Assembly: GCA_902728285.1 (NCBI GenBank)
Contig: CACVBU010000363.1
Span: 62,001-126,000 of the forward strand
DNA from: Clytia hemisphaerica
Taxonomy: Eukaryota; Cnidaria; Hydrozoa; Leptothecata; Clytiidae
Direction of reading: 5' to 3'
Length of the DNA stretch: 64,000 nt
A model generated the notes under the pieces. The model saw nothing but the letters and a program-made list of their open reading frames with translations, was not told the origin of the DNA and made no database searches. This document shows positions 1 to 64,000 of the stretch, piece after piece; the first letter of the stretch is position 1, and each line of letters begins with the position of its first letter. The translations under genes were made by a program, and so were the position numbers.

Positions 1-511
1 CCAAATTTTGACTTACAAGTGTCTAATAATTTTAGAGAGTGTCACATTCTAATTTCGATATTCTTATGACACAGGCTCTCAACTTTGGCAAGCTATTTTT
101 TTCAAGTCATAAGAAAAATTATTGGAGTGACAAAAGGGATTCAAAAGTATACACGCAGTTGAAATTCTGCATTTCAGAGTTGAAAATGTTGATATAATAT
201 ATTGCAAACTCGTGAAAAAATTTGAAAATAATTTTTTTGTGCATTAGGAGTAATGTTCAAGCTCGATCAATCATTTTACCTAAACAATTCAAAGAAATAA
301 AATTACGACGGATTATTGTCGGATTTTTTATAGCAATTTTGAACTACAGGCGGCAACGAAGCTCGCTTCAAAGAGACAATAAAAGATAGATGTCCAGTCG
401 TTTATATGTTCATGCTATTACTAATGTAATGGAGTTAGGATTTTATCAAGAACAAAAGCCCACTCAAAAAATTATTTTCCCTCAATAAACACCAATGAAA
501 AAAATTTATAC

Positions 512-3500
512 CTTGATGGTTTTCAGCACATAGAATGGACGAATCAGGCGGTTTCATTGCAGAATCTTGGTCGTTGATTGATTTGAAGAATTGATAGAAG
601 TAATAATACATCACGGCTTCTGTTGATGGGGAAAAAGAATTGGTATAGAGACTTGGAAGTTCGGTAAAGCTTGCGGGAGCACTTAAGGCCGGTCTCCACT
701 TTCGCGCGATATGAGCGAAAACTTTTTGACGTTTTTGTAACGCCATTGGTCGGTTGAAAAATGAAGCAAAATTGACGTAACGGATGAAAAAAAGTAGAAC
801 TTCCTTCAACTTTTTTTTGTTCGCGCGAAACTTTTTTATGACGTAATCTTTTCTTCATCCTAAAAACGTTAAGAAACAAACTGTCGCCCATTTCGCGTGA
901 AAGTGGAGACCGGCCTTTATGCTGAACTTTCCAGCGTAACTAACAAAAGAGAAATAGAATTTCTATGGCACTAATTGCTCTGCAAGTAGCACAATTTTTG
1001 TTTGACCACATTTTTTTTGCGCCCACCCTGTAATGTGATTGGAGACATGCGATATTCTTACAGTTTGTCTCCATAGCTTTTAATTTCAGCGAAGGCTAAG
1101 CTGTGGTGCTCTTGGTAACTAAATTACAAAATCAGATAATGAAATCAAAAAATTGAGCCTCATACACAGTGACGAAATTTTCTATCAGTCCAAGAATATT
1201 ACTCACCCAAAAGTATTTCAAGCCCTCTTATGCTTTTGGAATATTTTGGGTGTACGGCACTGAGTATAACAACTGTCAGGGGGCTAACACTATCACTGTA
1301 GCACAAACCTTGTTCAGAGAGCAGCTGTGTAATCAAAAGTACAATTCCTGATTTGATCTTTTCATCTGTTTCCTTTTCATAAAGCCATTTGATATTCACC
1401 ACAAAACGTTTGATCACGCTCTGCACCATTTCAAAAGTTTGCAATATCTCTTGATTCTCCAAATCCTCTGAAGGGTTGACGTAAAAGAATAGAATCTCCA
1501 ATAGTAACAGGATTTGATCTAATTTGATGACATTGCATTGTTGTACTCGATGAAGCAATTGCATTGTGGTATTGAAACACATTTTCAACATAAGTTCATC
1601 GTCATTATTTGCACGGCAAATGTTCGGATAAATAATCTCATCCACAATTCTTTGCGCGTGCCCATTTTCTTCTGTAGAAAACTATAAAAAAGAAAAACAT
1701 GTTGGTTACTCTATGTCAACCCACTCCCCATACTGAAAAATTTAAGGGGCGGGGAATTAAACTGAGATACTCCTGTGATTTATGGGAATAATGCCTTGGA
1801 CCATTTGAACATGGTAGGAATTGAACCAAGACCACCCCTTATTTATGAAAATTTTGTAATGGACCATTTGGCCATCATTCCCGAAGCAGAATAGCCCATC
1901 CTTCAAATCACACCATAGTATAATAAAGCCGCGGCTTTCTTATACTATGATCACACAGTGTAAATTGTATACACTATGTCTAATTATTCTCGAGATGAGA
2001 CTCAGGGCCGGATAATCTGAGTATACCGAAAATTTGAAAAATAAGATGCATTATTAGAAGTGATTTAATCTCATTGTTAAGCACAAATTGAATGCAACAT
2101 AAGCTTGTTGACAAAAATCCCAAAAGATACTACCGCGTCTCACCGAGACAGGACTTTTACTAAATGTGAAAAAATGTATTATGAAATCTATGAAATGGAC
2201 AAAGTTTTGTGCCGCAGTCTAAAATTTTAGCTATTTTAAATTCGCTGTGACCAAAAATTAACCCTAAATAACCAAATAAGCCCCATTTTAGTTTGAATAA
2301 ATGTAGGTGGCCCCTGACCTAAAGCTATTCCTAGGTACCAGTTGTTGTTTAACCTTTTAGCCCCCCCTGCAGCCAAGGGGGGGGGGCCGTGAAGCTACAT
2401 TTTTTTATAAGAACATCCAAAATTTTTGAAGCCTTCGGATGCTCTTAGCTTTTCGAGTTTTAAGCCTCATATAATGTTCTTAGCATGCTCTTATTTTCAC
2501 CATTTTGTGAGTATTTTATCCATTTTCCTAGGAAATCGGGTGTTTCAAAGTCTGCAAAGCCTTAAAATGTTCTTAACTTGTTTTTAACATTTTGGACATC
2601 GAAGCCTTATGCTCTTATATAGTTTGTTCTTATAAAAAACGTGTACCTTACCTTAGCTGTAGAATAAAGTAGTTGAGCTAAAACATCTTCAGAATCTTCT
2701 CGTTGACCAATATCTTCATTGTGTTGAATAAACATTTTCTGAACTGCATCCAACATGTTGAGTGGTTCATTATTTTTGTTGACAAAACTAGTATTCAACA
2801 TAGTTGGAAAGACATGGAAAAGCTAAAAACAAGAATACAGTCGACTATCTCTAATTCGATTTTCAAGGAACGAAGAATCTTTTTCGAATAAGAGAAAGAA
2901 AAGAAAATGAGAAAAGACCCTCTACGGCAATGAATTTTGAAATTAGCCGTAGATACTGGGTCTGTGTACAGACAAGGTTGTGGACGGAAAAGTTTGTCGT
3001 TTTTTATGAAATTTGTCGTTCTTTTTGTCTATTTTTAGTAAATGTAGGATTCTTCAGATAAGCCCCCTCTTTTGCGAGAAAAAATAATCACATCCGTAAG
3101 AGTTAATTTATACCTTTTCCAAAATGGTAGCTTTCATGTGACCATTAAAGATTCTCGATAGAAGTTGATCGCAAACATGAGATGGATAGAAAAAGAAATA
3201 TGTCGATAATTTGTACATTAAATCTTCGTCTTTTTCCGTCACTTTGTTCAACACTTCATTTAAGTCGCCTTTGAACTGATCACGTGAGTAAAATGCAGAA
3301 CAGTTCGGTAAAATTGATACTTGTTGTTTGTAAAGATCTCTGCACTGGGTCAACAGCTCGTTGATTTGTGACCACGATAGATAATCGAGACAATATAATA
3401 AAACCTGGTAAAGTAAATAAAAGAAATAACTCGCTTAATATATCAAAAGACATCACTCTAACTACCAACATGGATTTATTATAGAGACTCTGGATAAACA

Positions 3501-6500
3501 TCGAATGAAACGGTGGAGAGCGAAGTATTGTCTTTTTATTGTTTCAGAAAACAATCGATGTAAGGCTTTGTCCGCAAAGGACAACTGTCATGGCGGCTCG
3601 AAGGAGTCTGATTTTGAAAAATGATTAATACTCTTTTTTCTAAAAAGTTCTCTAACTTTTTCTGATCGTACTTTTGCTGGCTAAAAGTTTGAAAATAAAT
3701 GTTAGAATACCAAGCGAATACATTTATGAAATCTGATGTGAGAAAAACATCATCAGACGAGTAAAATCAAACAAAATGCTTATAATGACACGAAATTTTG
3801 AATTGGGAATATCTTTCCAATATTTCTCCGAGAAGAGCTGAGATTGATATATATTAGACGTGAGTCTCATAGCTCCACTGTGGTATGAAAATCTTTTAGT
3901 GGCACGGTGGCTTTTTTGAGGTTGAAGTTTAAAAATTTCTGGTGTCAATATTCAATTTCTTATACATAGCATGTTTTTGCATCTTTCTCGAAACTTAAAA
4001 CGTCTTAACGACGTATAATTAGTAATTAAGTAGATGAGTTTGAATCTCGGAGGAGAACTTAAAGTCTCATTTGGGAATTGGATAAGTGTATTTTGATGAG
4101 AAAGGCAATTAAAATGCTACGAAAAATCATTTAATGGTGGATGGATGGTGAACAATAAAGTCATTACTGCGGACAAGGCTTGTACATGAGAAATTGGCAA
4201 AATTCAGCTCGTTGTTTTCCAGTGTCTATAATAATTCCATGCTACAAATAGTCAGATAGTTTTTGATTTCAAATGTATAAGTGTATACACCCAACTATGA
4301 AAAAAATACCAATCTGAACTTTTTTATTCGGGCGGGGAAAAAAACCGGGGCGATATGGGTTGCGGCGCTCTTAGGTCCAAAACTACCGGTACATATGACC
4401 GAAAAAATTGATTCATCTCATAAAATGCAAGTGGCATGGGTTAATAGCCCCTACTTTAATTAATTGTAGCTACAAAACTGCTAAAACCGGGAATTACACT
4501 TAATCGGTCATATCTCCAGAACCCAGGTACTTTAGAAGACTTTGGACATGAAACCATTTAAATATCTTAAGGTATATCTATGTCATAAGACACCTTCTTT
4601 ATTTTGTTAATAATTTTCAAAAAATAAATTTTTAAGCAAAAAAAGCATATATTTTTTGAAAGCCCATGAAATTTTCTAAATGATGGTGGTCATTGAAATT
4701 TTATTTAGTATATACTGAAAAAGTGTAATTATTAAAAGACCAAATTTGGACCTTTTTACATTCAAAAGGGATGATTTCACCCATAGCTTTGAGCTATCGA
4801 GCTCATTCATTCCCTTTTTTATACGATCCAGAGAAGGTTGGTCTAAAAAACTGTCTTAGGATTTTTTTTCTAATTGGTCGGTTCAGCGACTTATTCAATA
4901 AAACATAAAAAAATCCGGAAAAGTACTTTAATTTTCTCTTTTATTCTACTAAATTGCAAATTAAACAAGCTAGATACTGAATGGACCTACCTGATGATGA
5001 AAATTAGATAGCAATGCGAGGAGAAAAATGAAAAAAATCAGTCAGAAAATATAGCGTTTAGCGAAGATGCATAACGCAATAAATCCATCATTGTAAACCA
5101 ATTATAAGGAAAAAGTCCAATGAAAATCCAGAAAAACGGCGATTTCCGGCAAAAAAAAATTTCTCAAAAATCGGACTCGGCCATGTTTTGGGAATTGTTA
5201 ATACGCATCTTTGAGCAAAAAAATAAGAAAAAAATAATGATAAAATCTCGAGAAAATGCCAAAAAACCAGTTTTTCCAGCATATTTCCGGCATTTTCGGC
5301 CGAAAAATTTTTTTTTTCGAAAATCGGGCTCCGTCACTTTACAGGAATCATCATTTTGCATCATTGTGCCAAAAAAAACAGAAAAAAGTAATGAGCCAAT
5401 CCCGAGAAGAGCTGGTAACAGACGAACGAACGGACGGACGAACATGGGTTAATTTAAAGGACCCCCACACCCCCACCGGGGTACCCGGAGGTAGGTCCAA
5501 AAATAATGAGGCTATGAGAAGGAAAATCCTAAGACGAATTTTTTTTAGACCAGACTTCAGGGAATACATTAAAAAAAGAATGAAGTCGGCAGCTCAAAGC
5601 TATGTGTGACTTTCAGTCTTTTGAAGTTACCATGGTGTGGCAAAATCTGATTTTTTTCTACAGTGATTTGAAATTTTGAGAGAGATAATTGGCTGTTTGA
5701 TTAGTAATTGCGGAGACATTGATTTTCAAAAGGCGCGAAAAGAAGTTCTAATGTTTCTTTTTGTCTTACGCAAATAGCCAATTATAAGTTCAAATCTCTT
5801 CTAAATTTAAAACGCTAATATCTCGGGAACTAATTAAGATTTTAATTTAAAGAAAAAACAACAAAGTTTTATTTCAAAATTGAGCAAAAGCTTCTCGATT
5901 AAAAATCATCTTCAGTGCTCTATACATACAAGCAATGTTAAAAAATGCTAAATGTTAAAAATATAGTTGCTCCATTTATGTTTTGCCATGGAATGACTAA
6001 ATCATATAAATATTTTTGAAAAAAATTCAATTCAAAATTTAAACTTAAATTTTTTTTTAGCTTTTTTTTTGGGTTCCCCTGGAATGGTATTCTGAAATTA
6101 TTATCCATTCACTCCAGAGCCCATCCAAATGCTAGCAACCTCCAACCTACTATTCTTAGATTTTTTTTAATTGTTCACATCCCCTGTAATTAGTCAGCCC
6201 AGGTGACTCTTCAAATCGGTTTGACGATTTTTTTCCCGCTGGTCGTCGTCGTTAAGACTTTAAGTTTTAATTCCGATTTCGGATTATTTTCGGGAAACAG
6301 GATTTCGGAATTACTTAGCGCGCGAAAATAATTTTTTCTTAGTGAGATAAAATAGGACGAGAAAAACACATAACATAAAAAGACGCGTATAATTAAGAAT
6401 AAGAAAAAAAGGAAAAAGATTCTTTTTTGCGTCATATTCAATAGTTAATAAAAGATACTTTTGCATTGTAAATAAAGAAAGAGAACTAATTATAGAGAAA

Positions 6501-9500
6501 GTGAGTATTAAAGAAATTACTTTTCTTTGAATAATGTTAAGTTGTATACTACTTGTAGAAATTCTTCTATTTGGGTCTTTTATTTTATTGTCATGACAAG
6601 ACACCCGTCGAGTGTTTTTTATAATCTGATATCTCTGATATTGAATAAAAATGAGTAAACGACTGGACCACAAAAAATCGCGCTTTTTTCTGAGGCAGTT
6701 TGAAAAGAGAAACTAAAACAAGCTTTCATTGGCTAATTCATCAACTGTCATTTTGAGGAGCGAAATTCAAATTCAATACAGCAATGGTATTAATTTGTTT
6801 CACCGACTTCTGCTTTGGACGGATCCCACTATGCACCACTACTTTTTCGTCTGAACGTTTCAAGCAAATAGAGACGCTCTTTCAAGCTTTTCAGATTTTA
6901 ACAAAGCTAGATTTCTTATTTGTACTTCTAAGCCTTCTAAGCCTTCTGGGCTGACTTTCCAGCGCAGCTGGTTTATTGTTTTTTATTTTTGTGGAAAATC
7001 TTTTGTAATTCAAAAGTTATATGATGAAAAATATAAAATTTCTACTTCACATCTATTGTTTCATTTTCAAAAAAAATTAAAACGCATGCGTAAATTTTTA
7101 AACTGCTGGTCATTATTATCTGCAAAACACTAAAAGGAATGAATAATTCATTATACGGTGTCATTTTCGGTCGTTGTAGATGGTGAAATTTGTCGTTCTT
7201 TTTGAAATTTGTCGGTCTTTTTTAATGGTGCGAAAAAAAGTTAGGTAAGGCGTTGAATATTCTTGTATGATTTAGCAGGTTCGTTGGTTTTTCCTTATCC
7301 GTTTAGTCTTTCTTTTGTTGACAGTTGGCGACACTATAATGAATTTTCTTCCAGAAAGTTATTTGAAATTGTGTTTGTTGGTTCGCAGTTGAAGTCACCA
7401 ATCAACATACATCGCTCAAAATTAGAATAAAAATCTAATTAAATTAGATTATAATTGGAAAAAAAGAGATCTGGAACTAGAATGTCAATTTGTGGTTACC
7501 ATTTTGAAATTTTTGGCCAGAGTAGCAGTTCCTTTAGCATTAAGGTGCAGTTTGCTCCGGTTAAGAAGAAATTTTCCAATATTTAAATTGTCGGAAAATT
7601 AACGGAATCAAAAGCTAGTTCTGAAGCAAGAAAAAAAAAATCGCGGAGGAGATTTGAAGGGTCACCGGGGCTGACCAATAATGAGTATAAAAAGAACTTT
7701 AACCCACACATAATTAATTCCAAGGGTTTTAATAAAAAACAACAAGGAAATATGTTTAAATATTAATAATGTCCGTTTTTATTTACTATTCCGAAAAGAT
7801 TGTCAATAAGAACTGACAGTTAAATTGGGCCATTCCATTTTATGACCATGCAGGGGGGTGGACGAACATTTTCAGGGGGTAATCCGAGAAGAATTTCTAG
7901 GGGGTCTAAAGAAGTATTTTTTCATTTTCCAGGAGGTAAAAAGCTATTCTTGAATTTCCAGGGGGTGAACGACTGATTTTAGTTCGTCCACCCTCACTTT
8001 CAGACATAAAAATAATTTTTTCCAAGGGTTCTTTTGCAAATTTTGCCATTTTCCAGGGGTATCTACACTTTTCCGAGAAATTTGTTTTCACTTGAAAAGG
8101 TTTGTCCACCCCCCTGTATGGAAATTTTATGGAACAGCCCATTTTGGGAAATTGAAATCACCAGCTCATTACGTAAGAGATTATTCAAGAATATGAGAGA
8201 ATATGAGAGAGGAGAAATTGAATTATAGCCTAGTGATTATAAACTCTTGACACTTGACTGCAAGGCTTTTGTATATGTCTAGTCTACCACCATACTATAA
8301 ACCAGCCGTGTCTAGTTAATACGCAAAAAAAAACATATAAAGATATACACCATCATCAAAAGTGTTATCAGTTTCAAAAAAAACTTAATGAAAACATGGA
8401 AAAAAAGAGATCCGAATTTCTTATAATATGGCTCATCATTTTCCTACAATTCGATTTGACAATCTCTGTAAAAGCTCAATTCGATATCATTGGTTTATTT
8501 ACCATAACAAATTGTACTGTGGGTGAAGAATATTTATGCCAGAACGCAGAAATCAACGCTTATGGTATCGTGGATAGGATTCTCAATAGTCGTGCACATC
8601 GAGGCTACAGACTTGGGTATTGTTTTATTGATACCAAAAATTCGAAGCACTTTGTGACAGAGACAGTCTTACAAAGTGTAGAACGAAGAGAAATCAGCGA
8701 CGATGCTTATTTTACTCGATCCATGGATTTCAAGGTGCCATCGAAAACCCAGTTATTGTTTTTAACCCTCATGTCTTATGAGATGACACGTCTTGTCAGT
8801 TATCTACTGTACATTGAAGATGCGATTTTGATGTCTTTAACTTTTCAAAGAATGATACCATCACTCCTAGTTGAGAAACCAACTTTCCTTTATAGTCATG
8901 AAGGTAGCTACAGTATGAGTAAGCAAAAAAATGTCCAAGAGATGCTAGACGATGGAGAGATTAGCTACTTAGCTATATTATATTCCAAAGAATATGAACA
9001 AGATGATGAAATCGTTTTGAGAGATTGTAAAGAGCGACCTGAATCAGCTTTCTGTTTCTTTTTGGAACTAGATAGCGAAAAACACGAGAAATGCTACAAG
9101 GAAATTATGATTAATCCACATAATTCAACACAGATGAACCAAACATTAAACACAATATATAAAGACCCATATCTACGCTTCATGATTTTCTACGGCCCAT
9201 GGGTATCTTTGAAAAGGGTCGAAAAACATCCACTTCTGCTAGATTGGAAATTTTCATCAAGCAATAGTCAATTCTTTATTATACCGTTTGAAAGAGCTCC
9301 CACGCAGGAAACAATGCAGCTAACGGTCAAATATAATGATCTTAATGAATTTCCAGGAGGTGTCACAATAAAAGAGTTTCTGAAACATCTGAGAGACTTG
9401 AAGGAAGACATTACGAACCCTGAAAATCCGACAATAATGAATGCTCTTAAAGATAGCGGGATTATAGACGAGTTTATTGACAAATATAGTGTGGTGTTAC

Positions 9501-12500
9501 AAAAGATTTTACCAAACATCACAAAAGGTTAGTTAAATCGATTAGAAACAATATAGGCTATTCGATAAAAAAATTGTACCCACTATGACGAGGAGTGACC
9601 CCTGATGAATAGTTTTGCGTCAAAAGCAACACAAAATTGTAAAAAATATTGTCTCCCTATAGTGCCATCCGCGAAATCAAGTCCCATGAAATCTTAAAAT
9701 TTCACGGATGAGCTAAACCACGAAATTTAATCTCTCGAAAATCTTATCCCATTAAAGTATAACTTAATTTTTTCCATAACTTATCAACTGAGCATATTGT
9801 CCATCAGCTCAGTAGACTTTGTTAACAATTTTCGATTACTAGAACTCAACATAGCTCGGGCTTCGAACTATAGAGAGGGATGGTTCATAATTTCGTTTCG
9901 CATACGAAGCATATAAGTTTGCAAGGTGCTTTTTTAATGCTCCTTGAAAGAAAGCGAGATTTCAATGGTAGAATGGGTGTTTTGGAGTAAAATGAAATTT
10001 TATAAAGTCTATGCAGTTTGAATATATTAATATGTCCATTATGGTCTTTACACATAGGGTCCGAGGTGACTTACCAAGATTGGATGAGGGTACCTTCATA
10101 TTTTCGAGAATTGATCTCAGATGAAGTTGTTAAGAACACAGAGGCTATAAAACAGATGATCATTAGCTACAAAGAGGCGTAAGTAGATACAATTCTATGG
10201 TACTCATGTAAAGAGTTGTGCACATGTAAAATTTGCGTTGCTGGCAAAAAAGTGGTCTGGACAAATAAATATGCACCATTGCAATGTCTCCTAACATAAT
10301 ATCACGGACCCGATAGCTGATTGCTGATTAGTTTTTCAAATGACGTATTGACTTACGATGTTTACCACCAAACATCTGTTAGATCTACACGTTCTTTCTT
10401 TTGAACAAACTATATAAGGATAGAGACTCTGATGGCTAGAATATTTAGAATAAGTTTAAAACATTTTAAGGCTTTGAAGACTCTAAAAACGCCCTATTTC
10501 TTAAGAAATTATACAAAAATACCCAGAAAATAAGAACATTTTTAGGCCTAAAATTTAAAAATTTTACATATTTATAAAAAAAAGTGTACGATGTTAGGGT
10601 TGCTACGATCCTGGACAGAACTGTTTGTCCACCCCCCCTCCCCCAATATCAATGTTGATGGTGAGTCTTGTGAAAGTGCAAAAATTCAACTTCAACATTG
10701 ATTTTGGGAGAGAGGGGGGGGGCTTGCCGGTGGAAAAGGGTTATTGGACACCAGTTTTGACCACGATTATATGTGTATTTACACTTCATCATTTTTAGCT
10801 CATATCCTGATGAGAAATCATGGGAGAATGTGAAAGAAGATCTTTACAACAATCCAACACGTGTTCGAAAACAAACAGAACCACTTTGTCAAAACACCAA
10901 ACCCGTTTGTGGAGCAGGCCGCTATCTCCACCACGGAGTCTATTCACAATCACCATGGATACGAAATTATGGTTGGCATTGCCGTTCGTGTGGTGAAAAC
11001 ATGTTTAAAGACAAAACAGGGGATACAGATTGTAAGCCCTGTCATTACCCACTCATAACAAATGCTTTAAAAACAATCTGCTTTGACCCATACACCAGTT
11101 TCTTTTTATCACTCAATGAACCATTGAGCTATAGCCTCTTCATTACCTCCGTCATATCATTAGCATTCATTATCTCCACAATGTTGATCTTTGTGAGAAA
11201 CCGTGATACACCGATAGTAAAAAACGCAAACAGACCAATGACTGCACTTCAGTTGACCTCGCATCTAGTCCTAAGTACACTTTCCATCTACTTGATTATA
11301 ATACCGCCCAATGCTGGACAATGTTTTCTCACTCCGATCATTGCAGGACTCTCCCTCACCACAGCTGTTTCAATCAATTTGGCCAAAACACAAAAAGTCT
11401 ACACAATCTTCCAAAAGAAAACGCACCGACATTCAGCTGGTCAAAGGCGTTTTTTAGGCCTTTTAGACTGGTTAGTGGTCAGTGTTCTACTCAGCGTCGA
11501 CGCTTTTATTTTGATTATCTCATATTCCGATTTGAATCCCGAAATCCAGTATCAGTATAAAGATTCCGATTATACTAAAGTGGTAACATGTAACAATGAT
11601 ACACATATTATTATTCAATTGTTCTACGTGCTACTCATCATATTAACCAATGCGATTCAAGCGATCAGGTCACGTGGTCTTCCCTCATATTTCAAGGAGA
11701 CAACGCATGTTATTTACTCCTCCTTTATATCAAGCGTTTTACTACTCACCGCCACTGGAATTTATTTTGCACAGAAAGGTCTGGTAACCAAAGACATGAT
11801 TTTGGTGCTGAGCATACAGACCCTGAACATTTTGAACTTCATGTTAGTCTACAGCTATAAGTTATATATTATAATGTTGAAACCGCGTAAAAATACGGCA
11901 GCAGCTTTCAGCCAGAAACGAAAAGAAGCATTCGAGATGAAGTTTTCCCGCACTTCGACAGATGTTTCAAATACTACTCTATCATCGAATAATGCGAAGG
12001 AAGCTTCTCAAAAGAAAGATATGATGGCAAACAAGTTTGAAAAGAAGGCTCGGAAAAAAGTCCAGTCAAATAGCAATGAAATGCTCTCTAAAGAAACCTG
12101 AAGATGAAGGCAAAGATCAATGCGCTTATTTTGTGAGAAGTTAAAACAGTTCTACCACTGATCTACAATTAACAAAGAAATGAAAGATAGATAGAGTGGC
12201 TATCTTTACGTGGATAGCCAAATAATCTATGACTTTTAAGCAGTCTGTGGAATGTTTTTACGAGGTCACGGACGGTCAGCTGGATCGGCTAAAAACTGAA
12301 CGGAATATTGGAAGGAACGAGGATTCGAATAACAAAACCCTGGTGTGTGGCGCTGACGCTTTAACCGCTCGGCCATCGGCCCTTAATGATTGAAATGGTA
12401 TATTCAACCTTCCTCTAAACTATAATTTATCCTTTAAACTAATGTAAATTCAACCGTGCACAGTTTACTGATATAGTGGAGTCTCCATAACTCGAACACG

Positions 12501-15500
12501 CACGGGGAAACCAAATTTGCTCGAGTTATGGTTTATAAAGTATTGTTAGCTGAAGGGACTAGAAAACCTGTTCGAGTTAGGTAAGTAAGTTTTCGACCGC
12601 AGTTGAGGGCGACCCAAAGGCTCCCTTTTCGCATAGCTGTCCGAATAATTGGGCGCCACTCCTTTCCCTGCATTTCTTCACTTACCCTTGATCCGTCTCT
12701 TTAGTTGCTGAGCATCAAGCAGAGAGGCATCAAGTACCATTTTGGGAATCTTTGGTATGACCCGGCTGGGGATCGAACCCACAACCTTGCGCACCGTAGC
12801 TGGATGCTCGACCTTCATGCTACGGTCGCTTCGTTCTTGTTCGAGTTAAGGAAACATTCGAGTTATGAAGGCTCCACTGTAAAATAATTATTTAAACTAC
12901 TGAGTAAACTTTAGAGTTAAAAAAAAGAAAAAATTCTTACCTTTAAATTATGTTCGTTCTTTATCAGTGAATATACCACAGTAACCAAGTCTTCCATTGA
13001 TCCGTGATTGATGACGTAAGTAACACAAACTCGTACCCATATCTCTTTATCAGTAATTTTATCAGAAGTTTGAGTAAAAAGCCATTGAAACACCCTTTGA
13101 TGGCCTGGAAACAATTGGTTAACAATATGTAAAGCCAATGAAAGTTTTTCTTCCACGTCGTTCGCCATCTTATCCCAAGTTTCATAACAAAGGTTCGTCT
13201 CTATGAACAAGAAAACATAAAAATATTTGCGAGCCGTCTAAAGATCAAAACAAATTCGATTTTTATAATTACATCATCTTTGTCATAGCATACACTAACA
13301 TTAAAATCAAAAATCGAGAAACTAGAGACATTTTCCGATGTTTTTTGCGCGTTATTTAGACACTTAGTCAGGTCAGTGTTAAAATTTTTTGACCAAATCT
13401 TCTGGAAATAGCAGCCCAGAGGGGGCGCAAATTTTAGATTTTTCGAGGTGTGAAAAAGGTACCCTTACCAATCGCTTCTTTAACGGACTCACGACGCCCC
13501 GTTTGTTATTCTTTTAATTTTTACTAAACCCCAGACCTTATTAGGGCCCTCCATTTATTAAGCTGTTAAAAGAAGAGCCTCTCATTTTGCGCTAAGGAAC
13601 TTGATTATAGTCTACAATTACCTTATTTTGGGGGTATTGTGAGGTACAATTTCCAAACCCCGGCAATTAGGCCCCCCGTTTTATTAAAACTTGAAGACTT
13701 TTTCCAACCCTTGCGTTTCGACATGAAAAACTAAATACAAACCATTGGCAGTGGTTGCCAGGTCTCCAATTTCTTCGCTGGATGCTTCACAGCAAATGAA
13801 AGTCAACAATTCCATTTCATTACCACTGTATGATCGCAATAAAAGCGCTAAACATGATTGAATGGTGTCCGAAAATAAAGATTCACTTTCTTGTTGAAAG
13901 CATCTCAGTTTCATTGCAACTAAAACCTAAAAGGTAAGCGTTTAAAGGTTTTGATTTTAAATTTAAGAGTGATATCATTTTCTTACTCATCAATTTTGAT
14001 TCACAAGCTTTTTCACATTGAATTGACACAGATGTGGAGCAAGATTGGCCAGAAAGGGGAATCTTACTCATCAATTTTGATTCACAAGCTTTTTCACATT
14101 GTTTTGACACGGATGGGGAGCAAGATTGGCCAGAAAGGGGAATCTTACTCATCAATTTTGATTCACAAGCTTTTTCACATTGGATTGACACGGATGTGGA
14201 GCAAGATTGGCCAGAGCAGAAAGGGGGAAAAAGAAACATTTTTTTGCTTATATCAGCATAATATAACAATAGGGAGACACTGTCATGATATGAAATATGT
14301 GTCTATATGAAACGAAAAGCGAAATATTAAGTAATTGGTGTTGTGTTAAGCAAAGAAACAGACTACCTAGGCATTATTCAGACAGACACGTTGTATGTAA
14401 TGTACTAATAATTCTTCCATTTTCGGAAGAAGAAAAATACAATTGTCAGACAAAACATCACAATAGATACTTAAATGTGAACTGACAACCATTTTAGATG
14501 TCCAGGTACCAGTACAAGACCGTGATAAGAATTGGGCGATGATGAAGTTGACAAAGATACAATATTTGATAGGTGACAAAGAAATAACATACCAATATTT
14601 GCTCATGATCATTTTGTACCATTAAATCATCGTTCGAGGTCAAAACAGTTATCAATGTGTTTACAAATCTTTCAATGGTTACATCAAAGTTCGGTGAAGA
14701 CTTGATTTGACCAACAGCTTTGGAGATGTTGGAATCAAGCTTGCTAGCACACGATCTCTTATATTGTTCGATTCTTAAAATGTCACGTTTAATAAACGAG
14801 CCAGTGTTATATGGATCTAGCTTGACTGTATTGTTTTTTTCCTGGTCATCGAGTAAACAATCGAGTCCAATGAGTAAATAGATTATAGATTCTCCTTGGT
14901 CATGATTAGCTGTTAGCTCCAACGTGGATGTTAGATTGTTAAAGAAGAGTTGAACATTTTTGGAACAGTAGTTCAAAGTGCAACTTGCAATGAAATTAGG
15001 GCAATACTCGGTGAACGTGTATTTGATGAAGGCTTGCCGAAGCTGATGGTGGTTCTGAGGAGCTTTGTTGAATTTCTCACATAAATGATTGACCAATTTG
15101 TACTTTTTCGATTCTGGCAACAAAAATAATACCTGCGAAATTTAAAGGAAAAACAAGCATACAAATATTCATCTTGTGGAAACTTCCAAACCTGAATGCT
15201 TTTGGAAAAATTATAAATATACCTAAAACAACTGCTTTCTTCTCAAGCTACAAGCATTTATATCACTTTGAAGTTTACCATTTCAAGTACGGTTTGAAAA
15301 TTTGCACACTTGAAAGATTAAAACCTGAACAAAGCGTTGATACAATGAAGTCTTCATAACTCGAACACGCACGGGAAACGCAAATTTGTTTAGAGTTAAG
15401 TAAATTTCGATTAACGGAGTATGGTTTATAAGGCACTGTTAACCAAGGGGACCATGAAACTTACTTGAGTTAAGGAAGGAGACATTCGAGTAATAGAGGT

Positions 15501-15873
15501 ACGAGTTAAAGACAACCCACTGTATAAAAAAAGAAACACCCTTCTTTGGGGAAGGTATAATTGAAATAAAAGAAACAGTCACCTTTACAAAGTCATCTTC
15601 CATTTCCAATATTTCAACAATCTGGCAGACATCTTGTGTCTCCAAGTTACCATGACAACCGAAACCAAATGTTTGACTGTGTTTATTTGACGAAGAAAAT
15701 GACCAGCTTTTCAGTAACCAAATGATGAAAGACTTTTGTTGATTGGTATCTTTACTTATGAAAAACGTGTTCTTTATTTCGATGCATACTTCTTTCAGGT
15801 TTTCTTCATTCGATTTTGATAGCAAGAGTAAACACAGAGCTTTGATTTCATTTGATAAATTCATATTTTGCAT
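512..15873 (-). CDS. Large helical-repeat-like protein, identity unknown (3' end beyond window)
   Basis: Exons inferred from splice sites and matching phases: 15873-15583, 15132-14593, 13926-13743, 13200-12941, 3404-3114, 2822-2652, 1681-1207, 1095-1062 and 939-512. Every junction keeps one open frame, which supports one gene despite the 9.5-kb intron holding a GPCR gene on the other strand. The product exceeds 780 residues and is almost entirely leucine-rich amphipathic helices, with no signal peptide or clear transmembrane segment, like ARM/HEAT-type proteins. I do not recognise the family; a meiosis or DNA-repair ARM protein such as MEI1 is only a guess. The start is the first ATG after an acceptor-like TTTTTCAG at 15892. 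The 34-nt exon 1095-1062 is the weakest link. Exon 939-512 contains a 231-bp MITE (686-916) that puts a stop in frame, so this allele may be disrupted. The last donor at 511 shows that more exons lie to the left. Confidence 0.65.
686..916. mobile_element. PIF/Harbinger-like MITE, 231 bp
   Basis: The two ends are near-perfect inverted repeats of about 25 bp (AGGCCGGTCTCCACTTTCGC and its complement). They are flanked by the 3-bp target duplication TTA (683-685 and 917-919), as expected of the PIF/Harbinger superfamily. There is no transposase. Subtracting the element and one TTA restores a continuous open frame in the host exon 939-512. Confidence 0.8.
1700..2600. other. Intron sequence, no gene seen
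   Basis: This is intron between exons 2822-2652 and 1681-1207 of the helical-repeat gene. It holds G-tracts and diverged AT-rich sequence. I see no coding potential or clear element termini. Confidence 0.5.
4735..5660. repeat. Long imperfect inverted repeat (foldback)
   Basis: The arm at about 4775-4875 pairs with the arm at about 5513-5615. Shared blocks include CATAGCTTTGAGCT, a TGGTCTAAAA segment and GTCTTAGGATTTT. Weaker similarity runs further outward on both sides. The loop holds a copy of the TGGACCTACC transposon. The true outer ends are uncertain. Confidence 0.6.
4969..5499 (+). mobile_element. TGGACCTACC-type non-autonomous DNA transposon, copy 1
   Basis: The left end (GCTAGATACTGAATGGACC) is nearly identical to the start of the copy at 38814. 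The right end carries GGTAGGTCCA, the complement of TGGACCTACC. The interior has CCGGCATTTTCGGCCGGAA-type palindromes and a short GACGGACGAAC microsatellite before the right end. No transposase is encoded. Confidence 0.7.
7827..8140. mobile_element. MITE with GGGGGGTGGAC-containing inverted repeats
   Basis: The ends form an inverted repeat of about 42 bp (GGGCCATTCCATTTTATGAC and its imperfect complement), possibly flanked by ATT on both sides. The interior repeats CAGGGGGT with short spacers. It lies just upstream of the GPCR gene. The 64-78 aa open frames here are by-products of the repeat. Confidence 0.65.
8336..8342 (+). promoter_or_regulatory. TATA-box-like TATAAAG
   Basis: TATAAAG lies 54 nt upstream of the GPCR start codon at 8396, in an A-rich stretch. 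It is a plausible core promoter element, though the transcription start is not known. Confidence 0.4.
8396..12101 (+). CDS. Class C G-protein-coupled receptor (metabotropic-glutamate/CaSR-like)
   Basis: Three exons, 8396-9527, 10058-10178 and 10799-12101, join in phase into 851 residues. Order: a hydrophobic signal peptide (residues ~8-28); a ligand-binding Venus-flytrap-type domain (FDIIGLFTI ... INAYGIVDRI, as in mGluR-type domains); a cysteine-rich linker (~450-515, CQNTKPVCGAGRY ... CRSCGENMF ... CKPC); seven transmembrane helices (~528-780); and a basic, Ser/Lys-rich cytoplasmic tail. The class C hallmark NRDTPIVKNANRPM follows helix 1, and a YKLYIIMLKPRKNT motif follows helix 7. The ligand cannot be named: the orthosteric residues are too diverged to read by eye. 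The length fits complete family members. The gene lies wholly within an intron of a gene on the opposite strand, and its own introns are short. Confidence 0.9.
9630..9780 (+). repeat. Dispersed repeat, related to 20660-20790 (inverted)
   Basis: The block TAGTGCCATCCGCGAAATCA followed by CACGAAATTTAATC and CATTAAAGTA matches, in reverse complement, the block at 20660-20790 (CGCGGATGGCACTA ... TTTCGCGGTTG). It lies in the first GPCR intron. It looks like a member of a MITE family; the ends are not defined. Confidence 0.5.
12298..12387 (-). other. tRNA(Ser/Leu)-like pseudogene or SINE head
   Basis: On the minus strand an A box (ATGGCCGAGCGGTTAA) and a B box-like ATTCGAATCC are spaced as in a long-variable-arm tRNA. 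The acceptor and T stems do not pair, so a functional tRNA is unlikely. Confidence 0.4.
12474..12879. mobile_element. mariner-type MITE containing a tRNA-derived SINE
   Basis: The ends read AGTGGAGTCTCCATAACTCG and its near complement, flanked by TA on both sides, as for Tc1/mariner elements. A sister copy lies at 15343. The interior (about 12600-12835, minus strand) carries a SINE-like block with a perfect B box GGGTTCGATCCCC and an A-box-like region. Confidence 0.7.
13951..14320. repeat. Tandem 81-bp repeat (three units) in a dispersed element
   Basis: Three units of 81 bp (for example AAGATTGGCC at 14041 and 14122) each contain TCTTACTCATCAATTTTGAT and TTTTTCACATTG. Flanking sequence on both sides, as well as the unit itself, recurs once at 24738-24915. 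Because 81 is divisible by three, all units stay open on both strands; I take that as a by-product. It lies in the intron between exons 15132-14593 and 13926-13743. Confidence 0.75.
15343..15522. mobile_element. mariner-type MITE (sister of 12474-12879)
   Basis: CAATGAAGTCTTCATAACTC at the left and a CCCACTG end at the right, both next to TA. The first ~50 bp match the MITE at 12474 (TAACTCGAACACGCACGGG). It lies in the first intron of the helical-repeat gene. Confidence 0.65.
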
Positions 15874-16013
15874 TTTTTTTGAATAAATTGTCTGAAAAAT
15901 AAAAACTATATCAGCAAGGATGTCGAAACGAGGATTGCATAGCTAATTTAAGCGGGAATTTGATGCCAAAAATTTGTTAGTCTTTGTGAACCTTTAAATG
16001 CCCAATTTTAATT

Positions 16014-16019
16014 TTTATT
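16014..16019 (-). terminator. Poly(A) signal AATAAA of the TMEM223-like gene
   Basis: AATAAA on the minus strand lies 176 nt downstream of the TMEM223-like stop codon (16195) and about 120 nt upstream of the acceptor-like TTTTTCAG that precedes the next gene. Confidence 0.45.
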
Positions 16020-16194
16020 AGTTCTCATAACAATCAAGCTGCGGTTCCGTACTCAAATTTCAAAATCTTGGGTTATGGTATTTTCTTACAAAACAGAAAA
16101 CGAAAAAATATACAATAAAATCAAAAAAGTAAAAATTTCTATTTAAAAAATAATACTTATTCAAAATTCCTTGACTATCTTTAAAATAATTATG

Positions 16195-19100
16195 TCATTT
16201 TTTGACCTGTCCAAAATTTCTACTTATACCAACTGTCCGATCGAAGAGAGTGGGTTGTAGAAAATGTCCACTTTTGTCAACCAAGAAATGAAAACGATGA
16301 TTCTTCAACTTCAACGGTATGTTACCAGCTTGCGCTGAAAATGAAAAAATGTGCAGTGAGTCTCGCTAATTCGAACTCGAACGAGGAGTCTATTTTGTTC
16401 GAATTATAGAAAGATTCGGATTATTGAAAGTATTTCACGAGGGTTTCTCCTTGACGGGGAATGAAGAAAAGTTCGAATTATAGAAAGAGTTTGAATTAAA
16501 GAAAGATTCGAATAATAGAAGTTTGAATGAACGAAAGTCCACTGTAATTCAATTTAGTGTTGTCGTCGGATTCATACATCTCTACGAAACTGCAGTTAGT
16601 AAAGAAAAATTCGTTAAATACAGTGTGTCCCAAAAAGAAAAGTGGACACATTTTTATATAAAGTAAAATCCTCATAATCATGCGAGGCTTTATGACTTGT
16701 ATACTTAATATTTTAATCTCAAAAACCTATTCAATCATCTTCGGAATGGAATATCTATTGATTGACGGGGAATTTCAATCTTATTTCAATTATTCTAAAC
16801 CCACTTTAGATAATGCGTTTTGAGGACTTCACTTTATGAAAAATGTCCACCATAGGGTCGTCCAGGGTTCAGGTACCCACAAAAGATTTAGGTACCCCCA
16901 ATCATTTTGGTACCCCAAAAATCTTTAGAATTCTAAAGTAACCCCCCAACTTTGAGTTACCCCCTTTTTAATTATTTTATTGTTAAAAATACAAAAAGGG
17001 ATTTTTTGCTCTTTTGTCATTCCTGGGAAAATACTTCCATGGCAGCCAGCACTTCTTTTTCAACAAATTCAAGGGTGTCATTTTTTACTATAATTTTCCA
17101 GGGTTTCAAGAGATTTTTATTTACTACAAACTTTCAAGGGTTTCTAGGGTTTTTAGTTGATCTTTGCTAGTTTTCAAAGATTTCAAGGAAATCTGTCGAC
17201 AAAAGGAGAAAGGTTGAATTTTCAATTTTTGTGTGAAGGAGGGTCCTTAAATTGGCTGATAATTGTAATTGATAATTTTACAACCACCCATTCTATCACC
17301 CAGACCTGCCAATCTCATATAATTCCAGTGGCACTTAACGGGTTAAAAGGTAAGCCCCCTAAGAATGAGCGTGGAATATCCCCTTGAGTCTCAGGGGTTC
17401 CAAAAGTATGTTCTCTCATTTTTAAGTCACTGCGATGTTTGTATCCCACGCAATGGGAAAAATTTTGTATTTCTGAAAGTTAAAATGGCTGAAAATGGCC
17501 ACAAAATTTGGCATTTCAAGGGTTTCAAGGGTATAAATCTTGCATGTCAAGGGTCCCCAAAATAATATTGACTTTTCAATGTTGTTTCAAGGGTTTCAAG
17601 GAATTCAAGGGTGATGACTTCAGACAAAAACAACAGCCCCCGCCCACACTAATGAAAATTCAGGTACCCCCAAACATATCAGGTACCCCCTAAATTTAAG
17701 AATACTTCTAGGTATCCGGCTTTTTTAACACTTTTTTTCTTTAGGTACCCTCAAATCTCTGGGGGTGGGGGGTGGATCCTATGTCCACTTTTTGGGACAC
17801 ACTGTAAATGTCAGTACAGCACCACCATCTTGTGACTTTTTGATTTTGTTTCGGAAGTAATAAGCATACATGATCGATAAATGGAAATGAATACTGCCAC
17901 AAGCTCAATATCTGTATGGCTGAGAAGTATAAACATGAACGAGAAGAAATGTACACAAGGCACAGTAAATCTAACTTGTGCGCTGTTGAATGGCTGAGAC
18001 TTCAGTAATGGGCGTGATCGTTTTGAAAGGTGTTCCTACGGGCGTTATTGTATTGATTAAAACATTCGAGCTGTTCTTCATCAATGTGATGGATGTAACT
18101 GATCTGAAAAAGGAGAATATATTGCGAATAGACTTAATCATACGAAGTGTGAACCCATATAGTCTTTTTTTTAGTTCAGTAAGTCTTCCGTAAGAAAAAT
18201 TCCCTTGAGGTTGAAACTTCACGAATCTTATGAGGCTTTGGTAATTTGGGGTAATAACGAAGATAAGATAAGAATTTGCTGATTTCACATGTAAGTAGAC
18301 ACGGGGCTATGGGAGATTTCAGCCAAAATAATCTCAGGTGTTGGCCACCTGAAACCACAGGCGGGGCTGCAGAAAATCCATCATTTGAAGAGAATCATTT
18401 CAATAACATAACAAACCTAAGTGACAAGACACAAATGGTCACCAACATAGCGGTCGATGTACCAATCACAAACAATGAGAATCCAGCACGGTACTAAGAG
18501 AAAGAACAATTGAAATGACCTCTATAATGGAATCAATGGAATCAAGTCGATTCAAACTAAGGTCTAATGTTGTGACGAGCGACTTTCTGCCTCGTCTAAT
18601 AGCAAAATCTGACGACAGATCTTCAAACAAATTCATTACTCGACCAAGTAAAGTTATTGTATCATTAACTTAAGACGTCAAATTTGTGCTTTTCAATAGG
18701 AAATACCTAAATATCTTTATTGTATAAATTCATTCAACTATGGCTGTATAAAACTTGTTGTGCCTTTTTACGTCAAAAAGTAGTCAGACTGGTCAAATAA
18801 TAACAATGGGATGAAGAAACCTTCCAATCAGCTAATGGTAGACGTGTGCTTCCTTCTTTCCTTTTCTCCGACCTACAAAAAAAAGTTCAAAATCTAAATT
18901 CCTATACAAGAGGCATATTGGTATCATTCATAAGCTAATCGATGAACAGTTAACCGAAAAGGAGAGTCCAGGGCGACATATAACGTCAAAACAACGTTAA
19001 TGTAATATCCATAGCAGCCACAAAAACGAGTCCACCCCACTTGTTAATTTTTCGATTTTTTACAAACCTCCCTGGACCTTATAAGAACCCCTTTCGTTTA

Positions 19101-22100
19101 GTAATTTTTGCGAAGCGAATGTACATGAGCGAAGCAGTTTTGCTATCGTGTGTGCGTACCTTTAACTTTCCATTCTTTCAACCATCTGAAAGGCAGGAGA
19201 TGGGAAAAACGTTTAGTATCTCCGAGTCGCGCGACAATGAATATTAAGGGGATAAAACATGAAGGATATTCCAGGAAATGACAGAGAAAATTATCTCCAC
19301 TATATTAAATTTGACGTATTCGAATTTGAAACTCCGTGTATGACTACTTGGCTCGTATTCAATCGAGCTCCGAGCGAGAGAACAGTAGAGTGGCTTTTTT
19401 TGAGACGGACAACGTTATTTTTAAAGACACGTCGCCGGAAAACATCGGTGCGGTGCTCTATTCTCCTTGCAGATTGTAGAACGTCGCCCGGCTCGGAAGG
19501 GTCTTGATGATTAGACCATACTGGTTTCTAGCCGTCAAAACATTAAAGATGGCGGCAACAAATGGAGACAACAAATATGTACTGCTCCTCGGTTATTTTT
19601 CTTCGATTTTCATGCTTCAAGAGTCGAATTGGATCATGTTTTCTGTCTGATTGGCACAAGAACTGGTGGATGATAAAGTTTTCTTATTATACCTCCCTGG
19701 ATTTGATGTTTTGTTTCAATTCTGTTGGTTTGGAATGAGAGATGCATTTTCTTGAAAAAAACAGGACAAGTTTGCCAATTTTGACAACAAGCTAACTTGA
19801 ATTTTGCCTGTACATGTAAATGAATTGTAACAGGGCAAAAAACTGAATATTTTTGGAGAAATCTGACCATGTTGTGCCTGGAAATGAAACACTTGCAGCT
19901 TTAAAAATAAAAAAGTCTGAAGTTCCTTGCCTTGGCTTCATTCATTTTGTTGTTTGGAAAAATTTGAACCTGGAGCAAAATTAACTATAGATTGAATTTT
20001 ACTTGGTGCTTCTTCTACAACAATGACACTCGACTGGTAATTGAAACCTCTTTGAGGAGGAAATTATATACGGTAGCAGCTTATTTCCAACACTTTTGAA
20101 GCTGACAACCACAGCCAGGCGGCCTCCTGATGGGTGATGTTGATGAATAAATGTTATGTCAACCTCTGAAAAAGTAAGCTAATCGTAAAGACATTGAATA
20201 TGGATGTAAACAATCGGAAATCACCTTACATAACTTTTTAAATTAAAAGTTTTCATCGTAAACTTTGAAATGATCTTCCGTTTTGATTAAAATGTGGAAA
20301 ACGTGTCGTGAAATATGAAATTATCTTTAAAGAATTGGTTTAAACTATGGAAAACTTTTGTAGCAAACCATGAACATTTAATTTTCATGCGTTCAAAATT
20401 TGGAAAACTTTTGTCGTGAGAACATGCAGCTTGCTGGAAAAAATTTGTTTTGCTATTTTTGATAACTTTTTAAGATCATTGAAATAGAACTTTAAAGATG
20501 ACTTTTATGTACACAAACAGTATGAAGTAATCTATATGTATCAAGTACTAATGCACAAACTTTTAATTACAACTGGGTGAGAATATCTACTGTAAGAAAA
20601 CGACGTTTGATAGCTTGAACGGTCAACTTGCTTTTCTTTATGATGGTTCATATTTATAGTACTTTAATGCGATAAACTTTTGCAAGAATTAAATTTCGCG
20701 GTTGGGCTAATCCCCAAAATTGAAACATTTCGCGGGGACTTAATTTCGCGGATGGCACTATTGTGTGACAATATTCTTACAATTTTTTTGCCTGTACTGT
20801 CAAATCACATTGGTCGTTGGAATGCGTATTATTAGCACTTCTTTGATGCCAGTAAACATTCAAACAGTTTTTGAGTTTTGTTTTGAAATATTTTGCTGAA
20901 AAGGCCTACTCAAATTTTCAATGGGATTTAATTTTGCAGATTTTTGGGGATGACACCCAAATTTGTGAAATCCGCAAAATTTAATCTCCACAAATGTTTA
21001 TCGCATTTAAGTATATATTTTTGCGACCGGGTCAGAAAAAAAGTTTCGTCATTGGACCGGTTTCCGGTAACACTAAACTTTTTTATTTTCGCCTGAGCTT
21101 ATAATTTTTTTTTTGACATGCATCTAAAACATGGAAAACCTTTGTCGTCAACTATATATAATATTGTCTTCCACGTTTAAAATGTGAAAAACTTTTGTTG
21201 ATTACAATCGCAATTTTTTACGTACTAATTGAAAATAAGGAAATAATTCCTGGTACAGTATGAATTTTTTTTTCCTTTTTGATATCTTTTCTGAAAATAA
21301 GCCACCATCACTAATAACTGGTTTTTGCGCTGGTTTGTGTCGTTTTTAGGTTAAGAAATTAATTGATCGTTTGGTCGGCAGATAAAACGTCAGAAAAATT
21401 GGATTTTCAAACTATGTGTCGGGCAGAAATCAAATCCAACGAAAATATTGAATAAATAGCTACTGTATTGCAGTGTTCGGAAAATTAAGAAAAATATTAT
21501 CAGTCAGTTGGACAGCGCGAACACTAGTTATTTGTGATTGTGGCCTTATAAAATGTTTTAACTTTTCAGAATGCTTTTGAAATGGAAAATGGCTTCTGAG
21601 AGTGGAGTTTTTCCCTTTAGGGCATTCTTTCAGATTAAAACTTTTTTCCAAGTTTTTTTTCCTTTTAAACATTTTTAGTTATTCCGTTTTTTTGAAAATA
21701 TGAAATTTTCCTATTATTTGGAACTAAATGTTTTGCTTGCAACTTGCGAATCGAGGTGGCTCTGGATCGCTTCGCAACTTTTATACATATACGGCTTGTT
21801 AAAAAATATTTTCAGATTTCACCCCTCCCTCGTTTATTAGGGACCTGAGAGTATATCGTTCCATATGACAAAAGCTTGAGATTCCAAGATGTAAATTAAA
21901 AAAAACGAGGCTTGCTTACTCATCAATGGGGCATCCAACTAAAGAATACAGGCATGCTTTGAAACATGACTAAACTCATGTAACCAGTCACGAAAAAAAT
22001 AAGGTTTTCTTACTCATCAATGGGTATCCAGCTAAAGAAGGCAGGCATACTTTGAAACATGACTGAACTCATGTAACCAGTCACGAAAAAAAAGAGGCTT

Positions 22101-23786
22101 TCTTACTCATCAATGGGTATCCAGCTAAACAATGCAGGCATGCTTTGAAACATGACTAAACTCATGTAACCAGTCACGAAAAAAAAACGAGGCTTTCTTA
22201 CTCATCAATGGGTATCCAACTAAAGAAGGCAGGCATGCTTTGAAACATGACTAAACTCATGTAACCAGTCACGAAAAAAACGAGGCTTTCTTACTCATCA
22301 ATGGGTATCCAGCTAAAGAAGGCAGGCATACTTTGAAACATGACTAAACTCGTGTAACCAGTCACGAAAAAAACGAGGCTTTCTTACTCATCAATGGGTA
22401 TCCAACTAAAGAAGGCAGGCATGCTTTGAAACATGACTAAACTCATGTAACCAGTCACGAAAAAAACGAGGCTTTCTAACTCATCAATGGGTATCCAGCT
22501 AAAGAAGGCAGGCATACTTTGAAACATGACTAAACTCGTGTAACCAGTCACGAAAAAAACGAGGCTTTCTTACTCATCAATGGGTATCCAACTAAAGAAG
22601 GCAGGCATACTTTGAAACATGACTAAACTCGTGTAACCAGTCACGAAAAAAAACGAGGCTTGCTTACTCATCAATTGGTATCCAACTAAAGAAGGCAGGC
22701 ATGCTTTGAAACATGACTAAACTCATGTAACCAGTCACGAAAAGAAAACGAGACTTGCTTACTCATCAATGGGTATCCAACTAAAGAAGGCAGGCATACT
22801 TTGAAACATGACTAAACTCATGTAACCAGTCACGAAAAAAAACGAGGCTTTCTTACTCATCAATGGGTATCCAGCTAAAGAAGGCAGGCATACTTTGAAA
22901 CATGACTAAACTCGTGTAACCAGTCACGAAAAAAACGAGGCTTGCTTACTCATCAATGGGTATCCAACTAAAGAAGGCAGGCATGCTTTGAAACATGACT
23001 AAACTCATGTAACCAGTCACGAAAAAAAACGAGGCTTTCTTACTCATCAATGGGTATCCAACTAAAGAAGGCAGGCATGCTTTGAAACATGACTAAACTC
23101 ATGTAACCAGTCACGAAAAAAACGAGGCTTTCTTACTCATCAATGGGTATCCAACTAAAGAAGGCAGGCATGCTTTGAAACATGACTGAACTCATGTAAC
23201 CAGTCACGAAAAAAACGAGGCTTTCTTACTCATCAATGGGTATCCAACTAAAGAAGGCAGGCATGCTTTGAAACATGACTAAACTCATGTAACCAGTCAC
23301 GAAAAAAACGAGGCTTTCTTACTCATCAATGGGTATCCAACTAAAGAAGGCAGGCATGCTTTGAAACATGACTAAACTCGTGTAACCAGTCACGAAAAAA
23401 ACGAGGCTTTCTTACTCATCAATGGGTATCCAGCTAAAGAAGGCAGGCATGCTTTGAAACATGACTAAACTCGTGTAACCAGTCACGAAAAAAACGAGGC
23501 TTTCTTACTCATCAATGGGTATCCAGCTAAAGAAGGCAGGCATGCTTTGAAACATGACTAAACTCATGTAACCAGTCACGAAAAAAACGAGGCTTGCTTA
23601 CTCATCAATGGGTATCCAACTAAAGAAGGCAGGCATGCTTTGAAACATGACTAAACTCATGTAACCAGTCACGAACCATTGTCCAACACCAACCAATGTT
23701 AATAGTTTATTGAAGGCTGTGGATTTCTTATGCTCGTAAATCACTACATCACGTGGTGAATTGATGTACGTTCGATGGCGAAAGGC
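16195..23786 (-). CDS. TMEM223: TMEM223-like mitochondrial inner-membrane protein (first exon not found)
   Basis: Five exons with good splice sites and matching phases: 23786-23602, 18872-18821, 18493-18417, 18103-17976 and 16334-16195, giving 193 residues (human TMEM223 is about 200). Family landmarks in order: RDVVIYEH and the GQWFVTGYMSLV first membrane helix; WKYRAGFSLFVIGTS, the second helix; SVTSITLMKNSS; ITPVGTPFKTITPITEVSA; and the C-terminal block IPLKLKNHRF ... DKSGHF ... LFDRTVG. Known TMEM223 proteins act in mitochondrial complex IV biogenesis; the role here is inferred from the match. The short leader exon upstream of 23786 was not found. The intron after 23602 opens with the 19-unit array made from this gene's own exon end and donor. 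The last intron holds two mariner-type MITEs. Confidence 0.82.
16354..16544. mobile_element. mariner-type MITE
   Basis: The ends are CAGTGAGTCTCGCTAATTCG and a GTCCACTG terminus, with TA at the right. The interior repeats TTCGAATTATAGAAAGA. It lies in the last intron of the TMEM223-like gene. Confidence 0.6.
16621..17804. mobile_element. Non-autonomous mariner-type element, 1.18 kb
   Basis: The terminal inverted repeats (CAGTGTGTCCCAAAAAG and TTTTTGGGACACACTG, continuing into GTGGACA) are flanked by TA on both sides. The interior has AGGTACCCCC and TTCAAGGGTTTCAAGG repeats but no transposase-like frame. It sits in the last intron of the TMEM223-like gene. Confidence 0.75.
18880..21890. other. 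Intron sequence of the TMEM223-like gene
   Basis: Intron between exons 23602 and 18872. It contains a CGCGAAATTAAGT-type repeat (20660-20790) and several diverged copies of a GGAAAACTTTTGTCGT block (20.3-21.2 kb). No further gene was recognised; small open frames at 19.0-19.5 kb lack family resemblance. Confidence 0.5.
21896..23678 (-). repeat. Tandem array, 19 units of ~93 bp, derived from the TMEM223-like exon/donor junction
   Basis: I count 19 units of 92-95 bp; the length differences come mainly from an A-run. Read on the minus strand, each unit is TTCGTGACTGGTTACATGAG, the last third of exon 23786-23602, its GATGA|GTAAG splice donor, and the first ~20 nt of the intron (AAAGCCTCG plus a T-run). 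The rightmost unit (about 23585-23678) is continuous with the rest of the exon and is the authentic copy; the other 18 lie downstream as intron. Variants (ATG/ATA, CTCATG/CTCGTG, GCTTTC/GCTTGC) alternate between units. Confidence 0.9.
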
Positions 23787-24326
23787 CTGGAAACGAGAAC
23801 AGAAGAGTATACGTAATTCATATCATCCTCAAGGAGTTAGGGAGGGCTAGATGGAATACTATGGTTGAAAAATGTGCCGTGGTTATAGGTAGGAAATCCT
23901 ATCTAGGTCACGAGACATTGTATTTTTAATACAACAAAATTTCAGCGCTTGACCAAACAGAAGCGCACCGGATTTTCAAAAACAATAGTAACAATGTTTT
24001 TTTGCGATTTTCACTTTTTTGCTTGGAGAAGCGTTTGAAGCACTCTATCTAGCCCTTTGGACTTCTGTGAAATCTGTGGTTACCATACGCCAACACGAGA
24101 ATAACGCAACAAACTCAATTTTAGTGGCGAGCGGCAAATCTCACTCCAGTATTCAGTAGCTTAATGGTACTAAATTTATAGGCCCTTGCTTTATTCCTAT
24201 GTTGGAATTAATTTGCACTAAAACTATATGAAGGGGGTGGAGTGCGAGCAGACAAATGACGTCAGAAATGTCTACCAAAGTCATTATGCGGTTAGTAAAG
24301 AATGTCGAAACCACTGATCTTAAGTA

Positions 24327-24480
24327 CAGTCAACTCTCTCTAATTCGAATCTTTCTGTAATTCGAACCAAAATATTGGCCCCCTCAGCTGGAAAGTGAAC
24401 TACTCTTTGTAATTCGAACCTTTCTCTAATCCGAATAATATTCTTGGTCCCTTGAAGATCGAATTAGAGAGAGTCAACTG
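24327..24480. mobile_element. mariner-type MITE, 154 bp
   Basis: The ends read CAGTCAACTCTCTCTAATTC and its complement (ATTAGAGAGAGTCAACTG), with TA on the left. The interior repeats AATTCGAACC. Confidence 0.75.
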
Positions 24481-24737
24481 TGATCGAAGAATGATACCTT
24501 TGTTACCCTTGGTAGCCATTTGGATCCAGCGAATTGAGATGACTTTCTTATTCCAGTAAGAGAAAGGTGACGTAATGTGTAAAGCCACATTTACATGGTA
24601 TTTAGAAATTATTTTTATTTTTGTTCTATATTTCTGAAAAATAAAAATAATGATGCATTGAACGTACCTAAAAAAAATTTTATTTGACACTTTCAAGATC
24701 GAATATTTTAATTTAGAATATTTTCAGATCTTAAAGG

Positions 24738-24915
24738 CTTTGTTTTTAAATAAGAGTGATATCGTTTGCTTACTCGTCAATCTTAATTTACAAGCTTTTT
24801 CACATTGGATTGAAATGATTGTGGAGCAAGATCGGTTAGAAAGAGTTTACGTCAGCACAATAAAACAATAAGGAGATACCGTCCTGATATGAAACATGTG
24901 TCCAATATGAAACGG
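24738..24915. repeat. Single-unit copy of the 13951-14320 repeat element
   Basis: It shares AAGAGTGATATC, CAAGCTTTTTCACATTGGAT, GTGGAGCAAGAT and CCAATATGAAACGGG-type right-flank blocks with 13951-14320, but has one internal unit instead of three. Confidence 0.6.
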
Positions 24916-25607
24916 GAACACTTATGTAAAAATGAAACCTTTAATTTACCGTGGTAAACAAGGCCTAACTTATATGAGTTCTTTACAACGGAATTGCTTT
25001 TTTTTCGCAAACGTCCAATCTGGTTATGATAACACGCAAAAGTAGAGTCAAACGACTGAGGCTTGGCCTTTGCAAAATATACTGAAAATTATTGAAGAAA
25101 TATTTGATTGAAATCAAATACGACACACCCTTCTCACATACCCGGTTGGATTTTTTCAGCCAATTGGGAAAAAATAATGGACTGAAACTCGACGGGGCTT
25201 GGGATTTCAAATCTTTTGTTTTCAAGTCAGAAAATTCAGAGGGGATGGGGAAAATAGTAGATACTTTGCAGTGAGGATTGGTTTATTGGATTATTTTCAG
25301 TGTGGGGATATTTTCCACCGGGTACGATATTTTGGCCAATTTTTCAGTGGATCTGTGAGAAGGGGTGTAATAAGGAGTGTGTGTGCAGATGAAAAGGCAC
25401 GGGATGAAATATTTCAAACTGGTATCCCAATTTTTTAGAATATTATAACACAGTCTAATTGATAAGCCTATGAAATCAAAGCGCGATGTTTTGGTAGGCT
25501 TTAGGGCTATTCTGATAACAAAGAAGAATTCGATATAAAGAACGGGAGATTTAAAAAAATAATCAAGTTTTACATGTTACATTCAACTTTCTACAAAATT
25601 TGATGAT

Positions 25608-27425
25608 TCAACAAAAACAGTTTGGAAAATCACCACAGCATAGAGTTTGATCCAATGAAAAAGAATTCATTTCTTTCGATAATTGGTTAGGTACATTGAA
25701 ATCGACAGTTGAATTAAACTCAAATGCTTTACTCGCCGCCAGATGCCACACTCTTTCGAAATTCGGGTCCGATGCCAACAACGGTGAGTCTTCGCTGGGT
25801 CCAGTTACAAGGTCGAAGATAAGAGGTTTGCGTAATTTCTGGACCGTATCTCCATAACATTGATATGGCCTTGAAAGATCCTTGTGAATAATAAAATGTA
25901 TTTTCCAGACTTTTCCGATTTCTTTTTCTTCTAAAGTGACCGCATGAATGTTACTTCCACAATAGTGAAAGAATTCTCGATTCACGTGATTTTTCCGTCC
26001 AAAAAGTAGCTTGGAAATATCTTTTCCATCCAACTTATTATCGGGAAACTCAACGCCTCTATCATAGGAAACTCGCATGAGCGATAAAATAGTTGGAAAG
26101 ATATCCAATAAACTAACAGGTTGGTTCACCACCAAACCTCGTTTGAATTTCCCAGGCCACTGGAACATTAAAGGTACTCTTATACCACCTTCAAAACTGG
26201 TAGCTTTCCCGCCACGATAGATTCCAGGCCAACCTCCTTGACGCTCACCACTAATCAAATTATACATAATTGTCGCAGGCCCATGATCAGACGCGAATAT
26301 AACCAGTGTCTTTTCAGTAAGATTTAGACTGTGGATTTCACTCAAAATCTGACCAACACTCCAGTCTAGTTCAAGCATTGAAGCCCCGTACGAACCATGT
26401 TGACTCCGGCCGACAAACCGTTTCGCTGTAGCTAAAGCCACGTGCATTTTATGATACGAAACATAAGCCATGAATCTTTTATCTCGATTCTTGTTGATAA
26501 AAGACTTAGTCTCGTTCACCAAGTTAGCTGTAATACTCTCTAAATTTACAGTTTGCTCGACAACTTGGTTATTTCGCATGACAATGCAGTTGAATTGACG
26601 AATCAAATAAAAGTAAAAGACATGATAGCTGTACCATAAGATTGCAACCGTTAACAATAAAATAAACACAGCTCTGCGAAACGGTTTAAATACCAAGTAA
26701 CTCACAACAAAAGCAAGTAAAGAACCAAAGTAGCGATAAAAATTTACCACATTTTGGATGTGATACATTTCGCCATGTAATCCGTACAGCGGCGAGTTCC
26801 CGCATTCCATTGCGTTAGTTAACGGCATCCCGTAATAATAATCAAAACCTTTTCTCAACGGATGATGACAAAAATTTTCATCCTTGTGTTTAAAAGAAGG
26901 AATGTTTGCCTTATTCTTTTTGTGTGTGTTTTTCTTACCGCAATGCAAGCCTAGGTGCCATTTCCCGAAAAATCCGTTTATATAACCGTTTCGTTTCAAT
27001 ACTTCTGCAAACGTAGTCTCGTTCGGTGGAAGTCCTCCTTCAGCAGTTGTATATTTGATGACACGTGCTTCTCCTACTCCACGCGGTTCTAATCCAAGGC
27101 GCACGGGGTATCGGCCTGTTAGAATCGCAGCACGACTAGGTGTACATACTGGAGCCGCAGCTAAGGCGTGTGTGAACTTAACACCATTAGTACATAACGA
27201 GTCGATATTTGGTGTTTTGATTGTCTTGTTACCATAGCAACCGATGTCGGCAATACCCAAATCATCCACTAAGACGAATAAGATGTTAGGTTGATGCCAG
27301 GTTGTCTCAGCTCTGGTGAAGAGTGTCAGATATGTGAAGAAGATAAAGTGAAGATGATAATGCATCTGTAAACAGAAGAGAATTAGGATAATGATTATGT
27401 ACTTTTTGTAAGAACTAATCTTCAA
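25608..27425 (-). CDS. Steryl-sulfatase/arylsulfatase (STS/ARSC-type), membrane-anchored
   Basis: A single-exon frame of 605 residues, slightly longer than human STS. After an N-terminal hydrophobic signal segment comes the sulfatase core: [12 protein letters not shown] (metal-binding aspartates), then [14 protein letters not shown], the CxPSR motif whose cysteine is converted to catalytic formylglycine. GKWHLG, ASDHGP and [14 protein letters not shown] follow. [11 protein letters not shown] is followed by two hydrophobic helices (about residues 235-290), the membrane hairpin typical of STS/ARSD/ARSE-type enzymes and absent from ARSA/ARSB. The C-terminus [10 protein letters not shown] also resembles the STS group. 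Enzymes of this group hydrolyse sulfate esters such as steroid sulfates in the ER or Golgi lumen; the substrate is inferred from family only. A downstream N-terminal Met (residue 21) is possible. Confidence 0.92.
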
Positions 27426-27910
27426 ACCTAGAGTGTTCTTATGAAATTGGTTCTATGAAAAAGCACAAATTTCATTCTCTCAATAACAGATACTTCAAAA
27501 TTAGTAGCTCCTCCTCCACAAAGTTCGCAAAAAAACCTAACTTGAGTCTATAATAAAAATTGAATAACTTACTTTGGCACGAAATGCTGGCTTAAATTAC
27601 CATCCCAAAGTACCTATGTGTATTTTTTGTTTCTCTTATTTTCCTTACCTAAAAAAATAACAGTATCATTAAGTTGGGCGAAACTTTATGATTCCATTTG
27701 CAAGATGCCAAGCCAGAAGGATAAGTGATAAGTTAGGCGATGTTAGAACCTACAAGACCCCAAAATTTCGTGAATTCAAGTTTTGCAGTTTTTTTTCATT
27801 TAAAGAAATACAATAACGACGCAAAAGGAGCAGAATTCTATCTTCTTGAATTTCCAGTTTAACCTTCAGAAGTTTTAGAAGTTTCACTTATTCAACATGG
27901 AAACGGAAAG

Positions 27911-28174
27911 TAGCTAGGCTGCACGTATCCCCTCTGATATGTTTTTATATAAGGGATGATAATCGTGTATAAAACTCCCGTCCAAGAGTTACCCCCAAAC
28001 TTGGGGCGACCTGTTTCAATTCTCTTAAAAAGGTTTAGAAATGCAATGATTGTATTAACCTCTAGCCACTCAAAACACAAAGACACGGGGTACCTTTCAG
28101 AAGGGAATTTTATACAAGGATAGCATCCCATATATCAAAACATATCAGAGACAATAATGTGCAGCCTAGAGAGC
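27911..28174. mobile_element. MITE-like inverted-repeat element
   Basis: Left block TAGGCTGCACGTATCCCCTC with CTGATATGTTTT is the imperfect complement of the right block AAACATATCAGAGA with GTGCAGCCTA. The inner arms (TATAAAACTCCC and GGAATTTTATAC) also pair. No coding capacity. Confidence 0.55.
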
Positions 28175-28179
28175 AGCCA

Positions 28180-28850
28180 CTAAAAAAATAACCGTTTAAA
28201 ATGTATAAAAGCTAAAAAATTATTTAAAAAAATTCACTATAAAAATCATCCTGTAATTTCAAAAAATACGCATAAAAAATCGATATAATGGAATAATAAT
28301 AACCTAAGTGCATATATTAATTGTGTTTTGCATAGATAGATAATAACAAATTTTAGTCTCATGGACTAAAATTAATAAAAAATTAATATAAAAAATAAAT
28401 TTCAGAGCTCTTTAACAATACCTCTTCCCCCCGAAAATTAATTACATAATGCTTACCCCAACAGTCACAGAGAATCGAATAATAAGATACTAACCCTGTT
28501 CGCAGCCCCAGTGGAGCTTTTTCCCACAGCGGGGAATAAAATTTCCATCGAAATCCCCAAGGGGATAGAAATTCTTTTCTTCCAAGTTAAAAAAATCCAA
28601 TGAGGATGGTTTTCAAGTGCAAATTTCTGATTGAATTTCAAATAGGGATGCAACGAAAGTCAATTTCACAGTGGGGCTGAAAGTGTAGGATGTTTTTCCC
28701 ACTGAAAACTGAAAATTTCGAGTGGGACAGAGATCCCATCGAGTCTGCAACACATGGGTGCTAAGATGAACAGAGACAATGTCAGATTATATCTCATAAC
28801 ATAAGTTTTAAAGTGAAGTGTGGTAAACTAAAAGTGTAGTAAAGTATAAA
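28180..28850. other. Intergenic sequence, no gene seen
   Basis: AT-rich, then a block at about 28490-28740 (CCCAGTGGAGCTTTTTCCCA; GTTTTTCCCACTGAAAAC) that looks repeat-derived. No exon recognised. Confidence 0.4.
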
Positions 28851-28861
28851 ATCTTGAAATG

Positions 28862-29164
28862 GGCTTTTCCAGAAAAATATTTTACCCCCACTGCTGAGGA
28901 TATTGATTTTTTGAAGTATCGAACCCCCTGGATATCCACTCTTATCAATATGCTCAACATCCTGGATATCCTCTCTTATAAAGATGCTTACCCCTGGATA
29001 TCGTATTTTTTACTTGAAAAGACACTTTACCCCCTGGATATCGGCTCCCTTATAGATATTTAACCCCCCCTGGATATCTACTTTTGAACAGAAATCGTTA
29101 ACCCCCTAGATATCTGATATCCTCAACAGGTGGGGGGGGGGCACGGTCTATTTCTGGAAAAGCC
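28862..29164. mobile_element. MITE filled with CCCCCTGGATATC repeats
   Basis: Ends GGCTTTTCCAGAAA and TTTCTGGAAAAGCC are perfect inverted repeats. Between them a short motif ending CCTGGATATC recurs about eight times with ~30-nt spacing. Confidence 0.65.
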
Positions 29165-29301
29165 TAATTTGAATTATCTCGTAATCAAATTTAAAAGTCT
29201 TAAAATAATATAAACGATATACATCAGCTAACATAAAGACGGAAAAAAACGAAAGAAACCAAAAGAAAATGCATTCTTACAAAGAAACTTTGTACCATGA
29301 C

Positions 29302-30323
29302 TTACCATACAAAATCCAACCCATTTTGATTCATGTACACCAAGAAAACGGTGAACAAAATCTGCTGTGCAATTAGACTGGGCATAATCCAAATGAAAGA
29401 ATCTGCATCCACAGGCTCGTTCTTGGACCCTGACCAACCAGCACAAAATTTGACACCAAAAACTCTTTTGAATTGTCGCGGTAAATGGAAAATTAAATTG
29501 TAGGCAATGAAAGGCAATGATACGATCCTGAAAAAATAGGAAATGATAAAACAACTAGTATCTTCTTTTCGGATGAGGAAACTTCAAATGGTCAAATATC
29601 TCAAACACTATTGTCCCTTATATCTATGGTTGGAAAGAACCAGAAATTTTGAGTAAAGGGATATGATTATACGACAAAAACAGTTGTTTTGTATGTGTAG
29701 GGAAGAAATTAGCACTTTTCTTGTCCAGAAGTGGTTTATGGACATGTATCAGCGTATCAGAACAATATGAGATTCTGACAACAATCTAAAAGAAATTACC
29801 TTGTAAAAATACCAGATCCAGTAAAGAGTGCCGCAATTTGAACCAAAACCCAAGTTGAATCTTCAATCACACCAATCAGCTCACTTTGTAACAACAAATG
29901 AACCCATGAGATAGATTCACCAGCAATGGTTAACCAACCCATTGGTCCATTCCAAAAAGGTACACCAATGCACATCGCTTCAGCCCATAAGAAAATAGGT
30001 TCACCAATGGTTGCTAGGAAACGTGCTAAACAAGGATGTGAAATCCAATATGGACGACTATTGCGTGCAGGCACATATTGTGATGGGAAGAAATAACGAA
30101 CCAATGGATTTAAGGATATGATAACAACAAGCCACCAGTTCAATGTATTTTTCTGGATGACGTAAACATAAGGGATGATTGACAGAGCGGATAAAATACC
30201 ACCCATACGCCACCACGACAAGGGTGGAGGGTTTGGAATGAAAGAGCTGACATTGATTTCTGATGACTCATCACGGTTGTTGGTTGGCTTTGGAGATTTT
30301 GTTCTTTTCTTGACAAAACTCAT
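29302..30323 (-). CDS. Uncharacterised multi-pass membrane protein
   Basis: Two exons, 30323-29800 and 29527-29302, join in phase (AG|G) into 249 residues. The start is the ATG at 30323, just after a TTTTTCTGAAAAAT stretch; an acceptor-like TTTTTTCAG lies immediately upstream, so a further 5' untranslated exon is possible. A short basic N-terminus (KKRTKSPKPTNN) precedes six or so hydrophobic segments (SWWRMGGILSALSIIPYVYV; WWLVVIISLNPLVRYFF; LARFLATIGEPIFLWAEA; WVHLLLQSELIGV; WVLVQIAALFTGSG; MPSLIAQQILFTVFLVYM). The repeated GE(P/S)I..W pattern suggests two related halves. I do not recognise the family. The stop codon overlaps a strong donor (GTATG|GTAAGTC), so an extended 3' isoform is possible. 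Confidence 0.75.
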
Positions 30324-30547
30324 TTTTTGACTTTTTTCATTGATATTTTTCTGAAAAAATAGATACATATATTGTTACCAATTATGACAACTTTGCACTG
30401 TAAAAACATTTTGTGATTTACCCTACTATTAAAGTTAGATAATTATAAACAGTAATATTTTTTCAAGTAGCAATTCAATTTCATGTGTTACTATTTTATT
30501 TTCTAATAATTAAAAAAATATCTAATTGTCTATTCCAGAACAGAAAC

Positions 30548-30553
30548 TTTATT
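30548..30553 (-). terminator. Poly(A) signal AATAAA for TSFM
   Basis: AATAAA on the minus strand, about 50 nt after the TSFM stop codon. Confidence 0.6.
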
Positions 30554-30600
30554 ACAAGCATTTTCTTGAATTCCACTTTAAATTAATTATAAATTATACA

Positions 30601-33041
30601 TTAACTGGTCAAACCATACCGAATAAAATCAACAACATCTGCTTGGTTTTGATTCAAAAGTTCGGCAACCGTAACTTTATCATTTAATAAAAATTCTTGT
30701 CCAAGTAAACTTTCTTCTTTCGAGACATCATTACTTGGCTGCAAAGCTATTGGATTCATACCAATCACGTGCTGTGAGAGATCACGTGCAATTTTCTTTA
30801 AATTCTCCACATCAACATCTGTTGTCTTTGGTTTTAGTACCACAACACCGGCAAATTTACCAAGCAAGCTACCATTAGAAGTTACAGTGTTATTTCCACC
30901 ATGCGTAGAAACTCCAATGATATTTTCTTGGTTTGTGGTCATTGCTAACGCACGTTTTATCTTCATATTCTCACCGATCTTACCTACAAGTTGAACGAGG
31001 TGCTCCTCAAGGGTCACATCAAGCGATGGATGTTTCATCTCTTTCAAATCATGCTCTAAAACCATTTCTCTTAAATGAGTGATCTCTTGGTTTGAGGAAA
31101 CCTTCATGTTTTGTTCAATAACCTTTTGTCGGAATTTCAGAACAGACTGTGCAGTTGAACCAACTAGCTCAGTGAAGAGTTCATTACGTGCCACAAAATC
31201 TGTTTCACAAGCCACCTAAAGAAATTTCCAAAATATTTGAATTTGGAATAATACTACATCAACTTCAGCTGTTTGATGCTGGGAGAAATAAAAGAATTGA
31301 CTTTTTAAGAGGAAAAGGTACTTGCTGTTCAGAATAAGCAATATCTTTTAATGATAACAAGTGATACTTTTATGGACCTACCTGGTTACCAAAACTAACC
31401 AATGAACATTGAAACAATGAAACACATAAGACATAACTGGTCAAAATACAAAAATATATAAAATGAAAGCATATCTATTGGTAGAAATTATCAATACTAT
31501 TGAAAAAGACTTACGAAAAAAAAGTAAAAAAGTTATTAAACGCTTTTCTTTATAAAAACAATACACTATCAGAAAAACGCACAGCTTAATAAAGGTTTCT
31601 AGAAAACAAAAACGGCGATTTCCGGCATTTTCGGCCGGAAAAAATTTTTCGTCATGTTCATGTCATATTCTGTCATGTTTTGAGTATTGCGCATCTTTCT
31701 GCAAAAAATCAGAAAAAACTAAGGATGAAAATTCGAGAAAATGTCAAAAACCCGGTTTTTCCGGCATATTCCCGGCATTTTCAGCCGGAAAAAAATGTTT
31801 TTCGAAAATCGGGCTCCGTCACATTTTACGTATTGTCATTTTGCATCAGTGTGCAAAATTTCATAAAAAAATATAAAGTACAGCTCGAGAAATTCAAGAA
31901 ATACTGTCTTTCCGGCGAAATATAGGTTGTTCCGGCGATTTTTTAATAGTTCCGGCTTCAAAAATCAATTTTATTGAAAATTGAAACATGCTTGATGGTG
32001 GGCATTGCCATTAATAATGTTTATGGATGAAAAAACAACCAATTATAAGGAAAAAGTCTAATGAAAATTCAGAAAAACGGTGATTTCCGGCATATTTCCG
32101 GCATTTTCGGCTGGAAAAATTTTTTTCTCAAAAATCGGACCCGGTCATGTTTTGGGCATTGTTAATACGCATCTTTAAGCAAAAAATCAGAAAAAACTAA
32201 TGATGAAATCTCGAGAAAATGTCAAAAAACCGGTTTTTCCGGCATATATTTTTTTTTTCGAAAATCGGGCTCCGTCACATTTTGGGCATTGCCATTTTGC
32301 ATCTTTGTGCCAAAAACCAGAAAAAACTAATGAGCCAATCTCGAGAAAAGCTGGTAACAGACGGACGGACGAACAAAGGTTAATTTATAGGACCTCCAGG
32401 TAGGTCCAAAAATGGGAAGAATTTAACCAAACCTCTACAAGTGCGATATAATTTTGTTCAGTCAAAACCCCAACAAGCCCTTCACTAGTTGACCGACTTT
32501 GAAGTTTCTTGGCTTTGGCCCATCCCTCTTTTTCAGCTTGCTGGTGTAACCATATTTCTGCTTTCTCCATGTCATTCTCGTAAAGTTTCATAGCTTCATT
32601 GCATTTAGTGAAAGAGTAGCCAGTCTTTTTACGTAATGTTGTCAATTGTTGTTTGTTGATTGCATTCAAAATTGAATTGGTTGAAAAACATCGATGATTA
32701 TTGAGAAAACCTTGAAACAAAAAGATACAACAAATAGTTTTAGTTATAAATATATTTAGTAAAATCATTGACATTATACTATGACACACTTTTACGGCTG
32801 GTCAAGTCAGATCACAGGAAGTAATCTTACATATTAATCGAAAAATGTTTACGAGGGAACATTTTGCAGGGCCATATTCCATCTAACAATGTGTTGAATA
32901 AGAAGGCCTCAGTTTCAAAACTCTATGCCATTTGGTACTGTCGATCTCAAATGTTTTTACTTTTAAACGTGTGAAGATTCCCCTATCAAGAACTTCAAAC
33001 TTACCGTGTAAAACCTTTCTCTGACGAAGTATTGAAGCCAT
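30601..33041 (-). CDS. TSFM: Elongation factor Ts, mitochondrial
   Basis: Three exons, 33041-33005, 32710-32433 and 31215-30601, join in phase into 309 residues, close to the ~325 of human TSFM. Exon 1 and the start of exon 2 give an arginine-rich, acid-free leader (MASILRQRKVLHGFLNNHR), a mitochondrial targeting peptide. Then comes the EF-Ts N-terminal UBA-like domain (LTTLRKKTGYSFTKCNEAM) and the hallmark VEVACETDFVARNE, split by intron 2. The rest is the dimerisation/core domain. The protein exchanges GDP for GTP on mitochondrial EF-Tu. Intron 2 contains a TGGACCTACC-type transposon whose right end lies just 25 bp from the donor side of exon 2. Confidence 0.95.
31373..32408. mobile_element. 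TGGACCTACC-type DNA transposon, copy 3
   Basis: The right end GGTAGGTCCA (32399-32408) and the CCGGCATTTTCGGCCGGAA, ATCGGGCTCCGTCAC and GACGGACGAAC blocks match the copy at 38814-40929. A TGGACCTACC occurs at 31373, but the first ~230 bp after it do not resemble the other copies, so the left end is uncertain. It lies in TSFM intron 2. Confidence 0.6.
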
Positions 33042-33374
33042 TTTAGAAATTTTAAGGTGCCTTTTATTAAGAAATCAATTGCTAGAAATAAACAAATAAA
33101 TTATCATTTTACAGAACTCATCAAGATATCCTTATTCAAGTAAGAGTAGATTTAAGGTTTTAACGTGATTGTAATAAAAAGCTGTACAAAGATTCTAAAG
33201 AAAAATGTATGGAAAGTATCTGTGTATGGTCAACACAGTTAACAAAGTCCAAAAAAAATAACTACTAATCATAATGATTTAATATCTGCTAGAAAATTTC
33301 AAGCTATCTACAAAACAAACAAAAACATAAAAATATGCCAATAAAACATTTGGAATAGAAAAATTATTCGATTG

Positions 33375-33632
33375 TTATTCGTTTGAATTCCTTGGAGGAG
33401 CAGGAGGTATTGGTGGTAACCCCTGGCGACGTCGTTCAGCTTTCAACTTATTGAATTCTTTCTTACAGTTGCGGTAAGCTTCAAAATAGTCCTCACATTT
33501 GTCTTTATCATAACCGTTATCCGATAGACATTTGTAAGACGCATTAGCCTCATCCAAACAAAAATTAACACCACGGTCAGTCCATTTACGCGGGGTACCT
33601 GGACGCTGTGGTGTCCTTGCCTCTCCAGACAT
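33375..33632 (-). CDS. CHCHD7: CHCHD7/COX23-like twin-CX9C protein
   Basis: Intronless, 85 residues, the same size as human CHCHD7. It has two CX9C motifs (CLDEANASYKC and CEDYFEAYRNC) that form the disulfide-bonded helical hairpin of proteins imported by the MIA40 pathway into the mitochondrial intermembrane space. The YDKDKCEDYF and YRNCKKEFN segments match the CHCHD7 pattern. A basic RRQGLPP-type tail is followed by a proline-rich C-terminus. COX23, the yeast homologue, is linked to cytochrome c oxidase assembly; that role is inferred here. It lies 334 bp upstream of TSFM on the same strand. Confidence 0.9.
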   Translation of the reverse strand: MSGEARTPQRPGTPRKWTDRGVNFCLDEANASYKCLSDNGYDKDKCEDYFEAYRNCKKEFNKLKAERRRQGLPPIPPAPPRNSNE

Positions 33633-34019
33633 CTATTTGCACAAATTATATATTTTTGTTGTTTTTACTTTAATTTGTGCTGAAAGTAAAAGAAAGAGAA
33701 ACATGCATAATATAATAGATATAAGAAAAAAAATGGTCAACTGTTCAGGTTTTTAAAGACACTTTACATAAAATATTGAAATACAAAAACAAACAGAAAA
33801 GGTAGAAAATTCTCAAAAAAAAAAAGTTTTATGTAACAAAAGTGACAAAAAAGGTATTTTTTTTGAATAAAACTTTTAGGGTATCCATGACTCGTAACAA
33901 AATCAATTTTTTTATCAATTAAAAAATGTTGTATCTTCTTAAGTTTTACAAGCATAATCTAAAGTGTGGTTAAATAAAATAATAATAATAAAAACAACAA
34001 TGACACCAATGGTGGATAT

Positions 34020-34262
34020 GTCCCTTGTATATATTGTATCTGAGAATACTGAATAAGCCTATTGCAAAATCAAAGTCACATAGTACATACTCTATTGTTT
34101 ATTCATATCCATGCAATTTGGAATTGGGTTGAGTAAAAACAGTCCCATGTATATTGTAGATCTAAGAATACTGAATAAACGTATTGCAAAATCAAAGCCA
34201 CAATAGCACTCTACTGTTTATTTAAATCCATGCAATTTTGATTTTTGGTAAACTAAAAACAA
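34020..34262. repeat. Tandem duplication (two ~121-bp copies) after POLR2C
   Basis: Copy A (34020-34140) and copy B (34141-34262) share ATACTGAATAA, TATTGCAAAATCAAAG, CTGTTTATT and ATCCATGCAATTT blocks. They occupy the presumed POLR2C 3' UTR, and each brings a potential AATAAA on the minus strand. Confidence 0.7.
34217..34222 (-). terminator. Poly(A) signal AATAAA for POLR2C
   Basis: AATAAA on the minus strand, 45 nt after the POLR2C stop codon, inside the second copy of the tandem duplication. The first copy offers another at about 34098. Confidence 0.5.
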
Positions 34263-34266
34263 GACA

Positions 34267-35088
34267 TCAAATGGCTAAAACATCAGCTGCAATTTCATGA
34301 CTGTGTTGTGTTTGCAAGTCACTCAGTTTCTTTTTCAAAACAGAAAGTCCAGACAAGATAATTCTTTCAGGTCTCAGTGACCCAGATGTTTCGACATTGA
34401 AAAAGAACTTGTTTGGTTTAGCACCAACATCAAAATCACCTTGTGTTTGATCCTCGTCAAGTTGTGAATATTCACTTTTAGGCCATTCCTCTGGTCTTGG
34501 ATATGTTGTATGTCTCATCACATTATCAGGATCATACTCAAAAGCCACTCCAGCTGTTGGATTCCATTTGGCATGCTCTTTACCAAACCCTTTTTTGGCA
34601 TAAGCACGTAATTTCAGTTCTTGACCTTTTCGAAGCTTCAAAATAATAATATCGTTATTTTCCTGCATGTCACTATCATCATCTTTGTTTTGAGAAGTAA
34701 CTGGAACAATTTTTGGGTTAGCTGATATCAAATCACGGCTTGTTATACGTCTTGTTGTATCTTCAGTGCATTTGACCTCAAGAGTGAATTCTACAGAACA
34801 CTCAGGGCAAAAATCAATACATGTGCAATCTCTGGAGTAGCTCATCCCCTCGACTGATTCATCACATGTTAAAGGAATCAAACCAACACGATGGGCTATA
34901 AATTCATCATGTAGTACTGAAGTATTATTTTCAATTTGAACCCAATCAATTGCAATAGTTGGGACTTCTGAAATGAAGATCCTTCTCAAACCATTTGCCA
35001 TGGACAAATCAGTATCCTCAAGTGTGAATTTGATATTTTCATCACTCAGTTCTGATATTTTGACTTTTGGTTGACTAGCGTAAGGCAT
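34267..35088 (-). CDS. POLR2C: DNA-directed RNA polymerase II subunit RPB3
   Basis: Intronless, 273 residues (human 275), collinear throughout. The N-terminal dimerisation domain has [20 protein letters not shown] and [20 protein letters not shown]. The zinc-binding loop [10 protein letters not shown] follows, then the insert domain ending [20 protein letters not shown], the conserved [19 protein letters not shown], and the C-terminal dimerisation helix ([15 protein letters not shown]). RPB3 pairs with RPB11 in the polymerase II assembly platform. The start codon is the family's usual MPYA. The lack of introns is notable in this intron-rich region. Confidence 0.97.
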
Positions 35089-35705
35089 CTTTCTCAGGAG
35101 GGTTCAATGATAATTGTATATGGTAGTTTTAGCTGAAACATAATGTCAAAATGGTCAAGGTTCTAGGCTAAAAGAGTTTTGCCAGAAACCAAATTAAGAT
35201 AAACCCAAAAACCCTCTGAGCTTCACAAAAGCAGATAGTTTACAGGAATCTAAATTCAAAAAAATTCAAGAACTGTTTTTGAAACATTTGAAATGAATAG
35301 GATTGGCAGTTTTGAATAGCTATTTTACCAAAAACCAGACTTACGACCTGTAGTTGAATACTTTTGAAAACCTACGTATATCTGTTCTCTGTTATTATCA
35401 TGTGTACCTGGGTTGGTAACTTTGCAACATTCCCAATTAAGATTGATTTTTGCAATGCTGTCCCAACTTACCACTGTAAACCACCAAAACTTTTAACACT
35501 GTTGCAGAATTTGACAATGCAGAAATAGCAGAATTTTTCAGCACTGCGATTCTTTACAATTTCCATCAGTTTTCAGAACTAACGACTGATGTGGTGGTTG
35601 GTGTAAACAGGCTGAAAGTATTTGAATTTTATCTGATCAAAATCAGTCTAGGATTAGGAATCCTCTAAATTATACACTTAACTTCTGAGATCTAAACTCT
35701 CAATT
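35089..35705. other. Upstream region of POLR2C, no gene seen
   Basis: About 600 bp of AT-rich sequence between POLR2C and the nested transposon block. It presumably includes the POLR2C promoter, but no TATA box or other site stands out. Confidence 0.4.
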
Positions 35706-36241
35706 ACCGTCAACTGCTCTAATTTGAGACGATTGGTCGAATTTGGGACTGGTTGATAGAATAAGAGAACGCCCGCCGCCTAACCACCTATTGCCTGATG
35801 GGATTAACAAATAGCGAGTGTGTGACTTGCTGCGCGAGTGACGTTAAACGCTCCATCGTTTTGCCACTAATTTGGTCTTCTTCGTTCCAGACATTCGCGT
35901 GTGTTCCACTACGAATTTTTTTTCATATTTCTATTTAAAAGCCTACTCGGTGCGAAAGAGAAGTCGTGTATTTTTTAATATGCCGTTCATTAACTCAAAA
36001 TTTTATTTTTTTTCTTTATTGAAACAAAGACACGTGTACACTACAAACATAAATTACAAAACATTACTTAAACATAAAATATAGTCCCTCCCCCCGCTAG
36101 GAACTAACGTTATATCGTCAGAGGTACTAGACTATGTAAAAGAAGACTAAAAAAAAAAAAAAATAAGTAAATAAAAAAGAAATCTTGGAGAAGGAAGCTA
36201 CAATTGTTAGGTAAAAGCCTAAAATAAAGCACCACTAAACC

Positions 36242-36515
36242 TGATACTTTTACCTTTAGACTATCTATAAACTAACTAAATAATAGCTGTGGAGGAGCTT
36301 GGAATTATACAAGTGAAATTGTACATTGTTGTTTTATGGTTTCATTGTTGGAGTTATTTATATTGAAGTCGTGTTATATTGTTTTATGGTTAAACGTTAC
36401 TCGTGTTGTGGAGTTGATAATTGTTAATTGTTTTATTGGAGAAATATTGTTTATTGTTTTGTTGGAGATATTGTTTTATGGTTACCAACAACAAGGTAAC
36501 TTACTTCAATTTTCA
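36242..36515 (+). repeat. 5' LTR of copia element
   Basis: 274 bp, starting TGATAC and ending TTTTCA. It differs from the 3' LTR by about two substitutions and one indel, so insertion was recent. It is preceded by the 5-bp target duplication AAACC (36237-36241). Confidence 0.9.
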
Positions 36516-36526
36516 TGGTAGCAGAG
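36516..36526 (+). promoter_or_regulatory. Primer-binding site, initiator-tRNA-Met type
   Basis: TGGTAGCAGAG directly follows the 5' LTR and is complementary to the 3' end of metazoan initiator methionine tRNA, the usual copia primer. Confidence 0.8.
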
Positions 36527-36530
36527 AAAA

Positions 36531-38137
36531 ATGGCAACATCAGCATCATATAATAAAGCTCCTCCTCTGCTATCCCAAAGTAAGAACTATGAGGATTGGA
36601 AGAAATTAATTGGAATTTGGACGGAGCTTACAACATTAGACAAAAAGAAGCAAGGACCGTCCCTTGTACTCATCACTCTTGACGGGAAATCACAAGAAGC
36701 TGTATTGGAACTTTCGAGAGAGCAGATATCTTCTGAAGATGGAGTTCAAAACATCATCAATAGGCTTGATAAGATCTATGCAAAGGATAAGTTGACAGAA
36801 AAGTTTGATGTCATTGAGAAATTTGAGACTTATAGACGAACAAAAGAGAAGAAGATACGAGATTTTCTAACAGAATTTGACAAAAGATATTATAAGATAA
36901 AGAACTATATTAACTACCCAGATGATCTGCTAGCATACCGGCTTCTAAAAGCTGCCAATCTCGACAATTCTCATGAAAGACTCATAAAAGCAACAATAAC
37001 GGATTTAGTTTACGAAGATGTGAGACAAAAGCTAATAAAAGTTTTTGCAGAAGAGTCTATCGAAGGAGATTTAGAAAGCAGTATGTCTTCTGTAAAAATC
37101 AAGTCAGAGCCTGCGTTTTATACAAATGAGGCCCACCCAGACGATTACCAACCAACATCATCAGATGAAGAAGGTGTGTATTATGTTAAACGTAATTACA
37201 ACCAAAGATTTTCCTCACCAAAATTCAATAAAAAAGGAAACAATTGGCGCCAGGAGAAACCTGCTGTTCGAACTAAGGCAGATTATTCGAGAAAACCTGG
37301 CAAAAATCCACTTGACAAGAATGGCCGTGTTTCTAGATGTGTGATATGTGAAAGCGTATACCATTGGCAACAAGACTGCCCAGAGAAACAAAATGATACG
37401 TACATGGTACATGAAATCGTCCTTCATAATGAAAGCAACAAACCAGGTCAACTTAAACATCTAGTATCAGAAACTTGGAATTGTGGCTTGCTCGATTGTG
37501 GTGCCAGTAAGACGGTTTGTGGAGATGTTTGGCTTGATCAATATGTCAACTCTTTATCTGATGAAGAAAAGAGAGAGGTAAAGCATCATCACAGTAAAAG
37601 CCTATATCGCTTCGGAGACGGAGAACAAGTCCAGGCTTGTGGAAGAGTCTCAATCCCTGCTATTATCGGCAACACAAAGGTCAAGATAAACACAGACGTC
37701 ATACCAAAGGACTTACCCTTGTTACTATCAAAATCATTCATGAAAAGAGCTGACATGATCCTGGATTTTCAGAATGACAGTGCAAATGCATTGGGGGAAA
37801 CTGTTCACCTAGCAACAACTTCAAGTGGACATTATACCATTCCTCTGACCAAACCACGTCAAATAATTGCTTCAATAGACAAGCCTTTTGAATGCAATTT
37901 TGTTTTCATTTCGAAAGAGGACAAAAACATGCCCTCAATTGCTGAAAAACTTCACCGGCAGTTTGCTCACCCATCTCTCAATCAAATCTTGTCTCTTATC
38001 AATAAAGCAGGGGCACCATGGAGTAACAACAAGGAGTTGATATCAGAAATCAAAAGAGTAGACAAGGAATGTACAACATGCCAAATCTACAGAAGATCAC
38101 CACCTCGTCCTGTTGTTGGATTACCCATGGCATCAAA
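36531..38137 (+). CDS. Copia Gag-protease-integrase N-terminus
   Basis: The frame opens 5 nt after the primer-binding site. In order: a Gag capsid-like helical region (LSREQISSEDGVQNIINRLD; RDFLTEFDKRYYKI); a zinc knuckle (CVICESVYHWQQDC, residues ~270-285); an aspartic protease site (LLDCGASKTVCG, ~320); and the GAG-pre-integrase zinc-binding region (LHRQFAHPS ... CTTC, ~475-515). It stops being retrotransposon-like at 38137, where another element is inserted. The frame runs 97 nt into that element before ending at 38234. Confidence 0.9.
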
Positions 38138-38188
38138 GTTGACGTCAAATACAAAACTGGACGGTTGTCGTCTGAAAAATGCACAAAG

Positions 38189-41100
38189 ATGGCGGAAAAA
38201 ATTCAAGAAAATAATCAAAAATCACCATCAATAAACGACTTTTGCAGCCCGTCAAAGTGCATCATTAATGAAGAAAACGCACTAAAAGATACCCTACAAT
38301 GCAGGAAGTGCCACCGTTTAGTCCATTATCTTTGTACAGAACTGCCACTTTACCAGATCCAGATATGCTTGTCATACAAATCAAGAAGTTTCCAGTGTCA
38401 AAACTGTACCAAAATCGCACCACAGGTAATGGAAAGGTATAATTCAAATGAAACATCAAAAATTGAAGGATTCAAAAACGAAATCAAAGCTTGTGAGAAT
38501 ATAATGAAAAGGCAAGACGAAGAAATAAACCATTTGAAAGCACAAGACGTCAATGTTATGGTCAACGAAATGAAAGAAACTATCGACACCAGAATAACCA
38601 CGCTTGAAAAGAAGATTGAAAGCATCATCGAAAAGAAAGAAGAGAAAAGACCACCAATGAGCTACGCTAAAATCACATCCAAACACATCGAGAAAAACAT
38701 TGGAGATGCGATTCGAAAAGAAAAACAGGAAGAGCAGCTGATTCGATCTACAGCACGCAACCTAATTTTTCATGGGATTGATGAATCGACAGATGAAACT
38801 GAAGAAGAAACAAGCTAGATGCTGAATGGACCTACCTGATGATGAAAGTTAGATAGCAATGCAAGGAGAAAAATGAAAAAAAAATCAGTCAGAAAGCATA
38901 ACGCAAGAAATTCATCATTGATTGATGGTAGGGGGAGAGGAAAGGGTTGTAGGGAAAAAAATAAATAGAAAGTTCTGGTCGCAAAAATCAGTTTTATTGA
39001 CAATTGAATCATGCTTGATGGTGAGCATTGTTATCAATAATGTTTTTGTGTGAAAAACATAGAAAATATAAGGAAAGAATCCAATGAAAATCTGCAAAAA
39101 CGGCGATTTCCGGAATTTTCAACCGGAAAAAAAATTTTCTCAAAAATCGAACTCGGCCATGTTTTGAGCATTGCGAATACGCATCTTTCTGCAAAAAATC
39201 AGAAAAAACTAAAAATAAAAATTCGAGAAAATGTCAAAAAACCGGTTTTTCCGGCATATTTCCGGCATTTTCGGCCGGAAAAAAAAGTTTTTCGAAAATC
39301 GGGCTCCGTCACATTTTAGGTATTGTCATATTGCGTCAGTGTGCAAAATTTCATAAAAAATATAAAGTACAGCTCGAGAAATTCAAGAAATACTGTCTTT
39401 CCGGCGAAAATGGGTTGTTCCAGCGACTTTTAAAATAGTTCTGGCTTCAAAAATCAATTTTATTGAAAATTGAAACATGCTTGATGGTGGGCATTGCTAT
39501 TAATAATGTTTTTCAATGAAAAAAAACAGGATTTGAATGAAAAAACAACCAATTATAAGGAAAAAGTCCAATGAAAATCTAGAAAAACGGCGATTTCCGG
39601 CATATTTCAGGCATTTTCGACCATTTTCTCAAAAATCGGTCTCGGCCATGTTTTGGGCATTGTTAATACGCATCTTTGAGCAAAAAATCAGAAAAAACTA
39701 ATGATAAAATCTCGAGAAAATGCCAAAAAAACAGTTTTTCCGGTATATTTCCGGCATTTTCGGCCGGAAATGAATTTTTTTCGAAAATCGGGCTTCGTCA
39801 CAATTTAGGTATTGACATTTTGCATCAGTGTCCAAAATTTCATAAAAAAATAGAAAGTACAGCTCAAGAAATTCAAGAAATACCGTTTTTCCGGCGAAAA
39901 TCGGCTGTTCCGGCGATTTTTAGAAAGTTCTGGCTTCAAAAATCAGATTTATTGACAATTGAATCATGCTTGATCGTGGACATTGCTATTAATAATGTTT
40001 TTGTGTGAAAAAACAACGAAATATAAGGAAAAAGTCTGATGAAAATCTGCAAAAACGGCGATTTCCGGTATGTTTCCGGCATTTTAGACCGGTAAAGATT
40101 TTTTCTCAAAAATCGGACTCAGCCAAGTTTTGGGCATTGCTAATACGCATCTTTGTGCAAAAAATCAGAAAAAACTAATGATGAAATCTTGAGAAAATGC
40201 CAAAAAACCGGTTTTTCCGGCATATTTCCGGCATTTTCGGCCGGAAAAGTACGTTAATTGAAAATCAGGCTCTGTCATATTTTAGGTATTGCCATTTTGC
40301 ATCAGTGTGCAAAATTTCATGAAAAAATATAAAGTACAGCTCGAGAAATTCAAGAAATACCGTTTTTCCGGCGAAAATAGGCTGTTCCAGCGATTTTTAG
40401 AAAGTTCCGGCTTCAAAAATCACTTTTATTGACAATTAAACCATGCTTGATGGTGGGCATTGCTATCAATAATGTTTTTGTGTGAAAAAACAACGAAATA
40501 TAAGGAAAAAGTCCGATGAAAATCTGCAAAAACGGCGATTTCCGGGATATTTCCGGCATTTTCAGCCGGAATAGAATTTTTCTCAAAAATCGGACTAGGC
40601 CATGTTTTAGACATTGTTAATACGCATGTTTGTGCAAAAAATCAGAAAAAACTAATGATGAAATCTCGAGAAAATGCCAAAAAACCGGTTTTTCCGGCAT
40701 ATTTCCGGCATTTTCGGCCGGAAATGATTTTTTTTCGAAAATCGGGCTCCGTCACATTTTGGGCATTACCATTTTGCATCTTTGTGCCAAAAATTAGGAA
40801 AAACTAATGAGCCAATCCCGAGAAAAGCTAGTAACGAACGGACGAACGGACGAACGGACGAACGGACGAACGGACGAACGAACGAACGAACAGAGGTTAA
40901 TTTATAGGACCTCCACCGGGGTAGGTCCAACAAAAATCGAGGACGAAGAATTTATCCATGACAAAATTATTGGCCAGCGGCTCCATCTGAGGAATATAAA
41001 GATTACCGAGACGCAGCGGATCGGGAAATTTACGAAAGAAAGAGAAGATAAAGCGAGATACCGACCAATTAAAGTCACATTTACGAACGAAGAGGACAAG

Positions 41101-41322
41101 AACACAGTGTTGCAAGCAACAACAAAAGAAAAAGGCTTTCCTTACCGAGTGACAGAGGATTTGACCAAAAATGAAAGACAGATAATTAAAGAATGGTGTA
41201 AGGAAGCCGAAAAAATGAATGCTAAAATCAAGGAAGACAACACAAAATGGAAAGTCCGGGGGAGCCCGCGAAAAAAACTCTATTTCAAAAAGATCATTGT
41301 AAAAAGTACGAGCGGTTTATAG
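38189..41322 (+). pseudogene. LINE ORF1 protein (PHD-like finger, coiled coil, RRM-like), split by a transposon
   Basis: Two coding parts, 38189-38813 and 40930-41322. Part 1 begins MAEKIQENNQ, has a cysteine/histidine cluster (LQCRKCHRLVHYLC ... CQNC) resembling a PHD-type finger, then a charged coiled coil (MKETIDTRITTLEKKIESII). Part 2 has RRM-like and C-terminal ORF1 sequence (RLHLRNIKITETQRIGKF ... YRPIKVTFTNEEDK). The parts rejoin in frame at the ACA(A) target duplication once the transposon at 38814-40929 is subtracted. Such ORF1 proteins bind RNA in LINE ribonucleoproteins. Confidence 0.75.
38814..40929 (+). mobile_element. TGGACCTACC-type DNA transposon, copy 2 (2.1 kb, internal tandem repeats)
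   Basis: Left end GCTAGATGCTGAATGGACC, right end GGTAGGTCCA; the inner TGGACCTACC/GGTAGGTCCA pair is inverted. It is flanked by ACA(A) (38810-38813, 40930-40933). The interior is about four tandem copies of a 468-487-bp unit (ATGAAAATCT at 39084, 39571, 40039 and 40516) rich in CCGGCATTTTCGGCCGG palindromes, then an ACGAACGG microsatellite (about 40845-40890). No transposase. Confidence 0.85.
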
Positions 41323-41387
41323 AGGCCCATGTGTCTTCACGGTGGCTTGCAAACCTGTAAAGCTTTATTATATTATATTATATCAAA

Positions 41388-42639
41388 ATTTCTTGAAACA
41401 GTTGCCATGGACTTGAAATTCTACGATAAGAAAATAATTCTCCATCTTATCGATATGTGTACTCGCTTGTCAGCTGCAACGACTATAAAGGATAAAAATC
41501 CGACCACAGTCATTGAGGCAATACTAAAAACGTGGATATCCGTCTATGGCTCATGTGAGAAGTTCCTCGTGGATAATGGAGGTGAGTTTGCAAATGAGGA
41601 ATTAATCAATCTAGCAGAACAGTTTGGAATCACGATAAAGACTACTGCGGCTGAATCTCCCTGGTCAAATGGCATTGTAGAAAGACATAATCAAACACTT
41701 TCCAACATGCTTGATAAAGTACTAAACGATACAAAGTGCAGCATTAACACTGCCCTTTATTGGTGTGTAAATGCAAAGAATTCACTGCATAACGCACATG
41801 GATTTACCCCATACCAATTATCTATTGGAACGAATCCACAGTTGCCTTCACTAATAGATGATAAACTACCGGCTTTATCAGGGAAACCAGCCACACAAAT
41901 GATGAAAGAAAACCTTGAAGTACTTCACAAAGCAAGAGAAGCCTTTATTGCAAGCGAACACTCAGAGAGAATACGTCGCGCTTTAGCCCACAACATTAGG
42001 ACTTCAGGAGAAATCAAGTACCTTACAGGAGATCGTGTATACTACAAGAGAAATGATAGCAACGAATGGAAGGGTCCTGGAACTGTGCTTGGTCAGGACG
42101 GTCAGCAAATTCTAGTCAAACATGGGAGTCACTATGTTCGTGTTCATCCTTGTCGCGCTAAATTGGTACATGAAAACGACAAACCTATTCATTCAGAGGA
42201 GAAAACGGAAACAGAGACGACCATTACCACTGAAGAAAGACTCCCAAGATTAAACATTCCAAACGTGAGCCATCAATCATCAGAAGAATCAGAATCAGAC
42301 GTAGAAGATTCTCTAACACCCATCAATAATGATCCACCAACTACACCTACCCAGCAATTACAAACTCAATCCACTTCAGTTGAGACACACAATCCTCCTC
42401 AAAAGGAACAACTTAAACTGAAACCGAATCTTTGTCTCAAGAATAAAGACAACGATGGAGAGTGGCAAAAGGCCCGAATCCTTTCAATGGCAGGAAAAGT
42501 TGGGGGAAAGCACGAAAGCTGGTTCAATGTAGAGACAGAAACTGGGATGAAGAGATCAATAAACTTTGCAAAGATCAAAGACATTGAAATTGATGAAAGT
42601 CCCGAAGAAGTTACTCTGATTGCCAACAATGATAAATAG
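41388..42639 (+). CDS. Copia integrase core and linker
   Basis: This continues the pol frame after the inserted retroelement. The catalytic core shows AMDLKFYDKK, IDMCTRLSAA, FLVDNGGEFAN and SPWSNGIVERHN, carrying the DDE residues (D, D, E in AMD / VDNGGEF / GIVERHNQ). A hydrophilic Ser/Thr/Glu-rich linker leads to the stop TAG at 42637. The open frame upstream to 41329 belongs to the inserted element's tail. Confidence 0.88.
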
Positions 42640-44102
42640 TCAGAGCAAAATCAAAGGAGCTGCAATCATGGATTGACAACTCAGTATACACTGAAGTACC
42701 TGATCAAGGTCAGAAAACCATCAGCCTGAGATGGGTGGTAACACCAAAATTAATTGATGGACAACCTTCAGTCAAGGCAAGGCTTGTGGCCCGTGGATTC
42801 GAAGAAATACAAAACTTCAAGACAGATAGTCCTACCTGTTCAAAGGAAGGATTACGATTAGCATTGACGATTATTGCATCAAACAATTGGACACTCAACT
42901 CCCTAGATGTCAAAACTGCCTTCCTTCAAGGGAAGGAAATTGATCGAGAAGTGTTTGTTCAACCACCAAAGGAAGCCAACACCAAGTACCTTTGGAGACT
43001 TTCCAAAACCGTATACGGCCTTGCTGACGCAAGCCGTAGCTGGTATTTAAAATTAAGAAGTGAGCTTATCAAACTTGGTGGAAAGCCCATCGATTTAGAT
43101 CAAGGGATTTTCATCTGGTCATCTAATGCATCATTAATTGGAATATTAGTGTGCTTTGTTGATGATGTGATTTGGGCAGGAAGCACTACCTTCACAAATA
43201 CTATATCAAAGCTAAAGGGCATCTTCAGGACCAGTAGCGAACACGTGCAACACTTCAAATACATTGGCATTAATCTCAACCAACACGAGGATGGAACTAT
43301 TACCATCAGTCAAAGTGATTACGTCACAGAATTGGAACCAATCACTCTAGAATCAGAGAGAATGAAGTGCGTAAACGATGATCCAATCAATGAAATTGAA
43401 AGGACTAAATTGAGGCAAACACTTGGTAAGCTCAATTGGTTGGCATGTATGTCAAGACCAGAAATCAGCTTCACGGTAAGCGATTTGTCATCAAGAACAA
43501 GAACAGCCACAATATCTGACATCAAACTTGTTAACAAGACGATAAAGTTCGTAAAAGCTCACACCTGTCACATGACGGTGCCAAAACTGAATTTGAATAG
43601 CTTGAGCATCAAGGTATTCACTGACGCCAGCTTTAACAACATTGAAGGTGGTCAAAGTCAAGGTGGCTACATTGTCTTCTTAACTGATGGCTCAGGAAAA
43701 TCATCACCGATTTCTTGGAGCTCAAACAAGGTTCGTCGAGTAGTCCGATCAACTCTTGCAGCCAAGACACTAGCTTCTGTAGATGGTGCAGACACAGCGT
43801 TTTTCTTGGCAAAAATGATTAAAGAATTCTTGTCCAAGACACCAGAAGTTGTCTGCCTAACTGATAGCAGATCACTCTTTGAATGTGCCGGTTCAACAAA
43901 GGCAGTGACTGACAGACGACTCCGTGTAGAGATAAATGCTCTACGTCAAATGATCAATACTGACGAAATTATCCTGCAATGGATTGGCGGAAGTCATCAA
44001 CTGGCCAACGTTCTGACAAAGAAAGGCGCATCCCCCTTTTCCCTAATGGAAGTGCTTGAATCAGGGGATTCGACATCGGTCGTAATTAATGGTGAACAAT
44101 AA
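42636..44102 (+). CDS. Copia reverse transcriptase and RNase H
   Basis: Open from 42636 in the -1 frame relative to integrase. It starts with the family region KSKELQSWIDNSVYTEVP and continues through ISLRWVVTPK, KARLVARGFEE and LDVKTAFLQG. The catalytic FVDDVIWAG follows, then RNase H (KVFTDASFNN ... AAKTLASVDGADTAF ... LTDSRSLFE). The ISxRWV motif resembles GalEA-type copia elements of aquatic invertebrates (from memory, not checked). No ATG begins this frame; expression would need a frameshift, or the shift is a mutation. Confidence 0.88.
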   Translation: MVRAKSKELQSWIDNSVYTEVPDQGQKTISLRWVVTPKLIDGQPSVKARLVARGFEEIQNFKTDSPTCSKEGLRLALTIIASNNWTLNSLDVKTAFLQGKEIDREVFVQPPKEANTKYLWRLSKTVYGLADASRSWYLKLRSELIKLGGKPIDLDQGIFIWSSNASLIGILVCFVDDVIWAGSTTFTNTISKLKGIFRTSSEHVQHFKYIGINLNQHEDGTITISQSDYVTELEPITLESERMKCVNDDPINEIERTKLRQTLGKLNWLACMSRPEISFTVSDLSSRTRTATISDIKLVNKTIKFVKAHTCHMTVPKLNLNSLSIKVFTDASFNNIEGGQSQGGYIVFLTDGSGKSSPISWSSNKVRRVVRSTLAAKTLASVDGADTAFFLAKMIKEFLSKTPEVVCLTDSRSLFECAGSTKAVTDRRLRVEINALRQMINTDEIILQWIGGSHQLANVLTKKGASPFSLMEVLESGDSTSVVINGEQ

Positions 44103-44344
44103 CCACATCACCATTGTTCGTGTTAAAACAAAAACAAAAAACAAGAAAAACAAAAAAACAACGGGTAGAAGTTATCACGCTATAAGTGTTAGACATTTGT
44201 TACGATAGACATTTGAGATTAAAGAGCCATCCGAGATTGAAGAAACATTCACTTTCAGGAAACAGCAAACCGTGAGACTGTGGCCTGATTATTTTGTGAA
44301 TGTAATTGACATGGTTCAAAAATTACTATCGGTTCAAGGACAAT

Positions 44345-44370
44345 TAAAGAAAAGAAGAAAAGAAAGCAGA
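44345..44370 (+). promoter_or_regulatory. Polypurine tract before the 3' LTR
   Basis: An almost pure A/G run (AAAGAAAAGAAGAAAAGAAA...) ends right before the 3' LTR, where second-strand priming is expected. Confidence 0.75.
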
Positions 44371-44371
44371 T

Positions 44372-44646
44372 TGATACTTTTACCTTTAGACTATCAATAA
44401 ACTAACTAAATAATAGCTGTGGAGGAGCTTGGAATTATACAAGTGAAATTGTACATTGTTGTTTTATGGTTTCATTGTTGGAGTTATTTATATTGAAGTC
44501 GTGTTATATTGTTTTATGGTTAAACGTTACTCGTGTTGTGGAGTTGATAATTGTTAATTGTTTTATTGGAGAAATATTGTTTATTGTTTTGTTGGAGATA
44601 TTGTTTTATGGTTACCAACAACAAGGTAACTTTTTTTCAATTTTCA
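44372..44646 (+). repeat. 3' LTR of copia element
   Basis: 275 bp, TGATAC...TTTTCA, followed by the target duplication AAACC at 44647. Confidence 0.9.
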
Positions 44647-45076
44647 AAACCTTCCAGTTTCGTTAAGAAATTCAACAACAGAACAAAGAATAGATTTATT
44701 TAGATTTGAAGTCAAACTTTCATCCCCATATAATAAAAGCCGACAGAAAAAAGGAGGGTTAAGTGGATGAAAAACAATGCCTAGGGTCTGAAGTTTGTCG
44801 AACAAAGATTGTCTTGCATGGGAATATATAGATCAGTGCAGAAGAAAGTGCTGAGTGTTTTCAACAGAGTTAGTTCGGCAACCACAGAAAGGGTCTAAAG
44901 CGTCGCGGAAGCCATGTCTTAATTTAAACTTGTTGAGATGGCTGAAACCGACCCGAAGTCAATTAAGAAAGATCACTACTTGAATATCAGGAACATAGAA
45001 AACACGAGATTGCTTGGGTCTCAAAAATTTATAGATTGCTTTTTTGAAAGTTTTAATAGAAGGTAGATCTCATATA

Positions 45077-46194
45077 TTATATTACCTCCCAGAACATTCC
45101 ACTGAGATATGCAGTAAGGAAAAAAGTGTTACGGAAACGCTCAGTTCGTATGTTAAGAGGTCGAGGATAAATAGGATTTCTTGTTCTAAGGCCACCCGGT
45201 GCTGTAAGTCTTACTGGCAGGTAGTTATGTAAATACGAAGGGGCTAAATTGTTAATAATTCCATAGAAGAATGTCATTCTTCTAGCAAAGAGCCTGTCAG
45301 CAAGACTTTCAAGACCAAGTTCTGAATATAGTTTTTCTTGAGACGTTCCACGAAAACAGCCTGTTATAGCTAAACAGGCATTATATTGAATAGACTCAAG
45401 CTACTGCACAAAGGTAGCATTTCCTGGGCAGTCATATACAATATCACCATAATCAAGATGAGGCCTAATGAAAGATTTATAAATGGTTGGTAGAGATCTC
45501 CTAGGCACATACTTGCGAAGTCGGTTAATAAGACCAATTCCTTTATTGGCCCAGATTGGCCTTTTGTATCTTCTCATTTAGATGGCGATCAAAAGAAAGA
45601 ATCTAAGATTAGACCAAGATGTTTCTGGTACTCAATGGTCGCGATATTAGAATTATTAAAGGAGATTACTGGAGTGAGTCTACAGGTAAAATAGACGTCA
45701 ACAGCTTGCTTAGATGGGTCAGGGTTAAAAGACATCTTCCATTGATGAGCCCAATCAGTTATCCTGGAGAGATCTCTGTTAAGTACATCAAGGCTCAAGA
45801 GTTGATCAATCACAAGAGAGAATAAAGAGGTATCATCGGCAAAGATCTTGGGTTTTGACTCAAGGTTTTTTGGAAGATCATTAATATAAATTAAGAAGAA
45901 CAATGGACCAAGAATCGTGCCTTGAGGTACCCCTGCATAGATTAGCTTCCACTCAGATGTTTTACCCAATCAACACAACTCTCTGATGCCTATCGTCAAG
46001 AAAGCTGCGAATTAAGGAAAGCAACGGTCCAGTCACCCCATAAGATTTGAGTTTAAAGAGTAAGCCATCGTGCCACACCCGATCGAATGCCTTTGAAATA
46101 TCTAAAAACACCCCCCTGGTATCTAGAGAAGGATCTTTGTCAAACCCTGTATAAATATCATGCGTTATGGATAACAACTGAGAAATGCAGGAAT
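45077..46194 (-). pseudogene. LINE reverse transcriptase fragment
   Basis: Two overlapping frames contain RT motifs: DISKAFDRVWHDGLLFKL at 46.1 kb, then GVPQGTILGPLFFLIYINDL and the catalytic FADDTSLF at 45.8-45.9 kb. Further left, thumb-like sequence (SLPTIYKSFIRPHLDYGDIV and LFARRMTFFYGIINN) continues with stops and shifts. Motifs fit jockey/CR1-type LINEs. No endonuclease domain is present, consistent with 5' truncation. Confidence 0.8.
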
Positions 46195-46239
46195 CCCATG
46201 TTTTGTCAGATAGTCCCAAGTTAGAGCAGTTGACGGTAC

Positions 46240-47918
46240 ATGGCTATCAAAATTGTAGAATTTGTTAAGGGTGCAATTATATACACCCTTATTACTATTT
46301 GAATAAACGGTAAATGTGTAATTGCATGCTTAGGCTGCGGTCACAAATAAGTTGTGTTTGCGTTCTCCGACCGACTCACTTTCTATTTTCAAAATCTGAC
46401 CCTTTTCTACTTGGAAAGTCGGAAAATTTGTCCAATTTTTAGCGATATTATTTAAAGAATTTTGTAGATTCAGCTTAGCCAGCGTTTTGATCATTGAGTG
46501 TTTTTAGAGACACTCATCGAGCAATTTTTTATAGATTTTTTGCTTTAAAAAGTTCTTTTTGTGCGGTCGTGATATGTAAAATAATCACATTGCAGCTTGT
46601 GCGCTCAATGATTCTTTGTCGCCTTAACAAACCTATGCTCAGAGCGCATTTTTCTGATGATATTTTAGCACCGCCGGACCGCCTATATTCAGAGTGCATT
46701 TTTCTGATGATTTAAGATGTCGACCAATCGACCGACATCAGGTAACTTTTTTCTAAAGCCTTTGTTAGAATACAATAGCTATTTATAAGAACAATGGAAA
46801 ATTTCGGTTTTTGCTCACTTTGGCAGTTACATCAAAATGCCTCGAAAATGTCAATATGAAAATTGCGTAATCAGAGAACGTATGTCTCGCTCATTATAAA
46901 AAGGCCGACACAAACTTTCAATAATTGGATTGTAACATCGAGTTAAGTCTCTTTTGTTAAGTCACCAGGGGGTAAATAAAACAGACCTTGATACATTTAT
47001 CGTTCGTTTCAACTTGACCATTTGTTTAAAACTCAGCCTCCTAAATATTTGGGGTAGGTAAAATATGTACAAAGAAATTCATACTTTTCCAACCCGGCCA
47101 ATCTTTAAAAAAGAAGCAAACAATAAAATGTCATTACCCTTTCCAAATAAACCTCTTCGGTGGCGAGCGTAGTCTACTCTGACGTAGTTGTAAAAGTTAT
47201 GTAATGGGAGTTTGACATAGTAATGTAATGTTGTTTGGGGAATTATGAAGTTCTCTGGGATTTCGATTGCATTTATTCAGGTCTATTTTTTATGACTTCT
47301 AATGGTACTTTTTCTAACGAGTTTGATTACTCTGTTCTCACACTTATGTCTTTTATTTACGCGTCCTTTTCCGTGATTACTTTTATTTATATTTTTAAAG
47401 ACAGGTAAGAAGGCATATTGATGTAACTGTTTGGGCATGATGAGTGACGTCATCAAAAAAAATTTTTGTCAAAAGTTACCTTACGTGACAAGGATCTTGT
47501 GTGCCAAATTTCATCCAAAAAGACCCACTAGATCAAAAGTTAAGGGGTGGTACAGGAAAAGCCCCCCCCCCCTAGTTCTGAACCGCCCCTAAAAGCCTAG
47601 TTTGAATAGGGTTAAGGTAAAAAGGTTGCAGGATTTGGGTTAGCGAGGCAAAAATCGCTAAAAAACTGGTAAAATCGTAATCCTCAAAAATCGAAGTACC
47701 AGCCTCACTGCTGAAAGGCCTTGGGTGCCAAAAAGAAGAGGGCCGTTTGATTCATTGGTCGAAATTTGATAAACAGCTGCAAAGGAGCGCTGGGATGGGA
47801 AGCAATCTGTTGAAGAGACCACTTTCGTTTTTGTTGCAGATTTCTATAAAAACTTCTCTCAGGGATTACTTGTTAATGTACATGTACACATGTGATGTGT
47901 AAACTTGTCAGCATTGTA
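46240..47918. other. Intergenic sequence, no gene seen
   Basis: About 1.7 kb without convincing exons or defined elements. A TTTTTCTGATGAT-containing sequence is duplicated at 46640 and 46695. Confidence 0.4.
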
Positions 47919-48144
47919 CTGTCAACTGCTCTAACTTGGGACAATCTGACAAAACATGGGACGGTAATTCGGCCACCATTTCACCGAACCTCCAAAGTCA
48001 TTTGATTTGAGTTAAGGAACGGCGTATTTAAAAATACACGATTTCTCTTTCGATTTTACAGTAAGTGAAAATACAGACCAGACCAGATATGCACAACAGT
48101 CCCATGTTTCGACCAATCGTCCCATAAGTTAGAGCAGTTGACGG
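47919..48144. mobile_element. mariner-type MITE, intact, 226 bp
   Basis: TIRs CTGTCAACTGCTCTAACTTG and AAGTTAGAGCAGTTGACGG, flanked by TA. It is the reference copy for the split MITE at 35707-46236. Confidence 0.8.
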
Positions 48145-48693
48145 TATGTATTATGTTGTAAAGGAAAAGATAAAAGAGGTAAGATTAGCCTAGTTTCTAA
48201 TCCTGATATAGGAGTTTAAGTTTAGACTGTCTATGTATGCTATATCATCTAAAGAAAACTTCATGGATGAAAAAATAATTCGTTTTTGACTTTCCCCGGC
48301 GCACAACTACCTAGACTCTCGTTGTAAAATTTCCTACAGGAGGACATTTTTCCTCAGATGGTTAATTTTCAAGGGCCTTCAAAGGTTTACCATTCTCGTA
48401 AAAAAATTCAGCTATCAAACACGGCTTTATAAAAAAATGCGCAAGAGAATCCCTTTGAGGTATTTTGAAGCTAATAAAAGCCTAAGAGCACGTTCTAAAA
48501 GAAGCAGAAGACACACACTTGGTACTTACTGCTTACATGAAACAGTTTGAACAGAAAGTGTTTCTATTCCATGCAGCAGCCAGGTAGCAGAGTCTGAGCA
48601 TAGTCACTAGAAATATTAGTATTCAATTGACATTGGTCTGAGCTATAAATGAAATGAAATTTCACCTGAAACATTTGCTCACATTTCAGTCTG

Positions 48694-48987
48694 TAGCTTG
48701 GCTGGAAAAGGATAATTACAAGGTCTCAAAAGAAGGTTGTCTATTGCTCATTCCGACATTTTAAATTTTCCGGGGGTTTTGTTGTTTGGAATTGATTAAC
48801 TAACAGTTAGGTAGGGTCAGGGTTGCTAGTAACGGCTTGTCACTGTGCCGGGTGCATACTCGGCGGCTTGGGCCCCGCAGGGTTGCTAGTAACGGCTCGA
48901 ATTTCAGTCAGGTTATAAGTCGATGTCGGAATGAGCAATAGACAACCTTCTTTTGAGACCTTGTAATTATCCTCTCCCAGCTTGGCT
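48694..48987. mobile_element. MITE with ~65-bp inverted repeats around a GC-rich core
   Basis: GGATAATTACAAGGTCTCAA and the following 30 bp (48710-48759) recur as an essentially perfect complement at 48923-48972. The core (about 48768-48912) is a GC-rich block that occurs again at 49798-49957. Confidence 0.75.
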
Positions 48988-49321
48988 ACCATTATGGATT
49001 TTTCTTAATCAATTATTACGGTACCGATATTATAAATTCGATTCGAGCCATTTGATTGGATAAAGTTATAATCTTTATAATTGGTACATCGTGGTCCGCA
49101 TAGCATAGCCATCTACAGTTCAAGAAAATCTGAGAGCGATGGAAGAACTCAGTCGAAGAACTTTCACACTTTTTCACTGTCTCATCTCATCGAGGTCTGT
49201 CTGTCTGTAGGTTATATTTTTTTCTAAATAATGGGTATAGTAAAAGCTCTTCCCCTTGTTACTTTCCCTTGGATTTCAGACACGAGTCAAGGGCCTCTGA
49301 AACTGATGTTTTTTTCATATA

Positions 49322-49704
49322 CAGTCAGGCACATCCTGGCAAATGAACGGGGTATTTTTCACTTGCGACCATTGGCAAATGAACGGGGTCGAAAACGAAA
49401 GTGACGTAATAGCGCCAAATACCCAGTTTAATTGAACCGGGTTGGAAATATTTTGCTTCATTTCAAAGAACTGCATAGATGAAATTTTTTTTCCATGGGT
49501 CAATTTTGTCTTCGAAGATTGAAGAAACTTTTAATGAGAAAATAAAGTTCCCAGTTTTCTTCCTTTTTTCCCTTTTTCAGTTTGAAGTTCATTTTTATTC
49601 ATTTTCACGCTTTTAGCCTGAGACGTCCTATCTCATTTACACTGGGTGACGAATACCCCATGCAAAATGCTCACCCCGTTCATTTTCCCGGATGTGCCTG
49701 ACTG
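49322..49704. mobile_element. mariner-type MITE (CAGTCAGGCACATCC ends)
   Basis: CAGTCAGGCACATCCTGGCA and its complement at 49673-49704 form 32-bp TIRs, with TA next to or near each end. An inner repeat of CAAATGAACGGGGT is also present. Confidence 0.7.
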
Positions 49705-49712
49705 ATATAGCA

Positions 49713-50330
49713 GACAGTCGGAGAGAGTTATCGGATCGCCCAAAGTTACCTTCATTTTTTTATTTTATTTTTTTATCCACGGATTGCTGATAGTCACCTT
49801 TCCGGGGGTTTTGTTGTTTGGAATTGATTAACTAACAGTTAGGTACTCAAGGTAGGGTCAGGGTTACTAGTAACAGCTTGTCACTGTGCCGGGTGCATAC
49901 TCGGCGCCTTGGGCCCCGCAGGGTTGCTAGTAACGGCTCGAATTTCAGTCAGGTTTAAAAAAGGGGTACTTTTACCCATATTATAATAACATTACCCCCG
50001 TCTTTGGCCAGTTCGGTATAATATGTTATGAATTGCGTGATTTTGCTGTGCGGCAATGGCTCAGCGGATTGAGCGCGCGCTGGCTTCCGAATCTGATGGT
50101 CTTTCTTTGGTGGTGGTTCGAATCCCCCTCGGTGCGAAAATTAGACTGGTCGAAATTGATGGACTAATGATTGACAGGTATGAAAACTCAGTCAGAAATG
50201 AGAAACTAAGTCTCAGAAACTCAGACAGTCAGAAAAGAGAAAGTCAGAATCAGAGATTAAGAAAATAAAATAAAAACATGAAGGCGGTAACTTTGGGCGA
50301 TCCGATGTAACTCTTTCCCGGACAGTCGGG
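49713..50330. mobile_element. Inverted-repeat element carrying a second core block and a tRNA-derived SINE
   Basis: ATCGGATCGCCCAAAGTTACC (left, to 49750) is the complement of GGTAACTTTGGGCGATCCGAT (right, from 50285); arms are ~40-45 bp. Inside lie the GC-rich block 49798-49957 (shared with 48768-48912) and the tRNA-like sequence at 50052. Confidence 0.65.
50052..50140 (+). other. tRNA-derived sequence (Arg-CCG-like SINE head)
   Basis: A box ATGGCTCAGCGGATTGAGC and perfect B box GGTTCGAATCC. A TTCCGAA loop at the anticodon position suggests arginine CCG ancestry. The region before the T arm is expanded and the acceptor ends do not pair, so it is a SINE/pseudo-tRNA with RNA polymerase III promoter boxes rather than a working tRNA. 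Confidence 0.6.
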
Positions 50331-51074
50331 TGTTTAAGATAAAAACTGCAATTATTGCTCTTTTCAGAAATGAAATGCTGAATCAGCAAAATGTGTTGTC
50401 CTTTTAAGGGCAAAGATGTCAGAGGTGTTTGAAAACAGTAAAATTGCATCGAGAAAAAGGTTTTTCGGATTTTTAAAAGTAATTTTTTCAATTTTTTGTT
50501 GCTCAATAACATGAAAAGTTCTAAAATAATATGTTAAAAGATCCTGCATCGATGCCGAAACACAGCCAGAAAGAGATAACAAAACCCCCGTTGTAAATAG
50601 ACTTTTTTTCAAAGAGGCCACCCTGTTGAATATTTATGTAGTCCAGCAGAAAAACAATGATAAAACCATGCATAATTATTACAATATGCATGATACAGTA
50701 ATTATGCATGGCTCTATCATTGTTTTTATGGCTGGACTACATAATTATTTAACCGCGGACGTCCTTTTTGAAAAAAGGTCTATTTGTTTACATATGACTC
50801 GATTTTGCTATCTGCATTTCCAACAAAAACCAGTTGAAAACAAAACTAAACGAGGCACAGTGGGCCTACTTATCGCAAGGGTGTCAAATACCACGTGTTG
50901 AATAATAAAATCAACTTTTATTTCCAATAACAGCAATAATTGCAGAAAACGGCAACTTTCATTTATTTACTTTTTTATTTTAATGCTGATTCAGCATTTC
51001 ATCGTTAAAAAAATTGCCGTTTTTGACAATAATTTCCGAAAAGAGCAATAATTGCAGTTTTATCTTAAATACCC
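50329..51074. mobile_element. Foldback element: ~746-bp near-complete palindrome
   Basis: Termini GGGTGTTTAAGATAAAAACT and AGTTTTATCTTAAATACCC pair over ~45 bp. The centre (50636-50745) is a strong palindrome around CATGCATAATTA/TAATTATGCATGG, and sequences between (ATAGACTTTTTTTCAAAGAG and TTTGAAAAAAGGTCTAT) also pair. No coding frame. Confidence 0.75.
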
Positions 51075-51726
51075 AACTGGCGGATATAGCTAAATTCTTA
51101 AGTTCTTGGACTTCCATGGACTTTCCACTGAAAGCTGTTTTCGTTCTTCTTTAGATTTAGTTCTTTTGCCTTCTGGCACCATATTCCCTGAAACAAGGTT
51201 TAGTTGTTCGTTTTTTGACAGAGCGTCCCTTGCTTTATATTCAAACCGCTAACAATGTCTTAGATTTGCAGATTTGTCTAGTTTCTAACTGATATAGGAG
51301 TTTAGACTGCCTGGTCTTTTGGACCTTTCCAGAATTTGTCTGTAACAGGGGGCAGACTGCACAGGATTTCTGAGAGAAAAATTCAAAATTTCCAAGGCAA
51401 GAGAAGAAAAATGTATGAATTCCCAAGGCAAGGCAATTGAATTAAAAATGGCAAAAAAGAGTGGAATTTCCGACGCATTTTACAAAAGTATATGGATATC
51501 GACTCCAGAAGTCATGCAACTTTTGTTGACGTCAAAACGTGAACTTTCGTTCACTTCCGTGAACTTTGAACCCTTCAAACTTTTTTCTATGTATGCTAAA
51601 GTGTTCCGGTTTTTACTAAAAGAAAGCCCATGATCTGCAACAAGCAATCACTTAAGCCAAAGTCTCGCAAAGGCGGGACAAAAATCAGTTTTTTGAAGTT
51701 TGCAATAAAATGCCACATAGAAGATC
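51075..51726. other. Intergenic sequence, no gene seen
   Basis: No exon recognised. The right part (about 51640-51726) matches 56995-57085 and belongs to a duplicated host repeat. Confidence 0.4.
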
Positions 51727-52235
51727 TGTGTCATCACAATCGACTTTAAATACAAATAAAATGGAACGTTCTAGCAAAACGAACGATAGGGAACGTTCTC
51801 GAACGTTTAGGAACGTTGTTAGAACGCCAGAGAACGTTCTTGAACGTTCCTGATCGTTCCCTGTTATTTACTACTAGTTTAGGAGTGTCTTGAAACGTTC
51901 AGAAACATTGCAGAAGAACGTTCGCGAACGTTCCTGTACGTTCGATATCGTTCCCTAACGTTCTTATTGAGTAATCTATTAGCTTTTGGACGCTTTTGTA
52001 TCGTTCATGATCGTTCTGGAACGTTCCATAGCGTTCCTAGAACGTTCCAGAACGTTTTAGATCGTTCCTGAACGTTCTGAAACGTTTCTGAACGTTCTGG
52101 AACGATCTAGAACGTTCTGGGACGATCTAGAACGTTCTGGAACGTTCCAGGAACGCTATGGAACGTTATTGAACGTTCGAGGACGCTTGAGAACGTTCCA
52201 ATTCATTTGTACTTCAAATCGCTTGTGATGACACA
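51727..52235. mobile_element. MITE packed with GAACGTTC palindromes
   Basis: TIRs TGTGTCATCACAATCGA and CGCTTGTGATGACACA. The interior holds more than 25 AACGTT-type palindromes (GGAACGTTC, TCGAACGTT, AGAACGTTCTAG). The uninterrupted host sequence at about 57078-57095 (CATAGAAGATTATTCAAATT) gives an empty site: here GAAGAT and TTTCAAATTC flank the element. Confidence 0.8.
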
Positions 52236-52448
52236 TCTTTCAAATTCAGTATATATGTCTGATTAACACTGCTTGGCCTACCTACACAACCCTATTTCCA
52301 TCATGTAGGAGGATATTTTCACAAATGGCTGAAATCCTGTGTCGGTCGAAAACTGAGGAACAGATTATGTGTCTTGAAATATTTTTTGACTCATATGTGT
52401 AAAATGGTAGAACTTAGCTGTGGCAAATCATTTCAATGGAAGTTGTTG

Positions 52449-53130
52449 CGTAGGGTGTATGATGAAATGGCAAAAATTTATAATTTGGACAACTTTTTCT
52501 GGTAATTTAATCTATTTGAAGACTTTCTGTGAAAAAATTTATTCAAAATCTTCAAAATTGACCGTTTGCCCCAGGGTTTTGTAAAATCAATATTTTCGAA
52601 AATTTGCGAAAAACAAGGTTTTTGCCTGAAAAAAAATCCTAAAACCAGCTGTGTTGGTGCTACAGCCCTAAAAATTGGGCGCAAAATGTTCCTTGGAAAA
52701 AAGTAGGATTAGAATGTAACAATGATATAGCTCTATCATATATAAAAATTACAAAAAATGTAAGTTTTTAGGCCAAAAATGACAGAAAACGCGAAAAAAT
52801 GGGGTTTTGCCTGAGAAAAAATCCTAAAACCTGCTGTGTTGGTACTACAGCCCTCAAATTGGGCCCATAATGTTCCTTGGGAAAAAGTAGGATTAATTGA
52901 ATCAATTTCTGACACTCTTAAGTGCTTTGAAGTGATAAAATAGATGTTTCATTATATATAATCTAGTCTAGTACAATAAGCTATCCTAAAGGCAAAATTG
53001 AGAAAAAAATTGGGTTTTTAAGGGATTTTTTATCAAAAATACCCCCAAAATAGCAGAAAATAGCGATTTTTGAGCTTTCATAACTTTTAAAGGCTCAAAT
53101 TCAAGACTTTGAAACTTGGCATAATGAAAG
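52449..53130 (+). repeat. One-armed copy of the long-TIR transposon
   Basis: Nearly identical to the left arm at 57434-58240 (CGTAGGGTGTATGATGA; TTTTTGCCTGAAAAAAAATC; TACTACAGCCCTCAAATTGG). It also shares the ~48 bp to its left, so it arose with its flank by segmental duplication. A 33-bp block beginning ATTATGTGTCTTGAAATATT occurs on both sides (52362, 53132). Confidence 0.75.
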
Positions 53131-53414
53131 AAAATTATGTGTCTTGAAATATTTTTTGACTCATATTGAGTTACTTCTTCCCATCTTAACTCATTTTGAG
53201 TTGCTTTCTTCCTTGTAGTCATTTTAGATCACTAGTTCTGCATTGATGGATTTCCATGTCATCACATTTTCCTTTTCAACTACCAACCTGATTGATTTTC
53301 TGTGAATGTTCATTCTAGATTTTTGTTGTAATTTGTATTGTCTTTTTGTTTTGTGGGTTTTGTCTTTAGTGTTTCCATTTTGAGTAGTTGAAGGTTTTAT
53401 ACTTCTAGACTATA

Positions 53415-56115
53415 GAGGGTGTATATCTTCTCCTCGTAGAGTGCTCAATAAGTAAATAGAGCGTTATTATAATAAAGAGTTGACACAATATCTTTGTTTC
53501 AAACTCAGAGTTTCATGGTGCACAGGCACCAATCTTCAGTGAAATGAGATAACGTTAGAAAATAAAATACAATATGTTGTCTTCAAAAAATATTTATGAC
53601 GTCACATTTGAACGTCATCAGGTGGTTCAAAGATATCAAGCTGAAATTTTCGTCTGTGTCTACATTTGGCAATAATTTCTGATCTCTTATTCAGTAAGTT
53701 CTTGCCAGGATAGTTCGCGATCTCGAATTTCTCGGCAAGACACAAATTGCATCGTTTGGTATCTGGAGTAAATGCTTTGGATTTGCGAATGGTTCGCCAG
53801 GATACGGGTTTGGTTCGCCGTTTAGGTCTTTGATACGCCATACTTCAGCGGATAAAGCTGTGTTGTTGCGGTATCTTTCTAGGGTTGAAGTTTGATTTGG
53901 CTGGTGAATCTTTTTTTAAACGTACTTTCACAAAGTCCAATGTATTTCCTTCCTCTCTCCGTAGTTTAGTAAATTGCTGGTGACTGTTGCTTCGTAAACG
54001 ATACTTTTTACCAGGCAGTTCTGCTGCATGGGACATAGCTGTCTCTGTGTACAGTTACAGGTCTGGTTTTCGTTTGTGTTTTCGTTGGTAGACAAAACTT
54101 TTTTGTTATGCATGTTGATTATCGATTTCATATTTGGCATACAACTGTAGCTGACCTTTATACTGTTCTTGTTAAAGATTCTATTGAATTTGTGACCTCT
54201 GGGGAAGTGCTTTTTGACAATTCAGGAATTGTCAACCGTATCTGTTTGAAACGTTGTTATTGAAACGGTGGATTGAACCATATGATGTTTCTTTTTCTGT
54301 TTTTAAACGTCGACGATGTTGTTTTGTTTAGGCGTGTACTCGAATTTATGGTTGTGCCCGGATCGTTTCAGGGCGTCTTCATAATACGGGACGGTTGCGT
54401 TGAATATATCTTCGTTTGAAGATAAATTTGATAGCCTGTTCTGGATAGACAGTGGAATCTGTTTGAGGATGACTGGTGGATGATTTGAGTGCACATGTAC
54501 GTAACTCAGCTCGTTGTTTGGTTTGTGGTACGGTCGGTAGCAGCCGCTGTTTAAATCAAGCGTTACATCCAGATAGTCTACCGTTTTCATGTTGCATTGG
54601 ATGACTATTTCGAGATCATATTTTTTGAAATACTTTTTGGAAGTCTTTCTTGATTTTCTTCTCGCCTTGCGGCCCGTTTTTTTTTTTTTGTACACCCAGT
54701 CCATCGTCACGGTAAAGTCCGATGTCACTCCTTTTGTATCTTACTGGTAGTTGGCTAGGATAAAGGCAACCGACAAGTTCACAAATTTCGGCCCCGTCGT
54801 ACGCGCCCATGGTAACGTCGAACAGTTCGTCTCCCTTTTTCAACCAGCTTTCACCTTTGTTGAACAACAGCGATTTACGGGCCATGGTGAATTATCTCTT
54901 TGTCCTTCTGGTCGATTTGTACGTGTTTCTCGGCGAATTTCATTGCCTTTTCCAACAGTTTCTCTTTGATCGAAGGGTAGAAGTCTTTTACGTCAAACAT
55001 CATGAATGTATATTTATCTTTTTCATTGATGTTTTTGAACCAGTCGATTACTTCTCCCGTACTTTTCCATTGGTTAAGGTTGAGTGATACACGTAATTTC
55101 TGGTTGATCTTTTCAAGGATAATTTTGCTGATGCGACCGAGCTCGTTTTTCGCGGGGTTGATCAAACGCGTTGTTGGGTTGTTTGCAAAGTTTCCTTTGT
55201 GGTCTTTAAGCGTAATAAAACAATTGTTCTCACCGTTTGTAGTCATGCGTTCAACGATGTGGTGGTCTTTCATAATGTCTTTCCCTGCTGAGTTCACTGT
55301 GTGTTTGATGTTTTGGTCTGCTTTTTTGTATGTTTTCGTTATCGAGTTCGTCAACAGCGTATTGTACTCAGCTTTTTCGAGTTTGTACATGTTGGAAGTT
55401 TTGTCTGCCGGAACGATCAGTTTGTGTGTGTTGTTGATTTTTTCGATATCGCTTTTTAGATGTTTTTGGAATTCGTTGGTCGTTCCTGTGAATTTCAGCT
55501 TTTGAACGATATTGATGAGATCTTTTTCGAAGTCGGCCATCTCTGGAACAGATTGTGGCGTGTTTGGTGTCTTTAAGCCGTACGTTTCAGGACGGTCTTC
55601 TTCTTTGCTTCGTTTTCGAAAAATATCGCCTTCCACCTCATGCGTTTGATGACGGCTTCTATCTTGTTGATTAACTGCATCTTGTAGTTTTTGGTAGATG
55701 CTGTTGGTATGTTTTTTGAAGAATAGTGCTCAACTGTATAGGAGCGTGTTGCTGTAGAGGGTGCATATCTTCTCCTCGTAGAGTGCTCAATAAGTAAATA
55801 GAGCGTTATTATAATAAAGAGTTGACACAATATCTTTGTTTCAAACTCAGAGTTTCATGGTGCACAGGCACCAATCTAAGTAAGTACTTACTGAATAAGA
55901 GATCAGAAATTATTGCCAAATGTAGACACAGACGAAAATTTCAGCTTGATATCTTTGAACCACCTGATGACGTTCAAATGTGACGTCATAAATATTTTTT
56001 GAAGACAACATATTGTATTTTATTTTCTAACGTTATCTCATTTCACTGAAGATTGGTGCCTGTGCACCATGAAACTCTGAGTTTGAAACAAAGATATTGT
56101 GTCAACTCTTTATTA
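53415..56115 (-). mobile_element. Penelope-like retroelement with pseudo-LTRs
   Basis: Flanked by a 14-bp target duplication ACTTCTAGACTATA (53401-53414 and 56116-56129). A ~110-bp block (CTTCTCCTCGTAGAGTGCTC ... GTGCACAGGCACCAATC) occurs directly repeated at 53427 and 55758. A longer block (53490-53700) is present inverted at 55880-56110. Direct-plus-inverted terminal repeats of this sort are typical of Penelope-like elements. Confidence 0.85.
53602..55636 (-). pseudogene. RT + GIY-YIG-type protein of the Penelope-like element, frameshifted
   Basis: Reading leftward: a conserved N-terminal region; FITLKDHKGNFANNPTTRLI; FDVKDFYPSIKEKLL (RT palm); FDVTMGAYDGAEICELVG; and the catalytic GLYRDDGL at about 54.7 kb. 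HSNHPPVILKQIPLSIQNRL and, near 53.6-54.1 kb, a cysteine-bearing endonuclease-type C-terminus (TKRCNLCLAEKFEIANY; KCRHRRKFQL) follow. Frames change at least three times (around 54.88, 54.65 and 54.1 kb), so the copy is dead. The family is widespread in aquatic invertebrates; its C-terminus is related to GIY-YIG nucleases, though the GIY-YIG motif itself is not clear in this copy. Confidence 0.75.
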
Positions 56116-56218
56116 ACTTCTAGACTATATATATAAGAAATTCAACGAATTTCTGTTCAACTATCTTCTTTCAGGAGATTTTGGTGGCAGAGCAGCATAT
56201 GCATTTCGTCCTTATTAT

Positions 56219-57433
56219 GTGAATAGAGCAGTAAAAAATACAACTTTTCTATTTTTCCTTTTTTTGCAAAAGTTTTAGGAGTGAAAATAAAGGGATAATG
56301 ATAATTGAATAATATCCACTACCAATGATCCGCGGCACTATCGTAAAGCTAGAATCGCTTCGCGTACTCTTTGCTTGAGAAGTTTATTGACCGATTATTA
56401 AAGTTTTTCACCCGTGAGGGAGCTCGCAAGCGTTCTGCGAGCGTTTTTGGCTCAATCCTCTGCTCAATCCTCAGACCAATCCTCAGACCACATTAAAAAT
56501 GGTAGACTTAGCTGTAACAGATCATTTCAATGGAAGTTGTTGGAATGTTTACAAGACTCTTGACAGAAAATCCTTTGTTTTATTGTCAATGATGACAGTG
56601 TCGTTATTAATTTTGTTAGACCTGACATATTGATGTTTGTAAGGTGTACTTTATAGTTTTGATTCCCATTGAAGAATCATATTTTGCTTTGGTTTTTATG
56701 TTATTAGTTGCTGTTTTAGAGCTTTAGAGCTAGCCTGACTGGAAAAAAAATATATTTCCGAGGGTAGAAAAAATCTAAAAATGTACGTCGTCCGACGGGG
56801 GTAACAAAAATTTTCTGGAATGGCTAGTAAAATGGCAAAGGAGTCTAAGTGCTGAAATGGGAAACTTATAAAAAACGACAGTAGGGTGTTCCATACTATG
56901 CAGTTTTAAAATTACATGTTTTTCTATCAGTATAATATAGCCCTTTAAACCCTTCATATAAAATTTACGGAAAACTCATATGAACTTTGTCCCCAACGCA
57001 AGCACTAAGCTAAAGTCCTGTAATTAAGTGGGACAAAAATCAGTTTTTTGAAGTTTGCAAACAAAAGCGCCACATAGAAGATTATTCAAATTCAGTGTGT
57101 GAATAGAGCAGTAAAAAATACAACTTTTCTATTTTCCCTTTTTTTGCAAAAGTTCCAGAAATAAAAATAAAGGGATAATGATAATTGAATAGCCACTGAT
57201 GATTCGCATACTCTTCGCTTGAGAAAATGATTAACATGATTAACACAGATTAAAGTTTTTCACTCGCGCAGAAGCTTGCGGGGTTCTGTAAGCGTTCTCG
57301 GCTAGAATTGCTTTGCATACTCTTCACTTGAGAAAAATTTTTATGCCCATGCAAGAGCTTGCGGGCAAAAATTCTCAAACTGTGCAAAATGGTAGAACTT
57401 AGCTGTGGCAAATCATTTCAATGGAAGTTGTTG
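56219..57433. repeat. Host repeat in two direct copies; the second is split by the long-TIR transposon
   Basis: Copy 1 (56219-56740) is intact. Copy 2 starts at 57098 (GAATAGAGCAGTAAAAAATA), is cut at GGAAGTTGTTG (57433), and resumes at 60726 (TTGGAATGTTTACAAG) through about 60925. Copy 1 shows the uncut site GGAAGTTGTTGGAATGTTTA at about 56540. Confidence 0.8.
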
Positions 57434-60400
57434 CGTAGGGTGTATGATGAAAATGGCAAAATTTATAATTTTGACAACTTTTTCTGGTAATTTAATCTAT
57501 TTGAAGACTTTCTGCGAAAAAATCAATTCAAAATCTTCAAAATTGACCGTTTGCCCCAGGGTTTTGTAAAATCGATATTTTCAAAAATTTGCGAAAAACA
57601 AGGTTTTTGCCTGAAAAAAAATCCTAAAACCAGCTGTGTTGGTGCTACAGCCCTAAAAGTTGGGCCTAAAATGTTCATTGGAAAAAAGTAGGATTAGAAT
57701 GTAACAATGATATAGCTCTATCATATATAAAAATTACAAAAAATGTAAGTTTTTAGGCCAAAAATGACCGAAAACGCGAAAAAATGGGGTTTTGCCTGAG
57801 AAGAAATCCTAAAACCTGCTGTGTTGGTACTACAGCGCTCAAATTGGGCCCATAATGTTCCTTGGGAAAAAGTAGGATTAGAATTATAACAATAATATAG
57901 CTCTATCATATGTAAAAATTACAAAATAATAGGTTTTTTGGTCAAAATTACCGAAAAAGGCGAAAATTACTCAAAATCGGGATTTTCAGTGCTTAAAGCA
58001 TATTGAATCAATTTCTGACACTCTTAAGTGCTTTAAAGTGATAAAATAGATGTTTCATTATATATAATCTAGTACAATAAGCTATCCTAATGGCAAAATT
58101 GAGCAAAAATTTGGGTTTTTAAGGGATTTTTTATCAGAAATACCCCCAAAATAGCGGAAAATAGCGATTTTTGAGCTTTCATAACTTTTAAAGGCTCAAA
58201 TTCAAGACTTTGAAACTTGGCATAATGAAAGAAAACTATTTGAACTGTTAAAATAACAAGCTAATTTCTAAAAATTATGAATCTCAAAACTCATTCTCAA
58301 TCTCAAATCTTAACAAAGCAAACATTGGAACTGAAAGAACTAAAAAAAAACTTAGCAAAAAGAAGAAAAAAAAATTCAGAACAATTTTTCCACTAAATCA
58401 ACATTTGTCATCTCAAAGATAATAAGTCTGTGAGTGCTAAACTTGCTTATTTCTAAGCAAGGCTTGATGGGCAATACAGAGTTTCTATGTATGGTTTACA
58501 TTGTCAGAGTTTGAAGGCCATTTCCAAAGACTTTTCATTTGGTCATTTACACTATAAACAGGTGTCATGAAATTGCAGTTCACATTTTCTGTACCAACTC
58601 TCACAACTTCACCTAAAAAGTAAAAAGAATATCATTACCAAGTAAAAGATCAGGTGTTTCTTTCGTTATTTAACACAGTATTATACATACTTAAAGATGA
58701 AATAAAATCTAACCTGGGTCATCCTCGAATGCTCCAATAAGAAAATCTGGCCAATCTGAATCTCTTGCCTTTCCAACCTATATATTGAAGAAAATGATAC
58801 ATAAACTTTGAAATCTAGCATATTGAAATGATAACTTAAGTGCTTGTTTCTCCTCTGATTGATAAATCAATTCATTTATCCTGAAAAACACAAAGGTTCA
58901 TGGAATAGGTGGGTTTAAGATTTAAACCTCTTTTCCTCTAGAATTTTCTTGTTCATCGTGTTGAGTAATACCATCCATCAATTCATCTTGCTCTCCTTCC
59001 ACCTCTGCTTCATTGTCAGTTGTGTTTGCATTATTATTGATTGTATTCTCAAGATCCATCATGTCAGCTAAAACTCTAAATTCCAGTTGAGATGTGATTA
59101 GAGTCGTCAAATTCTTCACCTTCTGCTCAACTGTTAAGCCACGTTGTTTAAACAAGGGACACGTCGTCTTCACTTTATAAAAGGTGAACTTTCTGAACCT
59201 GATCTATAAATCCAATGCTTTTTGAAGCCCTTTTTCTTTACCATTCCAGTCTTGAACCAGGGTGTCGAGCTCTTCAATTGTAGTGATTGGCCCTTGGTGG
59301 GATTTTTTGCAAGCAGATACACACCTGATAACTTTTTTGCTGGTTGCTAGCTTGGCTGCATCTTCTTCATCAACATTGCTGGCTATCAATTCTTTTTGTT
59401 TTTGATCAAATTTTTGTTGTTTAATCTCCAATGTACGGGCTATCTTTCTGTTCGCCTTTGTTGTCCAACCATGCTTGCCATCTATGACATCTTTTGCATA
59501 TTTTTATTGTGAGATCATCACAGCACTTGTTGAACCCTTGAGAACCAGCCTTCTTAATCTCTCGATCAAGGTTTCCAAAATAATTCTCGATTGATTTTGT
59601 GTTCGTGGCATCTGGATCATCCAGCATCTTTTCATCCATATTTTTCAGAATGTGTAGGTCACTGTTGCCATCATCACCAAAACCATATTGATTTCCACGC
59701 TGCCTTTTCAAGATACAACCAAGACCTTGACTGATCTGCTTTAGATAGCTTTCCATCAAAGTCTGGTCACATTCTGAAATAAACCCTTTCAATTTGAGAC
59801 ATACGTTGACTCCATATGGTGAAGTTGCATCTTTAAGAGGATCAAGAAAAAAGGTTTGCATTGATGGTAGAGCACAGCGTGTCATGTGAATCATTGATAA
59901 TGGGTAACTGCACAAATCTTGATACAATTGTAGTAAGATGACTAAAAGTTGTCTAGGTGTCACCTTATGATCAAGAAGCATACTCATGAATGGTGCAGTC
60001 AAATGGATGCAAATCAGTGCAGAACCTGCCCAAAGAAACTTTTGATAAAAAATCCCTTAAAAATCAATTTTGCCATTATGATAGCTTATTGTACTAGATT
60101 TTATAATAATGAAACATCTATTTTATCACTTTAAAGCACTTAAGAGTGTCAGAAATTGATTCAATATGCTTTACTTTTCAATTTTGACCAAAAAACCTAT
60201 TATTTTGTAATTTTTATATATAATATAATAGAGCTATATTATTGTTATAATTCTAATCCTACTTTTTCCCAAGGAACATTATGGGCCCAATTTGAGGGCT
60301 GTAGTACCAACACAGCAGGTTTTAGGATTTTTTCTCAGGCAAAACCCCATTTTTTCGCGTTTTCGGTCATTTTCGGCCTAAAAACTTACATTTTTTGTAA

Positions 60401-60725
60401 TTTTTATATATGATAGATAGAGCTATATCATTGTTACATTCTAATCCTACTTTTTTCCAAGGAACATTTTAGGCCCAATTTCAAGGCTGTAGCACCAACA
60501 CAGCTGGTTTTAGGATTTTTTTTCAGGCAAAAACCCTGTTTTTCCAGGTTTTTCGCAAATTTTCGAAAATATCAATTTTACAAAACCCTGGGGCAAACGG
60601 TTAATTTTGAAGATTTTGAATTAATTTTTTCACAGAAAGTCTTTAAGTCAGAATAGATTAAATTACCAGAAGAATTTGTCCAAAGTGAAATTCTGAAAAA
60701 AAGTCATTTCATCATACACCCTATG
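57434..60725 (-). mobile_element. DNA transposon with ~700-bp terminal inverted repeats
   Basis: The left arm (57434 to about 58140) and right arm (about 60042-60725) are inverted copies beginning CGTAGGGTGTATGATGA and CATAGGGTGTATGATGA. The empty site in the neighbouring repeat copy implies a TTG 3-bp target duplication (57431-57433 and 60726-60728), or TGTTG if the first bases are not counted. Between the arms lies a decayed minus-strand gene. I cannot assign a superfamily. Confidence 0.8.
58922..60025 (-). pseudogene. Protein of the long-TIR transposon, 5'-truncated and frameshifted
   Basis: A minus-strand frame starts at an acceptor-like GGGCAG at 60026, directly inside the right arm, so upstream exons are missing. 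Recognisable stretches: TPRQLLVILLQLYQDLCSYP, KSIENYFGNLDREIKKAGSQ, ARTLEIKQQKFDQKQKELIA and TCPLFKQRGLTVEQKVKNL, ending in an acidic tail (NEAEVEGEQDELMDG). One extra A near 59512 shifts the frame, and a TAG at about 59204 interrupts the last part. I recall similar hypothetical proteins in cnidarian genomes but cannot name a domain or catalytic motif. Position between long TIRs makes a transposase or accessory role likely. Confidence 0.65.
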
Positions 60726-60925
60726 TTGGAATGTTTACAAGGTTCTTGACAGAAAATATCCTTTGTTTGATTGTCAATGATGATAATGCCGTCATTAATT
60801 TTGTTAGATCTGACAAATTGATGTTTGTGAGTGCACTTTTTAGTTTTGATTTCCACTGAACAATCATATCAATCAATTATCTGGTTTTTATGTTATTAGA
60901 TGCAGTTTTAGAGCTTGCCTGTCTA

Positions 60926-61311
60926 TGTACATTATGCAGTCAATATATTTCTTATCAATCCACTATTTCTTTTGTGTCTTCACCATAGGTCATTATCTCC
61001 TGTCATGAGATTAAACGAAATGGTTTCAAATCCATTTTTATTTCTTTTTGTTCAAGGAAACCCTTTATTATTTTTGTTTGTGACTCAAACATACTCAACC
61101 ATGCAGTCATAACTTTTTGATTTTTATGTTTTTTTTGAGATTTGTTCTTTTCTAAATAAAGTTCTATAAGTTAGTGGCATTTCTAATTCTAGTCAGATAT
61201 TAAAACAATACCAAGAGAAAAAGTAGTTCAAATGTCACCATATCTTTTCACTGCTTTTCATAACAGTTTCTTTTCAGCTTTTTAAAACAAAGTAAAATCA
61301 AACAAACACTG
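60926..61311. other. Intergenic sequence upstream of the small secreted protein gene
   Basis: About 390 bp of AT-rich sequence; presumably holds the promoter, but no clear TATA box or element was seen. Confidence 0.4.
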
Positions 61312-62584
61312 ATGAAATTAGAAATAGTATTTATCCTTTTGATAGTTGTGAAACTTGTGATAACCGTTGAATTCAGCTATCCTTCTTATACTTTTCGAAG
61401 AAAATCTTCACAGGTAAAACTATTTGTTTTAGATATTTGCTACTCACAACTGTTTAATCAATTATATGTTTTTCACCCTAAACTTCCAGTTTATATCTTT
61501 ATTCCCTAAGAAGCTGCTTGAAATATAATTGAAAAATTGTGAATACCACCTAGTCATATAGGTCTTTGTCATTGCATTCTGATAATATTGACAGTTCTGT
61601 CTGTTTTAACAGATGTAACAGGCTGGTCGACTTGCAGTAACAAGATGGTTAATTTTTTCTAGCGTGGGAAGTTAGGATGTCCTTTTTAAATACTTATTCT
61701 GTTGAATATGTGTTTGTAAAAAGTTTGTAAAATCACACTTATCCTAATCTTACAGTAGTTTTTTCCATAAAGTTTTGCTAACAGAAATAATATAATTAAT
61801 TAATACATGTATGAATTGCTTCCGATGTTATTCCAGGCTAAAAGATACAAAGAACGTGAAAGGATATGTCGTATCGATACTTGTAGCCTGAAAGACACAA
61901 AAGATTATTCAATCCTCAACCTTGACCAACTCAAATGCATTAGAAAATGTGTATCTCAAGTCTGTTATGATGAACTTTATGCTTGGAATGAGGTAAATTT
62001 TCCTATTTTATGAAATTATATGTTGTAAATGTATATTAAAGTATTTTTAAAATACTATAAAATAAAAGTAAACATTTTTGTAAGTATAAACTTTGGATTG
62101 GCTGAGTTTTGAGATTTAACATCACATCAAATTTGGAATATTTACATGCCACTAAGAAGAGAAAAATCAAAATATAATTCTTTTTCGCCGTTCAACTTAC
62201 ATGCTACTAAGAACAACCGTTTAAAATATTTGGCATTATTCTACCCAGTCCCATTTCGTAAAATTTTTAGTTCAGTTGGTTGTCTATTGAGTTTTAGCAA
62301 TGCTCTTTTTATCGAAAGTTTTCTGAGGGTAGAAGTATCAACTGTTAAATAAGTGAATTACCATTTGAAAATAAAAAATAAAATAGAATCAGATTATTTC
62401 CATTCCTAACTCATAAAAACAAGTATAAGTAGCATAGTATAATGATGAATGTTGATATTTTGAAATATACTTTCTTTTCCTTTTTTAGTTGGAGGAGGGT
62501 GAAATAGACGTCCGTTCAAATTCATTCAAAGGTTGCTTTTGTGCCAAACTACGTGCAGAGCAAAACAAAGCTTCAGAACTTTAA
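61312..62584 (+). CDS. Small secreted cysteine-containing protein, uncharacterised
   Basis: Three exons, 61312-61413, 61837-61992 and 62489-62584, all phase 0, encode 117 residues. A clear signal peptide (MKLEIVFILLIVVKLVITVE) is followed by a basic segment (SYTFRRKSSQAKRYKERERI). Seven cysteines lie in CRIDTC, CIRKCVSQVCYDELY and GCFC. The LEEGEIDVRSNSFKGCF block near the C-terminus looks like the kind of motif conserved in small animal proteins of unknown function (possibly Pfam DUF4787; from memory, unverified). Even cysteine spacing suggests a disulfide-stabilised extracellular or luminal protein. The stop codon is only 32 nt from the next gene's ATG. Confidence 0.8.
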
Positions 62585-62616
62585 CTTATTTTTGTTTATC
62601 TTAAAATTTTATAATA

Positions 62617-64000
62617 ATGGACGATTCAGATGAGGAAATTCAACCATTGAAAAGGAAGAAAAAAGGTAGTGACACTCCCATAAGAACGTCAAGGGGAATT
62701 GTTAAACATTCCAAACTTAGGGCGGCCAAAGATTGTTCAACATCTATATCAGTCAAATTTAAAGATAAAAGTCAAAAATTTCCAATGTCAAAGAAAGAGA
62801 TACAGCTGGCATCCCAACATCCTAGTTCAGCTTTGAAAAGCAAAAGTGAGGATTCCGCTAAATCTAGCAATGGGGTTTCAAACAATGGTGAAAGCTCCTC
62901 AAAATCAGCATCTGCATCTCCTCAGAAAACTAAGATGAAAAACGAAGTAGATTATTCATCAACAAAAGCATTTTTCTCATCTTCTTATAACAAAGCTGAC
63001 CAAGTGTTCTTCAAACCAAGAAATCTGAACAATACTGGATCACAGAAAACTACCTTATGTCCTGTTTGTAATATCAATTTATTGTTTTTGCATGGTGTAT
63101 CTCCTCAATTTCATATCAATGAATGTTTAGATCGAAATCCAAATTTCGAAGAAGGTAGAAATTTATTAATTTCATTCATATTTTTATTTTTGAATCAAAT
63201 TTTAATTTTAATCTATGTGAAAGGTATAAGGAGCCTGCTAAAAAAACTACAAAAGTGACAATTCCTGATCAGCTCCAGACCCTATTGATGAACCCATCAG
63301 AAAACAAGATATTAAGACGATATTGAGACGATATTGAGATATCGTTTTTATCTTGCTCTTCCAATTAATTCAAAAGATACCCTCTATAGATTTGGGTTTT
63401 CGCTCTTGAAGAAAATTTTGAATTGAAATTTTAATTTTGAAAACTCTAACTTTAACAGTAATAGAAAGGTATAAGGAGCCTGTTTGAAACTACAAGAGTG
63501 GTAATTTCTGATCAGCTCAAGACCCTTTCTATTGATAAACTTCATATAAGAAAACATATTGAATGATATCAAGATATTGTCAGTGTTATTTTATCTTGCT
63601 CTTTATAAAATTGGCTTGAAATGTAAATGATTTGGTTCTTAGTTCTACTAATTATGATTTTTTTTTTCAATATTTGCTATTACTGTAATCAATGCTTTTT
63701 CAACAATGTTGTAATGAATTGAAATTGGAAATCTGGCGTATACTGTAATTTTCATTTTCATAGGTTATTGTTCTGGTGATTCAAGTTGCTCATTATCAAA
63801 CGTTGAACATTTTCGTCGCCACCAACACGTACCAAACATTCCAGTCAAAACAGATGACGAGTCGTCTTGCTCAGAACAAGAAATTATAATAGCAGAACCA
63901 ACAAAGAGACCAGTACCTCAGACTCCTAAAGAACCATCACTGTTGTCAAACAACCAATCGCCAAAATCTGCTAAAAAGCAAACTTCAATCAATGACTTTT
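62617..64000 (+). CDS. DCLRE1A: DNA crosslink repair protein 1A (SNM1A), 5' part
   Basis: Exon 1 (62617-63154) and exon 2 (from 63764, running off the window) join in phase (G|GT). The N-terminus is acidic then lysine-rich (MDDSDEEIQPLKRKKKGSD), nuclear-localisation-like. Around residues 147-170 lies a UBZ4-type ubiquitin-binding zinc finger (CPVC ... HINEC, followed by LD), with the spacing seen in vertebrate DCLRE1A. Near the window end KKQTSINDFF matches a PCNA-interacting PIP box (Q-x-x-I-x-x-F-F). SNM1A is a 5' exonuclease of the metallo-beta-lactamase fold that unhooks interstrand crosslinks; that catalytic part would lie beyond the window. Identification rests on the UBZ plus PIP-box arrangement. 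An in-frame stop at 62602 fixes the start. Confidence 0.8.
63155..63763 (+). other. DCLRE1A intron 1 with an internal duplication
   Basis: Donor GAAG|GTAGAA and acceptor TTTTCATAG|GTTATTG. Inside, GTATAAGGAGCCTGYTWRAAA-type sequence with GATCAGCTC and ACCCTATTGATGAA/ACCCTTTCTATTGATAAA occurs twice (63222-63355 and 63466-63600), a diverged ~240-bp direct duplication. Confidence 0.6.

Follow-up and report, generated by a model that had tools for sequence, protein, structure and literature searches.

The window analysed here is a 64,000-nucleotide stretch of the Clytia hemisphaerica genome (C257:62001–126000), and a second copy of the locus lies on contig C672. On its minus strand the window carries a gene of the TMEM70/TMEM186/TMEM223 family, in which a tandem array repeats the end of exon 2 together with its 5' splice site. 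The features are listed in the direction of transcription, with a slash marking the exon-intron boundary.

24507..24590 (end alternatively 24498), minus strand: candidate start exon, tentative; ATG and a presequence-like peptide with Arg/Lys
23602..23786, minus strand: exon 2, from which the array derives; PF06979 profile positions 1–39; end GATGA/GTAAGC
21899..23675, minus strand: array of 19 units of ~93 bp, each with the final 71 exon bases, a GTAAG donor and ~17 bases containing a T run
19110..21803 (edges approximate), unstranded: ~2.7-kb insert in the array-bearing intron, missing from the C672 copy
18821..18872, minus strand: exon 3; in-frame join and family match; with 30-base flanks, 111/112 identical to C672
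18417..18493, minus strand: exon 4; in-frame join and family match
17976..18103, minus strand: exon 5; PF06979 positions 77–121, below the family cut-off by itself
16195..16334, minus strand: exon 6, with the stop codon; PF06979 positions 121–157

Exons 2 to 6, when joined, form a single open frame of 193 residues, and the five-exon product covers the whole of PF06979 (positions 1–157, E 5.1e-30, 105 bits; cut-off 22 bits). By itself exon 2 matches the profile weakly (E 0.052, under the cut-off), and the gene escaped a Pfam scan that covered 18301–28000 in its three minus-strand frames. Searching the whole genome with PF06979 listed seven matches, among which the pieces in the window lie at 18108–17974 (E 0.39, under the cut-off) and 16335–16225 (E 2.9e-6) and have counterparts on C672. 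A preliminary description of this DNA had named 18872 as the next acceptor, and because the joined frame stays open and the match runs the full length of the profile, this acceptor is well supported; the same evidence rules out that it was wrongly chosen, a candidate raised by the lack of a family-like peptide in the exon alone. The full-profile match likewise confirms the earlier placement of the gene in the family of TMEM223, and TMEM223 is its putative subfamily. In human cells TMEM223 is described as residing in the inner membrane, with two predicted spans and a role in cytochrome c oxidase assembly (PMC8719881). The start exon comes from an ATG-to-donor scan, as one of six candidates listed with three start codons between them; with its flanks this stretch is identical to C672 at 127/128 positions, against 91% identity across the surrounding 1 kb.

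The array had been reported as 19 units of ~93 bp at 21896..23678, and Tandem Repeats Finder (TRF) recovered it at 21899–23675 on the minus strand with a period of 93, 19.0 copies, 96% matches and a score of 3216. A unit-by-unit parse yielded lengths of 93 bp in 14/19 units, 94 in 3/19 and 95 in 2/19, where the 93 of the last unit was fixed in the script and unmeasured. The units run head to tail, and their consensus is GTGACTGGTTACATGAGTTTAGTCATGTTTCAAAGCATGCCTGCCTTCTTTAGTTGGATACCCATTGATGA followed by GTAAG and ~17 bases with a T run; each thus places a GA/GTAAG donor after 71 exonic bases and extends ~20 intron bases beyond the exon end, which agrees with the earlier reading of the unit as exon end, donor and intron start. 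As had also been proposed, the rightmost unit alone connects to the remainder of exon 2, while the leftmost grades into different intron sequence. The donor reads GATGAGTAAG in 18/19 window units and GTTAG in the 13th, so that the intron holds 17 exact extra copies of GTAAG plus one variant, one exact copy fewer than the 18 authentic donors first counted. Past the first donor the frame of exon 2 runs GAT GAG TAA, and the in-frame stop anticipated there is present at once.

To place the unit in its genomic context, we searched the animal's own genome by DNA (417 Mb, 951 contigs; two first-look candidates, both scored; match counts are lower bounds) and found at least 37 matches, 19 at the window locus and 18 at C672:1531792–1533446. 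In the same genome the mitochondrial contig C900 carries COX1 (Pfam match) and, as read from sequence and translations, cob, nad1, nad4L and nad3, in an order that appears medusozoan. Both arrays adjoin the same exon, and every one of the 37 matches listed sits at one of its two copies; no homologous array apart from a TMEM223-like exon, which the preliminary description had named as evidence against its reading, appears among them. The C672 array, which belongs to either a diverged allele or a paralogue, has 18 units against 19 in the window, with its own internal order, and each locus carries private unit variants. On C672 the five exons are intact and their splice dinucleotides, GT at four donors and AG at five acceptors, are conserved; the two genes differ at 15/194 codons (stop included), 14 synonymously and one nonsynonymously (dN 0.0022, dS 0.115, NG86). 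Because the C672 exons are intact and dN is 0.0022 against a dS of 0.115, strong constraint acts on the protein in both copies, and the arrayed gene appears to have stayed functional.

Comparison of units over 87 alignment columns revealed mean differences of 3.36 within the window array (171 pairs), 5.34 within the C672 array (153 pairs) and 5.26 between the two (342 pairs). At unit columns 14, 20, 36 and 54 both arrays segregate for exonic variants, and since the same variants occur in both, the array had probably reached many units before the two copies split; the gene would thus have stayed under protein constraint with an array in place. In the C672 array units differ by a mean of 6.18 at lag 1 and 3.19 at lag 2, a two-unit higher-order pattern which suggests that blocks were later re-amplified; the same pattern was looked for in the window array and not seen there (3.17 at lag 1, 3.0 at lag 2).

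Variation is unevenly spread along the unit, with 15/71 exonic columns variable against 12/17 intronic ones (p 0.0002). Leaving out the T run gave 7/9 intronic columns (p 0.001 against 15/71). The last unit of each array grades into unique intron, and dropping both units weakened the contrast, which was still present (13/71 exonic against 9/17 intronic, p 0.01; 6/9 intronic, p 0.005, with the T run dropped as well). The exonic variants include stop-making and amino-acid-changing changes, with no clear coding constraint on the units; variant entries near positions 59–69 are due for the most part to two units that carry one-base insertions and are read out of register. Lower exonic variability could possibly reflect repeated copying from a constrained exon or a higher mutability of the intronic part.

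The donor itself is conserved no more than its surroundings. GTAAG is kept in 18/19 window units and 18/18 C672 units, but the donor columns are variable at 1/5 against 15/71 for the exonic columns (Fisher p = 1), and this comparison over both arrays gave no indication that the extra donors are under selection. Scored with a frequency table, the true donor reaches 0.07 and most extra copies −0.27; with the gene's other donors at −2.46, 0.15 and −0.36, the strength of the true site is nothing unusual in this gene. Elsewhere in the intron, outside the array, 8/155 GTs score at least as high as the true donor, as do 11/146 inside the window array, six of them AAAGTATGC, a different GT that scores 1.02 and occurs in 6/19 window units and in 9/37 units over both arrays. 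RNA folding of three units gave ordinary z values of 0.09 to 0.41. A U1 duplex-energy scan was set aside, as it had no anchor on the splice site and placed unrelated GTs at the top.

We regard the array as probably an exon-boundary minisatellite that arose passively, by tandem duplication, and would be removed with the intron. A 93-bp stretch reaching from inside exon 2 to ~20 bases beyond the 5' splice site would have been duplicated head to tail, with the T run of the intron joined to TTCGTGAC of the exon at the duplication junction, and would have grown to 18–19 copies through unequal exchange or slippage. Intron 2 would then hold every copy except the first and carry them away when it is spliced out. 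The first donor, on the real exon, is predicted to give the only simple product with the full reading frame, and because the arrayed gene appears to have stayed functional it is probably the most used, as selection on the protein suggests. With splicing from a later donor, entire units would stay in the mRNA and a TAA would come directly after the first donor position, so that such mRNAs would yield a truncated protein or be degraded, as the preliminary description had in part foreseen. The array would thus be mostly a passive passenger, possibly with a copy-number-dependent cost in correctly spliced mRNA. Two points count against so passive a reading. Exonic columns are less variable than intronic ones, which it does not predict without an extra step. 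Moreover, where every one of several identical donors is occupied, splicing often prefers the intron-proximal one, and a gene built in this way would on that basis be predicted to function poorly.

Long, near-identical arrays are hard to assemble, and the copy number may err by some units, but a repeat falsely expanded or collapsed in assembly is very improbable here and we reject it because C672 bears an independent array: separate arrays stand at two loci with private unit variants and a different order at the same exon junction. A nearby high-copy repeat has in common with the unit a 14-base word spanning the donor, as might be expected if a dispersed repeat or satellite had chanced beside the gene. 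Against this, the unit consists of coding sequence from an exon of this very gene, and arrays at many gene-unrelated places were not what we found, with 37/37 of the matches listed at the two copies of exon 2; we hold such an origin to be exceedingly improbable. The preliminary description had called the array neither an ordinary satellite nor a CRISPR, which is true, yet the array falls into a class of minisatellites already described, that of human CBS. It had further suggested that the array could titrate U1 snRNP or alter donor choice. That many U1-binding sites at the start of the intron regulate donor choice or dose, through titration or deliberately truncated products, is consistent with the retention of GTAAG in nearly all units and with the presence of an array in both gene copies, but we consider it unlikely. 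Neither proposal finds support in the donor columns, the three unit folds or the donor strengths, which are ordinary throughout and leave a designed U1 decoy unsupported, and AAAGTATGC outscores the donor in 6/19 units; some 19 sites on one transcript could also not plausibly deplete the U1 pool of a cell.

A different role is suggested by an acceptor-like stretch, CCTGCCTTCTTTAG, that lies in each unit 18 nt upstream of the donor. The array could form a ladder of latent mini-introns, in which splicing from the donor of one unit to the CTTTAG of the next would take out ~75 nt and retain an in-frame microexon of 18 nt. The distance from donor to TTTAG is 74–77 nt at 35/35 unit junctions over both arrays, and the leftover block measures 18 nt in 33/35 and 19 nt in 2/35. 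Adding one or two 18-nt blocks keeps the frame and introduces no stop, and the product with one block still spans the full PF06979 profile (E 9.4e-30, compared with 5.1e-30 for the product lacking it). However, the acceptor-like stretch is plain coding sequence of exon 2, inspection by eye found no clear branch point, a block would be in frame by chance in about one case in three, and one donor of the window array is GTTAG; we judge the ladder quite unlikely. If it were true, a donor could be joined to the TTTAG of any later unit and the next splice made from the donor of that unit, nearly any of the 19 donors would be usable without meeting the TAA, and exon-end duplication would have produced a splicing array that rescues itself and lengthens a mitochondrial membrane protein by blocks of six residues.

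Taken as an exon-boundary minisatellite, the array has its closest counterpart in the human CBS gene, in whose boundary VNTR every repeat reportedly contributes a usable donor. As in that class, the unit here comprises an exon end with its 5' splice site, and by sequence and gene model the true exon end belongs to the first unit only, the others being intronic. The CBS repeat is given as a 31-bp VNTR, c.1444_1467+7(16_21), with 16–21 copies (PMC2630376), a notation that as we read it joins 24 exon bases to the first seven intron bases and so includes the donor. It is placed at the exon 13/intron 13 boundary, termed non-coding, and associated with lower CBS activity at higher repeat number (PMC5188458). 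The two cases are alike in a donor-containing boundary unit and in copy number (16–21 against 18–19 here), and differ in unit size (31 bp against 93 bp, as 71 exonic bases plus ~22), in gene and in animal.

Related arrangements have been described in other settings. In human segmental-duplication genes, internal tandem repeats at exon-intron boundaries are reported to alter splicing, with 27 intron modifications (PMC2812944); these too are boundary minisatellites in duplicated genes with a capacity to alter splicing, but they average a 30-bp unit repeated four times and come with RNA evidence, whereas the TMEM223-like array is known from DNA. A duplication across an exon/intron boundary is reported to have created a new intron in potato (PMC4974935), where the duplication likewise provides splicing signals; there it was a single intron-exon (acceptor) duplication with the new intron detected, as opposed to 18 extra donor-boundary copies seen in DNA. 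The UBC polyubiquitin gene is described as an array of dual-specific splice sites present in every unit (PMC10809524) and shares with our array the presence of splice sites in each tandem coding repeat. In UBC, however, one sequence serves as donor and acceptor, with intron lengths that are multiples of the unit. No single AG/GT plays both parts in the TMEM223-like array, where the donor is GA/GTAAG, the latent TTTAG acceptor stands apart 18 nt upstream, and the latent intron takes up ~75 of 93 nt. Given the precedents in human CBS, human duplicated genes, potato and UBC, this kind of boundary repeat is already known; as far as our literature search shows, the gene, host, unit size and setting are apparently unreported, with neither this array nor any cnidarian case found at the level of titles and abstract openings.

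With this array, boundary VNTRs of the CBS type would come to include another animal group and a larger unit, and it offers a useful natural test of 5' splice-site choice. With 19 nearly identical donors in one intron and one simple donor for the full protein, it is a natural counterpart of a classic splicing experiment. Unit variants would make the donor used partly readable from cDNA, and with it the weight of exon definition, position and U1 occupancy.

The segment shared with C672 spans window positions 13696–26363, its right limit being the end of contig C672. To the left of the homology break, megablast of ~91 kb of C672 (1436001–1527053) against ~76 kb of C257 revealed only two short shared pieces of at least 250 bases, one of them repeated; on its C672 side the break falls in a high-copy repeat. 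No second close copy of 26364–27452 or 10761–12101 was found in the genome, the best other matches being 68% over 182 bases and 70% over 715 bases, respectively. The ~2.7-kb insert in the array-bearing intron carries a GCGAAGC/GCTTCGC inverted repeat close to its ends, and pieces 91–95% alike lie at C257:126412–129410, just beyond the window.

Two features lie near the array of 93-bp units, in the intron of the TMEM223-like gene and beside the gene:

19110-21803 (approximate edges): a ~2.7-kb insert that carries short inverted repeats close to both termini and is not in the second copy of the gene locus on contig C672

25608-27452, minus strand: matches to sulfatase (PF00884, E 1.7e-50) and the sulfatase C-terminal domain (PF14707, E 7.7e-18)

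The insert looks like a recent DNA transposon, and pieces of it are 91-95% alike at 126412-129410 of its own contig, C257. The sulfatase matches fall in an open frame of 614 codons, and contig C672 ends inside the homologue of this frame.

Another small tandem array (13981-14215, minus strand; 2.9 x 81 bp) sits within a dispersed repeat of high copy number, for which at least 41 matches were listed, with 40 of 3314 first-look candidates scored. The 81-bp array and the 93-bp unit have in common a 14-base word, ATTGATGAGTAAGA, which covers the unit's donor. Even 13-base sharing with the unit occurred in 0 of 2000 mononucleotide shuffles, in a comparison that was made post hoc. The sharing may be due to chance; alternatively, the donor region of the 93-bp unit may derive from the dispersed repeat. 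One copy of this repeat lies upstream of the gene (24731-24914), and its C672 counterpart matches in reverse orientation.

A high-copy repeat with internal tandem structure (C672:1526454-1527050) is located exactly where the homology of the two gene copies ends. A tandem repeat of ~477 bp, which contains TTTCCGGCAT, is present in several diverged copies at 38966-40826 and 31607-32377, and stretches related to it occur at 5096-5467.
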